A stretch of DNA of 64,000 nucleotides. Origin: Caldilineales bacterium (GTDB taxonomy: Bacteria > Chloroflexota > Anaerolineae > J102). This document shows positions 1 to 64,000 of the stretch, piece after piece. The notes beneath the pieces are model-generated. The model was not told where the DNA came from and searched no databases. It saw only the letters and a list, made by a program, of their open reading frames with translations. Made by a program: the position numbers and the translations under genes. How positions within the stretch are numbered: the stretch's first letter is position 1; every line of letters starts with the position of its first letter. Location: assembly GCA_024102915.1 (NCBI GenBank), contig JAGFJG010000157.1, positions 1 to 64,000 of the forward strand. Reading direction: 5' to 3'.

Positions 1-37
1 TGAGCACAAGCTGCAATCATAGGTGAGAAAACCTCAA

Positions 38-1279
38 TCACCTCCATCCCATCACGCTAACCTTCGCTGGCGTCGAGTACGGCCCCGCCGCCAATTGCCG
101 CAGATAATTGCGCTCTACCAATCCCCGGTAAGAAAAGAACGCGTGCCCGGCCACGCCGATGTTGCGGCCCAGGTCGATGCGATTGGCGATCTCGTCGAAG
201 GTGCAATAGCGAGCGCCGATGCCGGGGACCAGGAAGCGCGGATGGCAGGTTTCCTCAAAGTCTGCAACCAGGATGCGCCAGACCTCCTGATTCCAAAAAC
301 TGTCGTCGGGGCAATTGTAAAGGGCCGGGTAGATCATGGGCATAAGGGCGTCGATATACCCCCCCTGCGCCCAGGCTTTGGAATCCTGATAATAGTCGGC
401 AAAGCCGGAACTGTGCGGCCCGAATCGCGCCAAATCCGGCAGTTTGGTGTGCACGGGCCATACGGCTGCGCTCAACCACATCCCCGGGATGATCGAGGTC
501 ACTTCCTCATAAATCCGCCGCACCATGTCGCTGATCAATTGCCGCTGCCAATCGGAATAAGCTTGATCACGCACGCATTTGGGCAGGGGCTGATCGTCGG
601 CCAGATTGTGGTAGCGGCGTAAACTCACCGGGTCGCACGAACTGTTGCGGGCAGCATAGCGCACATGGTCAAGATGTAGGCCATCGATGGCGTAGTGATA
701 AGCCAGTTCCGAAGCGACCGCCAGCAGGTGATCCTCGTAGAACTTCGAGGCGGGGCTGGCGTAGCGATAACTGGCGCAGGCGACCGTGCCATCATCCAGC
801 CACTGCAATCCGTTTACCTTGTTCAACGTCACGCCATGTTCCACCGCCAACTGGAAAAATGCCGGCATCGGTCGTAGTCTCCAGTCCGGGGTGACTTCGC
901 ACTGGCCGCGGCCATCGGCGACCGGATACACGTTGAACCACGCATGCACCTGCAGACCGGCATCGTGCGCCTTTTGCACGATGTGCGTCAGCGGATCCCA
1001 AAATGGTTCGGGAGCCTGACCCAGGGCGATTCCCGAGACGCGTTCCGCCCACGGCTCCAGGCTGGAATGATAATACGCGTCGGCCACGCCCCGCACCTGG
1101 AACAGGATCATGTTGAAACCCGCGCCGGCCACATCCTCCACGATCTGGTCGAGGCGCGCCGGGTTGGCGGGCTTGGCGCCGCCCTCGGTCCAATCGAAAC
1201 GCGACACCCACACGGCTCGCGTCTCGGCTGCGGGCGCGGTGGAAGCCGTACGGGTGGATTGGCGGTTTTCGGGGCTCAC
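38..1279 (-). CDS. GHL10-type glycosyl hydrolase-like protein
   Basis: Predicted 413-residue protein of the glycosyl-hydrolase-like 10 family (PF02638-type TIM barrel). What shows this is an N-terminal RAVWVSRFDW segment near residue 21, followed by the family's 'find the path' block (residues about 45-120: NMILFQVRG, YYHSSLEPW, WDPLTHIVQKAHDAGLQVHAWFN split over the block), a DGLHLDHVRYA strand near residue 200 and MPMIYPALYN near 315. Family members probably act on cell-wall or polysaccharide glycosides, but the substrate is not known. The frame opens with GTG at 1279 and has no clear ribosome site and no signal peptide, so the true start may lie slightly downstream. It is followed upstream by a 190-base gap with no recognised signal. 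Confidence 0.82.
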   Translation of the reverse strand: MSPENRQSTRTASTAPAAETRAVWVSRFDWTEGGAKPANPARLDQIVEDVAGAGFNMILFQVRGVADAYYHSSLEPWAERVSGIALGQAPEPFWDPLTHIVQKAHDAGLQVHAWFNVYPVADGRGQCEVTPDWRLRPMPAFFQLAVEHGVTLNKVNGLQWLDDGTVACASYRYASPASKFYEDHLLAVASELAYHYAIDGLHLDHVRYAARNSSCDPVSLRRYHNLADDQPLPKCVRDQAYSDWQRQLISDMVRRIYEEVTSIIPGMWLSAAVWPVHTKLPDLARFGPHSSGFADYYQDSKAWAQGGYIDALMPMIYPALYNCPDDSFWNQEVWRILVADFEETCHPRFLVPGIGARYCTFDEIANRIDLGRNIGVAGHAFFSYRGLVERNYLRQLAAGPYSTPAKVSVMGWR

Positions 1280-1469
1280 GATAATCTTGCTAGAGGATGG
1301 AGTGCTGCGCTTCGTGCAATCGAGGTCATTCTACTCTACGATCATAACCGATGTGCAAACGTGACGTCATCAAGGCGAAGGAATGACTTTGGCCGATCGC
1401 ACCGAACTCGTAAGCGTGCGTCTCTGAAAGATAATTTTCGATTGAACCCCAAAATCAGCCGTAAACCGC

Positions 1470-3047
1470 TCAGCCCGGCGGCTGGCCCGCATCCGGCGGA
1501 ATTGGCGTGCCGTCGGGGACTTCTTCCAGCGCCGTGCACGACACGCGCCGCACCTGATCCCATTCGTACCCCTGCGCTTCGAAGGTCGGGATGTCCTGAA
1601 TCCAGCGTTTTTCACCGCCCTCCAACAAGTATACATCGGGGCTGCTGGGGCACTTGAGCAGGATGGGATAAGGTCGATCGTAGACGATCTCTTGGATCTC
1701 TGGCGGCAGGCTCTCGATCTCGGTGCGGTCGATGCCGAACATCCATGGCAAGGCAGCGATCGTGATCAACGTCCAGACCACATAGGGGATTGTGGCAATG
1801 GCGAATGTGCCGTGCATGGCAGTCAGCCACTGACTCTGCCCGGCCCGCACTTGCTTGACCAAAAGCAGAATCAGGATGCCAATGTTGATCAGGTTCCAAC
1901 CGATAAAAGCGAGCCGGTTCGGCGTCAGTTTGTCGATGTAAGTGCGGTATACAATGGCGGAAAGCGCATACAGGCTGACGATCAGCGCCAGCGCGGCTAC
2001 GGCAATGATGCCACGCCGCAGCCATTTCTGCGTCCCTGGCCCCGCCGATGTCGCCTGCACCGGCGTCGCCCCAGCCAACAGCCCGATCACGGCAAACAGC
2101 ATGGCGTTAAAGATGATCAGGACATCTCGGTTTTCGTAGGGCTGTCGAAAATTGAATGGGATGAACACCAGATAGATGGCGAGAACGAGCAGCGCCAGCG
2201 GCAACATCAGACGGAGCAAGGAGGCTATCAACCTGCTCAAGCCCTGGTTGAATGACTGCTGCACGGGCGCAACTTCAGGGTCATAGATCATGGCTACGGC
2301 CAGCACAGGGATAAGCCCGCCGCCGCCGGCAAAGAATAGCCGCATCACCAGGCCGGGCGGCTCGATGCCCAGCGCCTGGAAGAGGGCGAATGTGATAGCG
2401 GTAAATAGCCCGCCCACGATCACGAACAAGCCCGCCATGACGAAGACTTCCAGCGATTTGAACAAAAAGGCAAAGCGGTTCTCGGCGTCCATCCGCCCCA
2501 AAAGCACATAGAGACCTGCCGCCGCCCAGGCAATCAGGGGCAGATGGAACACGGTCAGGTTGAGGTACTGTTGCTGGAAAAATCCCGGCACGAATAGATC
2601 GTAGGCTACGAGCACATAGATCGAGAGGGCTGCCAACCCGGCTGCAAGCAAGCCCAATCGCCGCCAGAGCGGTTTGCTTGCCATGGCCAGAAAGAGCATC
2701 ACCAGGACAGCGCTGATGGGCGACCAGATAATGGCGAGCAGGGGCAAGAAATCCTTCCCCCGCACCGGCGTCATCAGGTCGGATAACGCCCAGAAGATCA
2801 GGCCATTGACAAAAGCCAGAGGGATTGCCCAGGCCCAGGCGATAGCCTTGTCTTTGACGATCTCAGCCGAATAGGCCAGGCGATAATACCAGGCTGCAAA
2901 AAGCATGTGCGCGGGATTCGCCTCATGCCGGGCATAAATGGCGTCGGTGAACGCCTGCGTGTCTCCCGCGCGCGTCGCCTTGAGAAAGGTTAATTCCAGT
3001 TGTTCGGGATCATCGGCGTAGTCGGTCAGGATCTGTTCGTAGGTCAT
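1470..3047 (-). CDS. Multi-pass membrane protein, DUF4153-like
   Basis: A 525-residue integral membrane protein with about twelve hydrophobic segments between residues 70 and 440. The N-terminal 60 residues are soluble and acidic, and the C-terminal 80 residues are soluble (LPPEIQEIVYDRPYPILL region, then a Cys-containing tail). The pattern resembles DUF4153 membrane proteins, whose function is unknown; I am unsure of the family. The ATG at 3047 is preceded by GGGAGTG at ribosome-site distance. The C-terminal soluble part suggests an extracytoplasmic domain. The gene sits 53 bases downstream of a beta-propeller lipoprotein on the same strand, so the two are probably co-transcribed. Confidence 0.75.
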   Translation of the reverse strand: MTYEQILTDYADDPEQLELTFLKATRAGDTQAFTDAIYARHEANPAHMLFAAWYYRLAYSAEIVKDKAIAWAWAIPLAFVNGLIFWALSDLMTPVRGKDFLPLLAIIWSPISAVLVMLFLAMASKPLWRRLGLLAAGLAALSIYVLVAYDLFVPGFFQQQYLNLTVFHLPLIAWAAAGLYVLLGRMDAENRFAFLFKSLEVFVMAGLFVIVGGLFTAITFALFQALGIEPPGLVMRLFFAGGGGLIPVLAVAMIYDPEVAPVQQSFNQGLSRLIASLLRLMLPLALLVLAIYLVFIPFNFRQPYENRDVLIIFNAMLFAVIGLLAGATPVQATSAGPGTQKWLRRGIIAVAALALIVSLYALSAIVYRTYIDKLTPNRLAFIGWNLINIGILILLLVKQVRAGQSQWLTAMHGTFAIATIPYVVWTLITIAALPWMFGIDRTEIESLPPEIQEIVYDRPYPILLKCPSSPDVYLLEGGEKRWIQDIPTFEAQGYEWDQVRRVSCTALEEVPDGTPIPPDAGQPPG

Positions 3048-3100
3048 GGTTCACTCCCAATGGCAAGAGGAAATGCGTTTGCGGCGGGATTGATTTGAGC

Positions 3101-4408
3101 CTATGGCAACCAATCGTAGCTTCCATTCCATAGGACGTTTTGCAGCGCCGGATCGGTCTGATTTGGCAGCGAAATTCGCTCGACCACCAATTCAGTTTCG
3201 CCAGTCGCCAACGACAGCAACCACAGTGAAGCTTGGCCCTCGCCGTCGATGCGAGCAAAGAGGATTTTGCGGCCATCCACCGACCATTCCGGGCGCTCGT
3301 CCCGAAAAGCGGGGTCATTGGTCGCAGGTTGGGGGTTGGCCTCGCCCGACGTATCGGTAATCCAGATGCGGCGCTGGCTGAGCGCCGCTTCTCCCTCTTC
3401 GATTTCAGTCGCAGCAGAATCCGGCATGCCGCTGTAGGCGATGCGCGAGCCGTCGGGCGACCACGCCGGGTGGATGGCGGCCTGGTCGGATGGGGTCAGA
3501 CGCCGATCAGGAATGGCGATGGCCTTGTCGGTCCAGGGCGGGCCAGCGCCCTGGGTGGCCGCAACCATATCTCCCCGGCCTGAGTCCGTATTTGGCGGAG
3601 CGGTCGCGATGTCGTTGGCGAACCACCACGACACGTCTTCGATAGTTATCGGCGGCTCATCGCCTGGCGGTTGTGGTTGCTCGACCGGCAGCGTTCGCAG
3701 ATCGATGGTATCGGGCAGGAAGGAGTCGATCAGCCGGGGGCCGTACCAAAAGAGCAAACCTGCGCCCTGCGGCAGCCAGCCAGCAATGTTCAGCGTGGGT
3801 TCTGTGGCCGGGCTTCCGCCTTCCAAAAGCGTGACCGGTTCACCTCCATCGGCGCGGCGCATCCGGATCGTCTGCCGGGCTTCACCATTCTCTGGAAATG
3901 CCAACCACGTATAAGCAATCCACTCTCCGGTCGGGTTCCAGAATGGCGCACCGGGCATGCCTTCGATCATCGGCGGTTCCAGCGTCAGGGTCTCGGCGCT
4001 GCCCGGTGTGATGATCTTCATGTGGAGAATGCCAGAGCCGATGAGCGCCGCCAATCTATCCCCCACCGGCGACCAGGCATAGGCATTGGCAGGTGCGCCA
4101 TTCTCGACTGCCCAGGCATTTTTCTCGGTCAGCGAATACAACCAGACCTGGCTATCCAACTTGCGGAAGGCCAACCACTGGCCGGTGGGAGACCAGCGCG
4201 GTTCTGCATTTGCGCCGTCATACGTGATGCGTAGTGGTTCGCCATCCGGCAGGCGCTTAATCCAGATGTCGCCGTCGAGCACGTAGGCGACCACGCCCTG
4301 ATCGCCAGCAATCTCAGCATCGCCCCTATCGATTGGCGGTTGAAAGTACGCGCAGTTGGCAATCAATAAAACGGCCAAACCACAAATTAGCAGAGTAATA
4401 GGTCTCAT
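3101..4408 (-). CDS. TolB-like (PD40) beta-propeller lipoprotein
   Basis: A 435-residue protein. It starts with a lipoprotein signal peptide (hydrophobic residues 4-18 and a lipobox LIANC with Cys19), so it is predicted to be anchored to the outer face of the membrane. The rest contains repeated PD40/TolB-type blades, recognisable by recurring 'EPRWSPTGQWLAF', 'GAPFWNPTGEWIAY', 'HPAWSPDGSRIAYSG' and 'ERPEWSVDGRKILFA' strings at roughly 80-100 residue spacing. Such propellers are interaction or scaffold domains; no enzyme motif is visible. It is the likely first gene of a two-gene unit with the membrane protein downstream. Function unknown. Confidence 0.85.
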   Translation of the reverse strand: MRPITLLICGLAVLLIANCAYFQPPIDRGDAEIAGDQGVVAYVLDGDIWIKRLPDGEPLRITYDGANAEPRWSPTGQWLAFRKLDSQVWLYSLTEKNAWAVENGAPANAYAWSPVGDRLAALIGSGILHMKIITPGSAETLTLEPPMIEGMPGAPFWNPTGEWIAYTWLAFPENGEARQTIRMRRADGGEPVTLLEGGSPATEPTLNIAGWLPQGAGLLFWYGPRLIDSFLPDTIDLRTLPVEQPQPPGDEPPITIEDVSWWFANDIATAPPNTDSGRGDMVAATQGAGPPWTDKAIAIPDRRLTPSDQAAIHPAWSPDGSRIAYSGMPDSAATEIEEGEAALSQRRIWITDTSGEANPQPATNDPAFRDERPEWSVDGRKILFARIDGEGQASLWLLSLATGETELVVERISLPNQTDPALQNVLWNGSYDWLP

Positions 4409-4494
4409 TTGATACGTTCACAGCGTGATCTGCGTTACCAGTCGAGCGACACATCTTCCATCATAGCCAAAGTGTCTCTCAAAACGTGCCAAAC

Positions 4495-4527
4495 AAAAAA
4501 CCCGACAGCTTTTGACAGACAATCGGG
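4495..4527 (-). terminator. Intrinsic terminator after mqnA
   Basis: On the minus strand, downstream of the mqnA stop, CCCGA and TCGGG arms (plus one possible wobble pair) enclose a loop of about 17 bases. They are followed directly by a run of six T. The short stem makes this a moderate rather than strong call. Confidence 0.6.
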
Positions 4528-4552
4528 CAGGGGATGGGTGAAGTTTCGAGCG

Positions 4553-5536
4553 TTATGCAGTGATGGGATTAAAGCGAACCACGTCCGCCGGCTCGATGCC
4601 CTGGAAGAGTTGGCGCATCCCCTCTTGCGGATGCCAGCATTGCAAACCTTCGGGCTTGAACCCCGGCAGAGCCAGGAGAAAGTATGTGAGCAGACCGGCG
4701 CGGTCGCGCGGTCGCAAATCATAGCGCAGGTCGTGCAGATATTTGGTGAGCACGCCAACGGGCAGGCCCAGGCGGGGTGCGTAAGCTCGGGCGATTTCGG
4801 GGATGTGGGCGAGGCCGTCGGCTTTGCTCTCGTACAGTGCGGGAACGATGTCCAGTTCGGCGATAGCGGGCAAGGCTGCGCGGCGGGCGGCCCACACCGC
4901 GAACACGAAGGGCAGCCCCGTCCATTTCAGCCATTCGTCGCCCAGATCGAAAGCATAGGGCTGACCCCGACCGGGTATCTCACGACGATGGGCTGATTCG
5001 ACCAGGGCATCGTCGCCAATGAGCAGCGCGGCGGAAGCGCGGCGCAACATCTGGCCCAGGTCTTGCGGCTCGACCGAATAGCGCGGGGTAACCTGCCAGA
5101 AGTGGCGAGCAAGGATTTTGACTAATTCGACCGACGTGGCCGATTCGTCGGAGAGTGCGATGCGTACGTCATCCAACTCGCGCGGGTCGGCCATCCAACT
5201 GAACAACAATACAGTCTTGACCGCGCCTACAGTGGCGATGGAGAGATCGGGCAGAATGGCGACCTGATCGGCCAGCTCTGCGGCGGTAATGCAACTGACC
5301 GGGGCCAGGTCGATCTCGCCGGCAGCCAGCGCCCGGTTGAGTTCGGTGGGCACGCCGCGCAGGAATCTCACCGGTTTTCCGGCCAATCGCTCCTGCAGGC
5401 GGTAATACTGCGGCTCGACGTTGAGGTAGTCGATGATGCCGATTCTTAGGTTATGGGTTCCGGGTTCCGGGTTCTGCGGCTGGCGTTCCGCGTTCCGAGT
5501 TCCTGGTTCCGCAGGGAGTTGGTCGAATGTTGTCAT
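4553..5536 (-). CDS. mqnA: Chorismate dehydratase MqnA
   Basis: MqnA dehydrates chorismate to 3-enolpyruvyl-benzoate, the first step of the futalosine route to menaquinone. The core begins LRIGIIDYLNVEPQYYRL (about residue 30), typical of MqnA, and continues with the periplasmic-binding-protein-like fold (FLRGVPTELNRALAAGEIDLAPVS and IALSDESATSVELVKIL regions). Length 327 residues against about 280 in the family. The excess is an N-terminal extension whose residues 9-29 (EPGTRNA, ERQPQNP, EPGTHNL) are encoded by a degenerate heptanucleotide array (5451-5513). ATG 5536 overlaps the stop of the upstream four-helix-bundle gene as ATGA, suggesting translational coupling. A start nearer residue 30 cannot be excluded, but no in-frame ATG lies there. 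Confidence 0.93.
   Translation of the reverse strand: MTTFDQLPAEPGTRNAERQPQNPEPGTHNLRIGIIDYLNVEPQYYRLQERLAGKPVRFLRGVPTELNRALAAGEIDLAPVSCITAAELADQVAILPDLSIATVGAVKTVLLFSWMADPRELDDVRIALSDESATSVELVKILARHFWQVTPRYSVEPQDLGQMLRRASAALLIGDDALVESAHRREIPGRGQPYAFDLGDEWLKWTGLPFVFAVWAARRAALPAIAELDIVPALYESKADGLAHIPEIARAYAPRLGLPVGVLTKYLHDLRYDLRPRDRAGLLTYFLLALPGFKPEGLQCWHPQEGMRQLFQGIEPADVVRFNPITA
5451..5513 (+). repeat. Degenerate heptad array, arm A of module 1
   Basis: Nine in-phase 7-base units read on the + strand, mostly TTCCGGG / TTCCGCG / TTCCGAG (exact at 5458-5471; two units, 5451-5457 and 5479-5485, are weak). The 63 bases equal 21 codons, so the array stays open in the mqnA frame. Its complement is found at 5937-5971 on the other side of the four-helix-bundle gene. 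Confidence 0.88.
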
Positions 5537-5913
5537 AAGGAAGGGTTATGATTGTCGAGTACGAAACGGCGAAAACCGCCGATCATTGCTTTAGTTTTTT
5601 CGGCTTGCTGATAAATGGTTCGAAAATTCGTCTCGGAAATGTGACCAACATCAACCGCAACATAGAGCAAAGACTGAACTTCCAGAGCTGAGCGGCGGGC
5701 GATCTCAAGGAATCGCGCAAATTCGACGTTAGACGAGTTCCCAAAACCCTCGGCAATATTTGTCATCGTGGAGACAGCAGCACGCTGCATTTGATCACGT
5801 AGACCAAAATCACGCGCCAAACTGCCATCGGCGCAAAGCGCGTACATCTGTTTCGTCAGTTCGCGGGCTTCTTGCCAGGCATGAATCTCCTCAAATCTAC
5901 GAATCCCGGCCAT
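5533..5913 (-). CDS. Four-helix-bundle protein (S23/IVP family), module 1
   Basis: A 126-residue protein of the four-helix-bundle family first seen in 23S rRNA intervening sequences (PF05635/TIGR02436 type, distantly related to Avd of diversity-generating retroelements). Diagnostic features are the FEEIHAWQEARELTKQMY start, the DQMQRAAVSTMTNIAEGFG block (residues about 40-60; the classic 'RAA.SI..NIAEG' signature) and SNVEFARFLEIARRSALEV. Molecular function is unknown; Avd homologues bind RNA and reverse transcriptase. It lies between mqnE and mqnA and splits a metabolic operon. Inverted heptad arrays flank it, and its stop overlaps the mqnA start. No reverse transcriptase or template repeat is present. 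Confidence 0.9.
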   Translation of the reverse strand: MAGIRRFEEIHAWQEARELTKQMYALCADGSLARDFGLRDQMQRAAVSTMTNIAEGFGNSSNVEFARFLEIARRSALEVQSLLYVAVDVGHISETNFRTIYQQAEKTKAMIGGFRRFVLDNHNPSL

Positions 5914-5936
5914 TTAACCTCTTGTACACGTTATGC

Positions 5937-5971
5937 CTTTCACGGAACGCAGAACTCGGAACCCGGAACAC
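5937..5971 (+). repeat. Degenerate heptad array, arm B of module 1
   Basis: Four clear heptads on the + strand (GGAACGC, AGAACTC, GGAACCC, GGAACAC; 5944-5971) preceded by one weak unit. The consensus GGAACNC is the reverse complement of the TTCCG-type units in arm A, so the two arms could pair around the enclosed gene. The array ends exactly at the mqnE stop codon. Confidence 0.85.
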
Positions 5972-7170
5972 TAATTCAACTCGATATGCGTGATCTTGAC
6001 CTCGCCGCGTCGGGTTTTGCGGCTGTCGGGCGCGTAGGTTTCGATGGGCTGGTCGTAGATTTCGATCACGTTGTAGAGGGTGTCGCGCTCGACCGGGGTT
6101 TTACCCACGGCTTTGATCAGGCGCAGGAGGTCGAATTTGTCGAGTTGCTCCTCGGTGGTGGCCCCGGCGTCGTGATAGATTTTCTCCTCGACCACCGTGC
6201 CGTCGATGTCGTCCGCGCCGAAGTGCAGGGCAAGCTGGGCGATGGGCGGGGTCAGCATGATCCAATAAGCCTTGACATGCGGGAAGTTGTCGAGGAGGAT
6301 GCGGCTGACGGCGATGGTCTTGAGCGTGTCGTGGGCGGTCGTCCAATCGAGTCGGCGGCCCAGGTTGTTGTTTTCGGGGTGATAGCGCAGGGGGATGAAG
6401 GTGTTGAACCCGCCCGACCGATCCTGTTGTTCTCTCAGGCGGATGAGGTGATCCACGCGGTGTTCGTAGCTCTCGATGTGGCCGTAGAGCATGGTGGCGT
6501 TGGTGTGCAAGCCCAAGTCGTGGGCGATGCCGTGGATCGCCAGCCAGGTGGCGGCGTCGGCTTTTTCCGGGCAGATTTTGTTGCGGATGTCGGGGTGGAA
6601 TATCTCAGCCCCGCCGCCGGGCATGGAACCCAACCCAGCCTCAATCAACTCCTCCAACACCGTGCGATGGTCCTTGCCGGTGAGTTGGGCGAAGAAGTCG
6701 ATTTCGACGCCGGTGAAGGCTTTGAGGTGCACCCAGGGGTATTCCTTTTTCAGCGCCCGCAGGATATCGACGTAATAGTCGAAGCCGAGGGTGGGATGCA
6801 GGCCGCCGACGATGTGAAATTCGGTCACGCGGTTGTGCACGTCCGGGCGGATGCGCTCGACGATCTGTTCCGGCGTCCAGGTGTAGGCGCCGGGCGTGTC
6901 TTCCTTGAATTTGGCGAACGAACAGAAATTGCAATGGAAGGCGCAGACGTTGGTGGGGTTGATGTGGCGATTCTGGTTGAAGTAGACGTATTTGTCGCCA
7001 TTGATGCGCGTATTCACCTGGTTGGCGAGTTGGCCGACGGTGAGCAGATCGTTGCTGCGGAACAGGCGCAGGCCGTCGTCGTAACTCAGGCGCTCACCGG
7101 CATCGACTTTGGCGACGATGTCGGAAAGGTCACTGGTCTGTGTGGCGGGGATGGGTAAAGTTTGAAGCAT
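5971..7170 (-). CDS. mqnE: Aminodeoxyfutalosine synthase MqnE
   Basis: Radical SAM enzyme that joins 3-enolpyruvyl-benzoate to S-adenosylmethionine to make aminofutalosine, the second step of the futalosine menaquinone pathway. The [4Fe-4S] CxxxCxxC motif is CAFHCNFC (residues 76-83 from the start used here), preceded by NPTNV, and LGSMPGGGAEIF follows near residue 190, both typical of the MqnE/MqnC/CofH group. With ATG 7170 it is 399 residues. An upstream ATG at 7206 adds 12 residues encoded by another heptad array (7178 onward), so I prefer the inner start; neither has a good ribosome site. It is in the same run as mqnC, the prenyltransferase and mqnA. Confidence 0.94.
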   Translation of the reverse strand: MLQTLPIPATQTSDLSDIVAKVDAGERLSYDDGLRLFRSNDLLTVGQLANQVNTRINGDKYVYFNQNRHINPTNVCAFHCNFCSFAKFKEDTPGAYTWTPEQIVERIRPDVHNRVTEFHIVGGLHPTLGFDYYVDILRALKKEYPWVHLKAFTGVEIDFFAQLTGKDHRTVLEELIEAGLGSMPGGGAEIFHPDIRNKICPEKADAATWLAIHGIAHDLGLHTNATMLYGHIESYEHRVDHLIRLREQQDRSGGFNTFIPLRYHPENNNLGRRLDWTTAHDTLKTIAVSRILLDNFPHVKAYWIMLTPPIAQLALHFGADDIDGTVVEEKIYHDAGATTEEQLDKFDLLRLIKAVGKTPVERDTLYNVIEIYDQPIETYAPDSRKTRRGEVKITHIELN

Positions 7171-7177
7171 GGCGGTA

Positions 7178-7271
7178 GGATATTGGGTATTGGAAGATTT
7201 GGGCATATTGAAGTGATGAGTGATGAAATAACACGTGTCGGATGACGCAAATTACCCCATTACTCCATCAC
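7178..7271 (+). repeat. Heptad-array inverted pairs between mqnE and ubiA-like gene
   Basis: Units GGATATT, GGGTATT, GGAAGAT (7178-7198) are followed by two GTGATGA units (7213-7226). Units ATTACCC, CATTACT, CCATCAC (7251-7271) form the complementary arm. The gap otherwise holds no gene, and the array runs into the stop codon of the downstream prenyltransferase reading frame. Confidence 0.65.
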
Positions 7272-8152
7272 AAGACAATCAGTCCCGCTAATGTCGCCAC
7301 GAGCGTAATCACGCTGATGTAACCGTTCATGGTGAAGAAGGCGAGGTTGACTTTGCTGAGGTCAGTGGGTTTGACAAGGGTGTGTTCATAGACGAGCAGC
7401 CCGGCCACGATCACTAAACCCAGCCAGTAAGGCCAGCCCAACCCGGCCACAATCCCCACCGCTGCCAGGAGGATGACGGTGAGGATATGGAAGATTTGGG
7501 CGAAGCGCAGGGCGGCGGGGATGCCGAAATGGGCGGGAACACTCTTGAGTCCTTCTCGGCGGTCGATCTCCACATCCTGGCAGGCGTAGATCAGATCGAA
7601 GCCGGCGATCCACACGGTCACGGCGGCCCACAGCAGCCAGGGGATGGGATCCGCCAGACTGCCGGTGACAGCGGCCCAGGCTCCGGCGGCGGCCGCGCCA
7701 TCCACCAGCCCCAGCCAGATATGGCAGAGCCAGGTAAAGCGCTTGGTGTAGGCGTAGCCCACCAGCCCGATCACCGCCAGCGGCGACAGCATGAGCACAA
7801 ATGTGTTCAATTGCCAGGCGGCGAAGAGCATCACCGCCAACGCCACGAATCCGGCCATCCACACGGATCGTTTGCTGATGCGGCCCGCCTGGATGGGGCG
7901 GTTGGCGGTGCGGGGGTTGCGGGCGTCGATCTCGGCGTCGATAGCGCGGTTGAAAGCCATAGCCGCCGTACGCGCCGCCGCCATTGCCACCGTGATCCAC
8001 ACGAACTGCGTGATCAGTGTCGGCCAATCGATAGGTGCAGCCAGCATGCCCGTCGTCCACCACGCCAGCAGCATGCCCAGATAGGCAAACGGCAGGGCGA
8101 AGATCGTGTGCTCGAATTTGATCATTTCGAGGAAGGTGCGAAGGCGGGACAT
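7268..8152 (-). CDS. UbiA-family polyprenyltransferase, probable menaquinone (MqnP) type
   Basis: Integral membrane prenyltransferase of the UbiA superfamily, predicted to attach the isoprenoid tail to the naphthoate precursor in menaquinone synthesis. Both Asp-rich substrate motifs are visible: NRAIDAEIDARNPRTANRP (near residue 65) and DLIYACQDVEIDRREGL (near 190), with about eight membrane segments between and after. From ATG 8152 it is 294 residues, a normal length. The ATG lies 13 bases after the mqnC stop. Its place among mqnC, mqnE and mqnA argues for the futalosine pathway enzyme rather than a 4-hydroxybenzoate or haem O enzyme, but the substrate is inferred. Confidence 0.88.
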   Translation of the reverse strand: MSRLRTFLEMIKFEHTIFALPFAYLGMLLAWWTTGMLAAPIDWPTLITQFVWITVAMAAARTAAMAFNRAIDAEIDARNPRTANRPIQAGRISKRSVWMAGFVALAVMLFAAWQLNTFVLMLSPLAVIGLVGYAYTKRFTWLCHIWLGLVDGAAAAGAWAAVTGSLADPIPWLLWAAVTVWIAGFDLIYACQDVEIDRREGLKSVPAHFGIPAALRFAQIFHILTVILLAAVGIVAGLGWPYWLGLVIVAGLLVYEHTLVKPTDLSKVNLAFFTMNGYISVITLVATLAGLIVL

Positions 8153-8165
8153 GGGAGGCGTGAGG

Positions 8166-9383
8166 TTACAAACTCGCCATCGGCAAAAAATTCGCCGCTG
8201 GCTCTTCCACACCGTTCAATCGTGTTGGAATGGAGACGGGAGCGAGTTCGGCGGCGGTCATCACCCGGTCGAATCTGCGGACGGTGTTGTAGCGGCTGTC
8301 GCGCTGCGCGGGCGTGAACCCAGCCTGCCGGATCTGCTCGTGCAGGCGATGCACGCTCATGCGCGGCTCCTGCTCGGTGAAAGCCGACGCCTGGCTGACC
8401 ACGTTTTCTTCGAGCATGGTGCTGCCGAAGTCGTTAGCCCCGGCGAAAAGCGCGCGGCGGGCGGTGTCCAGGCCCTGGGTGGGCCAGCTTGCCTGGAAAT
8501 TGGTGAAATTGTCGAGATAGATGCGGGCGAAGGCGTTGGTGTGCAGGTATTCGTCGTAGTCCGCCCCGTAGTTAGCGCGGTGGCGGCTGCGGCCCAGGCT
8601 GTTGGTGTGGCTGAGTTGCGCCGTCCACATGATGAAGGCGGTGAAGCCGTTGCCGTGCGCGGCCAGCGATTCATCCTGCAGCTCGCGCAGGCGAGTGAGG
8701 CTGGCGACACGCTGTTCCCAGGTCTCGTCGAAACCGATGACCATGGTGGCGCTGGTGACCATGCCCAGGCGTTGGGCGATGCGCATGGCGTGCAACCATG
8801 CTGCGGTCTTCGTCTTTTTGGGAGCGATGCGGGCACGCACGGCATCGTCCAGGATTTCCGCCCCGCCGCCGGGCAGACCATCCAGTCCCGCCCGATTGAG
8901 CCGTGCCAAAACCTGCTCCATACTCAACCCTTCCAACCCAGCGATGTTCTCGATCTCGGAGGGACTGAAGCAATCCAACTCGATTTCGGGGTACGTGGAC
9001 TTGAGGAAACGCAGCATATCCTCGTACCACTCGATGCGAAGATCGGGGTTGTGGCCGCCCTGCATGAGGATGCGCGTGCCGCCCCAGGCCAGCAATTCCT
9101 CCACGCGTTCGCCAATTTGGCGCTTGCTCTGCACGTACACTTCGGGATGACCGGGCACGCGATAGAACGAGCAGAACTGGCAGTCGGTGGTGCAGGCGTT
9201 GGTGTAGTTGATGTTGCGATCCACAAGATAGGTGACCACGCCCGGCTCGGTTTTTCGCAGACGCAAGTCGTGGGCGATCTCCATCAGGCGGTTGGGATCA
9301 GCGTGCTGGTAGAGTTCAAGCCCTTCGGCGGGAGTGAGACGAATGCCGTCGGCAGCTTTTTGGAGGAGGTCGGTGGGGTTCAT
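8166..9383 (-). CDS. mqnC: Cyclic dehypoxanthinylfutalosine synthase MqnC
   Basis: Radical SAM enzyme that cyclises dehypoxanthine futalosine in menaquinone synthesis. The cluster motif is CTTDCQFC (Cys64, Cys68, Cys71), followed by ILMQGGHNPDLRIEWY and LDGLPGGGAEIL (near residue 180), which fit MqnC better than MqnE. Length 405 residues, slightly longer than the usual 360-390. It is the first Mqn gene on this strand, with the prenyltransferase, mqnE and mqnA following. MqnB and MqnD are not in the window, so the pathway is incomplete here and must be finished elsewhere. Confidence 0.92.
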   Translation of the reverse strand: MNPTDLLQKAADGIRLTPAEGLELYQHADPNRLMEIAHDLRLRKTEPGVVTYLVDRNINYTNACTTDCQFCSFYRVPGHPEVYVQSKRQIGERVEELLAWGGTRILMQGGHNPDLRIEWYEDMLRFLKSTYPEIELDCFSPSEIENIAGLEGLSMEQVLARLNRAGLDGLPGGGAEILDDAVRARIAPKKTKTAAWLHAMRIAQRLGMVTSATMVIGFDETWEQRVASLTRLRELQDESLAAHGNGFTAFIMWTAQLSHTNSLGRSRHRANYGADYDEYLHTNAFARIYLDNFTNFQASWPTQGLDTARRALFAGANDFGSTMLEENVVSQASAFTEQEPRMSVHRLHEQIRQAGFTPAQRDSRYNTVRRFDRVMTAAELAPVSIPTRLNGVEEPAANFLPMASL

Positions 9384-9402
9384 TGGAAATAGTGGAGGAT
9401 GG

Positions 9403-9474
9403 TATTGGATATTTGGTATCGGGTATTGGGAGCGTATGCAATATCGAATATCAAATACCCAATATCAAATGGTG
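9403..9474 (+). repeat. Gene-less inverted heptad pair upstream of mqnC
   Basis: The left arm has TATTGGA, TATTTGG, TATCGGG, TATTGGG (9403-9430). A 9-base centre follows, then the right arm AATATCG, AATATCA, AATACCC, AATATCA (9440-9467). The right arm is approximately the reverse complement of the left. It looks like an empty version of the arrays that enclose the four-helix-bundle genes. Confidence 0.85.
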
Positions 9475-9504
9475 AGATGAGTGTGGGCAAATATGTCGGA
9501 CGCC

Positions 9505-9966
9505 CTAAGCAAAACCACCGGCGGAATCGCCAATGCCAGATTCGGCGCGGGCTTTGAGGGCGGCGTTCATCTCCTCGAAGCCGCGCCGGGTGTCCGCGCC
9601 GGTCCGGCCCAGAATCAGTGAAACCAGGAAGCCGTTGAATTCCTCGCGTTGGGTGAAAAGGGTGGTTTCCGGCGTTTTGGCCTGAAGTTCGAAGATGTGT
9701 TCACCGTCGAAGATGCCGGGGAAGAAAAGACTGCCGAGCCAGCGAAATTCTTCGAGGGGTTTGAGCTTGGTAACGGTGGGCTTGAAAGTCATCGTGCGGC
9801 TGCCGGAAGCGCCCAAAAGTACTTTGAGAGGAGCGCCAATCGCAAGCTTGCCTTCAATCGACCGCACGAAAGGGTTCCAGTCAGGATAGGCGGCGAAGTC
9901 TGTCAAAACCCGCCAGACATCCGCAACGGGGGCGTCAATCGTGATCTCGGTCCGCAGTTCTTTCAT
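9505..9966 (-). CDS. SRPBCC (START-like) domain protein
   Basis: A 153-residue single-domain protein of the SRPBCC/Bet v1-like superfamily. It opens MKELRTEITIDAPVADVWRVLTDFAAYPDWNPFV, the standard first strand and helix, and has FRWLGSLFFPGIFDGEHIFEL in the middle, as in polyketide-cyclase/dehydrase-like members. It should have a hydrophobic ligand pocket; ligand unknown. ATG 9966 overlaps the stop of the upstream DUF697-like gene as ATGA, so the two are translationally coupled. Confidence 0.88.
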   Translation of the reverse strand: MKELRTEITIDAPVADVWRVLTDFAAYPDWNPFVRSIEGKLAIGAPLKVLLGASGSRTMTFKPTVTKLKPLEEFRWLGSLFFPGIFDGEHIFELQAKTPETTLFTQREEFNGFLVSLILGRTGADTRRGFEEMNAALKARAESGIGDSAGGFA

Positions 9967-11126
9967 GTTAGCGCGTTCTCCGGTTCGATGGTGGGAGTCA
10001 GATCGTGTTCGGTGAGGTCATACCCGCAACTGGAACAAAACTGGTCGCGTTTGCGCAGACGCTTCGAGCACTGCGGACAACGCCGGGCGGTTCGACGTGG
10101 GAGGGCGGGGCTGGGCAGCTTTGGTCGGGGCAGGCTGGGTCGCTCTTTGGGCAGATGCGCAGCCGCCCAATCCCGGCCTTCAACCAGCGCCTCGCGATAA
10201 AGCGCCTGCATACGCTCGCCCGTCAATTCCTCGCCATGCGCATACCAGGCGAAGGCCACCTTGCCCACGACGTAAGTCCCGGCGTAGGCGATGGCGATCT
10301 TGGGGACGATGCCGATGCCGGGGATGAACCCGACCAGAGTGCGGGCCAGTTGTCGCCAGACAAATCCGGCCCCCAACACGCCCGCAATCGGCGCAATCAT
10401 CTCCTGGATGCCGGAATTGTGTCCCAATGCCAGCGCCAGTTTGTAGGTCAGCAAGGCTTGATTCTTGCTGAGGATGATCATGTCGGCGGCGTTCAAAGGG
10501 ATGTTGAGGACGGGGACCATCTCGGCCACGCCGGTCGCCGCCGAATAGCTGGCGTTGGTCACGCAGGTATCCTTGATCAATTTGGCCGAGACGGCGGGAC
10601 ACAAGGCGGGCAGGAAATGCGCCAGGCGGATCATTTGGTCGGGCTGAGTGGAAAGAAGCGTGGGGATGAACTCGGCTTGTAATGGCGATTCGACCCGTGG
10701 GTCTATGGCGGTGAGGCGAGCGCCGCGCCACTGGTTCCATTGCAGGGTGGGCAATTGACCCTCGCCCGCGCCCAACATCTGTACGACCACCACGGTCTGG
10801 TCGGGGCGAATGCCGCGCAATCTAGCGAAAGCGGCCTGTTCCTTTTCCCAGACCCCATCCGCGGCCAGGACGATGAACGCCATTTCCGCTTTGGCGGCTT
10901 CGGCCAGTTCAGGTTCACTGGCAGGCAACGCATACAACCACATCGTTTGCGAGGCTGGCGTCTGCGTCTTCAGGTAGGGATTGGCGGCCAGTTCGTCTGC
11001 CAGCCAGTGCATGGCGGCAACGTCGCTGCCCAGGATCGCCACGCGCAACAGTTTCGCCGTCAGCCCGCGCAGTTCGGCGACATCGAATTCAGATAGGGTT
11101 GACCAGACGTTAGACAATGCAGACAT
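9963..11126 (-). CDS. DUF697-like protein with C-terminal zinc ribbon
   Basis: A 387-residue protein. Residues 20-160 resemble the core of a GTPase-like Rossmann domain (LRVAILGSD, FIVLAADGVWEKEQ, TVVVVQM) but lack a recognisable P-loop. Residues 180-310 contain the DUF697-type hydrophobic region found beside GTPases (AEMVPVLNIPLNAADMI, LVGFIPGIGIVPKIAIAYAGTYVVG). The C-terminus is a zinc ribbon with CPQC and CSSC pairs (residues about 350-372) after a Pro-rich linker. Family function is unclear. It is the first gene of a two-gene unit with the SRPBCC protein. Confidence 0.75.
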   Translation of the reverse strand: MSALSNVWSTLSEFDVAELRGLTAKLLRVAILGSDVAAMHWLADELAANPYLKTQTPASQTMWLYALPASEPELAEAAKAEMAFIVLAADGVWEKEQAAFARLRGIRPDQTVVVVQMLGAGEGQLPTLQWNQWRGARLTAIDPRVESPLQAEFIPTLLSTQPDQMIRLAHFLPALCPAVSAKLIKDTCVTNASYSAATGVAEMVPVLNIPLNAADMIILSKNQALLTYKLALALGHNSGIQEMIAPIAGVLGAGFVWRQLARTLVGFIPGIGIVPKIAIAYAGTYVVGKVAFAWYAHGEELTGERMQALYREALVEGRDWAAAHLPKERPSLPRPKLPSPALPRRTARRCPQCSKRLRKRDQFCSSCGYDLTEHDLTPTIEPENALT

Positions 11127-11140
11127 TTACAGATACTTGG

Positions 11141-11216
11141 AGATTGATGATTGGGGGATAAATTGAGGTTGTGCGGGGATCACACCGTCTTCGATATTCA
11201 AACTTCAATCATCGAC
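11141..11216 (+). repeat. Gene-less inverted heptad pair
   Basis: The left arm at 11140-11158 (TTGGAGA, TTGATGA, TTGGGGG-like units) and the right arm at 11195-11216 share an exact inverted octamer: GATGATTG at 11146-11153 and CAATCATC at 11206-11213. It lies in the 170-base gap between the DUF697-like gene and the GT-C gene. Confidence 0.55.
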
Positions 11217-11296
11217 CTATTATAACGGAAGAACTGCTCATCTGTCGTTGAATCTATCACAATGCGAGCGAAATGCCGCAGTTCCTAATCTGTCTC

Positions 11297-13117
11297 TTAC
11301 TCGTACTGAATACGGCCAATCGTCAAAAAGTCGCCGTCAGCGGACGGGCTGATGGGCAGCCAGTCGCCGCGGAAAGGACGCACGCCCAGCAACACGGTGA
11401 ACTCGCCGCTGCTGGCCGGGTCTGGTTCCAGCAGGTAGGGATCGGCGATGATTTCGCCCGGCTGCCAGCGGTCGGTAGCGTATCGCCCCTGGGCGGGGCT
11501 GTGATCCCATTCAGCGGCCAGCCAGCCGTCCTGATGGACGAGCCGAACGACCGGGCGCAGATCAGCAGCCAGGGGTTGGCTCGCCTGCCAGAGCAGGGTG
11601 ATGGGGATCGATTCGCCCTGTTTCAGGGGCGCAGGTGGCAGTTCGACAGAGATCAAATTCAGGCTGTCGCCGAAAGTGGCTCGCTGCTCGGCGGCTACGG
11701 TTCCGGGCGGGAACGCGGGTGCGGGCGGGGCGAAAGCCGGGCGCAGCGCCAACAGCAAGGCCAGCAACCCCGCCAGTCCGGCCAAAGCGATAAACCCGGC
11801 CGTCAATCTGGCCCAACCGATGCGACCTCGTCCCACCCATTCGGCGAACCCGGCCACGCCCACGCCCACCCACACGGCGATGGCGGCGATGGCGGGCCAC
11901 ATCAATCGCGCCTGATCCGTACCCAGCGCCACCGTGGAATATTGCACGATAGAGGCGAGCACAAGCAGCGGAGCCAGGGCGAGGAGTAGGAGAAAGAACA
12001 GAGGGCGGTGATCAGTAGTCAGTGGTGACTGCTTACCGCTCACTGTCAATTGTTTACTGTTTACTGTCCCATCGTCCATCGTCCATCGTCTCAACGCATA
12101 CACAATGCCAATGACAGCCGCCAACACAAACACTCCCGCCAACACATACGCCCATCCCGGCAGCCACACCTGACCCACCGGCCCAAATCGCCCCCAGAAA
12201 TAGCTGTAAAGTCCTTTCGCCAGCCACACCAGATCGGCAGCGGTGAGCGAAGCCAGGCGTTCGTCCACGGTCTGACGCACCAGTTCCCAGGCCAGGGGCG
12301 AGTTGTAGAGTTGCCAGTTGCGCAGCAGCCAGGGCGAAGCGATCAACAGGCCGAGCAACCAGACAAACAGGGCATAGCCCAACCCTTGCAGCCAGGCCCG
12401 AACGTCGTGTCGCTGCGGCCACATCGCTCCGGCAATAGCGATGGCGACCAGCGGCCACAAAGCCAGCGTGCCCACCTTCGATAGCAGCCCCAACCCCAAC
12501 ACGATGCCCAACCCGACCAGTCGCGCCCAACCGATGCCGCGCCAGATGATGCGAGCCATGAACAGCAAGACCAGCGCCCCGAACGCGCCCGCGGCATTGT
12601 CGTTGTTCATCGCCCCACTGATGTAAAGGAAGCCGGGCAGACCCATCAGAAACGCGGCTGCGATCAGGCCGATTTCCGGGCGTTTGGGGAAACACTCGCG
12701 ACCGAGTCGCCACGTCGCCCACAGCGTCACCGCGCCCAGGGCGACCGAAAACAGCCGGGCCAGGTGCAGGGCCAGCGCTCCGTCGCGCCAGGGCCACGAT
12801 TCCAGGGTGGTGTGAATGAAGAAGTTCGGGGGTGCGTCCGTGCCGAGGGGGAAGGCGTCGGGGTTGGCGCGCAGGAAATCGAAATCCATGCCCGTCCATC
12901 CCGCCAGCGCCGCCACAGCCGCGTGATAAAGCGGCGGATGTTTGCTCTGCGTGACCGCGGGGCCGACCGGCAGCGCCCGATTCTGGGCCAGATAGCGGGC
13001 ATAGGCGTAGTGGTCGGCCTCGTCTGGGGCTTCACCCAAAGGTTGGGCCACCGAGTAAGCCGTAGCCAGCACGAGATACAGGGCCAAGATGATCAAAAAG
13101 AAGCGACGTGCCAGCAT
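11297..13117 (-). CDS. GT39-like multi-pass membrane glycosyltransferase candidate
   Basis: A 606-residue membrane protein. The first lumenal loop has APDEADHYAYARYLAQ (near residue 32), the acidic motif expected after the first helix of GT-C enzymes such as PMT/ArnT relatives. About ten membrane segments follow, then a C-terminal soluble domain (residues about 460-606) containing RWQPGEIIADPYLL, also present in the two upstream paralogues. Donor and acceptor are unknown. Residues about 343-371 (WTMDDGTVNSKQLTVSG and on) are encoded by a heptanucleotide array and lie in a loop between helices. The ATG overlaps the preceding stop by one base (TGATG). Last gene of a three-gene unit. Confidence 0.82.
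   Translation of the reverse strand: MLARRFFLIILALYLVLATAYSVAQPLGEAPDEADHYAYARYLAQNRALPVGPAVTQSKHPPLYHAAVAALAGWTGMDFDFLRANPDAFPLGTDAPPNFFIHTTLESWPWRDGALALHLARLFSVALGAVTLWATWRLGRECFPKRPEIGLIAAAFLMGLPGFLYISGAMNNDNAAGAFGALVLLFMARIIWRGIGWARLVGLGIVLGLGLLSKVGTLALWPLVAIAIAGAMWPQRHDVRAWLQGLGYALFVWLLGLLIASPWLLRNWQLYNSPLAWELVRQTVDERLASLTAADLVWLAKGLYSYFWGRFGPVGQVWLPGWAYVLAGVFVLAAVIGIVYALRRWTMDDGTVNSKQLTVSGKQSPLTTDHRPLFFLLLLALAPLLVLASIVQYSTVALGTDQARLMWPAIAAIAVWVGVGVAGFAEWVGRGRIGWARLTAGFIALAGLAGLLALLLALRPAFAPPAPAFPPGTVAAEQRATFGDSLNLISVELPPAPLKQGESIPITLLWQASQPLAADLRPVVRLVHQDGWLAAEWDHSPAQGRYATDRWQPGEIIADPYLLEPDPASSGEFTVLLGVRPFRGDWLPISPSADGDFLTIGRIQYE
12007..12090 (+). repeat. Twelve-unit heptad array inside a coding region
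   Basis: Twelve consecutive 7-base units in one phase. The first nine are degenerate (AGTAGTC, ACTGTCA, ACTGTTT types) and the last three are identical (CATCGTC at 12070-12090). Length 84 bases, equal to 28 codons, so the host reading frame on the minus strand is kept. Confidence 0.87.
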
Positions 13118-15363
13118 CAGGGCGCCTGTACCTTTCCCAAATCGACCCGGCCATCGGGCGTGGGCGGATCGATCACAAGATTGCGCAGGCCGTCACCGGT
13201 CAGTTCATACATGCCCGCCCGCAAAGAGAGTTGCGATGTTGGATTTCCCTCAGGCAGAACCAGTCGATGCGTATCCACGATGATCTCGCCCGGCTGCCAG
13301 CGCGTGGTCGGCGTGAATCCGCCCACCGGATCGCCATCGTGCTGGGCGATGACCTGCTCGCCATTGTCGAGGGCATGAACAAAGGCTTTGTAATCGGTGG
13401 CGACTTCTCGCCGCGCCAACCAGTACAGCGTCACATCAAGGGTGTTCTCTGCGCCCCGCGCCGGCGACGCCTCCCAACCGATCAGTTGCACCACGTCTTC
13501 CATCTGGGCCTGCACCGGCTTGGGGATGCGGTTTTTTTGGCCGACGCCCAGGCTGTTCAGGGTCATGATCAGCGCCAGCACGAGCATTGCTACGGCGGCT
13601 ATGCGAAGGGAGCGGCGTTCGCGCCCCCAATACCAGGCCAGGACGCCCCAAACAATCGCAGACGCCAGCGAAATCAATGCGCCTAAAGTCCGGGCGGTTG
13701 TGCGACCAAAGTCGAAGCTGATCTGATGCGAACCCGCGGGGACAGTGATCGTGGCCAGCGCCAGGTCGCCGGAAGGATAAATGCTCGCAGCCGTGCCGTC
13801 GATGGCTGCGTTCCATCCCGGTTGGGTGAATTGATGCAGGCGGAGTTCCAGATTGGCCGGGGTCGAGATGTCGAGATTGATGCCGTCGTAGCTGACCCCG
13901 GTCACCCTGGCCCGAATGGGGCCGGGCAAGGCCGCGCCGTCGGCGGCGTCCGGCTTCGAGTGACCGATCTCCCAGCGCTGTGCAGTCACGGCCAGCGGCA
14001 GAAACTCGCCCGCCCAGGTGGCTCCGACCTGCCCGTTGGCTGCGTCCTCCGCCCACATGCGTTGCGGCGACCAGGCTTCGGCGGCGGAGATGGATAGATT
14101 TTGCACGGGCAGCCGGGGCAGCGCCGTCAGCAGCGCCAGAAAGATGACGCCTGCCAGCAAATAGCTGGGCCTGATTCGAGGCAGCAGTACAGGCAGTGCG
14201 CTCACGGCGACCGCCAGTCCCACCGCTGCCAGCAAGAGAAAACGCCAGGGGAATTGCAGGTGGCCGAGGACAGGCGCAAGCAGTCGCCAGAGGAATAGCG
14301 AGAGGGTGGTGGTCATGAAAATGGCGACCACGGTCAACCCGATGTGAAAAGCCAGGATCGGCGTGTTGGCCGGTTGCCGCCGCTGACGCCAGCGCCAAAT
14401 CAGCAAGCTGATGACGCTGATGAACATAATCACCGCAAACCAGTTCAACGGATAGGTTTCGGCTGCGCCCGATTCGCCATGATAAGCGTAAAATATCGAG
14501 TTGGAAATCAGTCTGAGTGCGCTCAGAGCATGACTTCCAAAACCCTCCGAGGGGCCGATGGCGAGACCGACCGAACCGCTTTCGACCAGCACCGGCAGCC
14601 AGTAGAAGGCGCTCAATCCCAAGGCCAACAACAGCGCGCCGGCCGCCGGGAGCAATCTGCGCCAGCGGTTCGTGCAGGCCGCTAATAACAGCAAGTAAAC
14701 GGCTGTGACCGGGACCATGAGCAGGGCGGTGAGGTTGTGGGTGAGGACGAGGGCAGCGTAAGCGAGGGCGGCGAGAAGGAAGGGAATTGCGGATTCTTGG
14801 GGAATGCGAGACCGGTTCGAAATACCGAAGGCGGCAGTGAAAGTCCAGAGGATGAGCGGCGGGAAGATGAAAGCCATGAGTTCGGGGACGGCCCCGCGCG
14901 CGTAGGCATCGGCGAGGTGGTATGGGAAATAGGTGTATGTGATGGCGGCCAGCAGTCCCGCCCACGGCCCCCACAGCCAATTCACATAGCCGTACATCGC
15001 CAGCGCCGCCAACACAAATCCCAGGGCGATGGTCAGCTCGACGGCAACGACCGGGTTGAATCCCGCCAGAGCCAGCATGGCCGCGGGCCAGTAGCTCAGC
15101 GGTGCGTAGAAATTGAGGATCGCCTGCCCATACCCGAACCCGAACTCCGGGAAAAGCCGCGGGTGCAGCACGCCCTGTGCCCAGGCATTGGCGAGAGCGA
15201 CACCGCGATATAGATGGAACGTGCCGTCGTAGGAAATGAAAAAGCCGCTGCGAATCAGTGGGACCAGCGCCGGAATCAGTAAAAGCAACAGCCCGGCAAT
15301 GAACAGGCTCTGGCGGCGTCCGTGGGCGGCCATATCAGCTTTTTCGGCGGGAATGGCGGTCAT
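13117..15363 (-). CDS. Large membrane protein, 6-PTPS-related domain family
   Basis: A 748-residue membrane protein of the PF10131 type (PTPS-related membrane region), probably a GT-C-like transferase of cell-surface polymers; function unproven. The N-terminal DGTFHLYRGVALANAWAQG and GYGQAILNFYAPLSYWPA motifs (residues about 45-90) match its upstream paralogue's DGMHHLFRVA and GYGAPVLNFYNPLSYY. A C-terminal soluble domain (LDVTLYWLARREVATDYKAF, RWQPGEIIVDTHRL) is shared by all three genes of the cluster. I place the start at ATG 15363, four bases after the upstream stop, with GAGGG just before it. Its 3' end overlaps the next gene by one base. Confidence 0.83.
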   Translation of the reverse strand: MTAIPAEKADMAAHGRRQSLFIAGLLLLLIPALVPLIRSGFFISYDGTFHLYRGVALANAWAQGVLHPRLFPEFGFGYGQAILNFYAPLSYWPAAMLALAGFNPVVAVELTIALGFVLAALAMYGYVNWLWGPWAGLLAAITYTYFPYHLADAYARGAVPELMAFIFPPLILWTFTAAFGISNRSRIPQESAIPFLLAALAYAALVLTHNLTALLMVPVTAVYLLLLAACTNRWRRLLPAAGALLLALGLSAFYWLPVLVESGSVGLAIGPSEGFGSHALSALRLISNSIFYAYHGESGAAETYPLNWFAVIMFISVISLLIWRWRQRRQPANTPILAFHIGLTVVAIFMTTTLSLFLWRLLAPVLGHLQFPWRFLLLAAVGLAVAVSALPVLLPRIRPSYLLAGVIFLALLTALPRLPVQNLSISAAEAWSPQRMWAEDAANGQVGATWAGEFLPLAVTAQRWEIGHSKPDAADGAALPGPIRARVTGVSYDGINLDISTPANLELRLHQFTQPGWNAAIDGTAASIYPSGDLALATITVPAGSHQISFDFGRTTARTLGALISLASAIVWGVLAWYWGRERRSLRIAAVAMLVLALIMTLNSLGVGQKNRIPKPVQAQMEDVVQLIGWEASPARGAENTLDVTLYWLARREVATDYKAFVHALDNGEQVIAQHDGDPVGGFTPTTRWQPGEIIVDTHRLVLPEGNPTSQLSLRAGMYELTGDGLRNLVIDPPTPDGRVDLGKVQAP

Positions 15364-15367
15364 GCCC

Positions 15368-17629
15368 TCAGTATATCTCGATTCCGCCCAATTGTGCCCG
15401 ATTGTCGGGCGTTTGCGGGATGGCGAGATTGGCCGGACCATCTCCTGTTAGCTCATACATTCCCGCGGCCATGGCATACGATCCGGGAACATAGCCGGGC
15501 GGCAGGGGAATGCGATGGCGGTCGATGATGAGCTCGCCGGGCTGCCAGCGCGTCGTCGGCGTGTACCCGCCCACGGGGTCGCCGTCGTGCTGGGCGACGA
15601 CCTGGCCGGAACCATCCATGAGATGGACAAAAGCCTTGTAATCCACGTCGGATTGGCGCAGTGCCAGCCAGTACAGGGTCACGTCCAGGGCGTCGGCGGC
15701 GGGGATCGGAGTCGCTTCCCAGGCCAGCAGTTGGGCGAAGTCAGAGAGTTGGGTCTGCACGGGCGCGGGGGTTCGGGATTCCCTGCCCACACCGGCGGCA
15801 TTGACCCCGGCCAGCAGAGCCAATCCCACCAACAGAATGGCGACCGCGCGCAAAACTCGTCCGCCCGGCCAGGCCAGAAAGAGCAGGATGACGGTCGAAA
15901 GCAACGAAATCACCGCCGCAATCGTGCGAGTGCGCGTCGATTCAAAGGCGATGCGGATGGTGTGCTCGCCGGCCGGAATTTCCGCTGTGACCAGTCCCAT
16001 GTCGCCGGAGGCCACAGTGGGAACGGGCCGGCCATCAACGCGTACCTGCCAGCCGGGGAAATAGAATGCGTGATAACGGAGCGGCCACGGCTCCGTGTTC
16101 GCTGCGGCGAACTCGATCCGATCTGGCCCGACCGACGTGAGCGTGACCTCTGGCGCCGCGATGGCCTCACCCGCCGATGGCTGCTCCGGTCTCCGCCCTA
16201 ACGCCCAGCGTTGTTCCCGCACCCCCGCCGGGATGAACTCCCCGCCCCAGGTCGTGCCCGCCTGCCCGGTCGCCGTGTCCATTTCCCACATGCGTTCAGC
16301 GGTGACATCACGGTTGGCGAGGGTCAGAGGTTGCAGGTTGAGGGCAGACAATGTGGTCAGGGCAAGCGAAAGCAAGATGAAGCCGGAAACGATGACAATC
16401 GCCAGGGTGCGATTGCGCCCGTTGGGAATGGAGTCGAACGGTAGGGCCAGGACGCTGAGCGAAATGCCGAATGTCGCCATGCCGAAAAATCGCCAGGGAA
16501 ATTGCATGGGGGCCAGCAACCGTGCCAGCGCATCCCAAAGCGGTTGCGAGATACCAAGAGTCATAAATAGGGCGACGAGTGTAACCAATCCGCCAAAAAG
16601 GGCCGTTTCCGCCGCCGTGGGAATAATGTTATTCGCCCCGTTTCCACGCCGACGCGCCACGCGTACAATGGAAAAGCCCAAACACATGATCAGCAGCAGG
16701 AAAGGAATGAAGCCGAGGGCAAAGTAGCTGGGGTCCAGTTCACCGGTCGTGAAATCATAACGCAGCCCGCCGATCATCTGGCCCAGGCGCATGAGATGCT
16801 GGCGATAACCGGTTGAAATCCCACCCGCGCCCAGTCCGGCGAACTGCTGCTCGCGAAGAAGCGGCAGCCAGAAAAAGGCGCTCAGCCCCGCTGCCAGCAA
16901 GCCGCCCAGACCAGACCACAGCAGCACCCGCCAATCGTGCGCCCGCGCCGCCAGCCAGATTAGGTACGCTAAGGCGAACGGCGCAAACATCACGGCGCTG
17001 AAAGAATGGGTGAGGAGTAATCCCGCCCAGAACAGGGCAAAGAGGGTGATCTGCGGTCGGGCGGAACGACCTGTCGCCACCGCAATCGTCAGGCGGTCGG
17101 CGGCCAACAATATGAGCGGATACCAGATGAAGGCGACATGTTCGGCCAGGGCCGCCCGCGTGTAAAGATCGACGGCGCGGTAAGGCAGGTAGAGATAGAC
17201 TAGCGCCGCCAGCAACGCCAGCGGCCATTGCGCCCTTTGCCTGGCATAAACAAAGAGGGCCGCGGCGGAGAGAATCGCCGCCAAGAGCATCGCCCCTTTC
17301 AGCGCCGTCAGCGGCCCCAACAGCGTGAACGGCAAGGCCAGATAGTAGCTGAGCGGGTTATAGAAATTGAGGACCGGCGCGCCGTAGCCAAAAGAAAAAT
17401 CCCCGAACCAGCGCGGGAACAACATGCCCGCATTCACATATTGGCCCAATGCAGCCACACGGAAGAGATGGTGCATGCCATCGCCGGATTGCCAGAATCC
17501 GGGCGGCAGTAATCGCCCAGGCAGAGGCAAAGCCAGTAAAACGAGAAGCGCCCATGGAATAAAGCCCCGCATCATCAGGCGAGGGCTTGCGGGTGAAGGT
17601 GCGTTTTCGGCTAAGCCAGAAGATTGCAT
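15368..17629 (-). CDS. Large membrane protein, 6-PTPS-related domain family (paralogue)
   Basis: A 753-residue protein, clearly a tandem paralogue of the following gene. It has the same N-terminal acidic loop (SGDGMHHLFRVAALGQY), the GYGAPVLNFYNPLSYY motif, a dozen membrane segments, a periplasmic-side domain (near residues 480-560) and the closing domain LDVTLYWLALRQ then HDGDPVGGYTPTTRWQPGE. It is the first gene of a tightly packed three-gene unit (spacing 4 bases, then a 1-base overlap). It is divergent from the radical SAM genes across a 346-base gap. Likely role in envelope glycan or lipid assembly, by family analogy only. Confidence 0.83.
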   Translation of the reverse strand: MQSSGLAENAPSPASPRLMMRGFIPWALLVLLALPLPGRLLPPGFWQSGDGMHHLFRVAALGQYVNAGMLFPRWFGDFSFGYGAPVLNFYNPLSYYLALPFTLLGPLTALKGAMLLAAILSAAALFVYARQRAQWPLALLAALVYLYLPYRAVDLYTRAALAEHVAFIWYPLILLAADRLTIAVATGRSARPQITLFALFWAGLLLTHSFSAVMFAPFALAYLIWLAARAHDWRVLLWSGLGGLLAAGLSAFFWLPLLREQQFAGLGAGGISTGYRQHLMRLGQMIGGLRYDFTTGELDPSYFALGFIPFLLLIMCLGFSIVRVARRRGNGANNIIPTAAETALFGGLVTLVALFMTLGISQPLWDALARLLAPMQFPWRFFGMATFGISLSVLALPFDSIPNGRNRTLAIVIVSGFILLSLALTTLSALNLQPLTLANRDVTAERMWEMDTATGQAGTTWGGEFIPAGVREQRWALGRRPEQPSAGEAIAAPEVTLTSVGPDRIEFAAANTEPWPLRYHAFYFPGWQVRVDGRPVPTVASGDMGLVTAEIPAGEHTIRIAFESTRTRTIAAVISLLSTVILLFLAWPGGRVLRAVAILLVGLALLAGVNAAGVGRESRTPAPVQTQLSDFAQLLAWEATPIPAADALDVTLYWLALRQSDVDYKAFVHLMDGSGQVVAQHDGDPVGGYTPTTRWQPGELIIDRHRIPLPPGYVPGSYAMAAGMYELTGDGPANLAIPQTPDNRAQLGGIEIY

Positions 17630-17749
17630 GGGGTCCCGTTGATGGCCAATTCAGTCACTCCGCTCAACGCGGCTGTCGCGAAAAGCTATCACACCGCAAC
17701 AGGGCAGTCAAAAGCGAAAGCCGGGCGAGATGGGCGGCGAGCCAATAAT

Positions 17750-17771
17750 TTTTATGAAGTCTTTCATAAAA
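17750..17771 (+). promoter_or_regulatory. Perfect 9-base inverted repeat upstream of -35 (operator candidate)
   Basis: TTTTATGAA (17750-17758), spacer GTCT, TTCATAAAA (17763-17771). The second arm ends three bases before the -35 hexamer. The position fits a regulator site or UP-like element; no matching regulator gene is adjacent. Confidence 0.6.
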
Positions 17772-17774
17772 AAC

Positions 17775-17803
17775 TTGACAGTGATCCAGTGCGATCATAT
17801 AAT
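17775..17803 (+). promoter_or_regulatory. Full-consensus sigma-70 promoter for the radical SAM genes
   Basis: TTGACA at 17775-17780, exactly 17 bases, TATAAT at 17798-17803. Both hexamers match consensus perfectly, which is rare by chance in a GC-rich genome. Transcription would start near 17810, giving a leader of about 165 bases before ATG 17976. Confidence 0.85.
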
Positions 17804-17891
17804 CGGCCCTTGCCAGCGCCTTGAGGAAGATGGTTTTTGCGCCGACCTCGTGAGGCGCAATAAACAGATTCCGACATTCTAATCGGGATTA

Positions 17892-17947
17892 GATAATGGG
17901 TAATGATCTGCCGTTGGCATCACCAATATCCATTACCTGATACCCAT
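17892..17947 (+). repeat. Gene-less inverted heptad pair in the radical SAM leader
   Basis: Left units GATAATG, GGTAATG (17892-17905) and right units TATCCAT, TACCTGA, TACCCAT (17927-17947) are inverted with respect to each other. They could form a hairpin in the leader RNA just before the ribosome site at 17963. Confidence 0.7.
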
Positions 17948-17975
17948 TAAACGTCAAGTTACGAGGTTCCACGCC

Positions 17976-19478
17976 ATGCGTGTTGTACTCATCAATCCCC
18001 GCTTCCGACTTCCCATCGACACCCGCACATCACCCCACCTGGGGCTCGCCTATCTGGGCGCAGTCTCCGAACGCCGAGGGGATGAGGTGCGGATTTTTGA
18101 TGCCGATGTGGAAGAGCAACCCCTGGACGAATTCATGCAGGAATTCCGCCCGCACGTGGTCGGCATCACCGCCAACACGCCGCAGGTGAAACAAGCCTGG
18201 CGCCATGCCGCCAAAATCAAGGCTGTGCATGATGTGCCCGTCATCATTGGCGGCCCGCATCCTTCGGTCGCTGCCGAAGACTTGGACTTCGAATCAGTCA
18301 GGCAGGCCGGGATTGACATCGTCGTGCGGGGCGAGGGCGAGGAAAGCTGGATCGAAATCTGTGACCGGGTCGAGGCCTTTATGCGGGATCAGGATGATTT
18401 CTCGACGAAAGCCTTGATGGATCCGGCCAAAGGAATTTGGGACGATTGCCTGGGTATCACTTATCAGAGCAGCGACGGCGAAATTCATCGCAACCCCGAT
18501 CGCCCGGTGATCGCCGACCTGGATAGCCTGCCCTGGCCTGCCTACCATCTGTTCAAGATGGAGGGCTATACCAACCTGCAACCCGCCACCGACGCCGTGG
18601 ACGGCTCCAAGAGCTTCAGCATCCTCACCAGCCGCGGCTGCCCTTATCGCTGCACATTCTGCTCGCAGTCGATCATGCCGATCAAATGGCGCAGCCGCAC
18701 ACCCGAAAACGTGTTGGCTGAGTGGCGTCATCTGGTGGAAGAAATGGGGGCGCAGGAGATAGGCGTGCTCGACGACAGCGCCAACATCCGCAAAAAACGC
18801 CTGCACGAACTGGCCGACATGCTGATCCATAACAATCTCAATCACGTGCCCTGGATTTTCGTCAACGGCATCCGCGCCAACCTGGCCGATTACGATCTGA
18901 TGAGCAAGCTGAAGCGGGCGGGTCTGCGCCGGACGGCCTTTGGCGTGGAGACGGGCAATCCCGAAATCCTCAAATCGATCGACAAAAATATCGATCTCGA
19001 CACGATCCGCGCTGCGTTCAAGACCTGCAAAGAGGTAGGGCTGGAAACCATCGGCTTCTTCATCATCGGTCTGCCCGGCGAAACGCGCGAGACCATGCAG
19101 GACACCATCGATTTCGCCATCGAATTGGACCCGCTGATCGCCAACTTCAGCATGATGACGCCCTACCCCGGCACCGCCGTTTACGAACAGGTAAAGCGCC
19201 AGGGCCGGATGCTGATCCAGGATTGGGAAGACTATGTATTCTTCGAGCAGCAAGCTCGTTATGAAATGGGCGATATGACGGCGGAAATGGTGGAAGAGAT
19301 GTATCGCAAAGCCTATCGCCAGTATTACCTGCGCCCTTCACCGATTATCCGCCGAGTCAAGACCAAAGATTTTTGGGCGAACTTGCCGCGCAACATGCGC
19401 ATCGCCTCCCGCACATTTGTCCCCAAGAAAGAAAAAACAGACCTGCGCAAGAAGATCGAAGCCGAGGCGCTGTCTTGA
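17976..19478 (+). CDS. B12-binding-domain radical SAM protein
   Basis: A 500-residue protein with an N-terminal cobalamin-binding-like Rossmann domain (PHLGLAYLGAVSERRG, then VVGITANTPQ and VPVIIGGPHPS, residues 20-100). A radical SAM core follows, with CPYRCTFC (Cys222, Cys226, Cys229) after LTSRG, then ENVLAEWRHLVEEMG, VETGNPEILKSIDKN and GFFIIGLPGETRETM. The organisation fits class B methylase-type or anaerobic-cyclase-type enzymes acting on lipids or other hydrophobic substrates. The classic DxHxxG B12 motif is not evident, so cobalamin use is uncertain. GAGG lies nine bases before ATG 17976. First of three radical SAM genes under the consensus promoter. Confidence 0.9.
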   Translation: MRVVLINPRFRLPIDTRTSPHLGLAYLGAVSERRGDEVRIFDADVEEQPLDEFMQEFRPHVVGITANTPQVKQAWRHAAKIKAVHDVPVIIGGPHPSVAAEDLDFESVRQAGIDIVVRGEGEESWIEICDRVEAFMRDQDDFSTKALMDPAKGIWDDCLGITYQSSDGEIHRNPDRPVIADLDSLPWPAYHLFKMEGYTNLQPATDAVDGSKSFSILTSRGCPYRCTFCSQSIMPIKWRSRTPENVLAEWRHLVEEMGAQEIGVLDDSANIRKKRLHELADMLIHNNLNHVPWIFVNGIRANLADYDLMSKLKRAGLRRTAFGVETGNPEILKSIDKNIDLDTIRAAFKTCKEVGLETIGFFIIGLPGETRETMQDTIDFAIELDPLIANFSMMTPYPGTAVYEQVKRQGRMLIQDWEDYVFFEQQARYEMGDMTAEMVEEMYRKAYRQYYLRPSPIIRRVKTKDFWANLPRNMRIASRTFVPKKEKTDLRKKIEAEALS

Positions 19479-19582
19479 GGTTACAGAAGTTTCATCGTTG
19501 GGTTGTGGTTCGTTCAGTCGGATTTCATTTGCCTGTGCTAAGCTAACAGACTGATGCCCACACACATCAGGAGGAACATTCG

Positions 19583-21055
19583 ATGAAGATCGCATTCATC
19601 GGCCCCAAATGGAATGAGATGGTCAACGCCTATCCTTCGTTGGGGCTGGCTTATCTGGCTGCCGTGGCCGAAGAGGATGGTCACGAGTGCCGCATATTTG
19701 ATTTCGGCCTGCGCCCGCAACGTTCGTTGGAGGACGAGGTGCAGGATGTGGTCGATTTTCACCCTGACCTGGTCGCCTTCACCTCGATGACGACCAGCTA
19801 TGCCAGCGTGGAACAAACTGCCCGCATGCTGAAAGAGCAGACCGGCGTCACCACGATTATCGGCGGACCGCACGCCACTACCCTGCCGCACGAAACGCTG
19901 GAAAATCCGCACATCGACTACTTGATTTACGGCGAAGGCGAGGAAGTCTTCCAGGATTTCATCCGGGCGCAAGTCGCAGGCCGCGATAACTGGGGCGATA
20001 TGACCGGGCTTTGGTACAAAGAAGAGGGCCGGGTGATCGATGGCGGCGAGCGCGAGTTGATCAAAGACCTCGACGCACTACCCTATCCCGCCCGCCATCT
20101 GTTCGAGCTCAACCAGTACCCGCTTTACGCCCCCAACGGCGAACCGATGCTGACAGTGCTCAGCTCGCGCGGCTGCCCCTACAATTGCTCATTCTGTTTC
20201 AAGGGCATTGTGGGGCGCACCTATCGCCAGCGCAGCCCGCAGAGCATCGCCGACGAACTCCAGCATGTGCTGGACAACTACGGCGTGCGCAATTTCTATT
20301 TCATCGACGACCTGTTCACGATCGACGTCCGCCGTCTCGACCAGATTCTCGATCATTTCATCGAGCGGGATATGGACATCCGCTGGCGCTGTCTCGCCCG
20401 CGTGGATCGGGTGACGCCCGACCTGCTGGACAAGATGTACCGGGCCGGTTGCCGCCAGATCCACTACGGCATCGAATCGGGCAATGAAGAGGTACTGAAA
20501 CGCACGGCCAAGCACATCCGCCTGGATCAGGTACGCGATGCCGTGCGCTGGACCGAGGAATCGGGCATCCATTCCAAGGGCTATTTCATCCTGGGCCTGC
20601 CCGGCGACACCACCGAGACGATGGAAGAGACCATCGAATTCGCTGCCAGCCTGGATCTGAGCGAAGCGATGTTCTCCATCGCCACGCCCATGCCGGGCAC
20701 GCAACTTTGGACCGAGCTGCTGCGCAAACGTCCGGAAACCCGTTACAACGCCGATTTCACCAAAAGCTATTATTACAACAGCTACACCTCCGAGATCGCC
20801 CCATTTATGAACGTTTCCGAGGTCGGCGACGACGTGCTCAGCCAGATGGCGATGCAGGCACGGCAACGCTTTTTGGAAGCCAAAAAGCAGCGCATGTACC
20901 GCCAGAGTTTCGGCGACACCACCGGCGATCTGCTGTGGAACGTGTCGCAGGTCGGCCCCATCCGCAGAGTGGGCAGCGCCCTGGCCCGCGCCGGTTTGTT
21001 CGGAACATTCCGCCGCACCAAGAGCCAGTATTTCGGCGCTGCGCAGTGGAGCTAA
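19583..21055 (+). CDS. B12-binding-domain radical SAM protein (second)
   Basis: A 490-residue relative of the preceding gene. It has an N-terminal Rossmann-type domain (YPSLGLAYLAAVAEEDGHEC, TTIIGGPHATTLPHETL) and a radical SAM core with CPYNCSFC (Cys198, Cys202, Cys205), GIESGNEEVLKRTAKHIRLD and GYFILGLPGDTTETMEE. ATG 19583 is preceded by AGGAGGAA, one of the strongest ribosome sites in the window. The two proteins look like family members of different substrate type rather than recent duplicates. The substrate is unknown. The gap from the previous gene is 104 bases with no terminator seen, so co-transcription is likely. Confidence 0.9.
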   Translation: MKIAFIGPKWNEMVNAYPSLGLAYLAAVAEEDGHECRIFDFGLRPQRSLEDEVQDVVDFHPDLVAFTSMTTSYASVEQTARMLKEQTGVTTIIGGPHATTLPHETLENPHIDYLIYGEGEEVFQDFIRAQVAGRDNWGDMTGLWYKEEGRVIDGGERELIKDLDALPYPARHLFELNQYPLYAPNGEPMLTVLSSRGCPYNCSFCFKGIVGRTYRQRSPQSIADELQHVLDNYGVRNFYFIDDLFTIDVRRLDQILDHFIERDMDIRWRCLARVDRVTPDLLDKMYRAGCRQIHYGIESGNEEVLKRTAKHIRLDQVRDAVRWTEESGIHSKGYFILGLPGDTTETMEETIEFAASLDLSEAMFSIATPMPGTQLWTELLRKRPETRYNADFTKSYYYNSYTSEIAPFMNVSEVGDDVLSQMAMQARQRFLEAKKQRMYRQSFGDTTGDLLWNVSQVGPIRRVGSALARAGLFGTFRRTKSQYFGAAQWS

Positions 21056-21063
21056 ATTTCAAA

Positions 21064-21129
21064 GATTGAAGATTAAAGGTGCAAGGGCTGATCGCAAACT
21101 TGCCGCTCTTGATTCGTTAATCTCCAATC
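21064..21129 (+). repeat. Gene-less inverted heptad pair
   Basis: GATTGAAGATTAA (21064-21076) and TTAATCTCCAATC (21117-21129) are inverted with 12 of 13 positions matching; both arms show the 7-base unit GATTGAA/GATTAAA. The pair sits between the second and third radical SAM genes. Confidence 0.8.
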
Positions 21130-21142
21130 CTGGTTTTTTGTC

Positions 21143-22270
21143 ATGACGATTCAATCCCTCACGTTTTCGGAAAAAGCGCGCAACAAGGCGCGGATTTATC
21201 GCCGCCGGGCGATGGGGCCTGTGAAATGGCTGGCTTACGAGACCGGCCAGACACGCATGGTGCCGCCGCCCGACCGCATGTATATCGAATCCACCAACGT
21301 CTGTAACCTGGGCTGCATCATGTGCCCCACCGGTCGCAAAGAGATCACACGCCCGGGCGGGTACATGAAGTGGGAGGTGTTCAAGCAGATCGTGGATGAG
21401 ATGGCCCCGCACGTGAAGGCCACGACCCTGCACATCTGGGGCGAGCCGCTGTTGCACAAGCGCATTTACGACATGGTCGCCTACTGCCGGGAAAATGGGC
21501 TGCGGGCCGAGATCAGCACCAACGCCACCCTGCTGACCGAGGAACGAGCGCGGGGATTGCTCGATGCCGGGCTCAACGTCATCTACCTCTGCCAGGATGG
21601 CATCCGTCCCGAAACCTATGAAAATGTACGGGTGAACGCCGATTACGAAAAGACGAACGAGAACATCCGCCGGTTTGTCGAGATGAAGCACGAGGGCGGC
21701 TATCAGACTTTCGTCAACCTCCAGATCATCGAGATGGAAAGCACGAAGGACGAAACCGAGGCATTCGTCAGCTATTGGAAGGATGTGCCTGGCGTAGATC
21801 TGGTGCATGTCAAGCCGTTCGATTCCTGGGGCGACCAGATCGACGAGATCAGCGCCCTGAAGTCCAGCGAACAAAGCAAGACGCTGCCCCCCCGCTTTGC
21901 CTGCCCCAACCTGTGGTATCACGTCCACATTTATTGGGATGGCTCCATCGCCATGTGCGACCGTGATTTCAACCTCGATTACGATCTGGGCAATGTGATC
22001 GACGAGGATGGCGTGGTGCGGGTGATGAAGAATTGGAACGGCCCCAAGATGCAAGAATTACGCCAGCGCCATCTTGACGGCGATTATGTGAAGCCGTGCA
22101 GCACGTGCAGCGAATGGGCCTGGTGGAAACCCACGCTTTTCGCCGGAGGCTATGGCAACAGGCCGGTGCAGGAGCAATTCAGCGGGCAGGCCGTGCGTAC
22201 GAATGGCAACGGCAATGGGCATCATGAGCCTGAGGCTGCGCCCATCAAACTGGTGTTGCCGGAGCTCTAG
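21143..22270 (+). CDS. Radical SAM protein with SPASM-like C-terminus
   Basis: A 375-residue radical SAM protein. The cluster motif is CNLGCIMC (Cys54, Cys58, Cys61) after YIESTNV, followed by WGEPLLHKRIYDMV and ISTNATLLTEE. The C-terminal part has ACPNLWYHVHIYWDGSIAMC and CSTCSEW (residues about 252-325), which fits a SPASM-type auxiliary cluster domain with several Cys. Such proteins often modify peptides or carbohydrates. No precursor peptide was recognised next to it. It has a weak ribosome site. Third gene of the radical SAM run; its 3' end faces trpC. Confidence 0.87.
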   Translation: MTIQSLTFSEKARNKARIYRRRAMGPVKWLAYETGQTRMVPPPDRMYIESTNVCNLGCIMCPTGRKEITRPGGYMKWEVFKQIVDEMAPHVKATTLHIWGEPLLHKRIYDMVAYCRENGLRAEISTNATLLTEERARGLLDAGLNVIYLCQDGIRPETYENVRVNADYEKTNENIRRFVEMKHEGGYQTFVNLQIIEMESTKDETEAFVSYWKDVPGVDLVHVKPFDSWGDQIDEISALKSSEQSKTLPPRFACPNLWYHVHIYWDGSIAMCDRDFNLDYDLGNVIDEDGVVRVMKNWNGPKMQELRQRHLDGDYVKPCSTCSEWAWWKPTLFAGGYGNRPVQEQFSGQAVRTNGNGNGHHEPEAAPIKLVLPEL

Positions 22271-22372
22271 TAGAACGGAGTTACGCCCGCTCCCTGTCGG
22301 GCGATCTTGCGGGGTTGAGAACGCTAAATTTGATATGGGATGATTCGATGTCTCTCTGACATCGATCTACCG

Positions 22373-23206
22373 TTACCGTCCCGCCCGCACCAACTCGGCC
22401 AGTTTCTTCTCCCGCTCTTTCTGCGGCAACTTCACCAGGCTTTCGCCCACCAGCATGGCGTTAGCCCGCATCATCTTCAGCGCCCGCACATCCTCCTCAC
22501 CGCGGATGCCGCTCTCGCTCACGACCAAAATATCGTCCGGCACCAGGGCGCGCAGCCGCCCCGTCGTGTTCAGATCGACGGAAAAATCGCGCAAGTCACG
22601 GTTGTTCACGCCCACCACGCGCGGGTTCGCGGCCAACGCCCGCTCCAATTCCTTTTCGTTGTGCACCTCGACCAGCGCCTCCATGCCCAATTCGCGCGTG
22701 TAGGCGAGCAGGTCCCGGTATTCGTGATCGCTCAGCACGGCCATGATCAGCAACAGGGCGTCGGCTCCGGCCACCCGCGCTTCCAACACCTGGTAGGGGT
22801 CAAAGATAAAATCCTTGCGCAGCACCGGCAAGTCGAGCTTCTTCGCTCGGAATGCTTCTTTGATATCGGTCAGATATTGCAATTGCCCCTGAAAATAGCG
22901 GGCGTCGGTCAGGCAGGAGATGGCGGCGGCTCCGCCCTTCGCATAAGTCATCGCCAGTTTCACGGCATCGAAATCCTTGCATAGCAGGCCTTTGCTGGGC
23001 GACGCTCGCTTGACTTCGGCGATGAGGCTGACGCCGGGCCGCGCCAACGCCGCAGCAAAATCATTGGCGGGCGGCGTGAATTTGACCAGTGCCCGTAGAT
23101 TCGCTTCCGGGGCCAATGCTTTTTGCGCCGGAACCTCCTGGCGTTTCCAAGCCATGATGTCGTCCAGGATTTTGCCCTGGGCTTGCAGGCGTTGTTGTCG
23201 CTTCAT
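22373..23206 (-). CDS. trpC: Indole-3-glycerol-phosphate synthase TrpC
   Basis: Converts carboxyphenylamino-deoxyribulose phosphate to indole-3-glycerol phosphate in tryptophan synthesis. A beta/alpha barrel with the family's SLIAEVKRASPSKGLL (residues about 59-75), LPVLRKDFIFDPYQV, ALLLIMAVLSD, LVEVHNEKELERAL and VGVNNRDLRDFSVD. Length 277 residues, a little over the usual 260 through an N-terminal helix. ATG 23206 follows the HNH gene's stop by one base. It is the last gene in this trp unit; trpA, trpB and trpF are not in the window. Confidence 0.96.
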   Translation of the reverse strand: MKRQQRLQAQGKILDDIMAWKRQEVPAQKALAPEANLRALVKFTPPANDFAAALARPGVSLIAEVKRASPSKGLLCKDFDAVKLAMTYAKGGAAAISCLTDARYFQGQLQYLTDIKEAFRAKKLDLPVLRKDFIFDPYQVLEARVAGADALLLIMAVLSDHEYRDLLAYTRELGMEALVEVHNEKELERALAANPRVVGVNNRDLRDFSVDLNTTGRLRALVPDDILVVSESGIRGEEDVRALKMMRANAMLVGESLVKLPQKEREKKLAELVRAGR

Positions 23207-23207
23207 G

Positions 23208-23624
23208 TCAAACCCCGTATAGTCCCACTTCGATCAAACGCGCTCGCTCCCTCACTCTTTCGTGGTCATTCAGCCGCAATATTTGAACCGTCACCCTCGC
23301 CTCCGCGGTCAAAGGAAGAATCCAGGCTCCATCCAGTTGAAAATGCTCGGCCCATACATGCATTCTCGGATTAAAAAAGGGGGTAAGCTTGCCCGTTTGG
23401 GGATCAAATGAACCAACGTTCGAGCCTTTGTATCGGTTACAACGCATACAAGCCAGCGCCAGATTACTGATTTCGGTCTTGCCGCCATGCTGCAAGGGTA
23501 TGACATGATCTGGTTCATGTTTGTGCAGAGAAGTTTTTTGTGGCAGCAAACAGTATTCACATCGCTCTTGCGCCCGAACTACGACTTCTTGCCGTGTTTG
23601 TGGAGAAACGTAACTGGCCGCCAT
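23208..23624 (-). CDS. HNH endonuclease inserted in the trp operon
   Basis: A 138-residue single-domain HNH nuclease. The zinc/catalytic core is CEYC (residues about 22-25), then PDHVIPLQHGGKTEISNLAL and CMRCNRYKG, which gives the His-Asn-His and the second Cys pair. It is preceded by a 115-residue partner whose stop overlaps this ATG (TGATG), and it is followed after one base by trpC. It is not a biosynthetic gene. Such small HNH proteins are widespread in mobile or defence contexts; what it cuts is unknown. Confidence 0.9.
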   Translation of the reverse strand: MAASYVSPQTRQEVVVRAQERCEYCLLPQKTSLHKHEPDHVIPLQHGGKTEISNLALACMRCNRYKGSNVGSFDPQTGKLTPFFNPRMHVWAEHFQLDGAWILPLTAEARVTVQILRLNDHERVRERARLIEVGLYGV

Positions 23625-23971
23625 CAGTTGAGTTGAGAGTTTTCGGCAATCTGCGCTTTGAGCATGATAATAATGTGCTCGATTTGCTGCAATTCATCCA
23701 GCTCTAATTGCTCCAATTCGGACAACATCCCCGCTTCATTCAATGCCAACAGTCGTCGCAAACGTTCTTGAGCGCGTTCCGATGCATGAAATGCCAACAA
23801 TTCATCAGGTGATGGATTCTGTGACAGGAATCGGATGACTTCGGTCGCGGTAGCAGCGGCCGTGGTCTCGAAACCGATCAGACTCAACTCCAAAACAGTC
23901 GGCAGCCAGGACTCCAGCGGTTGAATTCGTTCAGCCAATTCATCTGAAATCTGCATTTGCATGCGAACCAT
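23624..23971 (-). CDS. Small helical protein paired with the HNH nuclease
   Basis: A 115-residue mostly helical protein starting MVRMQMQISDELAERIQPLE, with a hydrophobic middle (WLPTVLELSLIGF) and an acidic Leu-rich end (LSELEQLELDELQQIEHIIIMLKAQ). No family name recognised. The start has AGGAGC five bases before ATG 23971, and the stop overlaps the HNH start, so the two are made together. It could be a regulator or an antidote-like partner, which is inference from pairing only. Confidence 0.75.
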   Translation of the reverse strand: MVRMQMQISDELAERIQPLESWLPTVLELSLIGFETTAAATATEVIRFLSQNPSPDELLAFHASERAQERLRRLLALNEAGMLSELEQLELDELQQIEHIIIMLKAQIAENSQLN

Positions 23972-24010
23972 AATACGCTCCTGGAACCTGAAAATATCTT
24001 CGGCATTATA

Positions 24011-25030
24011 TCATACAAACGCATGAGATTTCTCGATCAGCGCGTCCAGCCGGGCCAGCGCCGCGCCGGAATCGATCGAATACTCGGCCTGTTCGACAGC
24101 CCCCGCCCAATCGCCATCCTCGACGGCCAGAGCTGCCGCCGCATTCAAAATCACGACCTCTCGTTTTGGCCCTCGATCGACGCCGCCGATCACATCTCGC
24201 ATAACCTCAGCGTTTTCATCAGGCGCGCCGCCCAGCAATTCGGCCAGATGCGTGCGCCGAAATCCGTAATCCATAGGATCAAAGGCGTAGGTGGTCACCT
24301 GCCCGCGCGAGAGATGGCTCACCTGATTGACGCCGGTCGTGCTGAACTCGTCCAATCCGTCCGCCCCGTGCACCACGAAAGCGGCGCGACTGCCCAATCG
24401 TCCCAGAGTTTGCGCCAGCGGCTCGGTCAGATCGGGTGAGAAGACGCCGATGACCTGGTGGGTGGCGCTGGCCGGGTTGGTGAGCGGGCCAAGGATATTG
24501 AAAATGGTGCGAACGCCCAGCTCGCGGCGAGGGCCGATGGCATGTTTCATGGCCGGGTGATGGTGGATGGCATAGAGAAAGCCGATGCCGACTTCGTCGA
24601 TACACTCGCCCACCTGCTCCGGCGTCAGGTCCAGATTGACGCCAAGCGCCTTGAGCACGTCGGCGCTGCCCGTCTTTGATGTCACAGAGCGATTGCCGTG
24701 TTTGGCTACAGGGATGCCACAGCCGGCCACGACGAAAGCGGCGGAAGTGGAGATATTGAAGGTGCCGCTATGGTCGCCGCCGGTACCGCAAGTATCGACC
24801 AGCCGCCAGTCATAGCGATGCCGCACCACCAGGGCGTGTTCGCGCATGGCGCGGGCGCTGCCCACGATCTCGGGCATGGCCTCTCCCTTGGCCGCCAGCC
24901 CCACAAGATAACCGCCGATCTGCGCGGGCGTGCATTCCCCCCGCATGATGGCGCTCATGACGGCGTAGGCTTCTTCCTGCGTCAGATTATGTCCGGAGAC
25001 GAGATGGGAGATGGCGTCTTGAATATGCAT
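24011..25030 (-). CDS. trpD: Anthranilate phosphoribosyltransferase TrpD
   Basis: Transfers phosphoribosyl from PRPP to anthranilate. Signature pieces are CGTGGDHSGTFNISTSAAFV (residues about 79-98 from the start used), VAKHGNRSVTSKTGSADVLKALG, and GPLTNPASATHQVIGVF. From ATG 25030 it is 339 residues, the normal size. A TTG at 25066 would add 12 residues and has no better ribosome site. It is followed by the inserted HNH pair and preceded by trpG across an 88-base gap that carries a short inverted heptad pair. Confidence 0.96.
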   Translation of the reverse strand: MHIQDAISHLVSGHNLTQEEAYAVMSAIMRGECTPAQIGGYLVGLAAKGEAMPEIVGSARAMREHALVVRHRYDWRLVDTCGTGGDHSGTFNISTSAAFVVAGCGIPVAKHGNRSVTSKTGSADVLKALGVNLDLTPEQVGECIDEVGIGFLYAIHHHPAMKHAIGPRRELGVRTIFNILGPLTNPASATHQVIGVFSPDLTEPLAQTLGRLGSRAAFVVHGADGLDEFSTTGVNQVSHLSRGQVTTYAFDPMDYGFRRTHLAELLGGAPDENAEVMRDVIGGVDRGPKREVVILNAAAALAVEDGDWAGAVEQAEYSIDSGAALARLDALIEKSHAFV

Positions 25031-25090
25031 GTTGGTTGGCTCGCTGGTGATGGGGGCGCGCAACAAAAATGGTGAAGCTCTGGTGGCGGC

Positions 25091-25125
25091 GTGATGTGTG
25101 ATGCCAGTCTATCACGTATCACTTC
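25091..25125 (+). repeat. Short inverted heptad pair between trpG and trpD
   Basis: GTGATGT, GTGATGC (25091-25104) on one side and TCACGTA, TCACTTC (25112-25125) on the other form an inverted pair. It touches the trpG stop codon. Confidence 0.6.
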
Positions 25126-25685
25126 TTTACGTTCAGGAAATTCGCCAGAAGTGTTTTGCCGCCCTCGGTGAGGATGCTCTCGGGGTGGAATTGCACGCCA
25201 TAGCAGGGATAGCGGCGGTGTTTCATGGCCATGACCTCGCCCTCAGAGGTGAAGGCGGTGACGGCGAATTCTTCCGGCAAAGGCTCGAAGACGATGAGCG
25301 AATGATAGCGCGTAGCCTGAAAGGGGCTGGGGATGCCGGTGAAGAGGCTGTCGCCGGTATGGTACACGGGGCTGACTTTGCCGTGCATGAGCCGGGGCGC
25401 GCGGCCTACCTTGCCGCCGAAAACATGCCCCATGCACTGATGACCCAGGCACACGCCCAGGATCGGCGTGGTTTCATAGAAGGCGCGGATTACGTCGTTG
25501 GAAACGCCGCCGTCGGTGGGGTCACCGGGGCCGGGTGAGATCACGATGTGGGTGGGGTTGAATTCCACGAGTTCGTCCACGGTGATCTCGTCGTTGCGCC
25601 AGACGCGCAAATCCGCACCCAGTTCGCCCAGGAATTGCACGAGATTGTAAGTAAAGGAGTCGTAATTGTCGATAACTGCGATCAT
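25119..25685 (-). CDS. trpG: Anthranilate synthase glutaminase subunit TrpG (PabA type)
   Basis: Glutamine amidotransferase subunit that supplies ammonia to TrpE. Class I motifs are all present: ISPGPGDP (residues 49-56), GVCLGHQ with nucleophile Cys79, and GVQFHPES with His167 and Glu169. Length 188 residues, normal. It may also serve 4-amino-4-deoxychorismate synthesis, as in other bacteria with a single amphibolic subunit, but the operon context favours tryptophan. It lies between trpS and trpD. Confidence 0.96.
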   Translation of the reverse strand: MIAVIDNYDSFTYNLVQFLGELGADLRVWRNDEITVDELVEFNPTHIVISPGPGDPTDGGVSNDVIRAFYETTPILGVCLGHQCMGHVFGGKVGRAPRLMHGKVSPVYHTGDSLFTGIPSPFQATRYHSLIVFEPLPEEFAVTAFTSEGEVMAMKHRRYPCYGVQFHPESILTEGGKTLLANFLNVKK

Positions 25686-25732
25686 GGTTTGTCCTCCGGG
25701 TGAGTGGCACTATTAAAGTGCCACTCACCTTA

Positions 25733-26797
25733 TCAAGCCTGCTTCTCCAAACGCTTCTGCCGTTTCTCCACGCGGCGGCCAATGCGGTTCCACACGCCGG
25801 TCAGGCCCATGGCTTTCTTGGCGGCAAACAGGGTGGCCCGCGCCTCTTCCTGTGTGCGCAACGTGCCATTGTAGATGACCTCATCCACGAAACCAGTGTC
25901 AGCTTCATACATCGCGCGGCGCTCACGCAGCGGATCGAGGAAGTTATTGAGGGCGATGGTCAGCTTCTCCTTCACTTCCACGTCACCCACCCTACCTTGC
26001 TCGTAGCGCTCTTTCAGGTCGGCCACCTCGGCCAGATTTGGGTTGAAGGCGTCGTGATAGATGAAGACCGGGTTGCCCTCGACCGTACCGGGGATGTCGG
26101 CGCTGATGCGATTGGGATCGGTGTACATGCTGAACACTTTTTTGCGCACGGTCTTGGCGTCGTCGCTGATGAGGATGGCGTTGCCCAGACTTTTGCTCAT
26201 CTTGGCCTGACCGTCGGTGCCAACCAGCGTGCCGATCTCCGGAACCAGGGCGTCGGGCACGGGGAAGACATCGCCGTAGAGATAGTTGAAGCGGCGGGCG
26301 ATCTCGCGGGTGATCTCGACATGGGCGAGGTTGTCTTTGCCGACCGGGACAAGATGGGCGCGCGGGGTGAGGATGTCGGCAGCCTGCAAGATCGGATAGC
26401 CGAGTAGCCCGTACGGCATCTCATCCTTGTCGGCGGCGCGGGCCATGTCTTTCAGGCTGGGCAGACGTTCCAGCCGGGGCACGGTCACCAGGTTTTGGAA
26501 CAGGGTGTTCAGCTCGTAGACCTCGTGGATGGCCGATTGCAGATAGATGGTGACGAGCTCGGGGTCGATGCCGCAAGCAAAATAGTCCAGCACCATCTGC
26601 CGGGCGTTCTCATCGATCTGGTCGATGTCCGAGCGCTCGTTCTTGGTGGTGAGCATGTGCAAGTCGGCAATGATGAGAAAGGTCTCGTATTCGTGCTGCA
26701 ATTGGGCGCGGGCTTTGAGCGACCCGACGTAATGCCCAAGGTGCAGGCGACCGGTAGGGCGATCGCCGGTGAGGATGCGTTTGCGAGGAATAGTCAT
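25733..26797 (-). CDS. trpS: Tryptophanyl-tRNA synthetase TrpS
   Basis: Class I aminoacyl-tRNA synthetase charging tRNA-Trp. The HIGH-type motif is HLGHYVGS (near residue 18) after TGDRPTGRL, and the KMSKS motif is exact in [11 protein letters not shown] (near 196). Length 354 residues from ATG 26797, which has GGAAAG upstream; an in-frame TTG at 26809 is less likely. It sits inside the trp operon behind the Trp T-box, so uncharged tRNA-Trp should raise both synthetase and biosynthesis. It is separated from trpE by the second four-helix-bundle module. Confidence 0.96.
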
Positions 26798-26813
26798 TGT
26801 TCTTTCCAAATCA

Positions 26814-26862
26814 GTTGGTTGGTTTGGGATGGGAGGTCGGAGGACAGAGGTCGGAGGTCGCC
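26814..26862 (+). repeat. Degenerate heptad array, arm A of module 2
   Basis: Seven in-phase units, best in GGTCGGA (26835-26841 and 26849-26855), GGACAGA and GGTCGCC. It starts right after the trpS start region and ends at the stop codon (26864-26866) of the four-helix-bundle gene. The unit is complementary to the CTGACCT/CCTCGGA units of arm B. Confidence 0.85.
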
Positions 26863-26863
26863 G

Positions 26864-27247
26864 TCAGGCGTGTGATTTGATCAGGAATGGATCAGGTTTG
26901 TTGAGCATGGCTCCAATCATTGATCCGATGATGCGACATTCATTCGTGAGCCGCTTGTGATCATCACCAGACAAATAGGCACAGTCTTTGGCGAAATCGA
27001 GCCATGTATCAGTCTCAGAGTTTTCGCCATCAGCATCGGTCAGTTTATTGACAAAATGCGCCTCATAACGTCTTTTCGCCCATGCCTCGCGTAGATTAGA
27101 GCATACAGAACGAGAGGAGCGTCGGATCTGTCCAGTGAGCGCATACCTTTCCTCTGCAGGCCACCCCTGACTGATGTGATAAATTTCCATCGCGAGAGAG
27201 TATGCTTTTTGATACACCTGCAAATCTTTAGCTGAATTAATCTGCAT
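26864..27247 (-). CDS. Four-helix-bundle protein (S23/IVP family), module 2
   Basis: A 127-residue protein with the same fold as the gene at 5533-5913 but a diverged sequence. It has KDLQVYQKAYSLAMEIYHIS at the start, LTGQIRRSSRSVCSNLREAW (residues about 38-57, the position of the usual RAA.SI..NI.EG signature, here RSS.SVCSNLREA), and a C-terminal helix IIGSMIGAMLNKP. Function unknown. It lies between trpE and trpS, interrupting the trp operon, and is bracketed by inverted heptad arrays of a different sequence from those of module 1. The Ser-rich signature shows the two copies belong to different subfamilies, so this is not a recent duplication. Confidence 0.88.
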   Translation of the reverse strand: MQINSAKDLQVYQKAYSLAMEIYHISQGWPAEERYALTGQIRRSSRSVCSNLREAWAKRRYEAHFVNKLTDADGENSETDTWLDFAKDCAYLSGDDHKRLTNECRIIGSMIGAMLNKPDPFLIKSHA

Positions 27248-27250
27248 AGC

Positions 27251-27299
27251 GATATTCCTTCCGATCTCTGACCTCGGATTTCCGATCTCTGACCTCAGA
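27251..27299 (+). repeat. Degenerate heptad array, arm B of module 2
   Basis: Seven in-phase units including two copies of TCTCTGA (27265-27271, 27286-27292), CCTCGGA, TTTCCGA and CCTCAGA. The array starts four bases from the four-helix-bundle ATG and runs into the trpE stop codon (27295-27297). It is the inverted counterpart of arm A at 26814-26862. Confidence 0.85.
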
Positions 27300-28776
27300 G
27301 CAGACCCTTCTCCGCCACTTCAACGGCGACGGCAAGAGCGCGGGCTTTGTTGTGAGATTCGTTGTATTCGTAGGTGGGCTCGCTGTCGGCCACGACGCCG
27401 CCGCCAGCCTGCACGTGGCACATGTCGCCCTGCATGACGATGGTACGGATGGCGATACAGGTGTCCATAGCGCCATCGTAACCGATGTAGCCGACCGCCC
27501 CGGCATAGACGCCGCGTCGCACGCCCTCCAGTTCTTCGATGATCTCCATCGCCCGGATTTTGGGGGCGCCGCTCACGGTTCCGGCGGGGAAAGTGGCGGC
27601 CAGCAGATCGAAGGCGTCCACGCCGTCGTGTAGCTCGCCCACCACATCGCTGACGATGTGCATGACGTGGCTATATCGCTCGACGGCCATCATCGTCGTC
27701 ACCTGCACAGTGCCATAATTGCAGACGCGGCCCAGGTCATTGCGACCGAGATCGACTAACATGATGTGCTCGGCTCGCTCCTTGGGGTCGGCCAGCAGGT
27801 CTTCGGCCAGACGAGCATCCTCCGCCGGAGTGGCGCCGCGCCAGCGAGTCCCGGCAATGGGGTGCAACTGCGCTCGCCCATCTTCCAGACGGACGTGCAT
27901 TTCCGGGCTGGCGCCGATCAGGTGGAGGTCGCCGGGCAGGTTGAGGAAGAACATGTAGGGGCTGGGATTGGTCATGCGCAGGGCGCGATAAATGGCGAAG
28001 GGATCGGCTTTGGTCCGGCGACTGAGACGCTGGCTGGGCACGACCTGGAAGATGTCTCCGGCGGCGATGTACTCTTTGGCGTCGAGCACCATCTGTTCGT
28101 ACTCGGCCTGGGTTTTGTTCGATTCCCAGACATTGCCATTGCTGACATCGGGCAGGCGGGGCGGGATCAGCGGTTGCGCCAGCTTGGCTACGATCTTCTC
28201 GATACGGGCGATGGCATCGGCATAGGCAGCAGTGATGTCGCCATCGAGCCGGGCATTGGCCAGCACGATCAGCCGGTGCTTGACGTGATCGAAGATGACC
28301 AGATTGTCGGCCAGCAAGAAGACGGCATCGGGCAGGCCGAGTTCGTCACGGGCGGTTTCGGGCAGACGTTCGTAATGCCGAACGATATCATAGCCCCAAT
28401 AGCCCACGGCCCCGCCGGTGAAGCTGGGCAGGTCGGGCAAATGGATGGGCTGGCGGCTGTGGAGGATGCGGGATAATTCGTCCAGCGGTTTGTCGCGCTC
28501 GAATGTCTCCAGCACGACGCCGGCCGCTCCGCCGACCGTCACCTGGTGTCCGCGCAAGCTCAGGCTGAGAGGCGGGTCCACGCCGATGAAGGAATAGCGT
28601 CCCATCTGCTCGCCTTTCTCGACCGATTCCAGCAAAAAGGAGGAGAGTTCGGGCTGTTGCAGCTTGAGATAGACCGAAACGGGCGTCTCCAGGTCAGCAG
28701 GGAGAATGCGGTAGATCGGGATTAAGTTACCGGTGGCGGACAGTTGGCGGACGGCGTCGAGGGTGGGTTGGTACAT
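27295..28776 (-). CDS. trpE: Anthranilate synthase component TrpE
   Basis: Makes anthranilate from chorismate with TrpG. The chorismate-binding domain is complete: VVPSQRLSRRTKADPFAIYRAL (residues about 245-266), LIGASPEMHVRLEDG, HPIAGTRWRGATPAEDARL, LVDLGRNDLGRVCNYG, and FPAGTVSGAPKIRAMEIIEELE, then GYIGYDGAMDTCIAIRT. The N-terminal regulatory domain contains the LLESVEKGEQMGRYSFIG region expected for tryptophan feedback binding. Length 493 residues. First gene of the operon behind the T-box leader. Confidence 0.97.
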   Translation of the reverse strand: MYQPTLDAVRQLSATGNLIPIYRILPADLETPVSVYLKLQQPELSSFLLESVEKGEQMGRYSFIGVDPPLSLSLRGHQVTVGGAAGVVLETFERDKPLDELSRILHSRQPIHLPDLPSFTGGAVGYWGYDIVRHYERLPETARDELGLPDAVFLLADNLVIFDHVKHRLIVLANARLDGDITAAYADAIARIEKIVAKLAQPLIPPRLPDVSNGNVWESNKTQAEYEQMVLDAKEYIAAGDIFQVVPSQRLSRRTKADPFAIYRALRMTNPSPYMFFLNLPGDLHLIGASPEMHVRLEDGRAQLHPIAGTRWRGATPAEDARLAEDLLADPKERAEHIMLVDLGRNDLGRVCNYGTVQVTTMMAVERYSHVMHIVSDVVGELHDGVDAFDLLAATFPAGTVSGAPKIRAMEIIEELEGVRRGVYAGAVGYIGYDGAMDTCIAIRTIVMQGDMCHVQAGGGVVADSEPTYEYNESHNKARALAVAVEVAEKGLL

Positions 28777-28790
28777 GGCGGTTGGCAGGT

Positions 28791-28864
28791 GGTGAAGTGA
28801 AAAGTAATGAAGTAATGGAGTGGAGGAGTGTTGAACCTACTTCATCACTTCAATACTCCATTAC
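28791..28864 (+). repeat. Inverted 7-8-base array between T-box terminator and trpE
   Basis: GTAATGGAGT (28812-28821) and ACTCCATTAC (28855-28864) are an exact inverted pair, and GAAGTGA/TCACTTC (28794-28800 / 28845-28851) adds a second. The period is 7 to 8 bases (AGTAATGA, AGTAATGG, AGTGGAGG). In the trpE mRNA it would form a hairpin close to the trpE ribosome site. Confidence 0.75.
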
Positions 28865-28865
28865 G

Positions 28866-28897
28866 AAAAAACCCCCCACGCCAAAGCTGACGTGAGG
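28866..28897 (-). terminator. T-box-controlled terminator of the trp operon
   Basis: In the minus-strand transcript, CCCTCACG pairs with CGTGGGGG (eight pairs, one of them T-G) across a ten-base loop, and is followed by six T. It lies just after the T-box sequence, so it is the terminator alternative to the T-box antiterminator. Confidence 0.92.
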
Positions 28898-29073
28898 GAC
28901 GAATTCCGTGGGGTCAATCCGTGGTGCCACCCTCGTTAGACCGGGCGATGGATGAAACAAGAAAACCCATCGTGAAGACGATGGGCATCGAGCCAAAGCC
29001 AGTCTCACTCTGCGAATGCAGCCATACCAGCGACATTCAGCGCCCAGATAACGGTGGCGTCTCCGTACAAGCC

Positions 29074-29115
29074 TAGTAATCAGTATACTGTGATCACTTA
29101 TCACTGGTTACTGAC
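29074..29115 (+). repeat. Inverted heptad pair inside the T-box leader
   Basis: Six in-phase units (TAGTAAT, CAGTATA, CTGTGAT, CACTTAT, CACTGGT, TACTGAC) forming an inverted structure. In the RNA, GTAACCAGT and ACTGATTAC pair at eight of nine positions around the palindrome GTGATCAC. It occupies the place of the variable stem II/III region. Confidence 0.8.
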
Positions 29116-29252
29116 GTTCGACTGTCAACTCCCCGGTCCATTCCTTGCCTGCGCTGATAGCGGCTTCGCAGCAACCGCCGCCTCTCTGCATCCCGCTTCG
29201 ACAAGTACTCTTCCGGCTCACAGCCTTTGAAAGATGTATCGTTGTGGGCGGG

Positions 29253-29281
29253 AGCATAGCACGGGCCAGGAGGGTTGTCAA
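29253..29281 (-). promoter_or_regulatory. Sigma-70 promoter of the trp operon
   Basis: On the minus strand TTGACA (29281-29276), 17-base spacer, TATGCT (29258-29253). Placement puts the transcription start near 29246, just ahead of T-box stem I. Confidence 0.85.
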
Positions 29282-29345
29282 ATCGATTTTTCGTAGCCGA
29301 GCCAAAACCGGCACTCTGGTATATAAGGAACACCCGGCATCGCAC

Positions 29346-30179
29346 TTATTCTTGCAAATTGTATTCCCGATTCAGGAATGATCCTGTTTCAGTTCCCAAA
29401 GTGATGGATATCCCCCGGAAGAATGGCGGAATCTCGAAAAGTTCTTTGAAATTCGAGGTAGGCTGCTGCTTGAGTGGTGTCCAACGGTTGATCTGAGCAT
29501 TGATCTCAGGCGGGAGTGTGGATTGCCACTCGCGACGCTGCTCCTCATCCATGAGATAGTACGAGAAAATCATGCCATCGATGCCGGGGCTGCCAGGACA
29601 TTTCGCATCAATGTAGGGGACATCAAGAACCGAGCCTGAATTGGTTCCAGCATCCGTGACGTCGAGGATGAGATAGTCCGCCGCACTGAGCGCGTCTGCG
29701 TCCAATTCCAGCCCGGCAGTTTCGACAAAGGTCGAGATTTCGGCGTCATCCAACGTCATCAAAGCCGCAATCAACCCAGTACTACACCCGTCACCTGCTC
29801 CTTCGCCGGTCAGTGAACCCGTCGCTCTCACTGCCACGGCACTTGCGCCTGCGTCGATGATCGGGGACGGGCACGCGCCGGAGGAATTCGCTCGCTGTTT
29901 TTGAATGTCCTGTACCAATGTCGTGTCGTTTTCGCCGTTTGCCAGGATCATGATGGCATCCAGGATGACCGCCCGTTGGTGTTGAAAAGCGCAGTCTTCT
30001 GTGGCCTGAAAACGCGCGGCGAGTGCATTCGCTTTCTGCTGCAAAACCTGCACGGTTGTGGCGTAGTCGGAATTCCCTATCGACTGAGCTGCATTCGTGA
30101 CCGAGTGCGGCTGGATGGACCCCAGCGCAATTAGCGCCAGGGCAAACGGGATGATAGTTCCCAATTTTCGGACAATCAT
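29346..30179 (-). CDS. Secreted protein of unknown function
   Basis: A 277-residue protein with an N-terminal signal peptide (residues 1-30, MIVRKLGTIIPFALALIALG then an AA-type cleavage region). The mature part has four or more Cys (DCAFQ, SGACPSP, DGCSTG, AKCPG) that may form disulfides outside the cytoplasm, and an acidic middle (LDDAEISTFVETAGLELDAD). No family recognised. It begins nine bases after the stop of the membrane protein gene upstream and is the last gene of the accessory operon. It ends 65 bases from the trp promoter. Confidence 0.75.
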   Translation of the reverse strand: MIVRKLGTIIPFALALIALGSIQPHSVTNAAQSIGNSDYATTVQVLQQKANALAARFQATEDCAFQHQRAVILDAIMILANGENDTTLVQDIQKQRANSSGACPSPIIDAGASAVAVRATGSLTGEGAGDGCSTGLIAALMTLDDAEISTFVETAGLELDADALSAADYLILDVTDAGTNSGSVLDVPYIDAKCPGSPGIDGMIFSYYLMDEEQRREWQSTLPPEINAQINRWTPLKQQPTSNFKELFEIPPFFRGISITLGTETGSFLNREYNLQE

Positions 30180-30187
30180 AAGCGCAC

Positions 30188-30766
30188 CTATTTCTTGAGC
30201 AAGTCTGCTTCGGACAGTGACGTGGGCTGTTGCACTTGCTCGCAGACAGGCAGGGTGATGCCGCCGTCGGTCACCTCGACTTTGTCGTCAAGGAACATGA
30301 CGCTGAGGAGGATGATGGTGCTAAGAATCACGATCAGCAGGCCGGGAGAACTGGTCACAACCTTGAGCCGCATCGACTCACTGGCCGAAGCCTCTGCCTC
30401 GATGGGCGAATTTCGCACGCCGCGGATGACGATGATGCAGCCCAGCAAGAATCCGATTGTACCGATGAGAAAGCCCAGGCTGCGGCGCACAGCGTTGGTA
30501 GCGGTGGCGATACGGGCCTGCTGATACCGGTAAGCGATATTGGTAACCTGTGCCTTGACGTAATCAGTGCAGATGTCCGACCCGGACGGCGTCAGCCAAT
30601 CGCTGGCGAGTACGCTCTCCGCCTCCGGCTGTACGGTCTTGGTGTAGTGCTGATAAAAGAAGAGCGCGAAGACGGCGATCAGAATCACCGAGAAGACGTA
30701 GAGGATCAGGTCTTCGACGTTGAAGCCGCGCAGGAAGGGGGTGATGCGGTCGGGTTGATCATTCAT
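30188..30766 (-). CDS. Small membrane protein of unknown function
   Basis: A 192-residue protein with three predicted membrane segments (residues about 20-42, 96-115 and 140-160), a soluble loop with one Cys (SDICTDYVK) between the first two, and a C-terminal tail with LPVCEQVQ. No family recognised. ATG 30766 follows the LodB-like gene stop by 14 bases; the next gene follows within 8 bases. The membrane position and the secreted neighbour suggest the accessory operon has an envelope component. Confidence 0.72.
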   Translation of the reverse strand: MNDQPDRITPFLRGFNVEDLILYVFSVILIAVFALFFYQHYTKTVQPEAESVLASDWLTPSGSDICTDYVKAQVTNIAYRYQQARIATATNAVRRSLGFLIGTIGFLLGCIIVIRGVRNSPIEAEASASESMRLKVVTSSPGLLIVILSTIILLSVMFLDDKVEVTDGGITLPVCEQVQQPTSLSEADLLKK

Positions 30767-30780
30767 AGGATTTCTCTTCT

Positions 30781-32130
30781 TTAGATCGGCGCATATTTCA
30801 ATAAACCGTGATCAAAAGCGATCTGCACAAAATGGATGGCTCGCTCATCGGAGATGGGGCGTGTGAGTCTTTGTTTAAGCTGGGAAACAACTTGAAAAGC
30901 TGGCAATGGCGTTTCACAAATTCCGTGTATGCTTTCGTAATCGCTTTTCGTCATCACCGAATTCATCTGAGTGATATTCGTGTGATCAAAATCGCTACGT
31001 CGGAGCATGGTTTGTGGTTGAAGCGTGATTTTGCGTTTCACTGGGCCTGGCTGCTGCCGATTGCGCCAGAAGGGCTGATCTGGCCAGCGGTTCTCCTGCT
31101 GGTAGAAGGTCGAACGCTTGGCAAGGTAGTCTTCAAAATCCCAACAAAGATCGGCGGAGTAACTAGCAAGAGCGCTGCTGTCCCCGCCGATGTATCTTAC
31201 CGCTACATTTGCGGCTGCAAGCGCAGAACGAAGCGCTTTGTTAATCCCCATCGAAGAAAGTGGATCGAATGCCATCGCTGCATCGCCAACGGACAGCCAA
31301 CCATCTCCAACGACTCTGTCCATACGATAACTGTTGGCTGGTCGTACGATAACATCGTCGAGCTGATAGTCACCCAACCGATTCTGCACGTGCTTGGTGC
31401 GAACCATTTTCTCAGTCCAGAGTTTGCCAAGCGGCAAAGGCGAAGAGGAATGCAGGGGCGGATCGGTCATGAAAGCTGCCACCATGCGATTGTTTGGCAA
31501 GGGCGTCGCATACCACCAGCCATCCTCAACCGCTTCGATGAGCAATGTCGCATCCAGGTCGGTATTCGCCTTTTGCGTCGAGAGCCAGGCAATGAGTGCT
31601 TGCTGGCGATCGTACACAATGCGTTTTGCACCTAGTTTGCGAGAGATTGCGGAAGCACGGCCAGTAGCGTCGACCAGGAATGAGGCAAAGAGCGTCATTT
31701 TCCGTCCCTCGGCATCGATCTCGATCGACCACCCTTCACGTGTGCGAATGAGTGAGGTGACACGCGTGTTGTAGAGGATCTCTGCGTCTGCATCCTCCAC
31801 GGCACGTGCCAGCGAGTTATCGAAAGAACATCTGTCCAGGTTCCAGCCGTCGCCATAGGGGCTGAAGATGTATTCGCGTTCGTAAATGCCAGGAGTGCCC
31901 CAGGACGAGCGCACACCTGGGCAAGCCAGATGTCCGTCGGCGACGAATGCATCCCATAAACCCAGATTGCTCAACAAGAGACGAGATTCGGGCGACAAGT
32001 GTTCGCCCACACGCAGCGTACCGGGCTCGGCACGCTCCAATACCACTGCTTGCAGCCCACGTTGCTGTAAGGCCAGGGCGGAGGCATTGCCTGCAACGCC
32101 TCCGCCGATGACAACAACCTTATTTGTCAT
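30781..32130 (-). CDS. LodB-like FAD-dependent oxidoreductase
   Basis: A 449-residue flavoprotein of the LodB/tryptophan-halogenase-like group. The FAD Rossmann motif is VVVIGGGVAGNASALALQQR (residues 5-24). Further motifs are FLVDATGRASAISR near 150, GWWYATPLPNNRMVAAF near 205 and GWLSVGDAAMAFDPLSSMGI near 280. The halogenase Lys/Trp pattern WxWxIP is absent (the position reads GWWYATPLP), which fits LodB. LodB proteins are needed to build the cysteine tryptophylquinone cofactor of LodA oxidases. The ATG overlaps the LodA-like stop as ATGA, the expected pairing. Confidence 0.88.
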   Translation of the reverse strand: MTNKVVVIGGGVAGNASALALQQRGLQAVVLERAEPGTLRVGEHLSPESRLLLSNLGLWDAFVADGHLACPGVRSSWGTPGIYEREYIFSPYGDGWNLDRCSFDNSLARAVEDADAEILYNTRVTSLIRTREGWSIEIDAEGRKMTLFASFLVDATGRASAISRKLGAKRIVYDRQQALIAWLSTQKANTDLDATLLIEAVEDGWWYATPLPNNRMVAAFMTDPPLHSSSPLPLGKLWTEKMVRTKHVQNRLGDYQLDDVIVRPANSYRMDRVVGDGWLSVGDAAMAFDPLSSMGINKALRSALAAANVAVRYIGGDSSALASYSADLCWDFEDYLAKRSTFYQQENRWPDQPFWRNRQQPGPVKRKITLQPQTMLRRSDFDHTNITQMNSVMTKSDYESIHGICETPLPAFQVVSQLKQRLTRPISDERAIHFVQIAFDHGLLKYAPI

Positions 32131-33659
32131 CCCACACGCTTCCTACGCGGTCCTCGTTTTCTGGGAACTCGAATGTCTCCAGCGCCCAAAGCCGCCGCAT
32201 GCAGATGTGCTAGTTGAGCGTCATCGCGACCGACTTCGGTGAATCCCTGGCCATCAGCAGTCGGCAACGCGAAACCTAGATTATTAACATGTTCGACCAT
32301 ATCCTCGTAGCTACCGATGCTTCGCGTCCATTCTTTCCCTGATATCGCATTGGCTTGCCCGCGGATAATGTCCGGTCGTTGTGTCGGCCACCAAGAGGTT
32401 GCACATGCCCAGAAATCAGCTTGCCAGGGGAGCGCCATCAGCGCAGTTACATCACCTGCGCTCAATTTCGTGTGATCAAATCGAAAATCAAATGGCGTGT
32501 TGTAGAGGTCTTTTAGAGTAACAATGATTCCAGCTTCGATACCTGGATAGAATCCCTGACCAACGCATGCCTCCAGAGCTGCTCGCGTCAGGCCAGGCGG
32601 GGCAATGTCCCGATCAATGGATGGCGTTCCCGCCCAATCATCCTGGACTTCGCCGGCCTCCCAACGTTTAAGGACGGCCAATTGAAAGTCCCGAAGCGTT
32701 ACCGCGGACAATGGCTGATTGCGTATTAGCGCAGCTGTCTTCTTCCGCAGGTCTTGCGCCATATCAGAAGCATCACTGAGCGACTGATAGTCATTGCTGA
32801 TCAGACTCCAGTAATCTGGGTCGCCAGTTGGATCCCCCGAAACATCATTCACCCAGTGTAAATCGCTGGCACGTTTAATCAGCGGATAGACGTGCTGGGT
32901 AAAGGATAGTTTTCCAGGCAACTGCAAATCGCCGACTTGAAAGAGTACATCGTAGAGTGTAACAACAGGGGTCACAGTGGGGGCGAAATCTGGCGGCCCA
33001 ACTACAACCCACGCTGGTTCGATCTGCTCAATGGGTATCAGTGCCGATCCATCGCTTGCTACAATCTCGGCTCTCACCGGACCATCGCTGACGTCATCAA
33101 ACCAATCTCGATTCGTGTAAAACGAATTGATTGGCCCCTGACCCACTGATTTGCCCTTGCCGCCAAGCACCATGAGATTTTGCGCGCCATCTGTGCGTAT
33201 TTCGCCTAAATAAGAGGGGTGCGGTTCGGCAGGAAGAATGCCGGTCGTAAATGTGACCGGTGTCGCAGATTCGCCCTGAATCGAGCGTTGCCCGCCATCC
33301 AAAACCTTATCGCCTTTAGTCTTGGCAAGCTGCGGCACAGTTGGGGTTCGAGGCGGGGATCCTGGCCGGTTGATTGCAGATTTCTTGTTGACAAGGTGGA
33401 CATGCCATTTGATCTGTGCGCCGTCTGGCAGTTCAAACAGTGTGCCTGCGTCCGAGTCATCTGCAAATTCGAAGATGCGAAAACGAGCGGCTTGTTTCTT
33501 CACCCGGAATTGGTTATCCTTGAAAGCCTGTACATCCCTCTCGATTCCAGCATCATCGATTTCAATTCCGCGACTGCCGGGCCACTCCGGCCCAATGAAA
33601 TACTCGTCGCTATTACCAATTCGGGCGATGCCGATGGGAGGAAAAATCTTATACTTCAT
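32127..33659 (-). CDS. LodA-like CTQ-dependent amine/amino-acid oxidase
   Basis: A 510-residue protein of the LodA/GoxA family, enzymes that oxidise the amino group of an amino acid (lysine epsilon-oxidase or glycine oxidase types) and release hydrogen peroxide, using a Cys-Trp quinone made in the protein. The start MKYKIFPPIGIARIGNSDE and FIGPEWPG are diagnostic. The block ALPWQADFWACATSWWPTQ holds Cys419 and Trp423/Trp424; Cys419 is a good candidate for the cofactor Cys, while the partner Trp cannot be assigned by eye. ATG 33659 has AGGA upstream. The substrate is unknown and the protein is shorter than characterised LodA. Confidence 0.88.
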   Translation of the reverse strand: MKYKIFPPIGIARIGNSDEYFIGPEWPGSRGIEIDDAGIERDVQAFKDNQFRVKKQAARFRIFEFADDSDAGTLFELPDGAQIKWHVHLVNKKSAINRPGSPPRTPTVPQLAKTKGDKVLDGGQRSIQGESATPVTFTTGILPAEPHPSYLGEIRTDGAQNLMVLGGKGKSVGQGPINSFYTNRDWFDDVSDGPVRAEIVASDGSALIPIEQIEPAWVVVGPPDFAPTVTPVVTLYDVLFQVGDLQLPGKLSFTQHVYPLIKRASDLHWVNDVSGDPTGDPDYWSLISNDYQSLSDASDMAQDLRKKTAALIRNQPLSAVTLRDFQLAVLKRWEAGEVQDDWAGTPSIDRDIAPPGLTRAALEACVGQGFYPGIEAGIIVTLKDLYNTPFDFRFDHTKLSAGDVTALMALPWQADFWACATSWWPTQRPDIIRGQANAISGKEWTRSIGSYEDMVEHVNNLGFALPTADGQGFTEVGRDDAQLAHLHAAALGAGDIRVPRKRGPRRKRVG

Positions 33660-33753
33660 GGTTCTAGATATCCTGTTATGTGATAGTTGAGATGAGATAA
33701 GCGAAGTTGCGACCGAGCCACAGGTGATGTGGTTCGGTCGCTGAGTGCAGCTA

Positions 33754-35232
33754 TCAGTCAGGGCAGCCTTCATCGATCCACAGGCGGATTTCCTCGATCT
33801 CGTAATCGGGGAGATAGGGCCCGTCGAGTGGCATACGCCCGAAGCCCTGAACCCCCTCATCGGCTTTGAGCGAGATTACAAGATTCGTCTGCGCACCCTG
33901 CCCCGTTCCGATCATGGTTGGTTCAATCAAACGGAATACCCGGCCAAACCTGGCTTCGGCAGCGAGTAATTCTGCTTTTGTTCCGAACTTGAAACCTGCA
34001 CCATGACGCCCCAGATGGGGAGAATGACCATGTTGCTGTGTCCAGGCGTTTACGATTCCGTCGAGGATTTCCTTCACCCTCGACCAACCAATTTGCGCAT
34101 CATACACAAAACCCATCCGGGCATGATTCAGTGCGCCAAGAGGAGTTCGCTCCTCAAGCATGCCAGGTTGGTTCCAGGGTTCCATACTGACATCGTCGAG
34201 GGGGTTATTCCCTTGGCCATTCCAGGGCCACATAGAATCTTTCAGATTATGGCCGCTTGGTTGGCGCGTCGTCTTCCAGGTTGTTTCAGGGATGAGACCA
34301 TCCCAGAAATAGTCGACAGTTTGCTGCTCTTCCGGATAAGGCAGATTAGGATTGGCCGCCAACCAGTCGGCGCGGCGATCAGACTGCCATTGCGCCCATA
34401 ACCGGTCGATGTTGCAGTGTAGCAACCAAAATGCCGGGTCGTTGGCAGTAGTCGCAGGCGGCATTGCCGCTCCACCCAGCCACATGTGAGCAGCGCCGTG
34501 AGGACCAAATTCGAGTCGTGACCTGAATCCATTGCCTGCGCCTGGCGGATCGTCCTGGTACTGCCTGATCTGCATGATGGCTGATGGATCGCCCGTGAAC
34601 TGCAAGTTCGAAGAATCAAACTCTCGAGTGAGGCCCCAATCTTTGTACGGTCCATTCTTTACCTTACCACCATCTGCCTGGTCGCCATTTCCACCCAGCA
34701 AGTCATCGCTGAATACCAGTGAGTTACCCTGGTTGTCATCGTTGTTTCTGGCCCAATTCCAATAAGGCAGGGCGATGTTCCCGTCATTACCCAGGTCTCG
34801 ATCAGCTTCTTGCATTGCAAGTTCAAAGTCTTGCAACAGTACCCGGTGCCAGGGAAAGAACGCCGGTCCACGATGGCCGGGATCCCATCCGTTCGCGTGG
34901 ATTTTGGCTAAAGTCTGATAGGTTCCCTGGTCATGCATGCGTAACAGCGCATCTGTGAATCGCTTTCGCTGACTGGTGTCAAGCAATGCGGCATCTCTGC
35001 GTATGACAACTGTTGACGCTATTGCGTGGGCAACTAGATTTTGATGCACTACGATGGCGTTGCCCAGGTCTTCGATATTGTCGAAGATACCAAAGACTTT
35101 GGGCGAGGCGAAGCCGCCAAACGCCTGGGAAATGTCGATGCCTTGTCCATTGATCTTGAGGACTGGTATTTCATTAACGGGCTCGTTTCCTTCGAGTACG
35201 AAACCCATGAACTCTTTTTTCCACTTCTTCAT
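33754..35232 (-). CDS. Tyrosinase (type-3 copper oxidase)
   Basis: A 492-residue copper enzyme oxidising phenols to quinones. The CuA site is in LLRMHDQG (His100), WDPGHRGPAFFPWHR (His120 and His129, nine apart as usual). CuB is EFGPHGAAHMWLGG (His near 245 and 249) and DPAFWLLHCNIDRLWAQW (His near 270). It has no signal peptide. The C-terminal 60 residues form a separate module ending LPDYEIEEIRLWIDEGCPD, similar to the tail motif of haem-less cytochrome-like domains in secreted proteins. AAGGAG lies before ATG 35232. It is followed after 94 bases by the LodA-like gene. Confidence 0.93.
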   Translation of the reverse strand: MKKWKKEFMGFVLEGNEPVNEIPVLKINGQGIDISQAFGGFASPKVFGIFDNIEDLGNAIVVHQNLVAHAIASTVVIRRDAALLDTSQRKRFTDALLRMHDQGTYQTLAKIHANGWDPGHRGPAFFPWHRVLLQDFELAMQEADRDLGNDGNIALPYWNWARNNDDNQGNSLVFSDDLLGGNGDQADGGKVKNGPYKDWGLTREFDSSNLQFTGDPSAIMQIRQYQDDPPGAGNGFRSRLEFGPHGAAHMWLGGAAMPPATTANDPAFWLLHCNIDRLWAQWQSDRRADWLAANPNLPYPEEQQTVDYFWDGLIPETTWKTTRQPSGHNLKDSMWPWNGQGNNPLDDVSMEPWNQPGMLEERTPLGALNHARMGFVYDAQIGWSRVKEILDGIVNAWTQQHGHSPHLGRHGAGFKFGTKAELLAAEARFGRVFRLIEPTMIGTGQGAQTNLVISLKADEGVQGFGRMPLDGPYLPDYEIEEIRLWIDEGCPD

Positions 35233-35270
35233 GATTGATACTCCTTGTGTGTGCTAAGCGTGATGGTGAC

Positions 35271-35714
35271 TCAGAGGCAACGCATCATGCAGAGCAGTTG
35301 GTTGAGCGCCTTGAACAGTTCACTCATGTGTGGTGACATATTGGTTTGCAGCCAGCGTTCAATGTCCTCCTTGATTTGCTGTGCAGCATAGAATTTTCCA
35401 TCTCCTTCCCCACCGAGGCCGCCAAAAGGTCCGTTGGGATCCCAGGCCCCAATAGCAGAGATCACGCGACACAGCATTTCGGGATCGAAGTTTTCCTCGA
35501 CAATCGCGTGCAGTTCAGCCAACAGTTCCTCATTGAGTAACTCATCAAATACGCGATTCCACATTTCCCACAATGGGCCTTTGAGTAGATCACTGGCTCG
35601 TTCATCTATTCTGCGATTGCCCAGTGTCCTGATCTCATGAAGGAGGAATTGCCAGGATTCGATGAAGTCATCGACAGTCATCTCATCGCAGGGTCGTAAA
35701 TTAGAAACAGCCAT
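35271..35714 (-). CDS. Protein of unknown function in the tyrosinase operon
   Basis: A 147-residue mostly helical acidic protein, MAVSNLRPCDEMTVDDFIES at the start, WNRVFDELLNEELLAELHAI in the middle, a Gly-rich turn NGPFGGLGGEGDG near residue 100 and LLCMMRCL at the end. Four Cys in total, three in the second half. No family recognised. GAGGAG stands before ATG 35714, and the next gene follows within 40 bases. It is a candidate partner, chaperone or substrate of the oxidases, by position only. Confidence 0.72.
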   Translation of the reverse strand: MAVSNLRPCDEMTVDDFIESWQFLLHEIRTLGNRRIDERASDLLKGPLWEMWNRVFDELLNEELLAELHAIVEENFDPEMLCRVISAIGAWDPNGPFGGLGGEGDGKFYAAQQIKEDIERWLQTNMSPHMSELFKALNQLLCMMRCL

Positions 35715-35776
35715 GATAGTCTCCTCAAGTAATGATAGGGCGAAATGGTACGACGGCTTCAATACACCGTCATGAT

Positions 35777-37183
35777 CTAGACAAAGTGGGTGAATGTTTC
35801 GTTAATGATTGCGGCTCTTTGCTCTCGGTAGACTGGGTCCTTGAGTCCAAATATCCGTTCAAAGGCGAACACTGTAGCAGCCAACGCATGGCGCGGTTCA
35901 ACTCCTTGCGCCTCATTGACGAAACCGGCTTCTCCTCCATAAATCGGATCAATTAGCGCGTCAACGATTCGTTGATCTCCGGCGGTAAATGTCCCCAGTT
36001 GTTCGTACGAATTGCCCCCTAGCGCAGCGAAATTTTGTTGCACCAACACTTTGGCAGCCAGCTTTGCCGATTTGATAAGTTCGCTGGTCTGAATCCGCGC
36101 CACCTCGATTCCATTCTGACCGATCACGTTTGCGCCACCAAGTTGGGAAAAGACTGAAATTGCAAACACGATTTCAGTTGGCTGAGGAGCCAAGGCATCC
36201 AGTCGAGTTTGCAGTTCGTCTGCCAGCGCGTTGTGGCTGCCGCCATCGATGAGCCGCAACACCTCTATACCGAGTACGTTGCGGATATAGGGTACAGGGT
36301 GTTCCTCGGGCGCATCCTCGATCACACCTGGCGTCGTTCCCTGAAATAGTAGCCAGGGATGCTGTTCCCGAAACTCGATGATTTGCTGCAATGTGACGAG
36401 AGCGGCTGCCCCGCAGTTCAGGTATCCGATCACGTCAGCCTGCGCCTCGTTCGCCCAGCCTCGCCAGACTGTAGCCAGGAAGTCTTCGCCAATGTATTGG
36501 ATGATTTTTGGTATACCTTGCGGATTCAGGTCCACGGTGACATCCGGGATCTGAACTTCAGAATTCTGCACCGCACTGCGCATAGCCGTTTCAAGTGCAT
36601 CTTCGACTTCGGCTGGCAGGCCCCTCACACTGGCATACAGGTCATGCCCAGTTTCATGAGGCAATGCCAACCATCTCCAAACATGATCGAATGCTGTATG
36701 TGGCAGATTGATAATGGCGAACGGTCGCTGCAAGGTTCGGGGGATTGAGAAGTAAGCGCTCGGACCTCCTTCCCCACCATAAACCAAGGGCTTGGCAATC
36801 CTTGAGTAAGAAACTTGATTCCCAGGAATCGTTCGCACAAAACGATCAAAAATGTTCGCCACAACTTTGTCGGCTGTCCGTAATTCAACAGGTGTGACAC
36901 CGGAGTATCTTTGCATAACTGATTCCCGGTACAGGTCCCACCACCCCACCAGTGCATTCAGATATGCCCAATTGCCAGATGACCGCGCAGCCTTTGTTTC
37001 AGTGGCGAAGAAGACAGACATTGCCCGAAGGTTTTCCTCATAGGCCGCCAATCCAGGTGTTTTTCGAGCAAGGTCGATAACCCGTTCCACTTCATGGATG
37101 TCGACCTCCACGCGCCGTTGGTTTTCCTCCTGCAGTTCTTTCCACTTCTGTATATCATTCAGTTTGCTATTCAGCGTAGCCAT
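35777..37183 (-). CDS. Gluzincin-like putative metallopeptidase
   Basis: A 468-residue protein with a zinc-peptidase-type site: HETGHD (His176, Glu177, His180, Asp181) and a downstream NEAQADVIG with Glu246 and Asp250, the HExxH ... ExxxD arrangement of gluzincins. Flanking segments (NLPHTAFDHVWRWLALP before, WRGWANE before the second motif) do not match a family I can name. No signal peptide, so a cytosolic enzyme is likely. Context with tyrosinase and LodA-like genes suggests processing of a protein partner; this is inference. Confidence 0.8.
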   Translation of the reverse strand: MATLNSKLNDIQKWKELQEENQRRVEVDIHEVERVIDLARKTPGLAAYEENLRAMSVFFATETKAARSSGNWAYLNALVGWWDLYRESVMQRYSGVTPVELRTADKVVANIFDRFVRTIPGNQVSYSRIAKPLVYGGEGGPSAYFSIPRTLQRPFAIINLPHTAFDHVWRWLALPHETGHDLYASVRGLPAEVEDALETAMRSAVQNSEVQIPDVTVDLNPQGIPKIIQYIGEDFLATVWRGWANEAQADVIGYLNCGAAALVTLQQIIEFREQHPWLLFQGTTPGVIEDAPEEHPVPYIRNVLGIEVLRLIDGGSHNALADELQTRLDALAPQPTEIVFAISVFSQLGGANVIGQNGIEVARIQTSELIKSAKLAAKVLVQQNFAALGGNSYEQLGTFTAGDQRIVDALIDPIYGGEAGFVNEAQGVEPRHALAATVFAFERIFGLKDPVYREQRAAIINETFTHFV

Positions 37184-37246
37184 TCTTTGTCTCCTAATGG
37201 GTAAGTAATTAGACTTGTTCGTTCGGGTCCGTATCCCGGTTCCGCA

Positions 37247-37849
37247 CTACATCAACGTCAACGGCGCCAGGAACCATTCAAGGATATTGCCCCCGCTCAC
37301 CCAGCCCGACTGAGCGGCAGGATGAAGCGATTTCACCTGCCACCACACCATCTTGCTGTCGCATTCGGGGCCGCCGGTGATCTCCACGATTGAGCCGGTG
37401 CGCAGCCCGCCGACACGAGTGGCGTTGGGGGCGGAGTTTCGCCTGACATTGAGGCCGTCCTTGGGCAATACATAGGCCTGTTGGCCTGACTGGAGGTTCG
37501 TGTCAAGCGTCGTGCCCATCGTGTCCAGGCATCCGACGCTCGGCGGCATCCGGCGCAAGAAGGCGGTACTGTTTTCACTCGCCGCCGACCAGCCTTCGAT
37601 CACCTTGAAGCGACCATCGGCGGTCTTGGTTTCGGTGCGACCGCGCACATACCACCACAAGAATCCGCCAGCCGAATGCGGATAAGCGCCCTGCCAACCA
37701 GCAGGCTTGGGCAGAATCGCCAGCACCGCATGCTCCGGGATTTTGCCCTTGATGCGAGCGCCGATCTTAGGGCTTCGGCGGACGTTGTTGGGGCCACCCT
37801 GCCCGGCAATGACGACCGCCAGGTCGCCGACTTGAAGTGTGTGAGCCAT
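37247..37849 (-). CDS. SH3-like domain protein
   Basis: A 200-residue protein with two small beta-barrel (SH3_3-like) domains: MAHTLQVGDLAVVIAGQGGPNNVRRSPKIGARI onwards and, near residue 125, a block including DGLNVRRNSAPNATRVGGL then KMVWWQVKSLHPAAQSGWVS. The 'NVR..P...' and 'WW.V.' patterns are typical of bacterial SH3 domains, which bind peptides or glycans. No signal peptide is seen, so it is probably cytosolic. AAGGAG precedes ATG 37849. Second gene of the putative operon. Confidence 0.82.
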   Translation of the reverse strand: MAHTLQVGDLAVVIAGQGGPNNVRRSPKIGARIKGKIPEHAVLAILPKPAGWQGAYPHSAGGFLWWYVRGRTETKTADGRFKVIEGWSAASENSTAFLRRMPPSVGCLDTMGTTLDTNLQSGQQAYVLPKDGLNVRRNSAPNATRVGGLRTGSIVEITGGPECDSKMVWWQVKSLHPAAQSGWVSGGNILEWFLAPLTLM

Positions 37850-37939
37850 GATGTGTCTCCTTGCTGAGTGTGGGTGAGTCGGCTGCAAAGTTTCAGCCGC
37901 CTGATAGTTGAGACAGATGCCAACCTCCGCTGAAATCTG

Positions 37940-38371
37940 TCACAGGTTCGTGGACAATTCTCTGATGAATTCAAAAATCGCTTCTCCGGTCGGATAAACG
38001 GTCATCTCATCGGGCGGGATCAGGGCTGTACCGGGTGCGGTCTCAGCGCCTGCTGCCACGATCCTGGCGCCGCAATCGCGCACGTCGGCCAGAAAACGGA
38101 GCAGGCGGGGGTCATGGGCAAATGGAGCGAGGAGCGAGATGTCGGCGGGGATGATGAGGCAGGCCGTGCGTCCGGCCAGTCGCAGGGCGTCATCGAGATG
38201 GATGTCCGGCTTCAGGGCCACGCCATGAGCGCCGGTGATATGCTGGCCGCGCAGGCCGACGACTTTGACGAGCGCCCCCGCCGAGCGCAACTCCGAAACG
38301 AAAATGGCGGCGGAGGCCTCATCGAACTGCGCCCCCCAGAGGAGGAAGACATAGCGGGTACGTCGTGCCAT
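37940..38371 (-). CDS. DJ-1/PfpI-like protein lacking the nucleophile Cys
   Basis: A 143-residue protein resembling the DJ-1/PfpI superfamily: RYVFLLWGAQFDEASAAIFVSEL and GAHGVALKPDIHLDDAL, then ACLIIPADISLL. At the position where active members have the Cys elbow, this one reads RIVAAGAETAPG (residues about 106-117), so the catalytic Cys is missing. It may be a binding or regulatory version. Start placed at ATG 38371; upstream TTG is less likely. First gene of the minus-strand accessory operon, divergent from the STAND ATPase. Confidence 0.7.
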   Translation of the reverse strand: MARRTRYVFLLWGAQFDEASAAIFVSELRSAGALVKVVGLRGQHITGAHGVALKPDIHLDDALRLAGRTACLIIPADISLLAPFAHDPRLLRFLADVRDCGARIVAAGAETAPGTALIPPDEMTVYPTGEAIFEFIRELSTNL

Positions 38372-38467
38372 GGTGATGCTGGCGGCACCCCTGTTTGCCA
38401 ATCCCCGATGAGGAAGGGTGGATGCGAACAGGGGGAATGCCTTTGTATTGACGATAGCAGCAATCCC

Positions 38468-38517
38468 CTATCCACGAGCTATCCACAACCTATCGCCCGC
38501 CTTACCCCTATCGCCCG
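38468..38517. promoter_or_regulatory. Phased CTATC direct repeats in a divergent intergenic region
   Basis: CTATCC at 38468 and 38479, CTATCG at 38490 and 38508; the first three are spaced by exactly 11 bases, the last by 18, and the final two share CTATCGCCCG. Located in the 283-base gap between the divergent DJ-1-like and STAND genes. It could be an operator; the pattern also resembles weak DnaA boxes (CTATCCACA). Confidence 0.4.
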
Positions 38518-38654
38518 ATTTGCGATTGCCCTGCTCGAAAGTGCATTTGGCAGGCGATTTACTCCATGTTATGCTCGATGCGCCTCCGGGCGCACAGCCT
38601 CGTGCAACCCGAAGGCGTTCACACAGGTTTGTTCACCGCCCAGCAGGAAGGCAA

Positions 38655-40076
38655 ATGCAGATTGGTTTCGAGGAGCAAACGGCAGAAAAGCTTCAGCCAG
38701 AAATACACCGGTTCCTGGCAGGATGGGGGGGCGGCGCGGCTGCCGGTTCTTTGGGCAAGATGCAATTGGTGCGGCAGGCAGCGCGCCAGCGCGACCTCAG
38801 TTCCCTGCAGGCAGTCGCACGCATACTGGTCGAAGGCATCGATGAGTTGGCATCGCGCAAGCCGGAACAGGCGCAAATCTTGCGGCTGCGCTTTCTGGAT
38901 GGCCTGGCCATGCACGTTGTCGCCAATCGCATCAATCGCTCTGAGCCGGCGGCCTACAAATTACAGCGTAAAGCCCTGCGCAGCTTGACCGATATTATCT
39001 ATCGCCAGGAGTTGGCGCTGAAGGCGGGGCGCAACGAGGCCATATTCGCCAGGCTGGGCGCGCCGGAATACGACCGGCTTTTCGGCATCGACGAACTGCT
39101 GAGCAATGTTATGGAATTGGTGCAATCGCCGAGCCAACCCTGGCTGATTTTGTTGGAAGGGATTGGCGGCATCGGCAAGACAAGCCTGGCTGATGCCCTG
39201 GTGCGCAAGGCGGTGGTTGCCGGCGTGGTCGAGCACGTGGGTTGGGTCACCGCTCGTCGCCAGATTTTCCGCCTCAGCGGTCGTATCGACGCCGCCAAAA
39301 CACCCACGCTCACCACCGCAGCCCTGGTCGAAAATCTAGCTAATCAGATATTGCGTGACACGCCCCTGCCTGTGCCCTTCACTGTCGAACAGGTCTTGCC
39401 TCTTCTACGCCAACGCCTGAACGAAGAACCGCATCTCATCGTCGTCGATAATCTAGAAACCGTTGTCGATCTGGAGACGCTGCTGCCCGCCCTGCGTCTG
39501 CTCGCCCGCCACTCCAAAATCCTCCTCACCTCGCGGCGCAGCCTGCTGGCCGAAGCGCATCTCTACCACTGCCAGATACCCGAACTCAGCCCTGAGAGCG
39601 CATTCGCCCTCTTGCGCCACGAAGCCCAACTTCGCAACGTTCATGCCCTGGCTGCGGCGGATGACGACGCCCTACACGCTATCTATGCCACCGTGGGCGG
39701 CAATCCCCTGGCCTTGCGATTGGTGGCAGGCCAGACCCTTGTCCACGACCTCCCGTCTATCCTCGTCGCCCTCACGAACGCCCGCGGCGAGAGCGCCAGC
39801 CAGCTTTACAATTTCATTTATCGCAACGCCTGGGACAGCCTGGACGAAATCGCCCAACGCACGCTGCTTGTCATGCCCCTGGCTCCGCCGCAGGGATTGG
39901 TCTTCCCATTGTTAGCTCAAACTAGCGGCCTGGCTGAAAGCGAATTGTACGACGCCCTCGATCGACTGGTGCGTCTGAACCTTATTGACCGCCGCGGCGA
40001 TCTGGAAAACGGTCGCTATTCCATCCACCCGCTCACCCAGAGCTTCCTGCAAGAACAGGTGTTGCGTTGGAAATGA
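38655..40076 (+). CDS. HTH-STAND (NB-ARC type) NTPase
   Basis: A 473-residue STAND-family signalling ATPase. Residues about 73-115 form a sigma-region-4-like helix-turn-helix (ILRLRFLDGLAMHVVANRINR, SEPAAYKLQRKALRSL). The NTPase has a Walker A GIGGIGKTSLADAL (Lys175) and a Walker B LIVVDNLE (near 262), then GGNPLALRLVAGQ near residue 350, the GxP motif of NB-ARC/GLPL type, and a winged-helix end (YSIHPLTQSFLQEQVLRWK). I chose ATG 38655 with AGGAAGG just upstream. Sensor repeats are not fused but encoded by the next gene, whose ATG overlaps this stop as ATGA. Confidence 0.9.
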   Translation: MQIGFEEQTAEKLQPEIHRFLAGWGGGAAAGSLGKMQLVRQAARQRDLSSLQAVARILVEGIDELASRKPEQAQILRLRFLDGLAMHVVANRINRSEPAAYKLQRKALRSLTDIIYRQELALKAGRNEAIFARLGAPEYDRLFGIDELLSNVMELVQSPSQPWLILLEGIGGIGKTSLADALVRKAVVAGVVEHVGWVTARRQIFRLSGRIDAAKTPTLTTAALVENLANQILRDTPLPVPFTVEQVLPLLRQRLNEEPHLIVVDNLETVVDLETLLPALRLLARHSKILLTSRRSLLAEAHLYHCQIPELSPESAFALLRHEAQLRNVHALAAADDDALHAIYATVGGNPLALRLVAGQTLVHDLPSILVALTNARGESASQLYNFIYRNAWDSLDEIAQRTLLVMPLAPPQGLVFPLLAQTSGLAESELYDALDRLVRLNLIDRRGDLENGRYSIHPLTQSFLQEQVLRWK

Positions 40077-41260
40077 CTCAGCCCCTGGACGCGCCTGCAC
40101 TCTTTCAGACCTATGTGCAGCGCATGGCTGAAAGCGCCATCATCCAGATCCAGGCAGCAGGCCAGGGTTTGCCCGGCGAAGCCGAGCGCGACCTGGCGCT
40201 TACCACGTTGAATTACGCACTAAGCGCGCCAGACGGCTGGTCTGCCGCCAGCCGCTTGCTCATCAATCTCGCCCCCAAGATGGAGCAGGCGGGCCATCGT
40301 CAGGAATGGATCGAATACCTTGAAGCGGGGATTGACCGGAGTCAATCTTGTGGCGATGTCGCAACCGAGGCCGAGTTACGGCTGCAACTAGGCGTGCTCT
40401 ACCAATTGATGTCCGCACTCGTGTCTTCTCGAAACCAATTGACTCGCAGCGCCGAACTGTTTGCCGGTCTGAACGATACCCTGGGTCAGGTACGGGCGCT
40501 CAACCGCCTGGCCCGTACGGCTGTGCAACAAGGCGATTTTGATACAGCGGAACGCATGGCGAATCGGGCGTTGCAGCTGGCCGATGATGAAGCTGAGCAC
40601 GCATACGGCTGGCTGGTGATGGGCACGGCGTTCCTGTTTCGTAGAGAATGGGATGAGGCCGCTGCGTTCTACGAGAAGAGCCTGGCTGTTTGGGAACGGG
40701 GAGGCGATAAGCGGATGATGGCCTGGGCCAACACCAATTTAGGCTCAGCGTATCGCAGACTTGATGAATTTACAAAAGCACGCCAACATCTGAAACTGGC
40801 GAGCGCTCTCTTTGCTGAAATCGGGGACCCGGTGCATCAAGCAAAAAGCGAACTTGCTCTGGGAAACACCTTCGTAATGACTGGCGATTATGGTCAAGCG
40901 TTGCAGCACTATCGACCAGCAGAACGCACCTTTCGTCTTGCCCAGAACAAGCCGGACCTAGCACTGACCTATTTGGGCATAGGATCGTGCTACCGTCACC
41001 TGAGCAGGTGGCAAGAAGCCGAACAGACCTATCGGGCTTGCGCCGCAATCTGGCAAGAATTGGATGATTCAGCAAAAGCCGCCAACGCCATCAGCAACAT
41101 CGGCCTGATTCATCTAGCCCAGGGGCGCCATGCGGAGGCGATAGCCCATTTCAAGCAGGCGCTACAAATGCTTTCTCAGGCGCCAGACGCACCGGAATAT
41201 GCCGATTTTTCGGCGGAGTTTTCCGGCTATCTGCGGCGGGCGCGGGGAAAAGGACCGTAG
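40073..41260 (+). CDS. TPR repeat protein partner of the STAND ATPase
   Basis: A 395-residue protein made of about six to eight tetratricopeptide repeats (ALNRLARTAVQQGDFDTAERM, AWANTNLGSAYRRLDEFTKA, ALGNTFVMTGDYGQALQHY, AISNIGLIHLAQGRHAEAIA among them). TPR repeats bind proteins and, in STAND proteins, are the usual sensor part. Here they are on a separate polypeptide, so the ATPase and its repeats look like a split STAND protein. ATG 40073 overlaps the ATPase stop (ATGA). No terminator is seen before the convergent small gene. Confidence 0.88.
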   Translation: MTQPLDAPALFQTYVQRMAESAIIQIQAAGQGLPGEAERDLALTTLNYALSAPDGWSAASRLLINLAPKMEQAGHRQEWIEYLEAGIDRSQSCGDVATEAELRLQLGVLYQLMSALVSSRNQLTRSAELFAGLNDTLGQVRALNRLARTAVQQGDFDTAERMANRALQLADDEAEHAYGWLVMGTAFLFRREWDEAAAFYEKSLAVWERGGDKRMMAWANTNLGSAYRRLDEFTKARQHLKLASALFAEIGDPVHQAKSELALGNTFVMTGDYGQALQHYRPAERTFRLAQNKPDLALTYLGIGSCYRHLSRWQEAEQTYRACAAIWQELDDSAKAANAISNIGLIHLAQGRHAEAIAHFKQALQMLSQAPDAPEYADFSAEFSGYLRRARGKGP

Positions 41261-41304
41261 GGAGGCAAGACGCCCGACTGACAAACGCCTTGCCCTAACC
41301 CATT

Positions 41305-41487
41305 TCAGCATGCCGTATCGCCGCAATCCTCGATAAACTGCATAGCGATCTGGTTCTGATCTCGCATTTGAACTGTCTCTGGCGACAAGGACGAACGCGC
41401 CAGCGGCGCCAGTTGCAGTAGCAATTGTGCGACGAGCAATACAGCGATGAGACGTATTTCGAGCTTCTGATTGGATTGTGTTTTCAT
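41305..41487 (-). CDS. 60-residue membrane or secreted peptide
   Basis: Starts MKTQSNQKLEIRLIAVLLVAQ with one hydrophobic segment (residues 12-30) and a 30-residue tail that ends EDCGDTAC, giving two Cys four residues apart from each other at the C-terminus. ATG 41487 is preceded by GGAGAGAATCACC, a good ribosome site. No family recognised. It points away from the sigma-factor gene across a 302-base divergent gap. Possible roles are a membrane-anchored signal, leader or toxin-like peptide, all speculation. Confidence 0.62.
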   Translation of the reverse strand: MKTQSNQKLEIRLIAVLLVAQLLLQLAPLARSSLSPETVQMRDQNQIAMQFIEDCGDTAC

Positions 41488-41789
41488 GGTGATTCTCTCC
41501 AAGGTAGATGGAGGATTCACCGGTGCAATGGTATCCCGCCGCCACAAATCGCGGCGACACACGTGTTTGTCCCGATAAACCCGAAGGGCGGTTGCAATGA
41601 GATGTGACCGGCTGGATGCTCGCTCTATCACCGCGATCAACACAGATGCGCCGCCCGTCCGATTCCTGTCACCAGCACACAACCTGATTCACCGCATTCA
41701 CCATTCGCCTCCCTTTTGCCTCATCCCTGACTTACCTCTACAATGTTTCTAGGCTCACATTCGCCCTCAGCCAGAGGAGGCTCAGGCAC
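41488..41789. other. Divergent gap between small peptide and sigma-factor gene
   Basis: A 302-base region. I see a promoter facing the sigma factor (41716-41744) and the ribosome site AGAGGAGG at 41773-41780. The remaining 200 bases show no gene, RNA or repeat I can name. Confidence 0.6.
41716..41744 (+). promoter_or_regulatory. Sigma-70-like promoter for the sigma/anti-sigma genes
   Basis: TTGCCT (41716-41721), 17 bases, TACAAT (41739-41744). The hexamers match consensus at 4 and 5 of 6 positions. Transcription would begin near 41751, about 40 bases before the TTG start. Confidence 0.6.
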
Positions 41790-42458
41790 TTGAAATCGAA
41801 TCGGTCGAATTCGGATTGGCTGCACGAACTGAAAGGCGCGGCTGGCGTTCAGACGCAGCGCCAGGCCCACGAAGACCTGGCCAACTATCTCTACGTCGTG
41901 GCCTACAACTACCTGCGGTTGCGGCAGACTGATATCGCCGCGCTCGACCGATTTGCCGAGGAGGAGAAAGCGGCGCTCGCTCAAGATTTCGTGCAGGAAA
42001 CTCTGGAGAAACTGGCTGCAGATGACTTCGCCCTGCTGCAAAACTATCGTGGCGATGGTCGTTTTCTCAGTTGGGCGGCCAGCGTGGTGCGCAACCAGGC
42101 CGCGCAAGAATTACGGCGTTCTTATTGGACGCGGCGAATAGCCGGCTCGGTGGATGGCGAAGAAGAGTCGCCCCTCCCTTTGCTCACCCTGCCCGATCTC
42201 ACCCCGGCGTCCAATCCTGCCGACAGCCTGGAACAGCGCGAACTGGCATCAGCGCTGCAAGACTGTATCGAAGCCCTGCCCGAACGTTCTCGCCTCGCCT
42301 TCTGGTGGACGGTGGCCGAGGATATCCCCGCAGCCAGCGTCGCCGACCACTTTGAAACGACGGCCAACGCCATCTATCTGCTGGTGAGCCGCGCTCGCCG
42401 CCAGTTGCGAGAATGCCTGCAAGCCCGTGAAGTAACGCCCTTCGCTCTAGCGGCATGA
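41790..42458 (+). CDS. ECF-like RNA polymerase sigma factor
   Basis: A 222-residue sigma-70-family protein with regions 2 and 4 only. Region 2 is LAQDFVQETLEKLAADDFAL, then NYRGDGRFLSWAASVVRNQA (residues about 66-112). Region 4 is ALQDCIEALPERSRLAFWW, then FETTANAIYLLVSRARRQL (about 152-205). It uses a TTG start at 41790 with a strong ribosome site AGAGGAGG nine bases upstream and no nearby ATG. The linker is longer and more acidic than in common ECF factors. It is followed 77 bases later by the zinc anti-sigma-like gene, the usual arrangement of a sigma factor and its inhibitor. Confidence 0.88.
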   Translation: MKSNRSNSDWLHELKGAAGVQTQRQAHEDLANYLYVVAYNYLRLRQTDIAALDRFAEEEKAALAQDFVQETLEKLAADDFALLQNYRGDGRFLSWAASVVRNQAAQELRRSYWTRRIAGSVDGEEESPLPLLTLPDLTPASNPADSLEQRELASALQDCIEALPERSRLAFWWTVAEDIPAASVADHFETTANAIYLLVSRARRQLRECLQAREVTPFALAA

Positions 42459-42510
42459 GCCTCGTTGCGACAGATTCACTCTTGAGATCGCATCCATATC
42501 GTTGACGACT

Positions 42511-42538
42511 GAACATTGATGATTGAAGATTGACATGA
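42511..42538 (+). repeat. Single heptad array before the anti-sigma gene
   Basis: Units GAACATT, GATGATT, GAAGATT, GACATGA (42511-42538), the same family as the array at 21064. No inverted partner is seen. The array spans the anti-sigma ATG at 42535 and may act as its leader. Confidence 0.65.
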
Positions 42539-43245
42539 ACGATCCATACGCCGCCATCCTGCGTGCACTGCTAGAAGAGCCGCTTTCGCCGGCCTGTCGC
42601 CAGTGCCGCGACGATCTCTATGCCTATGCCGACGCGTTGGCGGATGGCGAGGATGCTAATGCCCGTTATCCGCTTGTGCGCCAGCACATCGACGAATGCG
42701 CGGCCTGTCGGGAAGCCTTTGCGGAGCTAATAACCTTGTTCGAGATGGAGCGGGATGGAAATCTGGCGACGCCGCCCGTGCCAGCTCGTTTCGATTACGC
42801 TTACCTGCCTGCTCCCAATACCCAGGCTAAACCTGTCTCTCGCTTCTGGCGACTGGATGAATTGGGGCGACTGGTCATTCAATTCTCGGCCGACCTGCTG
42901 CAAAGCTGGCAATCGCCCGCCCTACAGCCCGCCTATCTTAAGTCCGGGCAACCGGCCCCGATCTTCGAGGCGGAGATCGACGAGGGATTGGATGATCTGT
43001 CCGTCGCCATCGATGTCAAACCGCAGCGCCAGGACCCCGCCCTGCTCGATATCTCGGTCGGCGTCGATGTGCCCAGCCGTGGGGGTTGGCCCAACTTGGG
43101 CGGAATCGAAGTCCTGCTCAAGCGCGATGAGACCATCGTCGCACGCGAGTGGACCGACGCGTTCGGACAGATCGTTTTTTCACATGTGCCCCGATCGGAT
43201 GTCAACGACCTGATCCTTATCGTTACCCCGCCCGACCCGAACTGA
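42535..43245 (+). CDS. Zinc anti-sigma (ZAS)-like protein
   Basis: A 236-residue protein whose N-terminal part has the HxxxCxxC anti-sigma zinc motif HIDECAACREAF (residues about 46-57), preceded by a CRQC pair near residue 20, so it is a likely inhibitor of the sigma factor upstream. It has no membrane segment, unlike many anti-sigma factors. The C-terminal half (residues 140-236) is a beta-rich domain (SVAIDVKPQRQDPALLD, then REWTDAFGQIVFSHVP) that resembles a carboxypeptidase-regulatory-like fold. A cytosolic anti-sigma would be reachable by the neighbouring CHAT protease. Its 3' end overlaps the convergent CHAT gene by 23 bases. I chose ATG 42535. Confidence 0.8.
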   Translation: MNDPYAAILRALLEEPLSPACRQCRDDLYAYADALADGEDANARYPLVRQHIDECAACREAFAELITLFEMERDGNLATPPVPARFDYAYLPAPNTQAKPVSRFWRLDELGRLVIQFSADLLQSWQSPALQPAYLKSGQPAPIFEAEIDEGLDDLSVAIDVKPQRQDPALLDISVGVDVPSRGGWPNLGGIEVLLKRDETIVAREWTDAFGQIVFSHVPRSDVNDLILIVTPPDPN

Positions 43246-45376
43246 AAATAACAAAAGGCGCCCAGAAAAATGGATCGGCGAAGCGCCCTTCGTCCCGTTC
43301 TCGCAGACGAGTTTGCGCCTTTCGCAAAGCTTGGGCATACTCACAGCCGGACATCACTTCGGTATAAAATTCCTGCATCAGCAATTGCGTCGAGCGCTCA
43401 TCCACCCGCCATTGTGTGGCGACCACGGCGCTGGCCCCGGCCAGCATGAACGCCCGTACCAGCCCCATCAGTTCATCCCCGCGGCGCACCCGGCTTAGCC
43501 CGCTCTCGCAGGCGCTCAGCGTCACCAGCTCGGCATTCAGTCTCAGGTTCGAGATCACTTCCTGGGCGGTAAGAATCTCGTCCGGGCTGAGCACGAGGGC
43601 CGAGTTCAGTGGGTCGGACGGGTCGAAGTAGCCGTGGCATGAAAAATGCAGCCAGCGAAAATCGCCCGCCTTGGCCAGAAGTCGTTGCTTTTTCGAGCCA
43701 TCACCGGTGATCGATTCGCCGCCTGTCAACGCCGCAATCGCCCTGGCCTCTCCCTCGGCAAAGTGAAGCTGATCGATGCCGCTGCCATTGTAGCCCAGCG
43801 CTAACAGGCCAGCACCCTTTCTCCTGACAGGTTCTGCTTTCAGGAATAAAGCCGAAGCGCTGGGACCGAACACCAGATCCGGCCCAGACTCCCGCAGAAA
43901 CGGCTGGCCATCCCCGGCCAGCAATGCCGCAAAAGGCGTATAGTGCAGCGGCCCATGCGGGATAATTATCAAACGATGTTTCCCCCTGCACAGGTCGGAA
44001 ATCGACTCGACCAGTTTTTCATAGAGTGCACTGAGCACGCGACGCGACAGGAATTGCCGCTCGACTGCGCCCCCCAGCCGCGCCGGCAGCAGGTCATTCG
44101 GCGATAATCCGGCATCGACGACCCGCAAATCATCCTTCGTGACGGCGAAGATGAGCGTGCGGGCTGCCGGGAATTGCACCCGCAGCGCGGCTTGCGTCCT
44201 GCCCCGGTCGCTGGCCTCCACCACCCCCGTGGTGAAATACTCGACCAGGAGCGTGTCCTGCGGCAACCTGGCCTGCACCTCAGCCAAAGAGAGCGGCCTC
44301 ATGGCCGATTCACGCTCCAGTTCGGGCGAACCCGCAGCCAGTAGATCGAGAAAAGCCCGCGAGCGCGCCCGTTCCACCAGATCGAAAGCCTTTTGCGGTT
44401 GCCCGACCTCCAGACAAAGTAGGATTGCGTGATCGAAGGTCTGCCTAGCGATGGCCAGATATCCGGCCCGGGCCGACTCGGTGGAGAAGCCCTCCCGCAT
44501 GGCCTCGATGCAGTTGATGGCCAGATCGAAATCAGACATCGCCGCCGCCATGTCGCCCACCCGTTTGGAGAGCAAAGCCCGATCAGACAGCAACTCGACT
44601 TCGAAGACCTTGTAGCCGCACTCCCGGAACAGCGCCAGCGCTTCGGAATAGGCGGCGAATGCATCGTCCGTGTACTCCGCACCCATGTGGTGATAGGCGA
44701 TGCCGATCTGGTGCAGCGGAACCGCCACCCGGCAACGATAGCCTAATCCTTCAGTGATGCGCTTGTGTTGGCGATAGGCGGCGATGGCTTCATCCCAACG
44801 ATGCATGGCCTGGAAAACATTGCCTCGCGAGCTCCATGTCATCGACCTCAGACTGATGATCTCGGTCGTTTGTTCCGCCGCATCGAGCACGACCAGCGCC
44901 TCTTCCGTAGCTTCCAACGCTTCCGCCAGCACGCTTTCGCCGAACTCGCCATGCAGATAGCCCTCGTAGCGAGCGATGGCGACATAGCGCAAGGTCATGG
45001 CGATATCGACCGGCAGATTGAGTTCCCGAAAGATCGGCAGGCTTTGGCGACAAAACGCCAGCGATTCGAGCCAGCGATCCTGCTGGGCGCAGATCACGGC
45101 CAGGGCGAGTTGCGTGCGGGCCAGCAACAACGGCATGGTCGCATCATTCGCCGCCAGGGCTTTGCGAAACAGGCGTTCGGACTCACCCCAGTCTTCACGC
45201 TCTTCCGTGACCAAAATGCCCTCGAACAGATAGCTCCAACCCAGATAGCGCGGGTCATGCCCGGCGAATTGGCATAATTCGGCCAGAATGGCTGACCCCC
45301 TGACCACGCGTTCATCCTGGTCGGATTCGTTGAACGTGCGATAAAAGGCTTCGACCAGTTCGTCGCCTTTGTTCAT
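43223..45376 (-). CDS. TPR-CHAT caspase-like protease
   Basis: A 717-residue protein with TPR-type repeats over residues about 30-340 and a C-terminal CHAT (caspase-like) domain over 420-717. The catalytic dyad is visible: His581 in LHFSCHGYFD and Cys623 in LSACESG, each in the family-typical setting (IIIPHGPLHYTPFAAL and VVATQWRVDE also present). TPR-CHAT proteins in bacteria are activated by signal partners and cut a protein target. AAAGGA precedes ATG 45376. It converges on the anti-sigma gene with a 23-base overlap and diverges from the next gene by only 34 bases. Target and trigger are unknown. Confidence 0.9.
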   Translation of the reverse strand: MNKGDELVEAFYRTFNESDQDERVVRGSAILAELCQFAGHDPRYLGWSYLFEGILVTEEREDWGESERLFRKALAANDATMPLLLARTQLALAVICAQQDRWLESLAFCRQSLPIFRELNLPVDIAMTLRYVAIARYEGYLHGEFGESVLAEALEATEEALVVLDAAEQTTEIISLRSMTWSSRGNVFQAMHRWDEAIAAYRQHKRITEGLGYRCRVAVPLHQIGIAYHHMGAEYTDDAFAAYSEALALFRECGYKVFEVELLSDRALLSKRVGDMAAAMSDFDLAINCIEAMREGFSTESARAGYLAIARQTFDHAILLCLEVGQPQKAFDLVERARSRAFLDLLAAGSPELERESAMRPLSLAEVQARLPQDTLLVEYFTTGVVEASDRGRTQAALRVQFPAARTLIFAVTKDDLRVVDAGLSPNDLLPARLGGAVERQFLSRRVLSALYEKLVESISDLCRGKHRLIIIPHGPLHYTPFAALLAGDGQPFLRESGPDLVFGPSASALFLKAEPVRRKGAGLLALGYNGSGIDQLHFAEGEARAIAALTGGESITGDGSKKQRLLAKAGDFRWLHFSCHGYFDPSDPLNSALVLSPDEILTAQEVISNLRLNAELVTLSACESGLSRVRRGDELMGLVRAFMLAGASAVVATQWRVDERSTQLLMQEFYTEVMSGCEYAQALRKAQTRLRERDEGRFADPFFWAPFVIFSSGRAG

Positions 45377-45410
45377 TCCTTTTCTCTCACACTTTTTTCG
45401 GGAGGACGAT

Positions 45411-46202
45411 ATGTCAGATGCGCGCGGCTGGGGCGGAAAAATCAGGGCGCACGAACATTCTGCTCAATGGTCAATTACCGATCGCTACTTTGATAGCGCC
45501 CGGGACCAGGAAGGCATTTTAGAGTATGCGATCCGGCCTGTGACAGCTCAGAGTAAGAAAACACAATTGAAATCCAAAGACGGAAAATGTCGGGTGATAG
45601 TGCGATCAGATGGCTGGGGCGATGACGGTCGTAATGCAGTCGTCATGATTGTGTCAGGATATGGTGTGCCGCCAACTATGTTGGCTGCGGACGCCGCCGA
45701 AAATCTGAGCGACTTTACGGTAGGACGAGATTATTTCGTCACAGCGGATCGATATGATAAGGATCGACCTATCGGCACAAGCCAGAGCTCTGACTTTATT
45801 CCTGAGATACCACTTTACGATATCGTTCTATTCTACGACGACTATGATTTGAGCCGGGTTGGCTTGCATACATCTATTACTGCTGAGCAACTTTCTTTGT
45901 GCTATCTCGAACCAATTGTTCTCGAAAACGCGGCAGAAGATGTACTTGAAGCAAACCAATTGAGATCAGCAGCAATCCTCGGACAACAGGGTGGGTTTCT
46001 CAAATTCAAATGGAGATCGGTTGAAAGTCTTGTTCAGAATGATCCTCTTGCTGTGAATTCTGACAAAAATCTCCCCGACCTTCGGGTCGAACGTCTCCCT
46101 CAGATGCGCGCGATCATCGCTCGTAATTTACGGGTTCCGGCAACCTTTTCGTTGATGTATCATGCTGAGAGGGTTGGCGAAGATCATCATGACGCCCACT
46201 GA
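45411..46202 (+). CDS. Protein of unknown function next to CHAT protease
   Basis: A 263-residue protein starting MSDARGWGGKIRAHEHSAQW, with GGAGGA directly upstream at ribosome-site distance. It is beta-rich and has no membrane segment. Notable strings are CRVIVRSDGWGDDGRNAVVMI, FVTADRYDKDRPIGTSQ, and LYDIVLFYDDYDLSRVG. No family recognised. Its base composition is lower in GC than its neighbours. It shares a 34-base divergent gap with the CHAT gene, so the two may be regulated together. Confidence 0.75.
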   Translation: MSDARGWGGKIRAHEHSAQWSITDRYFDSARDQEGILEYAIRPVTAQSKKTQLKSKDGKCRVIVRSDGWGDDGRNAVVMIVSGYGVPPTMLAADAAENLSDFTVGRDYFVTADRYDKDRPIGTSQSSDFIPEIPLYDIVLFYDDYDLSRVGLHTSITAEQLSLCYLEPIVLENAAEDVLEANQLRSAAILGQQGGFLKFKWRSVESLVQNDPLAVNSDKNLPDLRVERLPQMRAIIARNLRVPATFSLMYHAERVGEDHHDAH

Positions 46203-46258
46203 CATCGAAGCGAAAACTCAGACGATTTTCGGTAATCGGCGCCTGGCGTCGAAAAACG

Positions 46259-46294
46259 AACGTGATGCGTGAGATGTTGTTCACGCATCACGTT
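46259..46294. repeat. Perfect 14-base inverted repeat between convergent genes
   Basis: AACGTGATGCGTGA (46259-46272), 8-base loop, TCACGCATCACGTT (46281-46294). It can end transcription from both sides but has no long T run. Its GTGATGC/GCATCAC units resemble the short heptad pair at 25091-25125, so it may be another empty repeat element. Confidence 0.75.
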
Positions 46295-46325
46295 TCCGCA
46301 GCCAACCGAGGCCGGGGAAAACGGC

Positions 46326-47681
46326 CTACAGCACCACGCCTTCCGGGTTGTTGCCCGATTCCACAATCGCCCGGCGAACATTCACCGGTATCAACAGCGC
46401 CAGTCCTACGACGAAGAACAGGATCAGCGAGAGGATGGCGACGCGCGTGCCGCCGGTGATCTGTACAGCCACGGCGAAGACCAGGGGGCCGATCCAGGAG
46501 GTGCCGCGCTCGCTGATCTCGTAGAACGCAAAATACTCCGATTCACTGTGCCGCGGGATCATCTGCGAATAGAGCGAGCGACTGAGCGCCTGCGAGCCGC
46601 CGAGCACCAAGGCCACCGCCACGCCCAGCACGAACAACTGCCAGATTTCGTAGAGCAACGCATAGGCGCTGATCACGATGATCACCCAGACGACCAGGCT
46701 GATGATAATCGAGCGCTTGGCCCCCAGCCTGGATGCCATCCACCCGAACAGCAGCGCTCCCCCGAAGGCGACGAATTGGATCAGCAGCACCAGGATGATG
46801 AGGATTTCCTCCGGCGCGCCCAGTTCGGAGGCGGCGAAGAGGGTCGAGACCACGATTACGGTCTGGATGCCGTCGTTATAGATCAGATAGGCGATTAGAT
46901 AACGCAGAGTCTGGGGATAGAGGCTATAGATGCAGCGTAACGTGTTGCCCAGTTCCTTGAGGCTCTGCGTCAGATAGCCTTCGCCCTTGGAAAGGCGCTT
47001 GAGGGCGGGGCGCTGGCGCAGACGGCGGGCAGTAAAAAGATAGGTGAATGCCAGCCACCACAGCCCGGCGCTGGCGATGCTCAGGCGCACAGCCAGGGCC
47101 TTATCGGAGATCATTTGAATCATCACCAGATTGATCGCCAGCAGCAGGCCGCCGCCCAGATAGCCCAGCGCCCAGCCGCGTGAGCTGACTTTATCGCGGT
47201 CTTCCGGTGCGGCGATGTCGGGCAGAAAGGCATTGTAAAAGACCACGGCTGCGCCAAAGGCGAGGTTGGCGATAATGAATAGCAAACCGGCCAGCAGCAC
47301 AGCGCCGTTACTGCCTAGCACGACCAGATCGGGCTGGATGATGAAGAGCAAAATGGTCGAGGCCGCGCCGATCGTGGCGAAAATCAGCAACAGCCGTTTC
47401 TTCAGGGTCGAGTAGTCTGCGATTGTGCCCAATATAGGCAGAAAAAGCACTTGCAAGACAACAGAGATCGAAACGCAGGTAGGGAAAAAGGCGTCCGGCT
47501 CGAAGTTGAAGCCGAGGAAATTGACCCCGCCCGCTCCTCTGGCGATGCTGGCCAGATAGGGGCCGAGCAGGGTGGTGACGACGGTGGTGCTAAATGCTGA
47601 GTTGGCCCAGTCGTACATCATCCAGCCGCGCACCTCGCGGCTGTTCGTTTCGACCGGGGCGGACAGTGCTGCTTCGGCCAT
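46326..47681 (-). CDS. MFS transporter, UMF1/Atg22-like
   Basis: A 451-residue membrane protein with about twelve helices. VRGWMMYDWANSAFSTTVVT near the start and LGTIADYSTLKKRLL near residue 85 are typical of the UMF1 (Atg22-like) family; GWALGYLGGGLLLAINLV occurs near 160. Family members export amino acids or similar solutes in eukaryotes; bacterial substrates are mostly unknown. I use ATG 47681 with AGGAGCC upstream. Its 3' end faces the unknown gene across a perfect hairpin. Confidence 0.9.
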   Translation of the reverse strand: MAEAALSAPVETNSREVRGWMMYDWANSAFSTTVVTTLLGPYLASIARGAGGVNFLGFNFEPDAFFPTCVSISVVLQVLFLPILGTIADYSTLKKRLLLIFATIGAASTILLFIIQPDLVVLGSNGAVLLAGLLFIIANLAFGAAVVFYNAFLPDIAAPEDRDKVSSRGWALGYLGGGLLLAINLVMIQMISDKALAVRLSIASAGLWWLAFTYLFTARRLRQRPALKRLSKGEGYLTQSLKELGNTLRCIYSLYPQTLRYLIAYLIYNDGIQTVIVVSTLFAASELGAPEEILIILVLLIQFVAFGGALLFGWMASRLGAKRSIIISLVVWVIIVISAYALLYEIWQLFVLGVAVALVLGGSQALSRSLYSQMIPRHSESEYFAFYEISERGTSWIGPLVFAVAVQITGGTRVAILSLILFFVVGLALLIPVNVRRAIVESGNNPEGVVL

Positions 47682-47908
47682 GGTTGCGGCTCCTGGTGAG
47701 GAAAGGGAGGGGTGGCGACAGAAGGGCAAATAATACGGTCGCAACGACGCTTCCACTTGACCCAATTGGGATGCGCCTGCGATGGGTGCATGATACACGT
47801 CGGAGAGATTATCCGGCAATCATGGTGCAGGAAAATTTGCGGTGGCACGGATCAGGTCGACCATAGCCGGTTTTGCCCATGCCTCTGGCCGATGATAAGA
47901 TCATCTGC

Positions 47909-48400
47909 ATGGTCGCAGCTACGCAATTCGATTCTATCAAGAGCGCCGTCTATCAGACTTTCGCCGATAATCCGCACGTGGGACTGGCCTATTTGTTTGG
48001 CTCCCGCGTTAGCGGCGGCGTCAGCACGTCCAGTGATTATGATTTTGCGATGCTCACAGATGAAAGCGCAGATTACTTATCTTTGCTCGCCGAAATCAAT
48101 CATGAATTGGTCATTGCACTCGACAACGAAAACATCGATTTGATCTCGTTGAACCATGCCGACATCGAATTGGCATATGCCGTGATCTCTCAGGGCCGAT
48201 TACTCTTCCAACGTGACCTTGTCACCCTCGTCGAGTTTGAAGCGCGCGTCCTGGGACTTTATGGCGATTATCTTCCCATCCTCCGCATGCAACAAGCCGA
48301 ACTACTTCAGGAAACAGATCATGTCACCAGAGTTCAGCGGTATCGAGAAGCGCTTAGACGAACTGAACGAACGCTTGGCGAGATTAGAGCCGCTGCGTGA
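47909..48400 (+). CDS. MntA-type minimal nucleotidyltransferase antitoxin
   Basis: A 163-residue protein with the MNT fold. GSRVSGGVSTSSDYDF (Gly31-Phe46) matches GSx10DxD exactly (Asp43, Asp45). In characterised pairs MntA transfers AMP to a Tyr of the HEPN toxin and neutralises it. The HEPN gene follows with an 80-base overlap (48321-48400) in another frame, so the two are a toxin-antitoxin unit. The start at ATG 47909 removes a 12-residue upstream extension. Confidence 0.92.
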   Translation: MVAATQFDSIKSAVYQTFADNPHVGLAYLFGSRVSGGVSTSSDYDFAMLTDESADYLSLLAEINHELVIALDNENIDLISLNHADIELAYAVISQGRLLFQRDLVTLVEFEARVLGLYGDYLPILRMQQAELLQETDHVTRVQRYREALRRTERTLGEIRAAA

Positions 48401-48749
48401 TAGGTCGGCGGACGAATTTTCGCTCGATCCCTATTTGCGAGATATTGTGGAGCGAAATCTTGAAGTCGCCGCCCAATGCTGCATCGATATCAGCCATCGC
48501 ATCATCACGCTGGAAAATGCGCAAAAGCCACGCGATTACTATGAGGCGATCTTGCGAGTGGGAGAGTTGCAGATCATACCAATTGACCTGGCGCGCCGCC
48601 TTGCGCCAGTAGCGGGCTTTCGCAATATCTTAATCCACGAGTACCTGAGCATCGATTGGGACATCGTCCACAAAAGACTACAAGATCTGGACGATTTTGC
48701 TCAGTTTGCCAAACATATAAGCTTCTGGCTCGGTCAGGTTCGCAACTGA
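48321..48749 (+). CDS. HepT-type HEPN RNase toxin
   Basis: A 142-residue DUF86/HEPN protein. The RNase motif Rx4HxY is exact: Arg101-NILI-His106-Glu-Tyr108 within GFRNILIHEYLS, and Tyr108 is the expected AMP-acceptor. The N-terminal region carries a short coiled coil (GIEKRLDELNERLARLEPL). The start ATG 48321 lies inside the mntA gene. Cells with this pair should be protected only when both proteins are made. Confidence 0.93.
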   Translation: MSPEFSGIEKRLDELNERLARLEPLRDRSADEFSLDPYLRDIVERNLEVAAQCCIDISHRIITLENAQKPRDYYEAILRVGELQIIPIDLARRLAPVAGFRNILIHEYLSIDWDIVHKRLQDLDDFAQFAKHISFWLGQVRN

Positions 48750-48771
48750 GCAGGCTCACCATCTGCCGGAT

Positions 48772-50007
48772 TTATACGTTCTCGCCCGAAATCTGACGGG
48801 GTTTTACCCAAAACCACAGCAACAAAACAGCAATCAGGGAAAGGAGGCCGCCGAACAGGAAGGGCGCTGCCGGGCCAAGCCCCGACCAGACGCCGATGCC
48901 CTGCCATAATACTCCGGCTAAAACGCTGGCCGGAAGAAGCGTGAGGCCGATGACGCCATTGTACAGGCCGAAGGCCGAGCCGCGTCGCTCTGGCTGCGGA
49001 ACCAGATCAGCCACATAGGCTTTGGCCACGCCTTCGGTCAGGGCATAATACATGCCATAAAGGGCATAGAGCAACCAATATTGCCAGGTGATTTTGGCGA
49101 CGGCAAAACCCAGATACACCAGCGTGTAAATCAACCAACCGACCGTGATCACGCGACGCCTGTCCATGCGGTCGGAAAGCGCGCCGGCCGGCCCGGCCAG
49201 CAGGGTATAAACCAGGTTGAACACGGCGATCATGCCCAGGATCATGAGCACGCTGGCCCCGGCGCTTTGGGCGCGCAACACTAGGAAGGCGTCCGAACTA
49301 TTGCCCAGCGTGAACAGGATCAACACCAGCAGGAAGCGATTGAAAGTCGGATTCAGTCCCGTCAATGAAAAACTGGGCAGGGTGGCATTGTGTGGGCGGA
49401 CGATGTCTTTCACCCACAAAACCAGGACAACGACAGCGAGCGTGGCCGGAATCAGCGACCACAGCACCACAATGCGAAAAGTTTCTGCCGCCAATTGCAC
49501 CTGCCCCGCCTGCAACCGCCAGACTATCAACATCGCCAGCAATAGACCGACGAAAGCGCCGCCGCTGTCAGCCGCACGGTGCAGACCAAAGCTGGCCCCG
49601 CGCTGTTCGGGTCGGACCGAATCGGCGATCAGGGCATCGCGTGGGGCTGTGCGAATGCCCTTGCCGACCCGATCGAGAAAACGGTAGAGGAGCACGACGG
49701 GCCAGGATTGGGCGACCAGGAGCAGGGGCATGGCCAGCGTCGATAGACTGTATCCGGCTACGGTCAAACCCTTTCGCTTCCCCAACCGATCCGACAGCCA
49801 GCCGGAATAGATTTTGACCAGGCTTGATGTCGTCTCCGCGATGCCCTCGATGATGCCGACAATGGAAATGCGCACTCCCAAAACATTCGCCAAAAAAAGG
49901 GGCAGCAAATGCACCAACATTTCGCTGGCCACATCGCGCAGGAAACTGACCAATGACAGCGCCCAGATGTTGCCGGGGAATCGACGCAGAGACTTCGCCA
50001 GATTCAT
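48772..50007 (-). CDS. MFS transporter
   Basis: A 411-residue major facilitator with about twelve helices. Residues about 65-120 have YSGWLSDRLGKRKGLTVAGY (the loop-2 D..G.R motif) and RFLDRVGKGIRTAPRDALI; the second half has LAGPAGALSDRMDRRRVITVG. The RVGKGIRTAPRDA stretch is typical of one uncharacterised bacterial MFS clade. Substrate unknown. It is on the minus strand beside the ClC gene and ends 22 bases from the HepT stop. Confidence 0.88.
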   Translation of the reverse strand: MNLAKSLRRFPGNIWALSLVSFLRDVASEMLVHLLPLFLANVLGVRISIVGIIEGIAETTSSLVKIYSGWLSDRLGKRKGLTVAGYSLSTLAMPLLLVAQSWPVVLLYRFLDRVGKGIRTAPRDALIADSVRPEQRGASFGLHRAADSGGAFVGLLLAMLIVWRLQAGQVQLAAETFRIVVLWSLIPATLAVVVLVLWVKDIVRPHNATLPSFSLTGLNPTFNRFLLVLILFTLGNSSDAFLVLRAQSAGASVLMILGMIAVFNLVYTLLAGPAGALSDRMDRRRVITVGWLIYTLVYLGFAVAKITWQYWLLYALYGMYYALTEGVAKAYVADLVPQPERRGSAFGLYNGVIGLTLLPASVLAGVLWQGIGVWSGLGPAAPFLFGGLLSLIAVLLLWFWVKPRQISGENV

Positions 50008-50049
50008 AGGTTACTCATGCCGCGCACGCCCCCCACGATTCGCTATGAC

Positions 50050-52227
50050 TCATGGGGGCTCAACCGGCGAATCGGCCTCTTCCTCAAACAACGCCCGCAA
50101 TTGTTCAACATATTGCGGCTCGGACAGCGCCAGGATGATGTCGCCTTTCTCCAGAACATGATCGCCATGAAGCAGGTTCAATTGATCCCCGTGCCGGCGC
50201 GTTGTCAACAGCGTCTCCGGCGGCAAATGCAGTTGGCAAACCTGTTTTCCATCCGCGACGCAACCCTGCTTGACCACGAGCTCCACAAATTCGGTTCCCC
50301 CCTCCCGCCTGCTGATGAGGAACTGGTTTGCGCGGTCTTCCAGGTCATCGCGGTGCAGGATGCCGTATCGATAAGCCCGCACGATATCGCTGCGCCGGAC
50401 GATGCCGAGGATTTTCCTGGGGTTGCGGCGATCGACGACCGGCAGGCGTCCCACGTCACGCACGGCCATGCGTTGCAATGCAGCGCCAATCGATTCGTCC
50501 GGGAATGCTGTCAACAGGGTCTTGGTCATGATCGAACCAACCTCGGTGCGTTCCAGATCCAGCCCGATGTTCATCGCCCGACCCAAATCCTGCAAGGTGA
50601 CGATACCAGCCAGCAGGCCGTCTTTGTCCACCACCAGGGTTCCGTGATGATGGGTTTCGTGAAAGTAACGTTGGAGTTGGCGCAGCGTCATGTCTCGTTG
50701 GACCAAAGGCGGCGCCTCGCCCATGATGTCATTAACGAGCACGGAATCGAGCACATCGACATCGCGGCCATGACGCAGGCGGATGCCGCGCAGCGCTAGA
50801 CGCAGCGTATAGATCGATTCGGGGTGCAGGCGATGCGCCACAATGGCGGAGACAATGGTGGTCGCCATTAGCGGCAGGATGAAAGCGTAATCGTTCGTCA
50901 GTTCAAAAACAATCAACATCGACGTAAGTGGCGCCCGCACCGCTCCGGTGAGGACGCCCGCCATGCCCGCCAGGGCGAAGGCCGCCGGATCGATGATGTT
51001 GGCCGGGTAAATCTGCTCCACAAGGTGACCCACAATCGTACCCAGCATTGCACCCATAAAAAGCGAAGGTGCAAACAGGCCGCCAGCGCTGCCAGACCCC
51101 AGCGTTAGTGAGGTCCCGGCCAGCTTCAAGACCAGCAGGATCGCCGCCAGTTGCAGCGGTAATGGCGAGTGCAACGCCTGCTCCAGAAATGCAAACCCGG
51201 AACCATAAATGGCCGGGATATTCTCGGCAACAGGCAGTCCATAATTGACCAGACCTGGATCGTAGCCGCGCCAGACCAGGAATGCGGGATAGATAAATCC
51301 TATCAAACCCAGAATGAGGGCGCCGGTTGCCGGTCTCACCCAGGGAGGCAGTCTGCGCCAACGATTATCGAAAAGATTGCTGACCGCATAAAAAGCCTTG
51401 ATATAAACAACGCCCCAAAGCCCGGCGATGGCGCCAAGAAGCACATAAAACAGGATTGCGCTCGGCTCGGCCAGGCGCTGCAGGGGAATGACCAGGGTTT
51501 CACCCCCGCCGGTCAGAGCGGCGCTGACGATCGTGGCCACCACAGAGGAGATGACGACATTGCCCAACATGCCCAAACCCAATTCGCCGCCCAACTCCTC
51601 CAGGGCAAAAGCCACTCCGGCGATCGGCGCATTGAACGCGGCGGATATGCCGGCAGCCGCGCCGCAGGCCAACAGATTGCGTGTGCGGTTTTCGGACAGG
51701 CGCAATAACTGTGCGATCACCGAACCCAGCGTCGAACCCACCTGCACGATCGGCCCTTCTCGTCCCGCCGACCCGCCGGAGCCGATGGTCAAAGCCGTGA
51801 GCGGGAGTTTGAAAATCGCCACCCGGGCGCGAATCTGGCCGCCACGCAATGCCAGTGATTCCATCACAGCTGGGATGCCGCTGGCCCTGGCTTCCGGCAC
51901 AATGTAGGCCAGAATGGGCCCGGCGATCAGCGCACCCAAAGTAGGGATGATGATCAACCAGCCTCGCCCTATCTGCGGTATCAGGTTGGGCAAATCCACA
52001 TAACCCAACCGGAACACCCACGCAATCATCTTGATAAAGGCCACCGATGCCAATCCCGTCAGCGCCCCCACCAGGATCGCTGTCCCTAAAAGCACCGTCG
52101 TTTCAGACGGCTGATAGCGATCCAGTATCCGGCTGAATTGCCGCGAAAGATACCGCGGAAACCGGTATGCTATGGAGGGTAAAGGCCCCTGTCCTGAAGG
52201 CTGTGACGGCGATGCCATGCCCTTCAT
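50050..52227 (-). CDS. ClC chloride channel/transporter with CBS pair and RCK-C domain
   Basis: A 725-residue protein. Residues about 50-460 are the ClC channel: GSGGSAGREGPIVQVGS (the GREGP loop with the gating Glu) and GSAGGLFAPSLFMGAMLG (the GxFxP loop). A CBS-domain pair follows (residues about 500-620). The C-terminal 90 residues are an RCK-C (TrkA-C-like) domain, with GGTEFVELVVKQGCV, then RHGDQLNLLHGDHVLEKGD. The CBS and RCK-C domains should bind nucleotides or other ligands and set channel activity. The start is uncertain between ATG 52227 and ATG 52218. Confidence 0.9.
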   Translation of the reverse strand: MKGMASPSQPSGQGPLPSIAYRFPRYLSRQFSRILDRYQPSETTVLLGTAILVGALTGLASVAFIKMIAWVFRLGYVDLPNLIPQIGRGWLIIIPTLGALIAGPILAYIVPEARASGIPAVMESLALRGGQIRARVAIFKLPLTALTIGSGGSAGREGPIVQVGSTLGSVIAQLLRLSENRTRNLLACGAAAGISAAFNAPIAGVAFALEELGGELGLGMLGNVVISSVVATIVSAALTGGGETLVIPLQRLAEPSAILFYVLLGAIAGLWGVVYIKAFYAVSNLFDNRWRRLPPWVRPATGALILGLIGFIYPAFLVWRGYDPGLVNYGLPVAENIPAIYGSGFAFLEQALHSPLPLQLAAILLVLKLAGTSLTLGSGSAGGLFAPSLFMGAMLGTIVGHLVEQIYPANIIDPAAFALAGMAGVLTGAVRAPLTSMLIVFELTNDYAFILPLMATTIVSAIVAHRLHPESIYTLRLALRGIRLRHGRDVDVLDSVLVNDIMGEAPPLVQRDMTLRQLQRYFHETHHHGTLVVDKDGLLAGIVTLQDLGRAMNIGLDLERTEVGSIMTKTLLTAFPDESIGAALQRMAVRDVGRLPVVDRRNPRKILGIVRRSDIVRAYRYGILHRDDLEDRANQFLISRREGGTEFVELVVKQGCVADGKQVCQLHLPPETLLTTRRHGDQLNLLHGDHVLEKGDIILALSEPQYVEQLRALFEEEADSPVEPP

Positions 52228-52351
52228 TCTATCACGCCACACACCCTCGCCAAATCATCGTAGGTCGCATCTGATCTGGTCGAACCGGTCCTAACAATCC
52301 GTCCGCAGATTGGCGCAGATTCTTCCGGCTCAAATCTGCGAAAAACGAAAT

Positions 52352-52406
52352 ACTCATCCTCTTTCATCCCTCGCACGTCGGGTGAGGAGGAGAAAGAGGA
52401 TGAGTA
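52352..52406 (-). terminator. Terminator after lon
   Basis: A 15-base perfect inverted repeat (TACTCATCCTCTTTC at 52352-52366 with its complement at 52392-52406) downstream of the lon stop. On the minus strand it is followed by a T-rich stretch TATTTCGTTTTTCGC. Confidence 0.75.
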
Positions 52407-52426
52407 CGTGAAAGAAGTACGGGGCG

Positions 52427-54895
<2,469 letters not shown>

Positions 54896-55111
54896 GAATA
54901 CCTCTGTCAAGTCGTTCATTCTAAATCAAATGCGGTTGGGCGAGTCGCCACGCCTGGGCGACGAAAGAGCCAGGGTCTCCCAGGATAGTCTACTCTGCCC
55001 GTAGCTTCTTATCATGAGCGATCAAAATATGCAGTGCATCGGAGAAGCATTAGCATTTCATTAGTCGTCTATGGTTTGCGCCGAACAAATGCGCCATTAG
55101 CGAGCGGCGGT

Positions 55112-56509
55112 TCAAATGGTGGACATCCAAAACGCCAGTCTGGATGTGATCGGCTCGAAGATGCCCGGGTTCAGAAAAACCAGGAGGCCGATGATGATCA
55201 GCGGGGTGATAAGCCAGCCCAGACGCCGGGGCTCGCGCAAGAGTTGGGGATCGGCCAGCGGCTGAGCGACAGCCCGGAGCGCCCGGATCATGGCCAGTGA
55301 GGCGAGTAACAACGCCACTAAAACAATGATGAAAATACGATTCTCACTACTCTCTGTCAGCAGGTAAGCCGAGAATCGGGCGGGGAATAGAGCGCCCAGC
55401 GGCCATCCCAGCAAAAACAGGCCGCCCGCCACGACGCCAATCGAAGCGAACGGCAGACGCCGGGCGGCTCCATGGATCCGATCGTAAGAGACATTCTCGC
55501 CATAGCGGGCATTGAGTGTGCGCAGACCGGCAGCAACCAACAGCAATACCAGCGGTCGCGCCAGGAAGAGCCAGAGCATGGACTGAACCCCGAATTCGCC
55601 GGTGACGCCCCAGAGCAGGAAGGCGGCCCCGAAATCGAACAGCAGCAGGTATCCCCAAAGCTGGCTGAGACGGTTGCTGCTCAGGCCGAAAAGCGCCGCC
55701 CACGCCATCTGGATTACGGCCACCCAGGGCAGCAGCACGGCCGGATCGGCGAATTCGACCACAGTCGGGTACGCGAACAATACCCGGCGCATGAAGGTGT
55801 AGACGGTCAGTTGCCAGACGCCGACCGCGAACGCAGCGGCGAAAGGCGGCGCGTGTTCACCCAGGGCGACGATCCATCCGTGCAAGGGGACGGGCGTCAG
55901 CAGGATCGCCAGGGCGATGACCAGGACGCGCCAGGCGGTCGTCCAGAGTTGGGGGTCATCAATCGCCAGATTGCTCTGGTTCAGCACCCAGGAGGCAAAG
56001 AGGAACAGGGGCAGGGCCAGAACCGGGGCGAGCAGCGTGCGCAAGGCGCCGCGAGCCAGCCGGGGACCGGCGCCCTGGGCGGGAAATGTGATGACAACCG
56101 CGGCCAGAGCCAACCACATCGGCGCCCACAAGAGCGGCGATTGGGTGCAGAGTACGAGCAACAGAGCGCTGAGGATAAGAGGAATTGCCGGAACCAGCGC
56201 CCGGTCGGCATTTGTCCAGGCGGCGGCGAGGGCGAAGATCGCTCCCCACCAGAGCAGGATCAGGAAGGCGGCGCGAGCGCTGGCGTCGAGTTGCATGGTG
56301 AGGCCAAAGAAATAACTCGATTGCGCCAGATCGAGCGTGCGCCCGAATAGTTCGGCATTGCCCATGATCGGCATGCGCCACAGTTGCAGGGCTAGGAACG
56401 CCAATCCCGCGGCCACCAACAGGCCGGGCAGCCAGGAGCGGCGACGCAGGATGTTGGCGATCAGGGCCAGCGCCAGCAGCCAGCCGAGCGCAGCGACGAG
56501 CAGTGTCAA
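55112..56509 (-). CDS. Complex-I-like proton-conducting membrane subunit (NuoN/NuoL type)
   Basis: A 465-residue membrane protein with about fourteen helices. LTPVPLHGWIVALGEHAPPFAAAF (near residue 205) matches the HxWLPxA-type loop of NuoL/M/N-like antiporter subunits, although the expected Pro and Glu positions are only partly kept. It starts with TTG 56509 after GGAGGAAC and overlaps the previous gene's stop (TTGA). Third gene of a three-gene membrane unit. No peripheral NADH or hydrogenase genes are next to it. Confidence 0.75.
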   Translation of the reverse strand: MTLLVAALGWLLALALIANILRRRSWLPGLLVAAGLAFLALQLWRMPIMGNAELFGRTLDLAQSSYFFGLTMQLDASARAAFLILLWWGAIFALAAAWTNADRALVPAIPLILSALLLVLCTQSPLLWAPMWLALAAVVITFPAQGAGPRLARGALRTLLAPVLALPLFLFASWVLNQSNLAIDDPQLWTTAWRVLVIALAILLTPVPLHGWIVALGEHAPPFAAAFAVGVWQLTVYTFMRRVLFAYPTVVEFADPAVLLPWVAVIQMAWAALFGLSSNRLSQLWGYLLLFDFGAAFLLWGVTGEFGVQSMLWLFLARPLVLLLVAAGLRTLNARYGENVSYDRIHGAARRLPFASIGVVAGGLFLLGWPLGALFPARFSAYLLTESSENRIFIIVLVALLLASLAMIRALRAVAQPLADPQLLREPRRLGWLITPLIIIGLLVFLNPGIFEPITSRLAFWMSTI

Positions 56510-57162
56510 TGTTCCTCCGGACGAGGCCAGAAGCGAGCGCTGTCGGCGATCATAAGATAGGAGATGGCAAAGCCCAGGAGCAGTTGCAGACCGGATAACA
56601 GGCCGACAGTTGGGGCGTCAACTTGCAGGGCATGAATGGCGAAACTGGTCGCAAGAATCCACATGGACAAACTCAATCCCCAACGGAGTGGGCGGTCACC
56701 GAGGCCCAGGCCCGCCAATCCCGCCAGGGCCAGGAAGGTAGCAAAACGCGCCAGGTCGGTGGGGAGTTTGGGGATTGGCAGTAAAGGACGTTGCACGGTG
56801 AAGGCGACCATCAGCACCAGTACCAATGCCAGTCGCATCAGTGTGGAGGGGTTGAAGCGCCATTGTGGTTGCCACCAGGGGATGCCCATCTGTCGGCGTT
56901 GCATGGTGTCCGAGCGCCGTGCCGCCAGGAACCACATCACGCCCACCAGACCGCCGACGATCCATTGCAACAGCGCCCATTCCGGCGGCAAGAGCTGGCT
57001 GAGCAAAATGCCGGACAACACTTGCAGCCCGGCATAGGCGAGCAGCGCCAGTCGCCAATCGCTGAAAATGAGCATAACGGCAACGAAGAACACGGCTAGA
57101 CCGATAGCGCCCTGCAGGGCGATGGGGCTGGTGAGTGTAATGAATTCGTCGAGTGAAGGCAT
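56506..57162 (-). CDS. Six-helix membrane protein in complex-I-like operon
   Basis: A 218-residue protein with about six helices and short polar loops (WRFNPSTLMRL, LPIPKLPTDLARF). It has no motif that identifies it with NuoJ or NuoK, but its place between two antiporter-like subunits and its size fit a small subunit of the same complex. ATG 57162 follows the previous stop by 22 bases. Unassigned family. Confidence 0.7.
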   Translation of the reverse strand: MPSLDEFITLTSPIALQGAIGLAVFFVAVMLIFSDWRLALLAYAGLQVLSGILLSQLLPPEWALLQWIVGGLVGVMWFLAARRSDTMQRRQMGIPWWQPQWRFNPSTLMRLALVLVLMVAFTVQRPLLPIPKLPTDLARFATFLALAGLAGLGLGDRPLRWGLSLSMWILATSFAIHALQVDAPTVGLLSGLQLLLGFAISYLMIADSARFWPRPEEH

Positions 57163-57184
57163 TGGGAATGATGCGGATTGAAGC

Positions 57185-58795
57185 TCAGGCGAACAGAATC
57201 AGGGCGACCAATACGACGAACAACACCCAACCGAATTGCCCGGCGCCGTCGATCAGATCGGCGACAAATCCCATGGGATACGCCAATAACGCCAGCCCGC
57301 GCCCGACGATTGCGTACAACCACCGGAGACCGGCTGTTTGCGCCACAGTTTCTTGCCAGTCGCGTAGATTGGCGAAGAGACGCACATCAGCCAGGGCGAG
57401 CAAAGCGCCAAACAGAATCGGCAACAGGATCATGAGCCAACTGCTAAGGCCAAAGCCGCTCATCGCGGCCCGAATGTCCGTGGTCAGGTTTTCCGTCGTC
57501 CCCGCCAGATTGACCAGAGCGGCTGGGAATACGCCCCAGTAAATGGCGAGGCCCGCGCTCAGGGCCAGGGTGAGGGCCAACGAGATGGGGGCAAAGGCGG
57601 TGGGCGTGCCCGGTTCTTCTGGCTGTGGGTAACGCCGCAAAAGCAGCGCCGTGAAAATCAGGCTTTGGGCCAGGAGCACAAGAAGCCAGGCGGCGAAACC
57701 AATGGAGGTGCTGGCCAATGTCCCCAAAAGCAGGTTGGGCAGGAAGCCGGGGGTGAGGGGGAAACCAAAAAGGACGAGAATGCCCAGAATCGCAGGCCAT
57801 CGCCAATTGTAGTGCCATTGCGCTACCCCCGCTGTTGTCCAGAGCGCCGCGCCCAGCATCAGCAGCGCCAGGGGGAATATGCCGCCTGTGGGGGCGGGTG
57901 AACGCGCCAACCCCAGCGCGAGCACCGCCCAGGTGCAGCGGTTGATCAGCAGAAAGGTGGAGGAACGCCGTTCATCCTGAAATGCCCACGCGGCCAGGGC
58001 GCTGCCGAACAGGGCGATGACGACCAGCGTCACCCAGACCTGACTGGAAAGAAGCGGCAAATCGAACCGGCCAAGCAGGTAAAAAGCCGGGATGCCGGGT
58101 GCGAGTTGGATCGCCAACTGGCGTCCGGGCGCGCGAGGCGAATCGGCATCCAGCCAGAGATGAAAAGGATAGACTGCCAGCGCGATCACACCGGCAAGAA
58201 CGACCAGGAATTGAGCCTGGATATTCAGGCTCAGAGATTCCAACACCGAGCCAAAGTTGTCGCTGCCATTCACCAAGAACGCCAGCAATAGCAGCAACAC
58301 CGTCAAAGCGCCCATCGCCCAGACCAAACCAGCGGTTTCGTCGGCTATCAATCCTGCTGCCAGCATGAGGAGAACCCAACAAGCAAGCAGGGTCAACCAG
58401 GTTCCGGAGAGCAAGACCAGCAGCCCCGCAGAAGCGGACAGCAACACCCAAATGCGCGGATCGACGAAACCAGGCTGCCAACGCCAGCCTGGCAATGCCA
58501 CGGCTACAAAGCTGATGAGCAGGACGCCCAGGCCCGCCAGCCAGGACCAGCCATCGAGATGGATGCGTAATGTCGCCTCCCAGCCCAATTCGGTGCGCCA
58601 TGACCACAGCAGTTCGGGCTGATCCGCTTGAAAGCGCAGAATCAGCCATAGCAGCAATGCGATGCCAGTGACAGTCGCTGGCATCGCATTGCTGAGTCGA
58701 AGCTCCCGTCTATACTTGCCCAGAACCAGGAGCACAATAGCGCTCCCGGCCAGCCAGACAAATGGGCCAAGCGGAGAATTCCAGAGTTGGGTCAT
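57185..58795 (-). CDS. Complex-I-like proton-conducting membrane subunit (NuoL/NuoM type)
   Basis: A 536-residue membrane protein of the proton-conducting antiporter family (PF00361 type). The LAVYPFHLWLDADSPRAPGR loop (near residue 207) resembles the PFHxWLPDA motif of NuoL/M/N proteins. About fifteen helices. First gene of a unit of three with the six-helix protein and a second antiporter-like subunit. The set has no recognised electron-transfer subunits, so it may be an ion-translocating module used with partners elsewhere. Confidence 0.78.
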   Translation of the reverse strand: MTQLWNSPLGPFVWLAGSAIVLLVLGKYRRELRLSNAMPATVTGIALLLWLILRFQADQPELLWSWRTELGWEATLRIHLDGWSWLAGLGVLLISFVAVALPGWRWQPGFVDPRIWVLLSASAGLLVLLSGTWLTLLACWVLLMLAAGLIADETAGLVWAMGALTVLLLLLAFLVNGSDNFGSVLESLSLNIQAQFLVVLAGVIALAVYPFHLWLDADSPRAPGRQLAIQLAPGIPAFYLLGRFDLPLLSSQVWVTLVVIALFGSALAAWAFQDERRSSTFLLINRCTWAVLALGLARSPAPTGGIFPLALLMLGAALWTTAGVAQWHYNWRWPAILGILVLFGFPLTPGFLPNLLLGTLASTSIGFAAWLLVLLAQSLIFTALLLRRYPQPEEPGTPTAFAPISLALTLALSAGLAIYWGVFPAALVNLAGTTENLTTDIRAAMSGFGLSSWLMILLPILFGALLALADVRLFANLRDWQETVAQTAGLRWLYAIVGRGLALLAYPMGFVADLIDGAGQFGWVLFVVLVALILFA

Positions 58796-58960
58796 TGGCT
58801 GGCGATTTTAGCACGGGTGAGCATGAAGGGGGAAAGCGCAGACCAAAATTGCGGCTGCCATCTGCATCCGTCCGTGGTCCGACCTGGATGCTACCTCCAC
58901 CCATGCTCGCGGCATCGACAGGCCGTGATTGCTCGATGCATATTGCATTTCACCGCGCTA

Positions 58961-59443
58961 TCAGGATTGTTGATCTTCTTCCGTGATCAGCAAGAGGACT
59001 TCGTCCAGTTTTAAGTCCTCGATGATGTGCCCGTGCTCATCGACGACCGGCAGCACGATCAAATCTAATTCGATCATCGTCTTCAGTGCGTACGCCAACG
59101 AATCCTCCACCACCACCCCGGCGCGGCGGCTTTCCGGATGCATGATGTCACCAGCAGTCGAGGCATGCATCAGTTGCACCACACGGAAATTCGTGGCGAT
59201 ATCGGGCGTGACAGGGTGCAAGAAAGCTCCAACGCGAACGCGCGACCATTCCAACAGGTCGCGGCGCGTGATCACGCCCAGCAAATGCTGATGCTGATCT
59301 GCGACAAAGATGCCGCGCGCTGTCGGCATATTGGCGAAACGTTTGACCACCTCTGCGAAATCTTCATCCGGCTGCACGATCAGTGAATCGACCAGATCCC
59401 GAGAATAGGCATCCCTGACTTTCAGGTTCTTGAGTGTAAACAT
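58961..59443 (-). CDS. CBS-domain protein
   Basis: A 160-residue protein of two CBS domains: MFTLKNLKVRDAYSRDLVDS, with VVKRFANMPTARGIFVADQHQHLLGVI in the first, and MHASTAGDIMHPESRRAGVV, with LIVLPVVDEHGHIIEDL in the second. It probably binds an adenosine nucleotide as a stand-alone energy sensor. ATG 59443 has GGAGATATTG upstream; a longer frame would run into the secA 3' end. It is 22 bases from the secA stop on the same strand. Confidence 0.88.
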   Translation of the reverse strand: MFTLKNLKVRDAYSRDLVDSLIVQPDEDFAEVVKRFANMPTARGIFVADQHQHLLGVITRRDLLEWSRVRVGAFLHPVTPDIATNFRVVQLMHASTAGDIMHPESRRAGVVVEDSLAYALKTMIELDLIVLPVVDEHGHIIEDLKLDEVLLLITEEDQQS

Positions 59444-59465
59444 CAATATCTCCTGAGCGAAAACG

Positions 59466-62400
59466 CTATCGTCGCCGTTTCTTCGATTTGCGCGAACGCT
59501 GCCCATCGCTATCGCCAGCCGTTGCGCCTGCGGGTTGCGCTTGTTTGCGACTGGCGCTGCCATCGCCATTGCCGCCCCGCATATCCGCTTTCATGTGGCA
59601 ATTCTTGTATTTGCGTCCGCTGCCGCAATAACAGAGATCATTGCGCCCCAGACTCGGCCCGGCGTTGCGTTGCGGTTCCGGTTTGCCATCGCCGCCGGCA
59701 GTTCCAGCGCTGGCATGAATCGCCCGCACCTGCCGGCGTTGTTGCTGCTGCACCATTTCGACAAGGAATATGCGTGTGACCACATCCTCCTCGATGCTTG
59801 CCAGCAATTCCGAGAACATCTCGTAGGCGGCGCGCTTATAGGCCACCAGCGGATCCTGTTGGGCGACAGCCTGCAGGCCGATACCTTCGCGCAGCACATC
59901 CAGATCGGTCAGATGCCGCACCCAGCGATGATCGACGACCTGAATCATGAGCAACTGCTCAATGCGGCGCATATTCTCCGCGCCTAACCGCTCTTCCTTG
60001 GCGGCGTAGGCTTCTTCCGCCATCGCGGTGAGATGATCCGCCAGAGCGTCTTCGCGTATGCCCTTCCACGACTCAGCCGTCTCCTCGGCAGGCAAAGGCA
60101 TCATCCGCAACATGGCGCTGTGCAAAGCCTCGAGGTCCCAATCTTCTTCGTATCGTCCGCCCACGAAGGTTTTGACAGTGTTGTGAATGTAGTCGCCGAC
60201 CATGCGCAGAATCGTCGGCTTCAACGTGGGTTCATTGAGGATACGGTAACGCTGGTCGTAGATCACCTCGCGCTGTTTGTTGACCACGTCGTCGTATTCG
60301 AGCACGTGTTTGCGGATATCGAAGTTGTAGCCCTCAACCCGCGTTTGCGACTGCTCGATCGCCCGGCTGACGACGCCGGCCTCGATCGGCATATCCTCTT
60401 CCACGCCCAGCCGGTCCATGATATTTTGCAAGGTCGTACCACCGAAACGACGCATCAGATCGTCTTCCAGCGACAGGTAGAATTGCGACTGGCCGGGATC
60501 ACCCTGGCGGCCGGAACGCCCACGCAACTGATTGTCGATGCGCCGGGCTTCATGCCGCTCGGTGCCGATCACGTACAGGCCGCCCGCCGCCCGGATCTTA
60601 TCCGCATCGGCTTTGGTCTGCCGCCATTGCGCTGTCAGCACCCTGGCCCATTCGGCATCGAAACGCGTGGTCGGATCCCCGCCCTTGCGCAGCATTTCAA
60701 TCGCCTCGTTCCACTCCGCTTGCGAGATTTCATTCAGTTCATAATCGCTGCGCCGCAATTCGTCGCGGGCCAGATTCTCGGCATTACCGCCCAACAGAAT
60801 ATCGACGCCGCGCCCGGCCATATTGGTGGCGATGGTGATCGCCCCTGGCCGTCCCGCCTGGGCGATGATCACCGCCTCGCGTTCGTGATTCTTGGCGTTG
60901 AGGACATTGTGTTCCAGCCCGCGCCGCCGCATCAGGTTGGACACAAATTCCGATGTCTCGATGGCGCTTGTGCCCAAGAGGATCGGCTGGCCTGTTTCAT
61001 GCGCACGCATGATTTCTTCGATCACGGCGTTGAATTTTGCCCGCTGCGTTTTGTAGACCAGGTCAGGGTGATCTGCGCGCACCACCGGCACATTGGTGGG
61101 GATAGCCACCACATCCAGGTTATAGATACGGTGGAATTCCTCACGCTCGGTGGCGGCCGTGCCGGTCATGCCCGCCAGCTTGCGATACATACGGAAGAAA
61201 TTCTGGAAAGTGATAGTGGCCATCGTCAGGTTCTCGCGGCGCACCTGCACCCCTTCCTTGGCCTCGATTGCCTGGTGCAGACCTTCCGAATAGCGACGGC
61301 CATACATCAACCGCCCGGTGAAATCATCGACGATGATCACCTCCCCATCCTGCACGACGTAATCCTTGTCGCGCTTGAACAGCACCGCCGCCCGCAAGGC
61401 ATTATCCATGTAGGGGGCCATCTCGGCGTATTCGGGGTCGTATAGACTGGCCCCATCCGGCACGCCCGCCCAACTTTCGATCTTGCTCAGACCGTCGTCC
61501 GTCAGCGTGACCACCCGGTCCTTTTCATCGACTTTGTAATCATCCTCTTCCCTGAGCCGCGGCATCATCTGTGCGAATCTGCGATAGTCCTCGCTCGATT
61601 CCTGCGCCGGGCCTGAGATGATCAAGGGTGTGCGGGCTTCGTCGATCAGGATGTTGTCGATCTCGTCGATGATGGCGAAGTGCAATTCCCGCTGCGTGAC
61701 CTGGCTGGCCTCGGTGACCATGTTGTCGCGCAAGTAGTCGAAGCCGAATTCATTGTTGGTTCCGTAGAGGATGTCGGCGCGATAGGCTTCGCGGCGGGTG
61801 ATCGGTCGCAGATTGCGGAACCGATCGTCCTCGCTGGGAAAGTCGGGGTCGAAGATGAAGGAGGCCTGGTCGGGATTGCCGGCCCCGCTCTGAATCACGG
61901 CGGCGCTGACGCCCAGGAAATGATAGACCGGCCCCATCCACTGCACGCCATATTTCGATAGATAATCGTTGGGCGTGACCAGATGCACGCCCCGTCCTGT
62001 GAGCGAATTGAGATACAACGGCAAAGTGGCGACCAGCGTCTTGCCCTCACCGGTTTTCATCTCGGCGATCTTGCCGCGGTGCAACACCACGCCGCCGATG
62101 ATCTGCACATCGTAATGGCGCTGGCTCAGGGTGCGAGACGCCGCCTCGCGCACCGCGGCAAAAGCCTGCGGCAGGATTTCGTTGAGGATATCCTCCTCGG
62201 TCTCGTGGATGTCTTGCTTAACGCTTTCGAGCTGGCGCTTGATACGGTCGATGTCAGAGGGGTCTTCGGCCTCCGCCTGTTCCTCGCGCAGTTCCACCAG
62301 TTCCTGACGCATGGCGCTGGTTTCATCTTTGATTCTCTGGCGAAAACCGGCAGTGAGCGCCCGAATTTCTTCATCGCTCATGCGCTCGAATTCAGTCGCC

Positions 62401-62492
62401 AGGGCGTTGACTGCATCCACGATGGGCTGAATGCGTTTGACTTCTTTCTCGTCGGGATCGCCGACGACTTTGTTGAATAGACTCTTTAGCAT
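59466..62492 (-). CDS. secA: Preprotein translocase ATPase SecA
   Basis: A 1008-residue motor that drives proteins through SecYEG. Present are Walker A MKTGEGKTLVATLPLYL (Lys151), the DEAD-like IIDEIDNILIDEARTPLIISG, and VGTSAIETSEF-type region (ILLGTSAIETSEFVSNLM). The C-terminus is a SEC-C zinc domain, GRNDLCYCGSGRKYKNCHM. Relative to E. coli SecA it has an insertion of about 40 residues at residues 60-105, a charged coiled coil (LVELREEQAEAEDP and IKRQLESVKQDIHETEEDIL). The start ATG 62492 is clear by homology. Confidence 0.97.
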   Translation of the reverse strand: MLKSLFNKVVGDPDEKEVKRIQPIVDAVNALATEFERMSDEEIRALTAGFRQRIKDETSAMRQELVELREEQAEAEDPSDIDRIKRQLESVKQDIHETEEDILNEILPQAFAAVREAASRTLSQRHYDVQIIGGVVLHRGKIAEMKTGEGKTLVATLPLYLNSLTGRGVHLVTPNDYLSKYGVQWMGPVYHFLGVSAAVIQSGAGNPDQASFIFDPDFPSEDDRFRNLRPITRREAYRADILYGTNNEFGFDYLRDNMVTEASQVTQRELHFAIIDEIDNILIDEARTPLIISGPAQESSEDYRRFAQMMPRLREEDDYKVDEKDRVVTLTDDGLSKIESWAGVPDGASLYDPEYAEMAPYMDNALRAAVLFKRDKDYVVQDGEVIIVDDFTGRLMYGRRYSEGLHQAIEAKEGVQVRRENLTMATITFQNFFRMYRKLAGMTGTAATEREEFHRIYNLDVVAIPTNVPVVRADHPDLVYKTQRAKFNAVIEEIMRAHETGQPILLGTSAIETSEFVSNLMRRRGLEHNVLNAKNHEREAVIIAQAGRPGAITIATNMAGRGVDILLGGNAENLARDELRRSDYELNEISQAEWNEAIEMLRKGGDPTTRFDAEWARVLTAQWRQTKADADKIRAAGGLYVIGTERHEARRIDNQLRGRSGRQGDPGQSQFYLSLEDDLMRRFGGTTLQNIMDRLGVEEDMPIEAGVVSRAIEQSQTRVEGYNFDIRKHVLEYDDVVNKQREVIYDQRYRILNEPTLKPTILRMVGDYIHNTVKTFVGGRYEEDWDLEALHSAMLRMMPLPAEETAESWKGIREDALADHLTAMAEEAYAAKEERLGAENMRRIEQLLMIQVVDHRWVRHLTDLDVLREGIGLQAVAQQDPLVAYKRAAYEMFSELLASIEEDVVTRIFLVEMVQQQQRRQVRAIHASAGTAGGDGKPEPQRNAGPSLGRNDLCYCGSGRKYKNCHMKADMRGGNGDGSASRKQAQPAGATAGDSDGQRSRKSKKRRR

Positions 62493-62607
62493 AATGGTTA
62501 TTATCGATTGACGGACGGGTTACGCCCGATTTGATTCAGGATTACGGATCAAATGACCTGCAACTTACTATTCTAGCACAGACCGCAAATCGTCTCTGGC
62601 AGAATTC

Positions 62608-63576
62608 CTACTGTGATTCCGACGGCGATTCCGCCATCACCGTTTTTGGGCCGCCCGTTCCCCGTTTGCCTTCCGCCGGGTTGGTGTACAGACGTTGGGT
62701 GGGATAGGCGAAATCAATGTCGTCCTCGATTGCAAATGCGCGCAAAATATCTTCCCAGATATCGTTTTTGAGCTGACGCCGACCGCGCACATCCGCGGGA
62801 TAGCGCAACGTCAACTCCACACCGAAATCGATGACCGCTGTAAACACGATGGGGTCAGTCGCAGCTTGGGGTAAAACCAGAACCGACTTGGTCTTTCCAA
62901 GTTGTTCTTGCGCCGCCTTCGCTAACGCATCTGTGTGGCTGTGCAGGATCTCCTCCAACATGGATTTAGCCTTCCGCCAATTGCTCTCGAACGTGACCAC
63001 CACCGGGATCTCGTCCCAAACCATGATGAATCCCTGAGTGGCGTTGGCGATACGATGAGTAAAGACATAACTGTTGGGCACATGGACGACACGCCCTGTC
63101 GGCTGCTCCGCCCCCATGCCCTCGCCCACCTCGGCCAACACAAACTCAAACGGGCTTATATCGGCGACATCTCCGCGAACTGTGTCCACTTCTATTCGGT
63201 CACCCAATTCAAAGGGTCTACGTGCCATGATATACGCCCATCCGCCAATGTTGGTCAGCGGCTCGCGCAAGGCGATTGCGAGACCGGCCAGGATGATGGC
63301 GAGTATCGTTGCCAGCTCGCTGATGCCCTGAATCCATAGAATGCCCAACAGAAGCACTGTTACCGCCAACAAGCTGTAGTGAACCAGTTGGTTCCAACGA
63401 TAGCGCTGTTTCGGCGTCAACTTGCGTTTGTTGATCTGCGCGCGAGCAAATCGACGCAGAACAAAATACACAACTAGCACAATAAGCGATAGCAAAATGT
63501 GTAGCGCCAGTTGCGTATTATTCGAGATGTTGTTCAGGCTGTTTTCGATTTGTTCTATGGCGGAAGTAGGGTCCAT
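62608..63576 (-). CDS. MscS-family mechanosensitive channel
   Basis: A 322-residue protein of the small-conductance mechanosensitive channel family. It has two or three N-terminal helices (residues 22-42 and 68-85), the pore helix ILAIILAGLAIALREPLTNI (near residue 93, Gly/Ala-rich as in TM3), and a beta domain with RRPFELGDRIEVDTVRGDVADI and VVHVPNSYVFTH. The C-terminal tail (residues 295-322) is extended and low-complexity. AGGA precedes ATG 63576. Likely releases solutes under hypo-osmotic shock. Confidence 0.9.
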   Translation of the reverse strand: MDPTSAIEQIENSLNNISNNTQLALHILLSLIVLVVYFVLRRFARAQINKRKLTPKQRYRWNQLVHYSLLAVTVLLLGILWIQGISELATILAIILAGLAIALREPLTNIGGWAYIMARRPFELGDRIEVDTVRGDVADISPFEFVLAEVGEGMGAEQPTGRVVHVPNSYVFTHRIANATQGFIMVWDEIPVVVTFESNWRKAKSMLEEILHSHTDALAKAAQEQLGKTKSVLVLPQAATDPIVFTAVIDFGVELTLRYPADVRGRRQLKNDIWEDILRAFAIEDDIDFAYPTQRLYTNPAEGKRGTGGPKTVMAESPSESQ

Positions 63577-63618
63577 CGGCGGTCCTGGTTGAGGCTACTC
63601 CATGGTGGGTAGTGAAGT

Positions 63619-63654
63619 GCAAGGCGAGCGCCGCGGTAAATAGCCTCGCCTTGC
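63619..63654. terminator. Terminator-like hairpin between the edge gene and mscS
   Basis: GCAAGGCGAG (63619-63628) and CTCGCCTTGC (63645-63654) form a perfect ten-pair stem with a 16-base loop. No T run follows on either strand, so it may be a processing hairpin or a weak terminator. Confidence 0.5.
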
Positions 63655-63691
63655 GCGGGAATAGAAACGAGTTTGCGGCGGTGTGGCAGAA

Positions 63692-64000
63692 CTAACCCTC
63701 TGGTTCGGTGATTTCTTCCAGCATTGGGCTGCCGTCCTGGCGACGCAAGCGCAGAATCAACAGCACTAGGAACGGCACAAGCAAGAGCAGCAACAGCGCC
63801 CGATTCGAGCCGCCCTTTCCCTGCTCATGTTCCTGATACCAGTAGTGGCCGCCAGCGCCACGTCGCCGCCGCGCCGCCGCCACTTCGGGCGCTTCGGTCA
63901 GGGCGGTGAAGAGGATGCCGAAGGACTGGCGGAAGGCGGAGAATCCGGCGCGCTGGAATTCGGGAGCCTGTATGCCGACGTTGGGATACCCTTTTTCGTC
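63692..64000 (-). CDS. Partial membrane protein, 5' part outside the window
   Basis: The frame is open to the window edge with no stop, so the gene begins beyond 64000. The visible 102 residues include AFRQSFGILFTALTEAPEV, an Arg-rich stretch (ARRRRGAGGHYWYQEHEQ), and one C-terminal membrane helix (ALLLLLLVPFLVLLILRLRR) followed by a short acidic tail. The tail arrangement suggests a C-terminally anchored protein. No family recognised from this part. Confidence 0.65.
   Translation of the reverse strand, partial: DEKGYPNVGIQAPEFQRAGFSAFRQSFGILFTALTEAPEVAAARRRRGAGGHYWYQEHEQGKGGSNRALLLLLLVPFLVLLILRLRRQDGSPMLEEITEPEG

Follow-up and report, generated by a model that had tools for sequence, protein, structure and literature searches.

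The four-helix-bundle (4HB) protein gene between mqnE and mqnA, together with the inverted repeat arrays on either side of it, is probably a minimal mobile element of ~520 bp that belongs to a widespread family and would act at the DNA level, through an oligomeric 4HB protein binding the element's own terminal repeats. It lies in the window, by which we mean the whole 64,000-nucleotide stretch of the Caldilineales contig JAGFJG010000157.1 analysed here. Its parts and immediate neighbours are as follows (5' and 3' arms are named in the sense of the 4HB gene):

4553–5536, minus strand: mqnA-like menaquinone biosynthesis gene (PF02621, profile match), downstream neighbour
5449–5970, ~520 bp: whole element (array, 4HB gene, inverted array) between mqnE and mqnA
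5449–5511, no strand assigned: 3' arm, an inverted heptad array reading GGAACNN on the minus strand (repeat detection and self-comparison)
5453–5536, minus strand: putative element-encoded N-terminal extension of mqnA, ~28 residues, reading through the 3' arm (homology of relatives)
5533–5536, minus strand: 4HB stop (TGA) and mqnA start (ATG) overlapping as ATGA, seen in the sequence
5533–5913, minus strand: 4HB protein gene, 126 aa (PF05635/TIGR02436, profile matches; PDB relatives 2gsc and 2rld)
5943–5970, no strand assigned: 5' arm, GTTCCGN heptads on the minus strand, including a one-base spacer at 5970 (repeat detection)
5971–7206, minus strand: mqnE, aminofutalosine synthase (TIGR03700, profile match), upstream neighbour

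Read along the minus strand, mqnE is followed by the 5' arm (5970–5943), the 4HB gene (5913–5533), the 3' arm (5511–5449, inside the mqnA frame) and mqnA; complementary termini enclose one 4HB ORF. The gene matches PF05635 (E 1.7e-31, 109 bits, cut-off 33.8) and TIGR02436 (E 2.7e-29, 101.6 bits, cut-off 24). A preliminary description counted nine 7-base units in the left array; there are about nine, but they are imperfect and one is broken, Tandem Repeats Finder reporting 8.1 copies of period 7 at 5455–5511 with 73% matches and 7% indels, and our own detector an array at 5449–5510. The right array (5943–5969, period 7, 3.9 copies) is complementary to the left, as had been proposed: the arms are reverse-complementary over 27 nt at 85% and, in a second register, over 22 nt at 95%. 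It had also been placed exactly at the end of mqnE, and it stops one base before the mqnE stop codon (5973–5971, minus strand). Between the arms no transposase was found, the sole gene being that of the 126-aa four-helix-bundle protein, which has no known catalytic motif. The element does not lie in a 16S or 23S rRNA gene, and there is no Rfam match in 4000–10000.

The left array occupies the 5' end of mqnA and seems to lengthen its product, in agreement with the preliminary description. Homology of mqnA in relatives begins at about residue 19–30, most often 26–30, and thus the first ~28 residues are probably a local extension through the array, with the native start codon replaced by element sequence. 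Insertion between mqnE and mqnA would have displaced this codon; translation of mqnA now probably begins at the ATGA that overlaps the 4HB stop. Stop/start overlaps of the ATGA type occur in 7 of 91 loci only, and such coupling was rejected as a general feature of the elements.

Mobility of the unit, arrays included, had been suggested earlier and agrees with relatives whose mqnE–mqnA junctions lack the element. The junction is short and free of arrays in two of them (L052 in G013 and L056 in G011) and nearly so in a third (L043 in G008), all at ~80–86% protein identity, and no 4HB gene was seen there in the 17 other genomes of the family in which mqnA was matched, some contigs ending at this point. 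The junction is a hot spot in the family, with unrelated toxin–antitoxin-like genes (BrnT/BrnA-like and HicB-like; L041, L053) in other genomes. At four further junctions (L044, L046, L049, L054) there are gene-less heptad or octad hairpins built from other units.

The layout recurs far beyond this site. Inverted periodic flanks were found at 91 of 115 4HB loci in at least 20 phyla, with period 7 at 63, period 8 at 21 and period 9 at 7; about a fifth of the loci had no arms at the thresholds used. A scan of species-level genomes supplied 80 loci, and Chloroflexota loci were added for the larger sets (109 and 115). Among the 80, inverted arrays had period 7 in 41, 8 in 20 and 9 in 9 (overlapping sets), and none had period 5, 6 or 10. 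Geometry-shifted controls (1300 nt) gave 1, 0 and 0 of 143 for periods 7, 8 and 9. The flanks of a locus pair with each other (87/109) but rarely with flanks swapped from other loci (16/327), and within the same genomes 4HB genes (25/33) differ from BrnT toxin genes (1/27). By record titles, the phyla include Chloroflexota, Cyanobacteria, Bacteroidetes, Planctomycetota, Acidobacteria, Nitrospirae, several former Deltaproteobacteria, Verrucomicrobia, Armatimonadetes, Parcubacteria and more. Across 21 genomes, with kinship ignored, the density of period-7 arrays correlates with 4HB genes per Mb (Spearman 0.86); at the control periods 5, 11 and 13 the correlation is not significant and at period 10 weakly so. 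Most loci come from metagenome-assembled genomes, as an assembly or detection artefact might predict, but the probability of this is negligible: the swap, shift and family controls are clean, and the artefact is already refuted by closed plasmids of cyanobacterial isolates, on which arrays flank the 4HB gene at 6/6 loci (five clearly inverted, one complex).

The surroundings of the 4HB genes are diverse. On a plasmid of a Pseudanabaena isolate an array-flanked 4HB gene with complex arrays lies between cas6 and cas4, and on one of a Nostoc edaphicum isolate another lies antisense between the two ribonucleotide reductase genes (L369, L370). In two species of one genus an element directly follows the T-box terminator upstream of ileS (L360, L361, L367); at this site it is absent in a third species and replaced by different genes in others. 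In the window genome (G000), too, a T-box-like leader precedes a 4HB gene (L009). Carriage by phages was considered and rejected, a phage collection yielding no match. An rRNA-word search found no rRNA beside the studied loci.

Between related 4HB genes in different genomic contexts that are themselves unrelated, DNA similarity spans arm, gene and arm and ends at or within the arms (L033/L038, L026/L028, L119/L130, L123/L130 and L089/L098). In L033/L038, for example, it covers 1422–1879 and 1434–1876, with arms at 1422–1893 and 1433–1876. The likeness of unrelated insertions thus reaches no further than the arrays, and these are the termini of the element. In the preliminary description, close relatives all carrying the gene with unrelated flanks would have told against the proposed unit. 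The outcome is otherwise, and informative: the flanking genes are indeed unrelated and the repeat unit changes between loci, but an inverted pair is present at each, in a version of its own. Presence at orthologous sites is patchy, and sister species may hold different genes at the same site. A clean presence/absence pair at >90% DNA identity was not found; G004, which came closest at the L017 site, was rejected as an empty site, as it retains a decayed piece of the 3' end of the 4HB gene together with another sequence.

Although unit sequences vary, array sequence and period evidently track the lineage of the encoded protein. Protein identity correlates with arm similarity (Mantel r 0.283, p 0.001), the mean arm similarity being 13.6 above 60% protein identity and ~5 below 40%. 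Of the pairs above 60% identity, 95% have a common period, compared with about half of the others, and on the 4HB protein tree the period changes 18 times versus 24.9 in shuffles (0/200 as low). The arms can nevertheless turn over completely: in the orthologous pair L107/L129, with flanks 78% identical, they have diverged to chance similarity and are still self-complementary.

The window genome contains ten PF05635 genes, and opposite-polarity arrays, with a unit that differs per locus, occur at every copy with both flanks assembled. These arrays were judged by eye and are clear in most cases, while L005, L006 and L010 fall under the detection threshold. The window itself holds a second element and gene-less hairpins:

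9403–9470, no strand assigned: gene-less inverted heptad hairpin, GGTATTG / CAATATC, loop 4 nt
26832–26860, no strand assigned: second element, 3' arm, GGTCGGA type (repeat detection)
26864–27247, minus strand: second element, 4HB gene, 127 aa; insertion shared with relatives G002 and G005
27260–27299, no strand assigned: second element, 5' arm (repeat detection)

Period-7 arrays number nine in the window versus none in a mononucleotide shuffle. For a wider view, 460 kb of the window genome, chosen without regard to 4HB genes, and ~1.6 Mb of relatives were sampled. The 460 kb contain 13 inverted period-7 pairs, namely ten gene-less hairpins (loops of 4–93 nt) and three gene-enclosing pairs (384–434 nt between arms), the latter all around 4HB genes. 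This distribution speaks against arrays occurring equally at random loci without inverted pairing, an objection foreseen in the preliminary description: solitary arrays and gene-less hairpins exist, but the only genes seen between inverted arrays in this genome were 4HB genes. Gene-less heptad or octad hairpins were recorded at the position listed above, at 28802–28864 of the window and at L060, L064, L065, L068, L069, L071, L072 and L079; the recurring unit types in the genome are few (GACGATG, AGTATTC, GGTATTG). A compound heptad array at 12012–12090 lies inside a long ORF (11297–13117, minus strand) and is translated in frame (DDGTVNSKQLTVSGKQSPLTTDHRPL). The GACGATG hairpins match the resident 4HB element L007 on contig 157 (scores 12–18). 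Overall, however, stray arrays of the genome resembled the arms of its own 4HB elements only slightly more than those of foreign ones (p 0.09), and an origin of stray arrays from resident elements, suggestive for GACGATG, is not significant.

The abundance of such hairpins in this genome, and at the mqnE–mqnA junctions of relatives with other heptads, could mean that the arrays are host microsatellites and that 4HB genes landed in existing heptad hairpins. We regard this as highly improbable. Across genomes and phyla, repeat and period go with the 4HB protein; the sequence shared between elements takes in the arms and extends no further; and BrnT, another small mobile gene, is not found in such hairpins. 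Nor is there a significant trend for arms to match arrays of their own genome over those of protein kin.

A closer parallel is provided by the 23S rRNA intervening sequences (S23p/IVP ORF; Leptospira, Coxiella and others), which share with the 4HB elements the protein family, complementary ends, a single ORF, its sense orientation and patchiness, a likeness that the preliminary description had rightly drawn. In Coxiella, three GACAGAT heptamers with strain-variable copy number lie just before the S23p ORF, the ends are complementary and RNase III cleavage has been shown (PMC4990558). Unlike these sequences, 4HB elements stand in protein operons, both of their arms are tandem arrays of 7–9 nt units, and the unit varies by protein lineage. 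The intervening sequences look like the rRNA-located subset of 4HB elements.

The window element could also work at the RNA level, as the preliminary description allowed: the arms would pair in the transcript, RNase III would cut, the host mRNA would tolerate the break, and selection on RNA pairing would keep the arms alike. The Coxiella precedent speaks for this, as do a strong sense bias of the 4HB gene (68 of 75 co-directional neighbour pairs), which may arise because elements rely on the host operon to be expressed, and the predicted fold of the window transcript, in which the arms pair as the outermost helix. However, the stability of this fold is only modest (energy z -1.96 versus shuffles), and the arms pair poorly in some orthologues (L036, score 14). 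Moreover, selection on pairing of the sense transcript would favour G·U over A·C mismatches, whereas imperfect arm pairs contain 88 G·U and 122 A·C. With no excess of G·U, pairing in the mRNA is apparently not what keeps the arms alike, and a DNA-level cause is favoured; the RNA-level interpretation is unlikely.

The 4HB protein is under purifying selection, with dN/dS of 0.02–0.19 in pairs with unsaturated synonymous sites. The two arms are distinguishable: GT outweighs AC in the 5' arm at 83 of 91 loci and the reverse holds at 8, as scored by an orientation-blind detector. A GT-first unit fails as a universal rule for gene-less hairpins (15 versus 14), which include other families. The arrays were also considered as stop-free linkers that fuse the downstream gene; this was rejected, as stop triplets are similarly frequent in both arms and on both strands. 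As the 5' arm ends a median of 30 nt before the start codon and elements lie in operons, beside T-box leaders and inside cas operons (PF05635 genes in cas loci were noted in PMC3936711), the arrays might instead be a host regulatory device for 4HB expression (attenuator, mRNA stabiliser or mask of the ribosome-binding site), with the 4HB protein a domesticated regulator. This is improbable, since presence is patchy, neighbours are unrelated, sister species carry different genes at one and the same site, and a second protein family, unrelated to 4HB, shows this layout as well.

For a mobile element acting on DNA, the proposed mechanism is that the oligomeric 4HB protein binds the element's own terminal arrays, with one repeat unit per subunit, and would thereby bring the two element ends together. 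The nearest solved relatives (2gsc, which is XCC0516, and 2rld) have five chains per entry and the arms a median of 4.9 units each, making one unit per subunit a natural reading. The ring protein TRAP offers an analogy for this arrangement. The title of a study cited in PMC10053308 gives Xcc0516 as five four-helix bundles. Copying may proceed via host replication, repair or a nuclease supplied in trans, a partner that is assumed because the 4HB fold has no known catalytic residues. The arms would stay alike by concerted evolution, through template switching between arms and/or selection for the sites of one protein.

The second family consists of GxxExxY genes (PF13366, PDDEXK_3), which have inverted short-period arrays at 21 of 26 loci in the same genomes (L295–L324, e.g., L310, G009:C254:523-870). 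The array types are CACGGAGA, CGCAGAGAA and ACACGGAT, with periods of 8–10. These elements resemble 4HB elements in layout, but the protein has an unrelated fold with the PD-(D/E)XK nuclease signature, and the units are 8–10 nt long with another consensus. One of them, in G009, occupies the exact site of a 4HB element in G004. Given their nuclease-type protein, GxxExxY elements are candidates for comparison on cutting and joining.

Several known systems share part of this architecture. Avd, the accessory protein of diversity-generating retroelements (DGRs), is reported to be homologous to the 4HB family (PMC10053308) and to form the same pentamer of four-helix bundles as XCC0516. However, no template or variable repeats are seen here and the 4HB element has no room for a reverse transcriptase gene; the neighbours of the window 4HB gene within ~1.5 kb are mqnE and mqnA. 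Like insertion sequences and transposons, 4HB elements have inverted repeats that bound a homologous unit. REPIN/RAYT and MITE-type elements likewise have short inverted ends, an orientation-specific tagged 5' arm and gene-less units alongside gene-bearing ones, but 4HB elements carry no transposase, end in tandem arrays rather than a fixed palindrome, and show no conservation of end sequence across the family. The short tandemly repeated repetitive heptamers of cyanobacteria and the TAACTGA arrays of Beggiatoaceae (PMC4679880) are also heptanucleotide direct repeats, mostly intergenic, unexplained and patchy. They are solitary, with no linked gene described, whereas 4HB arrays go with a protein. 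In the open-access literature no description was found of inverted arrays around PF05635 or PF13366 genes. What is already known is a 4HB gene between complementary ends, in rRNA intervening sequences; what goes beyond this is the array-defined, protein-specific ends and the second family.

We tentatively propose, at somewhat less than even confidence, an unrecognised superfamily in which one small gene (4HB or GxxExxY so far) lies between inverted arrays of 7–10 nt units. Its ends would be defined by periodicity and a family motif, an oligomer would read one unit per subunit, and protein and ends would coevolve. Its products would then be the rRNA intervening sequences and, in cyanobacteria, Chloroflexota and others, much of the heptamer-array DNA.

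The findings suggest that a class of very small mobile elements has been overlooked. Annotations of PF05635 genes commonly read "four helix bundle protein" or "S23 ribosomal protein" and give no function beyond rRNA, and heptamer arrays have for decades been recorded but not explained. Should gene and array be the two halves of a single mobile system, both questions become testable at the bench, with a protein of ~120 residues and arrays of 35–60 nt. Such a system would also explain the 4HB genes in cas, menaquinone and aminoacyl-tRNA synthetase operons, for which operon-related roles have been suspected, and would represent a further route to element ends, one that withstands complete sequence turnover.

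Follow-up and report, generated by a model that had tools for sequence, protein, structure and literature searches.

A tyrosinase, a LodA-like quinone oxidase with a LodB-like partner and a gluzincin-type HExxH protein are encoded together in a 64,000-nucleotide stretch of a Caldilineales genome (the window), which raises the question of whether these genes form one functional unit and what such a unit would do. Positions 29346-38371 are filled by nine open reading frames, all on the minus strand:

37940-38371, minus strand: flanking DJ-1/PfpI-like protein (DJ-1_PfpI PF01965, E 9.9e-6, just under the cut-off)
37247-37849, minus strand: flanking SH3 protein (SH3_3 PF08239, E 6.8e-10)
35777-37183, minus strand: HExxH protein of an unnamed gluzincin-like family, 468 aa
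35271-35714, minus strand: small orphan protein with no domain match, 147 aa
33754-35232, minus strand: tyrosinase-type type-3 copper oxidase, 492 aa (PF00264, E 5.1e-33)
32127-33659, minus strand: compact LodA-like oxidase, 510 aa (LodA_N PF17990, E 6.3e-49; LodA_C PF18417, E 2.5e-22)
30781-32130, minus strand: LodB-like FAD maturase, 449 aa (maturase_LodB NF038171, E 2.1e-80)
30188-30766, minus strand: flanking membrane (TM) protein
29346-30179, minus strand: flanking signal-peptide protein, 277 aa, no Pfam match

The original prediction of nine same-strand genes with short gaps holds at this place, the gaps from the DJ-1 gene to the signal-peptide gene being 90, 63, 62, 38, 94, -4, 14 and 8 bases. 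The predicted ATGA overlap of the lodA- and lodB-like genes, which accounts for the negative value, can be read directly from the sequence, and the tyrosinase, LodA/LodB and HExxH...ExxxD proteins are indeed adjacent and co-directional. By eye, a purine-rich GGAG or GGAGA stretch resembling a ribosome-binding site lies upstream of genes two to five (SH3 to tyrosinase). The start of LodA is best set at the ATG at 33659, which lets the protein line up with other LodAs from its first residue on; a longer reading frame from 33860 would overlap the tyrosinase gene. A promoter and terminator scan, the totals of which did not exceed those of shuffled sequence, gave no minus-strand promoter-like site between the nine genes and two minus-strand terminator-like hairpins, both inside genes (33260 and 37027).

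The common strand, the gaps of at most 94 bases and the lack of a promoter-like site between the genes on that strand are what would be expected if all nine genes, including those for the DJ-1, SH3, TM and signal-peptide proteins, formed one host operon. However, third-position GC content (GC3) separates the run into two populations, and on this ground we reject the nine genes as the unit. The five middle genes have values of 0.51-0.57 (HExxH 0.531, small protein 0.541, tyrosinase 0.568, LodA 0.509 and LodB 0.571), against 0.73-0.78 for DJ-1 (0.729), SH3 (0.756) and TM (0.777); the signal-peptide gene is intermediate (0.612), and the trp genes further downstream have values of 0.73-0.79. The DJ-1, SH3 and TM genes are host-like in composition, and the SH3 protein probably lies outside the module. 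No homologue of the DJ-1, SH3, TM or signal-peptide genes was found in the fetched loci searched, and the last gene occurs in one of 20 genomes of the order, its own. We consider a single nine-gene host operon distinctly improbable: strand and spacing speak for it, but its predicted extent was too wide. Nor is the last protein Cys-rich, as had been proposed, since it has four cysteines in 277 aa. GC3 changes sharply on either side of the five middle genes, which suggests instead that the segment from 30781 to 37183 was acquired horizontally in one transfer event.

Several other framings of the locus were set aside. An NB-ARC gene at 38418 was left out as a partner, because its pairing with the TPR gene recurs in the family while the fetched stretches contain no DJ-1 relative. 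A defence system was rejected, PADLOC giving one marginal FAD-type match, to LodB (E 0.0093). A phage origin was likewise rejected, as PHROGs contains no match to the HExxH or small protein and the HExxH family has no relative in the viral contigs searched. Further open reading frames of low GC3 are present elsewhere in the window, and some of these may not be real genes.

The identity of the oxidase at the centre of the module is clear at the level of the family. It scores 167.3 bits with PF17990 (cut-off 26.3) and 79.6 bits with PF18417 (cut-off 25), and it is the only LodA_C match in the source genome; across a sample of 301 genomes of the phylum, seven, its own included, had a LodA. Its AF2 model (pLDDT 88) aligned in the VIA comparison with LodA (2ymw_B) over 458 residues with Z 40.1 and rmsd 3.2, at a structural identity of about 31%. 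LodA and GoxA structures together gave Z scores of 29.5-40.1; other folds were rejected, as all remaining VIA entries, among which the gamma subunit of quinohemoprotein amine dehydrogenase (QHNDH gamma) does not appear, had Z of 4.6 or less. The NCBIfam equivalog cut-offs were missed for both LodA (157 of 600 bits) and GoxA (187.7 of 750 bits), and a substrate cannot therefore be assigned to the window LodA.

What distinguishes this enzyme is the spacing of its cofactor residues. We aligned it with 34 proteins taken from the 80 highest-scoring of the 259 LodA loci that species genomes yielded. C419 and W424 are present in all 35 rows and D415 in 34, L053 having Gly; by phmmer alignment the three correspond to D512, C516 and W581 of Marinomonas LodA, so that C419 and W424 are the predicted CTQ pair. 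The cysteine and tryptophan are five residues apart in the window protein and 13 other rows, 9-15 apart in 14 and 16-18 apart in seven, compared with 65 in the Marinomonas enzyme. The lysine oxidase LodA/LodB of Marinomonas mediterranea (EC 1.4.3.20) has the same fold, the same Asp, Cys and Trp and a LodB next door, but its LodA is 726 residues long rather than 510. A compact LodA with its CTQ pair five residues apart is what is new here; a search of the open-access full-text literature met no description of such a spacing, a result that does not by itself establish that it is unpublished.

The shortened loop weakly resembles that of QHNDH, the other CTQ enzyme among the PDB matches. When the 76-residue CTQ segment was compared with the PDB, LodA occupied ranks 1-2 and QHNDH gamma ranks 3-4 (E 0.0091 and 0.053), with unrelated chains beginning at E 0.21. 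A profile built from 13 of the 14 spacing-5 segments (L053 excluded) matched LodA, GoxA and, at E 0.013, QHNDH gamma (1jmx_G), with only CTQ enzymes below E = 1 and one unrelated chain following at E 4.9; a profile of seven GoxA-type segments matched GoxA and LodA, with QHNDH gamma absent. In QHNDH gamma (QhpC) as in the window LodA, the CTQ pair lies in a loop D-x3-C ... W-W-P-x-Q-x-P-D, although the match is weak (E 0.009-0.05 over about 30 residues) and QhpC belongs to a haem enzyme, is 79 residues long and contains three additional thioether bonds (PMC7876137). This short likeness may reflect common ancestry or convergence under one maturase family.

The LodB-like protein scores with the models for LodB (NF038171, E 2.1e-80, 270.6 bits with an equivalog cut-off of 400), GoxB (NF038174, E 4.3e-79) and QhpG (NF049967, E 1.5e-58), in each case below the curated equivalog cut-off. 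QhpG, the maturase of QhpC, is reported to dihydroxylate the CTQ Trp of QHNDH (PMC7876137), and in the lod operons described in the 2015 survey a LodB gene is also found next to lodA (PMC4417212). Maturation of the window LodA by its LodB is accordingly proposed by homology. Much more speculatively, the loop D-x3-C-xn-WWPxQxPD might be the ancestral docking sequence of LodB/QhpG maturases, common to LodA and QHNDH gamma. With its QHNDH-like loop, the compact LodA is a short protein on which the idea of a recognition sequence common to these maturases can be tested.

The third enzyme is the one tyrosinase match in the source genome. It scores 115.7 bits with PF00264 (cut-off 22.6), its PDB matches are hemocyanins and tyrosinases, and it carries a C-terminal extension of about 190 aa; with the MelC2 equivalog it reaches 113.6 of 450 bits. 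From the motifs, H112, H120, H129, H245, H249 and H272 are candidate copper ligands. An Asn after the first CuB His marks monophenol hydroxylases, that is, tyrosinases proper. Here Gly directly follows H245 which, by that rule, argues for diphenol over monophenol substrates.

The original prediction regarded the gene set as unusual and proposed a search for conserved neighbours. In one respect the set is familiar: a tyrosinase, together with a multicopper oxidase, was placed within LodA operons of group ID in 2015 (Campillo-Brocal 2015, PMC4417212). We screened 84 LodA loci for tyrosinase (the 80 best of 259 and four from plasmids) and found one in the stretches of L015, L026, L028, L030 and L096. 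Two of these are looser links, the tyrosinase of L015 lying at least 7 kb from LodA, with intervening genes in both orientations, and that of L096 being separated from it by 1.5 kb and a ferritin-like gene. L026 and L028 encode a multicopper oxidase, tyrosinase, LodA and LodB, and thus have the multicopper oxidase reported for group ID (PMC4417212); it was recognised by Pfam in L028 (PF07731/PF07732) and by its similarity to the L028 protein in L026, both being seeds of that profile. L030 and L129 encode tyrosinase, LodA and LodB. L129 is the second LodA locus of the L018 genome, and its tyrosinase and LodA genes are 22 bases apart.

The frequency of such links exceeds what random placement would give. 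Thirty-one genomes were searched with the tyrosinase family, of which G000 and the L096 genome were set aside, having been chosen for the link. Seven of the remaining 29 LodA genomes have a tyrosinase, amounting to nine genes after merging of pieces, and four of the nine adjoin LodA (L026, L028, L030 and L129), against an estimated expectation of about 0.03 (20 kb out of roughly 7 Mb). Around the remaining five, the fetched stretch contains no LodA; for two of them (L130 and L133) it stops early at a contig end. On a tree of 86 LodAs (quick method, no bootstrap), the seven linked rows need seven changes, at least six of them on well-supported branches, and the linkage label clusters no more than shuffled labels do; few gains followed by many losses are also possible. 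The pairing of tyrosinase and LodA is thus recurrent, though it has received little study, and largely of a known kind, and the association described in 2015 gains independent support from linked pairs in several phyla that represent at least six separate changes.

It speaks against a simple history of the pairing that no other row of the well-supported seven-row clade that contains the window LodA has a linked tyrosinase; in four of them (L014 and L020-L022) a ferritin-like gene (PF12902) is found instead. The link in the window looks separate from that of group ID. Group ID operons have tyrosinase, LodA-like and LodB-like genes in one run, as here, and a short gene, coding for about 140 aa with no known domain, that is comparable to our 147-aa gene in these respects (PMC4417212). 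That gene lies between lodA and lodB in all members but one, whereas ours lies upstream of the tyrosinase; group ID also has a multicopper oxidase, of which Pfam finds none among our nine genes, and the window has the HExxH protein in addition. The 147-aa protein gave no match in Pfam, NCBIfam, PADLOC (searched together with a 163-aa reading frame) or PHROGs, and no relative in the plasmids or fetched loci searched; these loci, from which group ID sequences were absent, offered no match that would make it a caddie protein or the group ID small gene.

Taking these results together, we regard it as an even call that the locus is an acquired five-gene oxidation module in which a LodB-matured LodA and the tyrosinase act on one pathway with a protease partner. 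By homology, LodB would first act as a flavin monooxygenase of the LodB/GoxB/QhpG kind and turn W424 into a quinone joined to C419. The mature LodA, judged by its fold, would then oxidise a primary amine, whether of a free amino acid or of a lysine side chain, yielding an imine or aldehyde and releasing ammonia and hydrogen peroxide. The tyrosinase-type oxidase, from its copper domain, would turn an o-diphenol or o-aminophenol into an o-quinone, and the reactive carbonyl products of the two enzymes could meet in one oxidised or cross-linked product. The tyrosinase, with its copper, might conceivably act on the cofactor itself, either by carrying out the initial hydroxylation of W424 or by taking the catechol there on to the quinone, before or after LodB. 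Such a role, which we think a long shot, would explain why tyrosinases are repeatedly neighbours of LodA genes, and would fit a published remark that copper seems to be needed when the Trp of LodA is first hydroxylated (PMC7876137).

A different use of the same chemistry would be a weapon, as the original prediction proposed, with LodA making peroxide from a free amino acid in the manner of marinocine or AlpP, for antagonism or biofilm dispersal, and melanin or quinones from the tyrosinase adding to the peroxide or protecting the producer. The LodA fold and CTQ residues fit this, peroxide-based antimicrobial and biofilm roles have been reported for LodA-type enzymes (PMC4699246, PMC2855505), and M. 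mediterranea places tyrosinase, multicopper oxidase and LodA under co-regulation (PMC4417212). In that species the tyrosinase is distant from lodA, not linked as in the window. However, no signal peptide was obvious by eye on the five core proteins (yet Marinomonas LodA is secreted), Pfam identifies neither a transporter nor a catalase among the nine, and the structural alignment shows only about 31% identity to LodA. A peroxide weapon is in our view unlikely.

The weakest step of the proposed oxidation module concerns the HExxH protein which, at a guess from motif conservation, would be a metalloprotease acting on a partner, the simplest targets being the tyrosinase, at its C-terminal extension, or the 147-aa protein. 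Its location is particular to this locus: none of the 80 highest-scoring LodA loci has an HExxH gene next to it, so that the complete gene set is so far private to the source genome. The check for conserved neighbours put forward with the original prediction thus comes out both ways, tyrosinase being found next to LodA in other genomes and HExxH in none of the other loci searched. The HExxH and small proteins may therefore be passengers, co-transferred with a functional tyrosinase-LodA-LodB unit and acting elsewhere. Family members do occur in five of the 34 genomes with LodA, each time on a different contig from it, a nine-row profile matches ten of the 301 phylum genomes, including three besides the source genome at E < 1e-40, and five relatives sit in another conserved gene set, of four genes including one for an acidic-repeat protein, that is absent from the window. 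Set against this are the low GC3 shared by all five core genes, the gaps of 38-94 bases and the common strand, and we find the passenger reading rather doubtful. Within what was covered here, the family is a broad one, and only the source genome has it next to LodA.

The family itself has no match in Pfam or NCBIfam, the window protein has none in PADLOC or PHROGs, and the open-access full-text search met no description of it, which again does not show it to be unpublished. A single-sequence contig scan found nothing, a weak match in L003 not being confirmed by the family profile on L125, and tblastn against plasmids gave two distant relatives. A three-sequence profile then matched seven of 38 genomes or records, two of which are the plasmids used to build it. 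When the profile was built from the eight other members, the window protein scored E 2.8e-23 and none of 2000 shuffles of it was reported at E 10. The single-sequence AF2 model (pLDDT 39) is useless as a fold. Gluzincins such as M48 have HExxH, ExxxD and HP...R in the same order, but hhalign against M48 gave a probability of 38% over 19 columns, the HExxH helix only; with no significant profile match beyond that helix, the likeness to M48 is one of motif. In the window protein the motif reads HETGHD (H176, E177 and H180), followed by E246, D250, H295, P296 and R301. These residues and W243 are invariant in the nine aligned members, in the motifs HExxH, ExxxD and HPxxxxR, and give this unnamed family its first set of invariant residues.

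The HExxH family, the unnamed gluzincin-like family to which the 468-aa protein of the window belongs, also occurs in a four-gene unit conserved across five genomes, at the following positions in the comparison loci:

L016 8561-14681, HExxH four-gene unit
L109 7456-15563, HExxH four-gene unit
L110 5686-13072, HExxH four-gene unit
L111 1768-9210, HExxH four-gene unit
L112 5389-11786, HExxH four-gene unit

In these five genomes the unit is composed of an acidic-repeat protein with a CxxC close to its end, the HExxH protein, a protein of 620-865 aa that is of two dissimilar types, and a protein of 370-410 aa. None of the seven L109 and L112 proteins scanned gave a Pfam match above the cut-off. 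Two further family genes lie on a Bradyrhizobium plasmid (L017 1567-19309), near genes for phospholipase D, a patatin, two CHAT proteins and a GMC oxidoreductase, and in L147 an HExxH gene is followed by a gene judged by eye to be patatin-like.

Around LodA, a home-made profile identified a PF12902-type ferritin-like gene, frequently immediately upstream, at 15 of the 84 loci (L014, L020-L023, L033, L037, L040, L050, L060, L067, L069, L070, L075 and L096). In the compact LodA of L053 (912-2426), the Asp that is otherwise conserved ahead of the CTQ Cys is replaced by Gly.

The window itself also contains the following region:

38418-45376, NB-ARC region

The NB-ARC protein encoded here contains a sigma-70 region-4-like segment, and its gene is followed, with names assigned partly by eye, by those for a TPR-like protein, an ECF sigma-like protein and a CHAT-like protein; the NB-ARC/TPR gene pair is recurrent within the family of the host.
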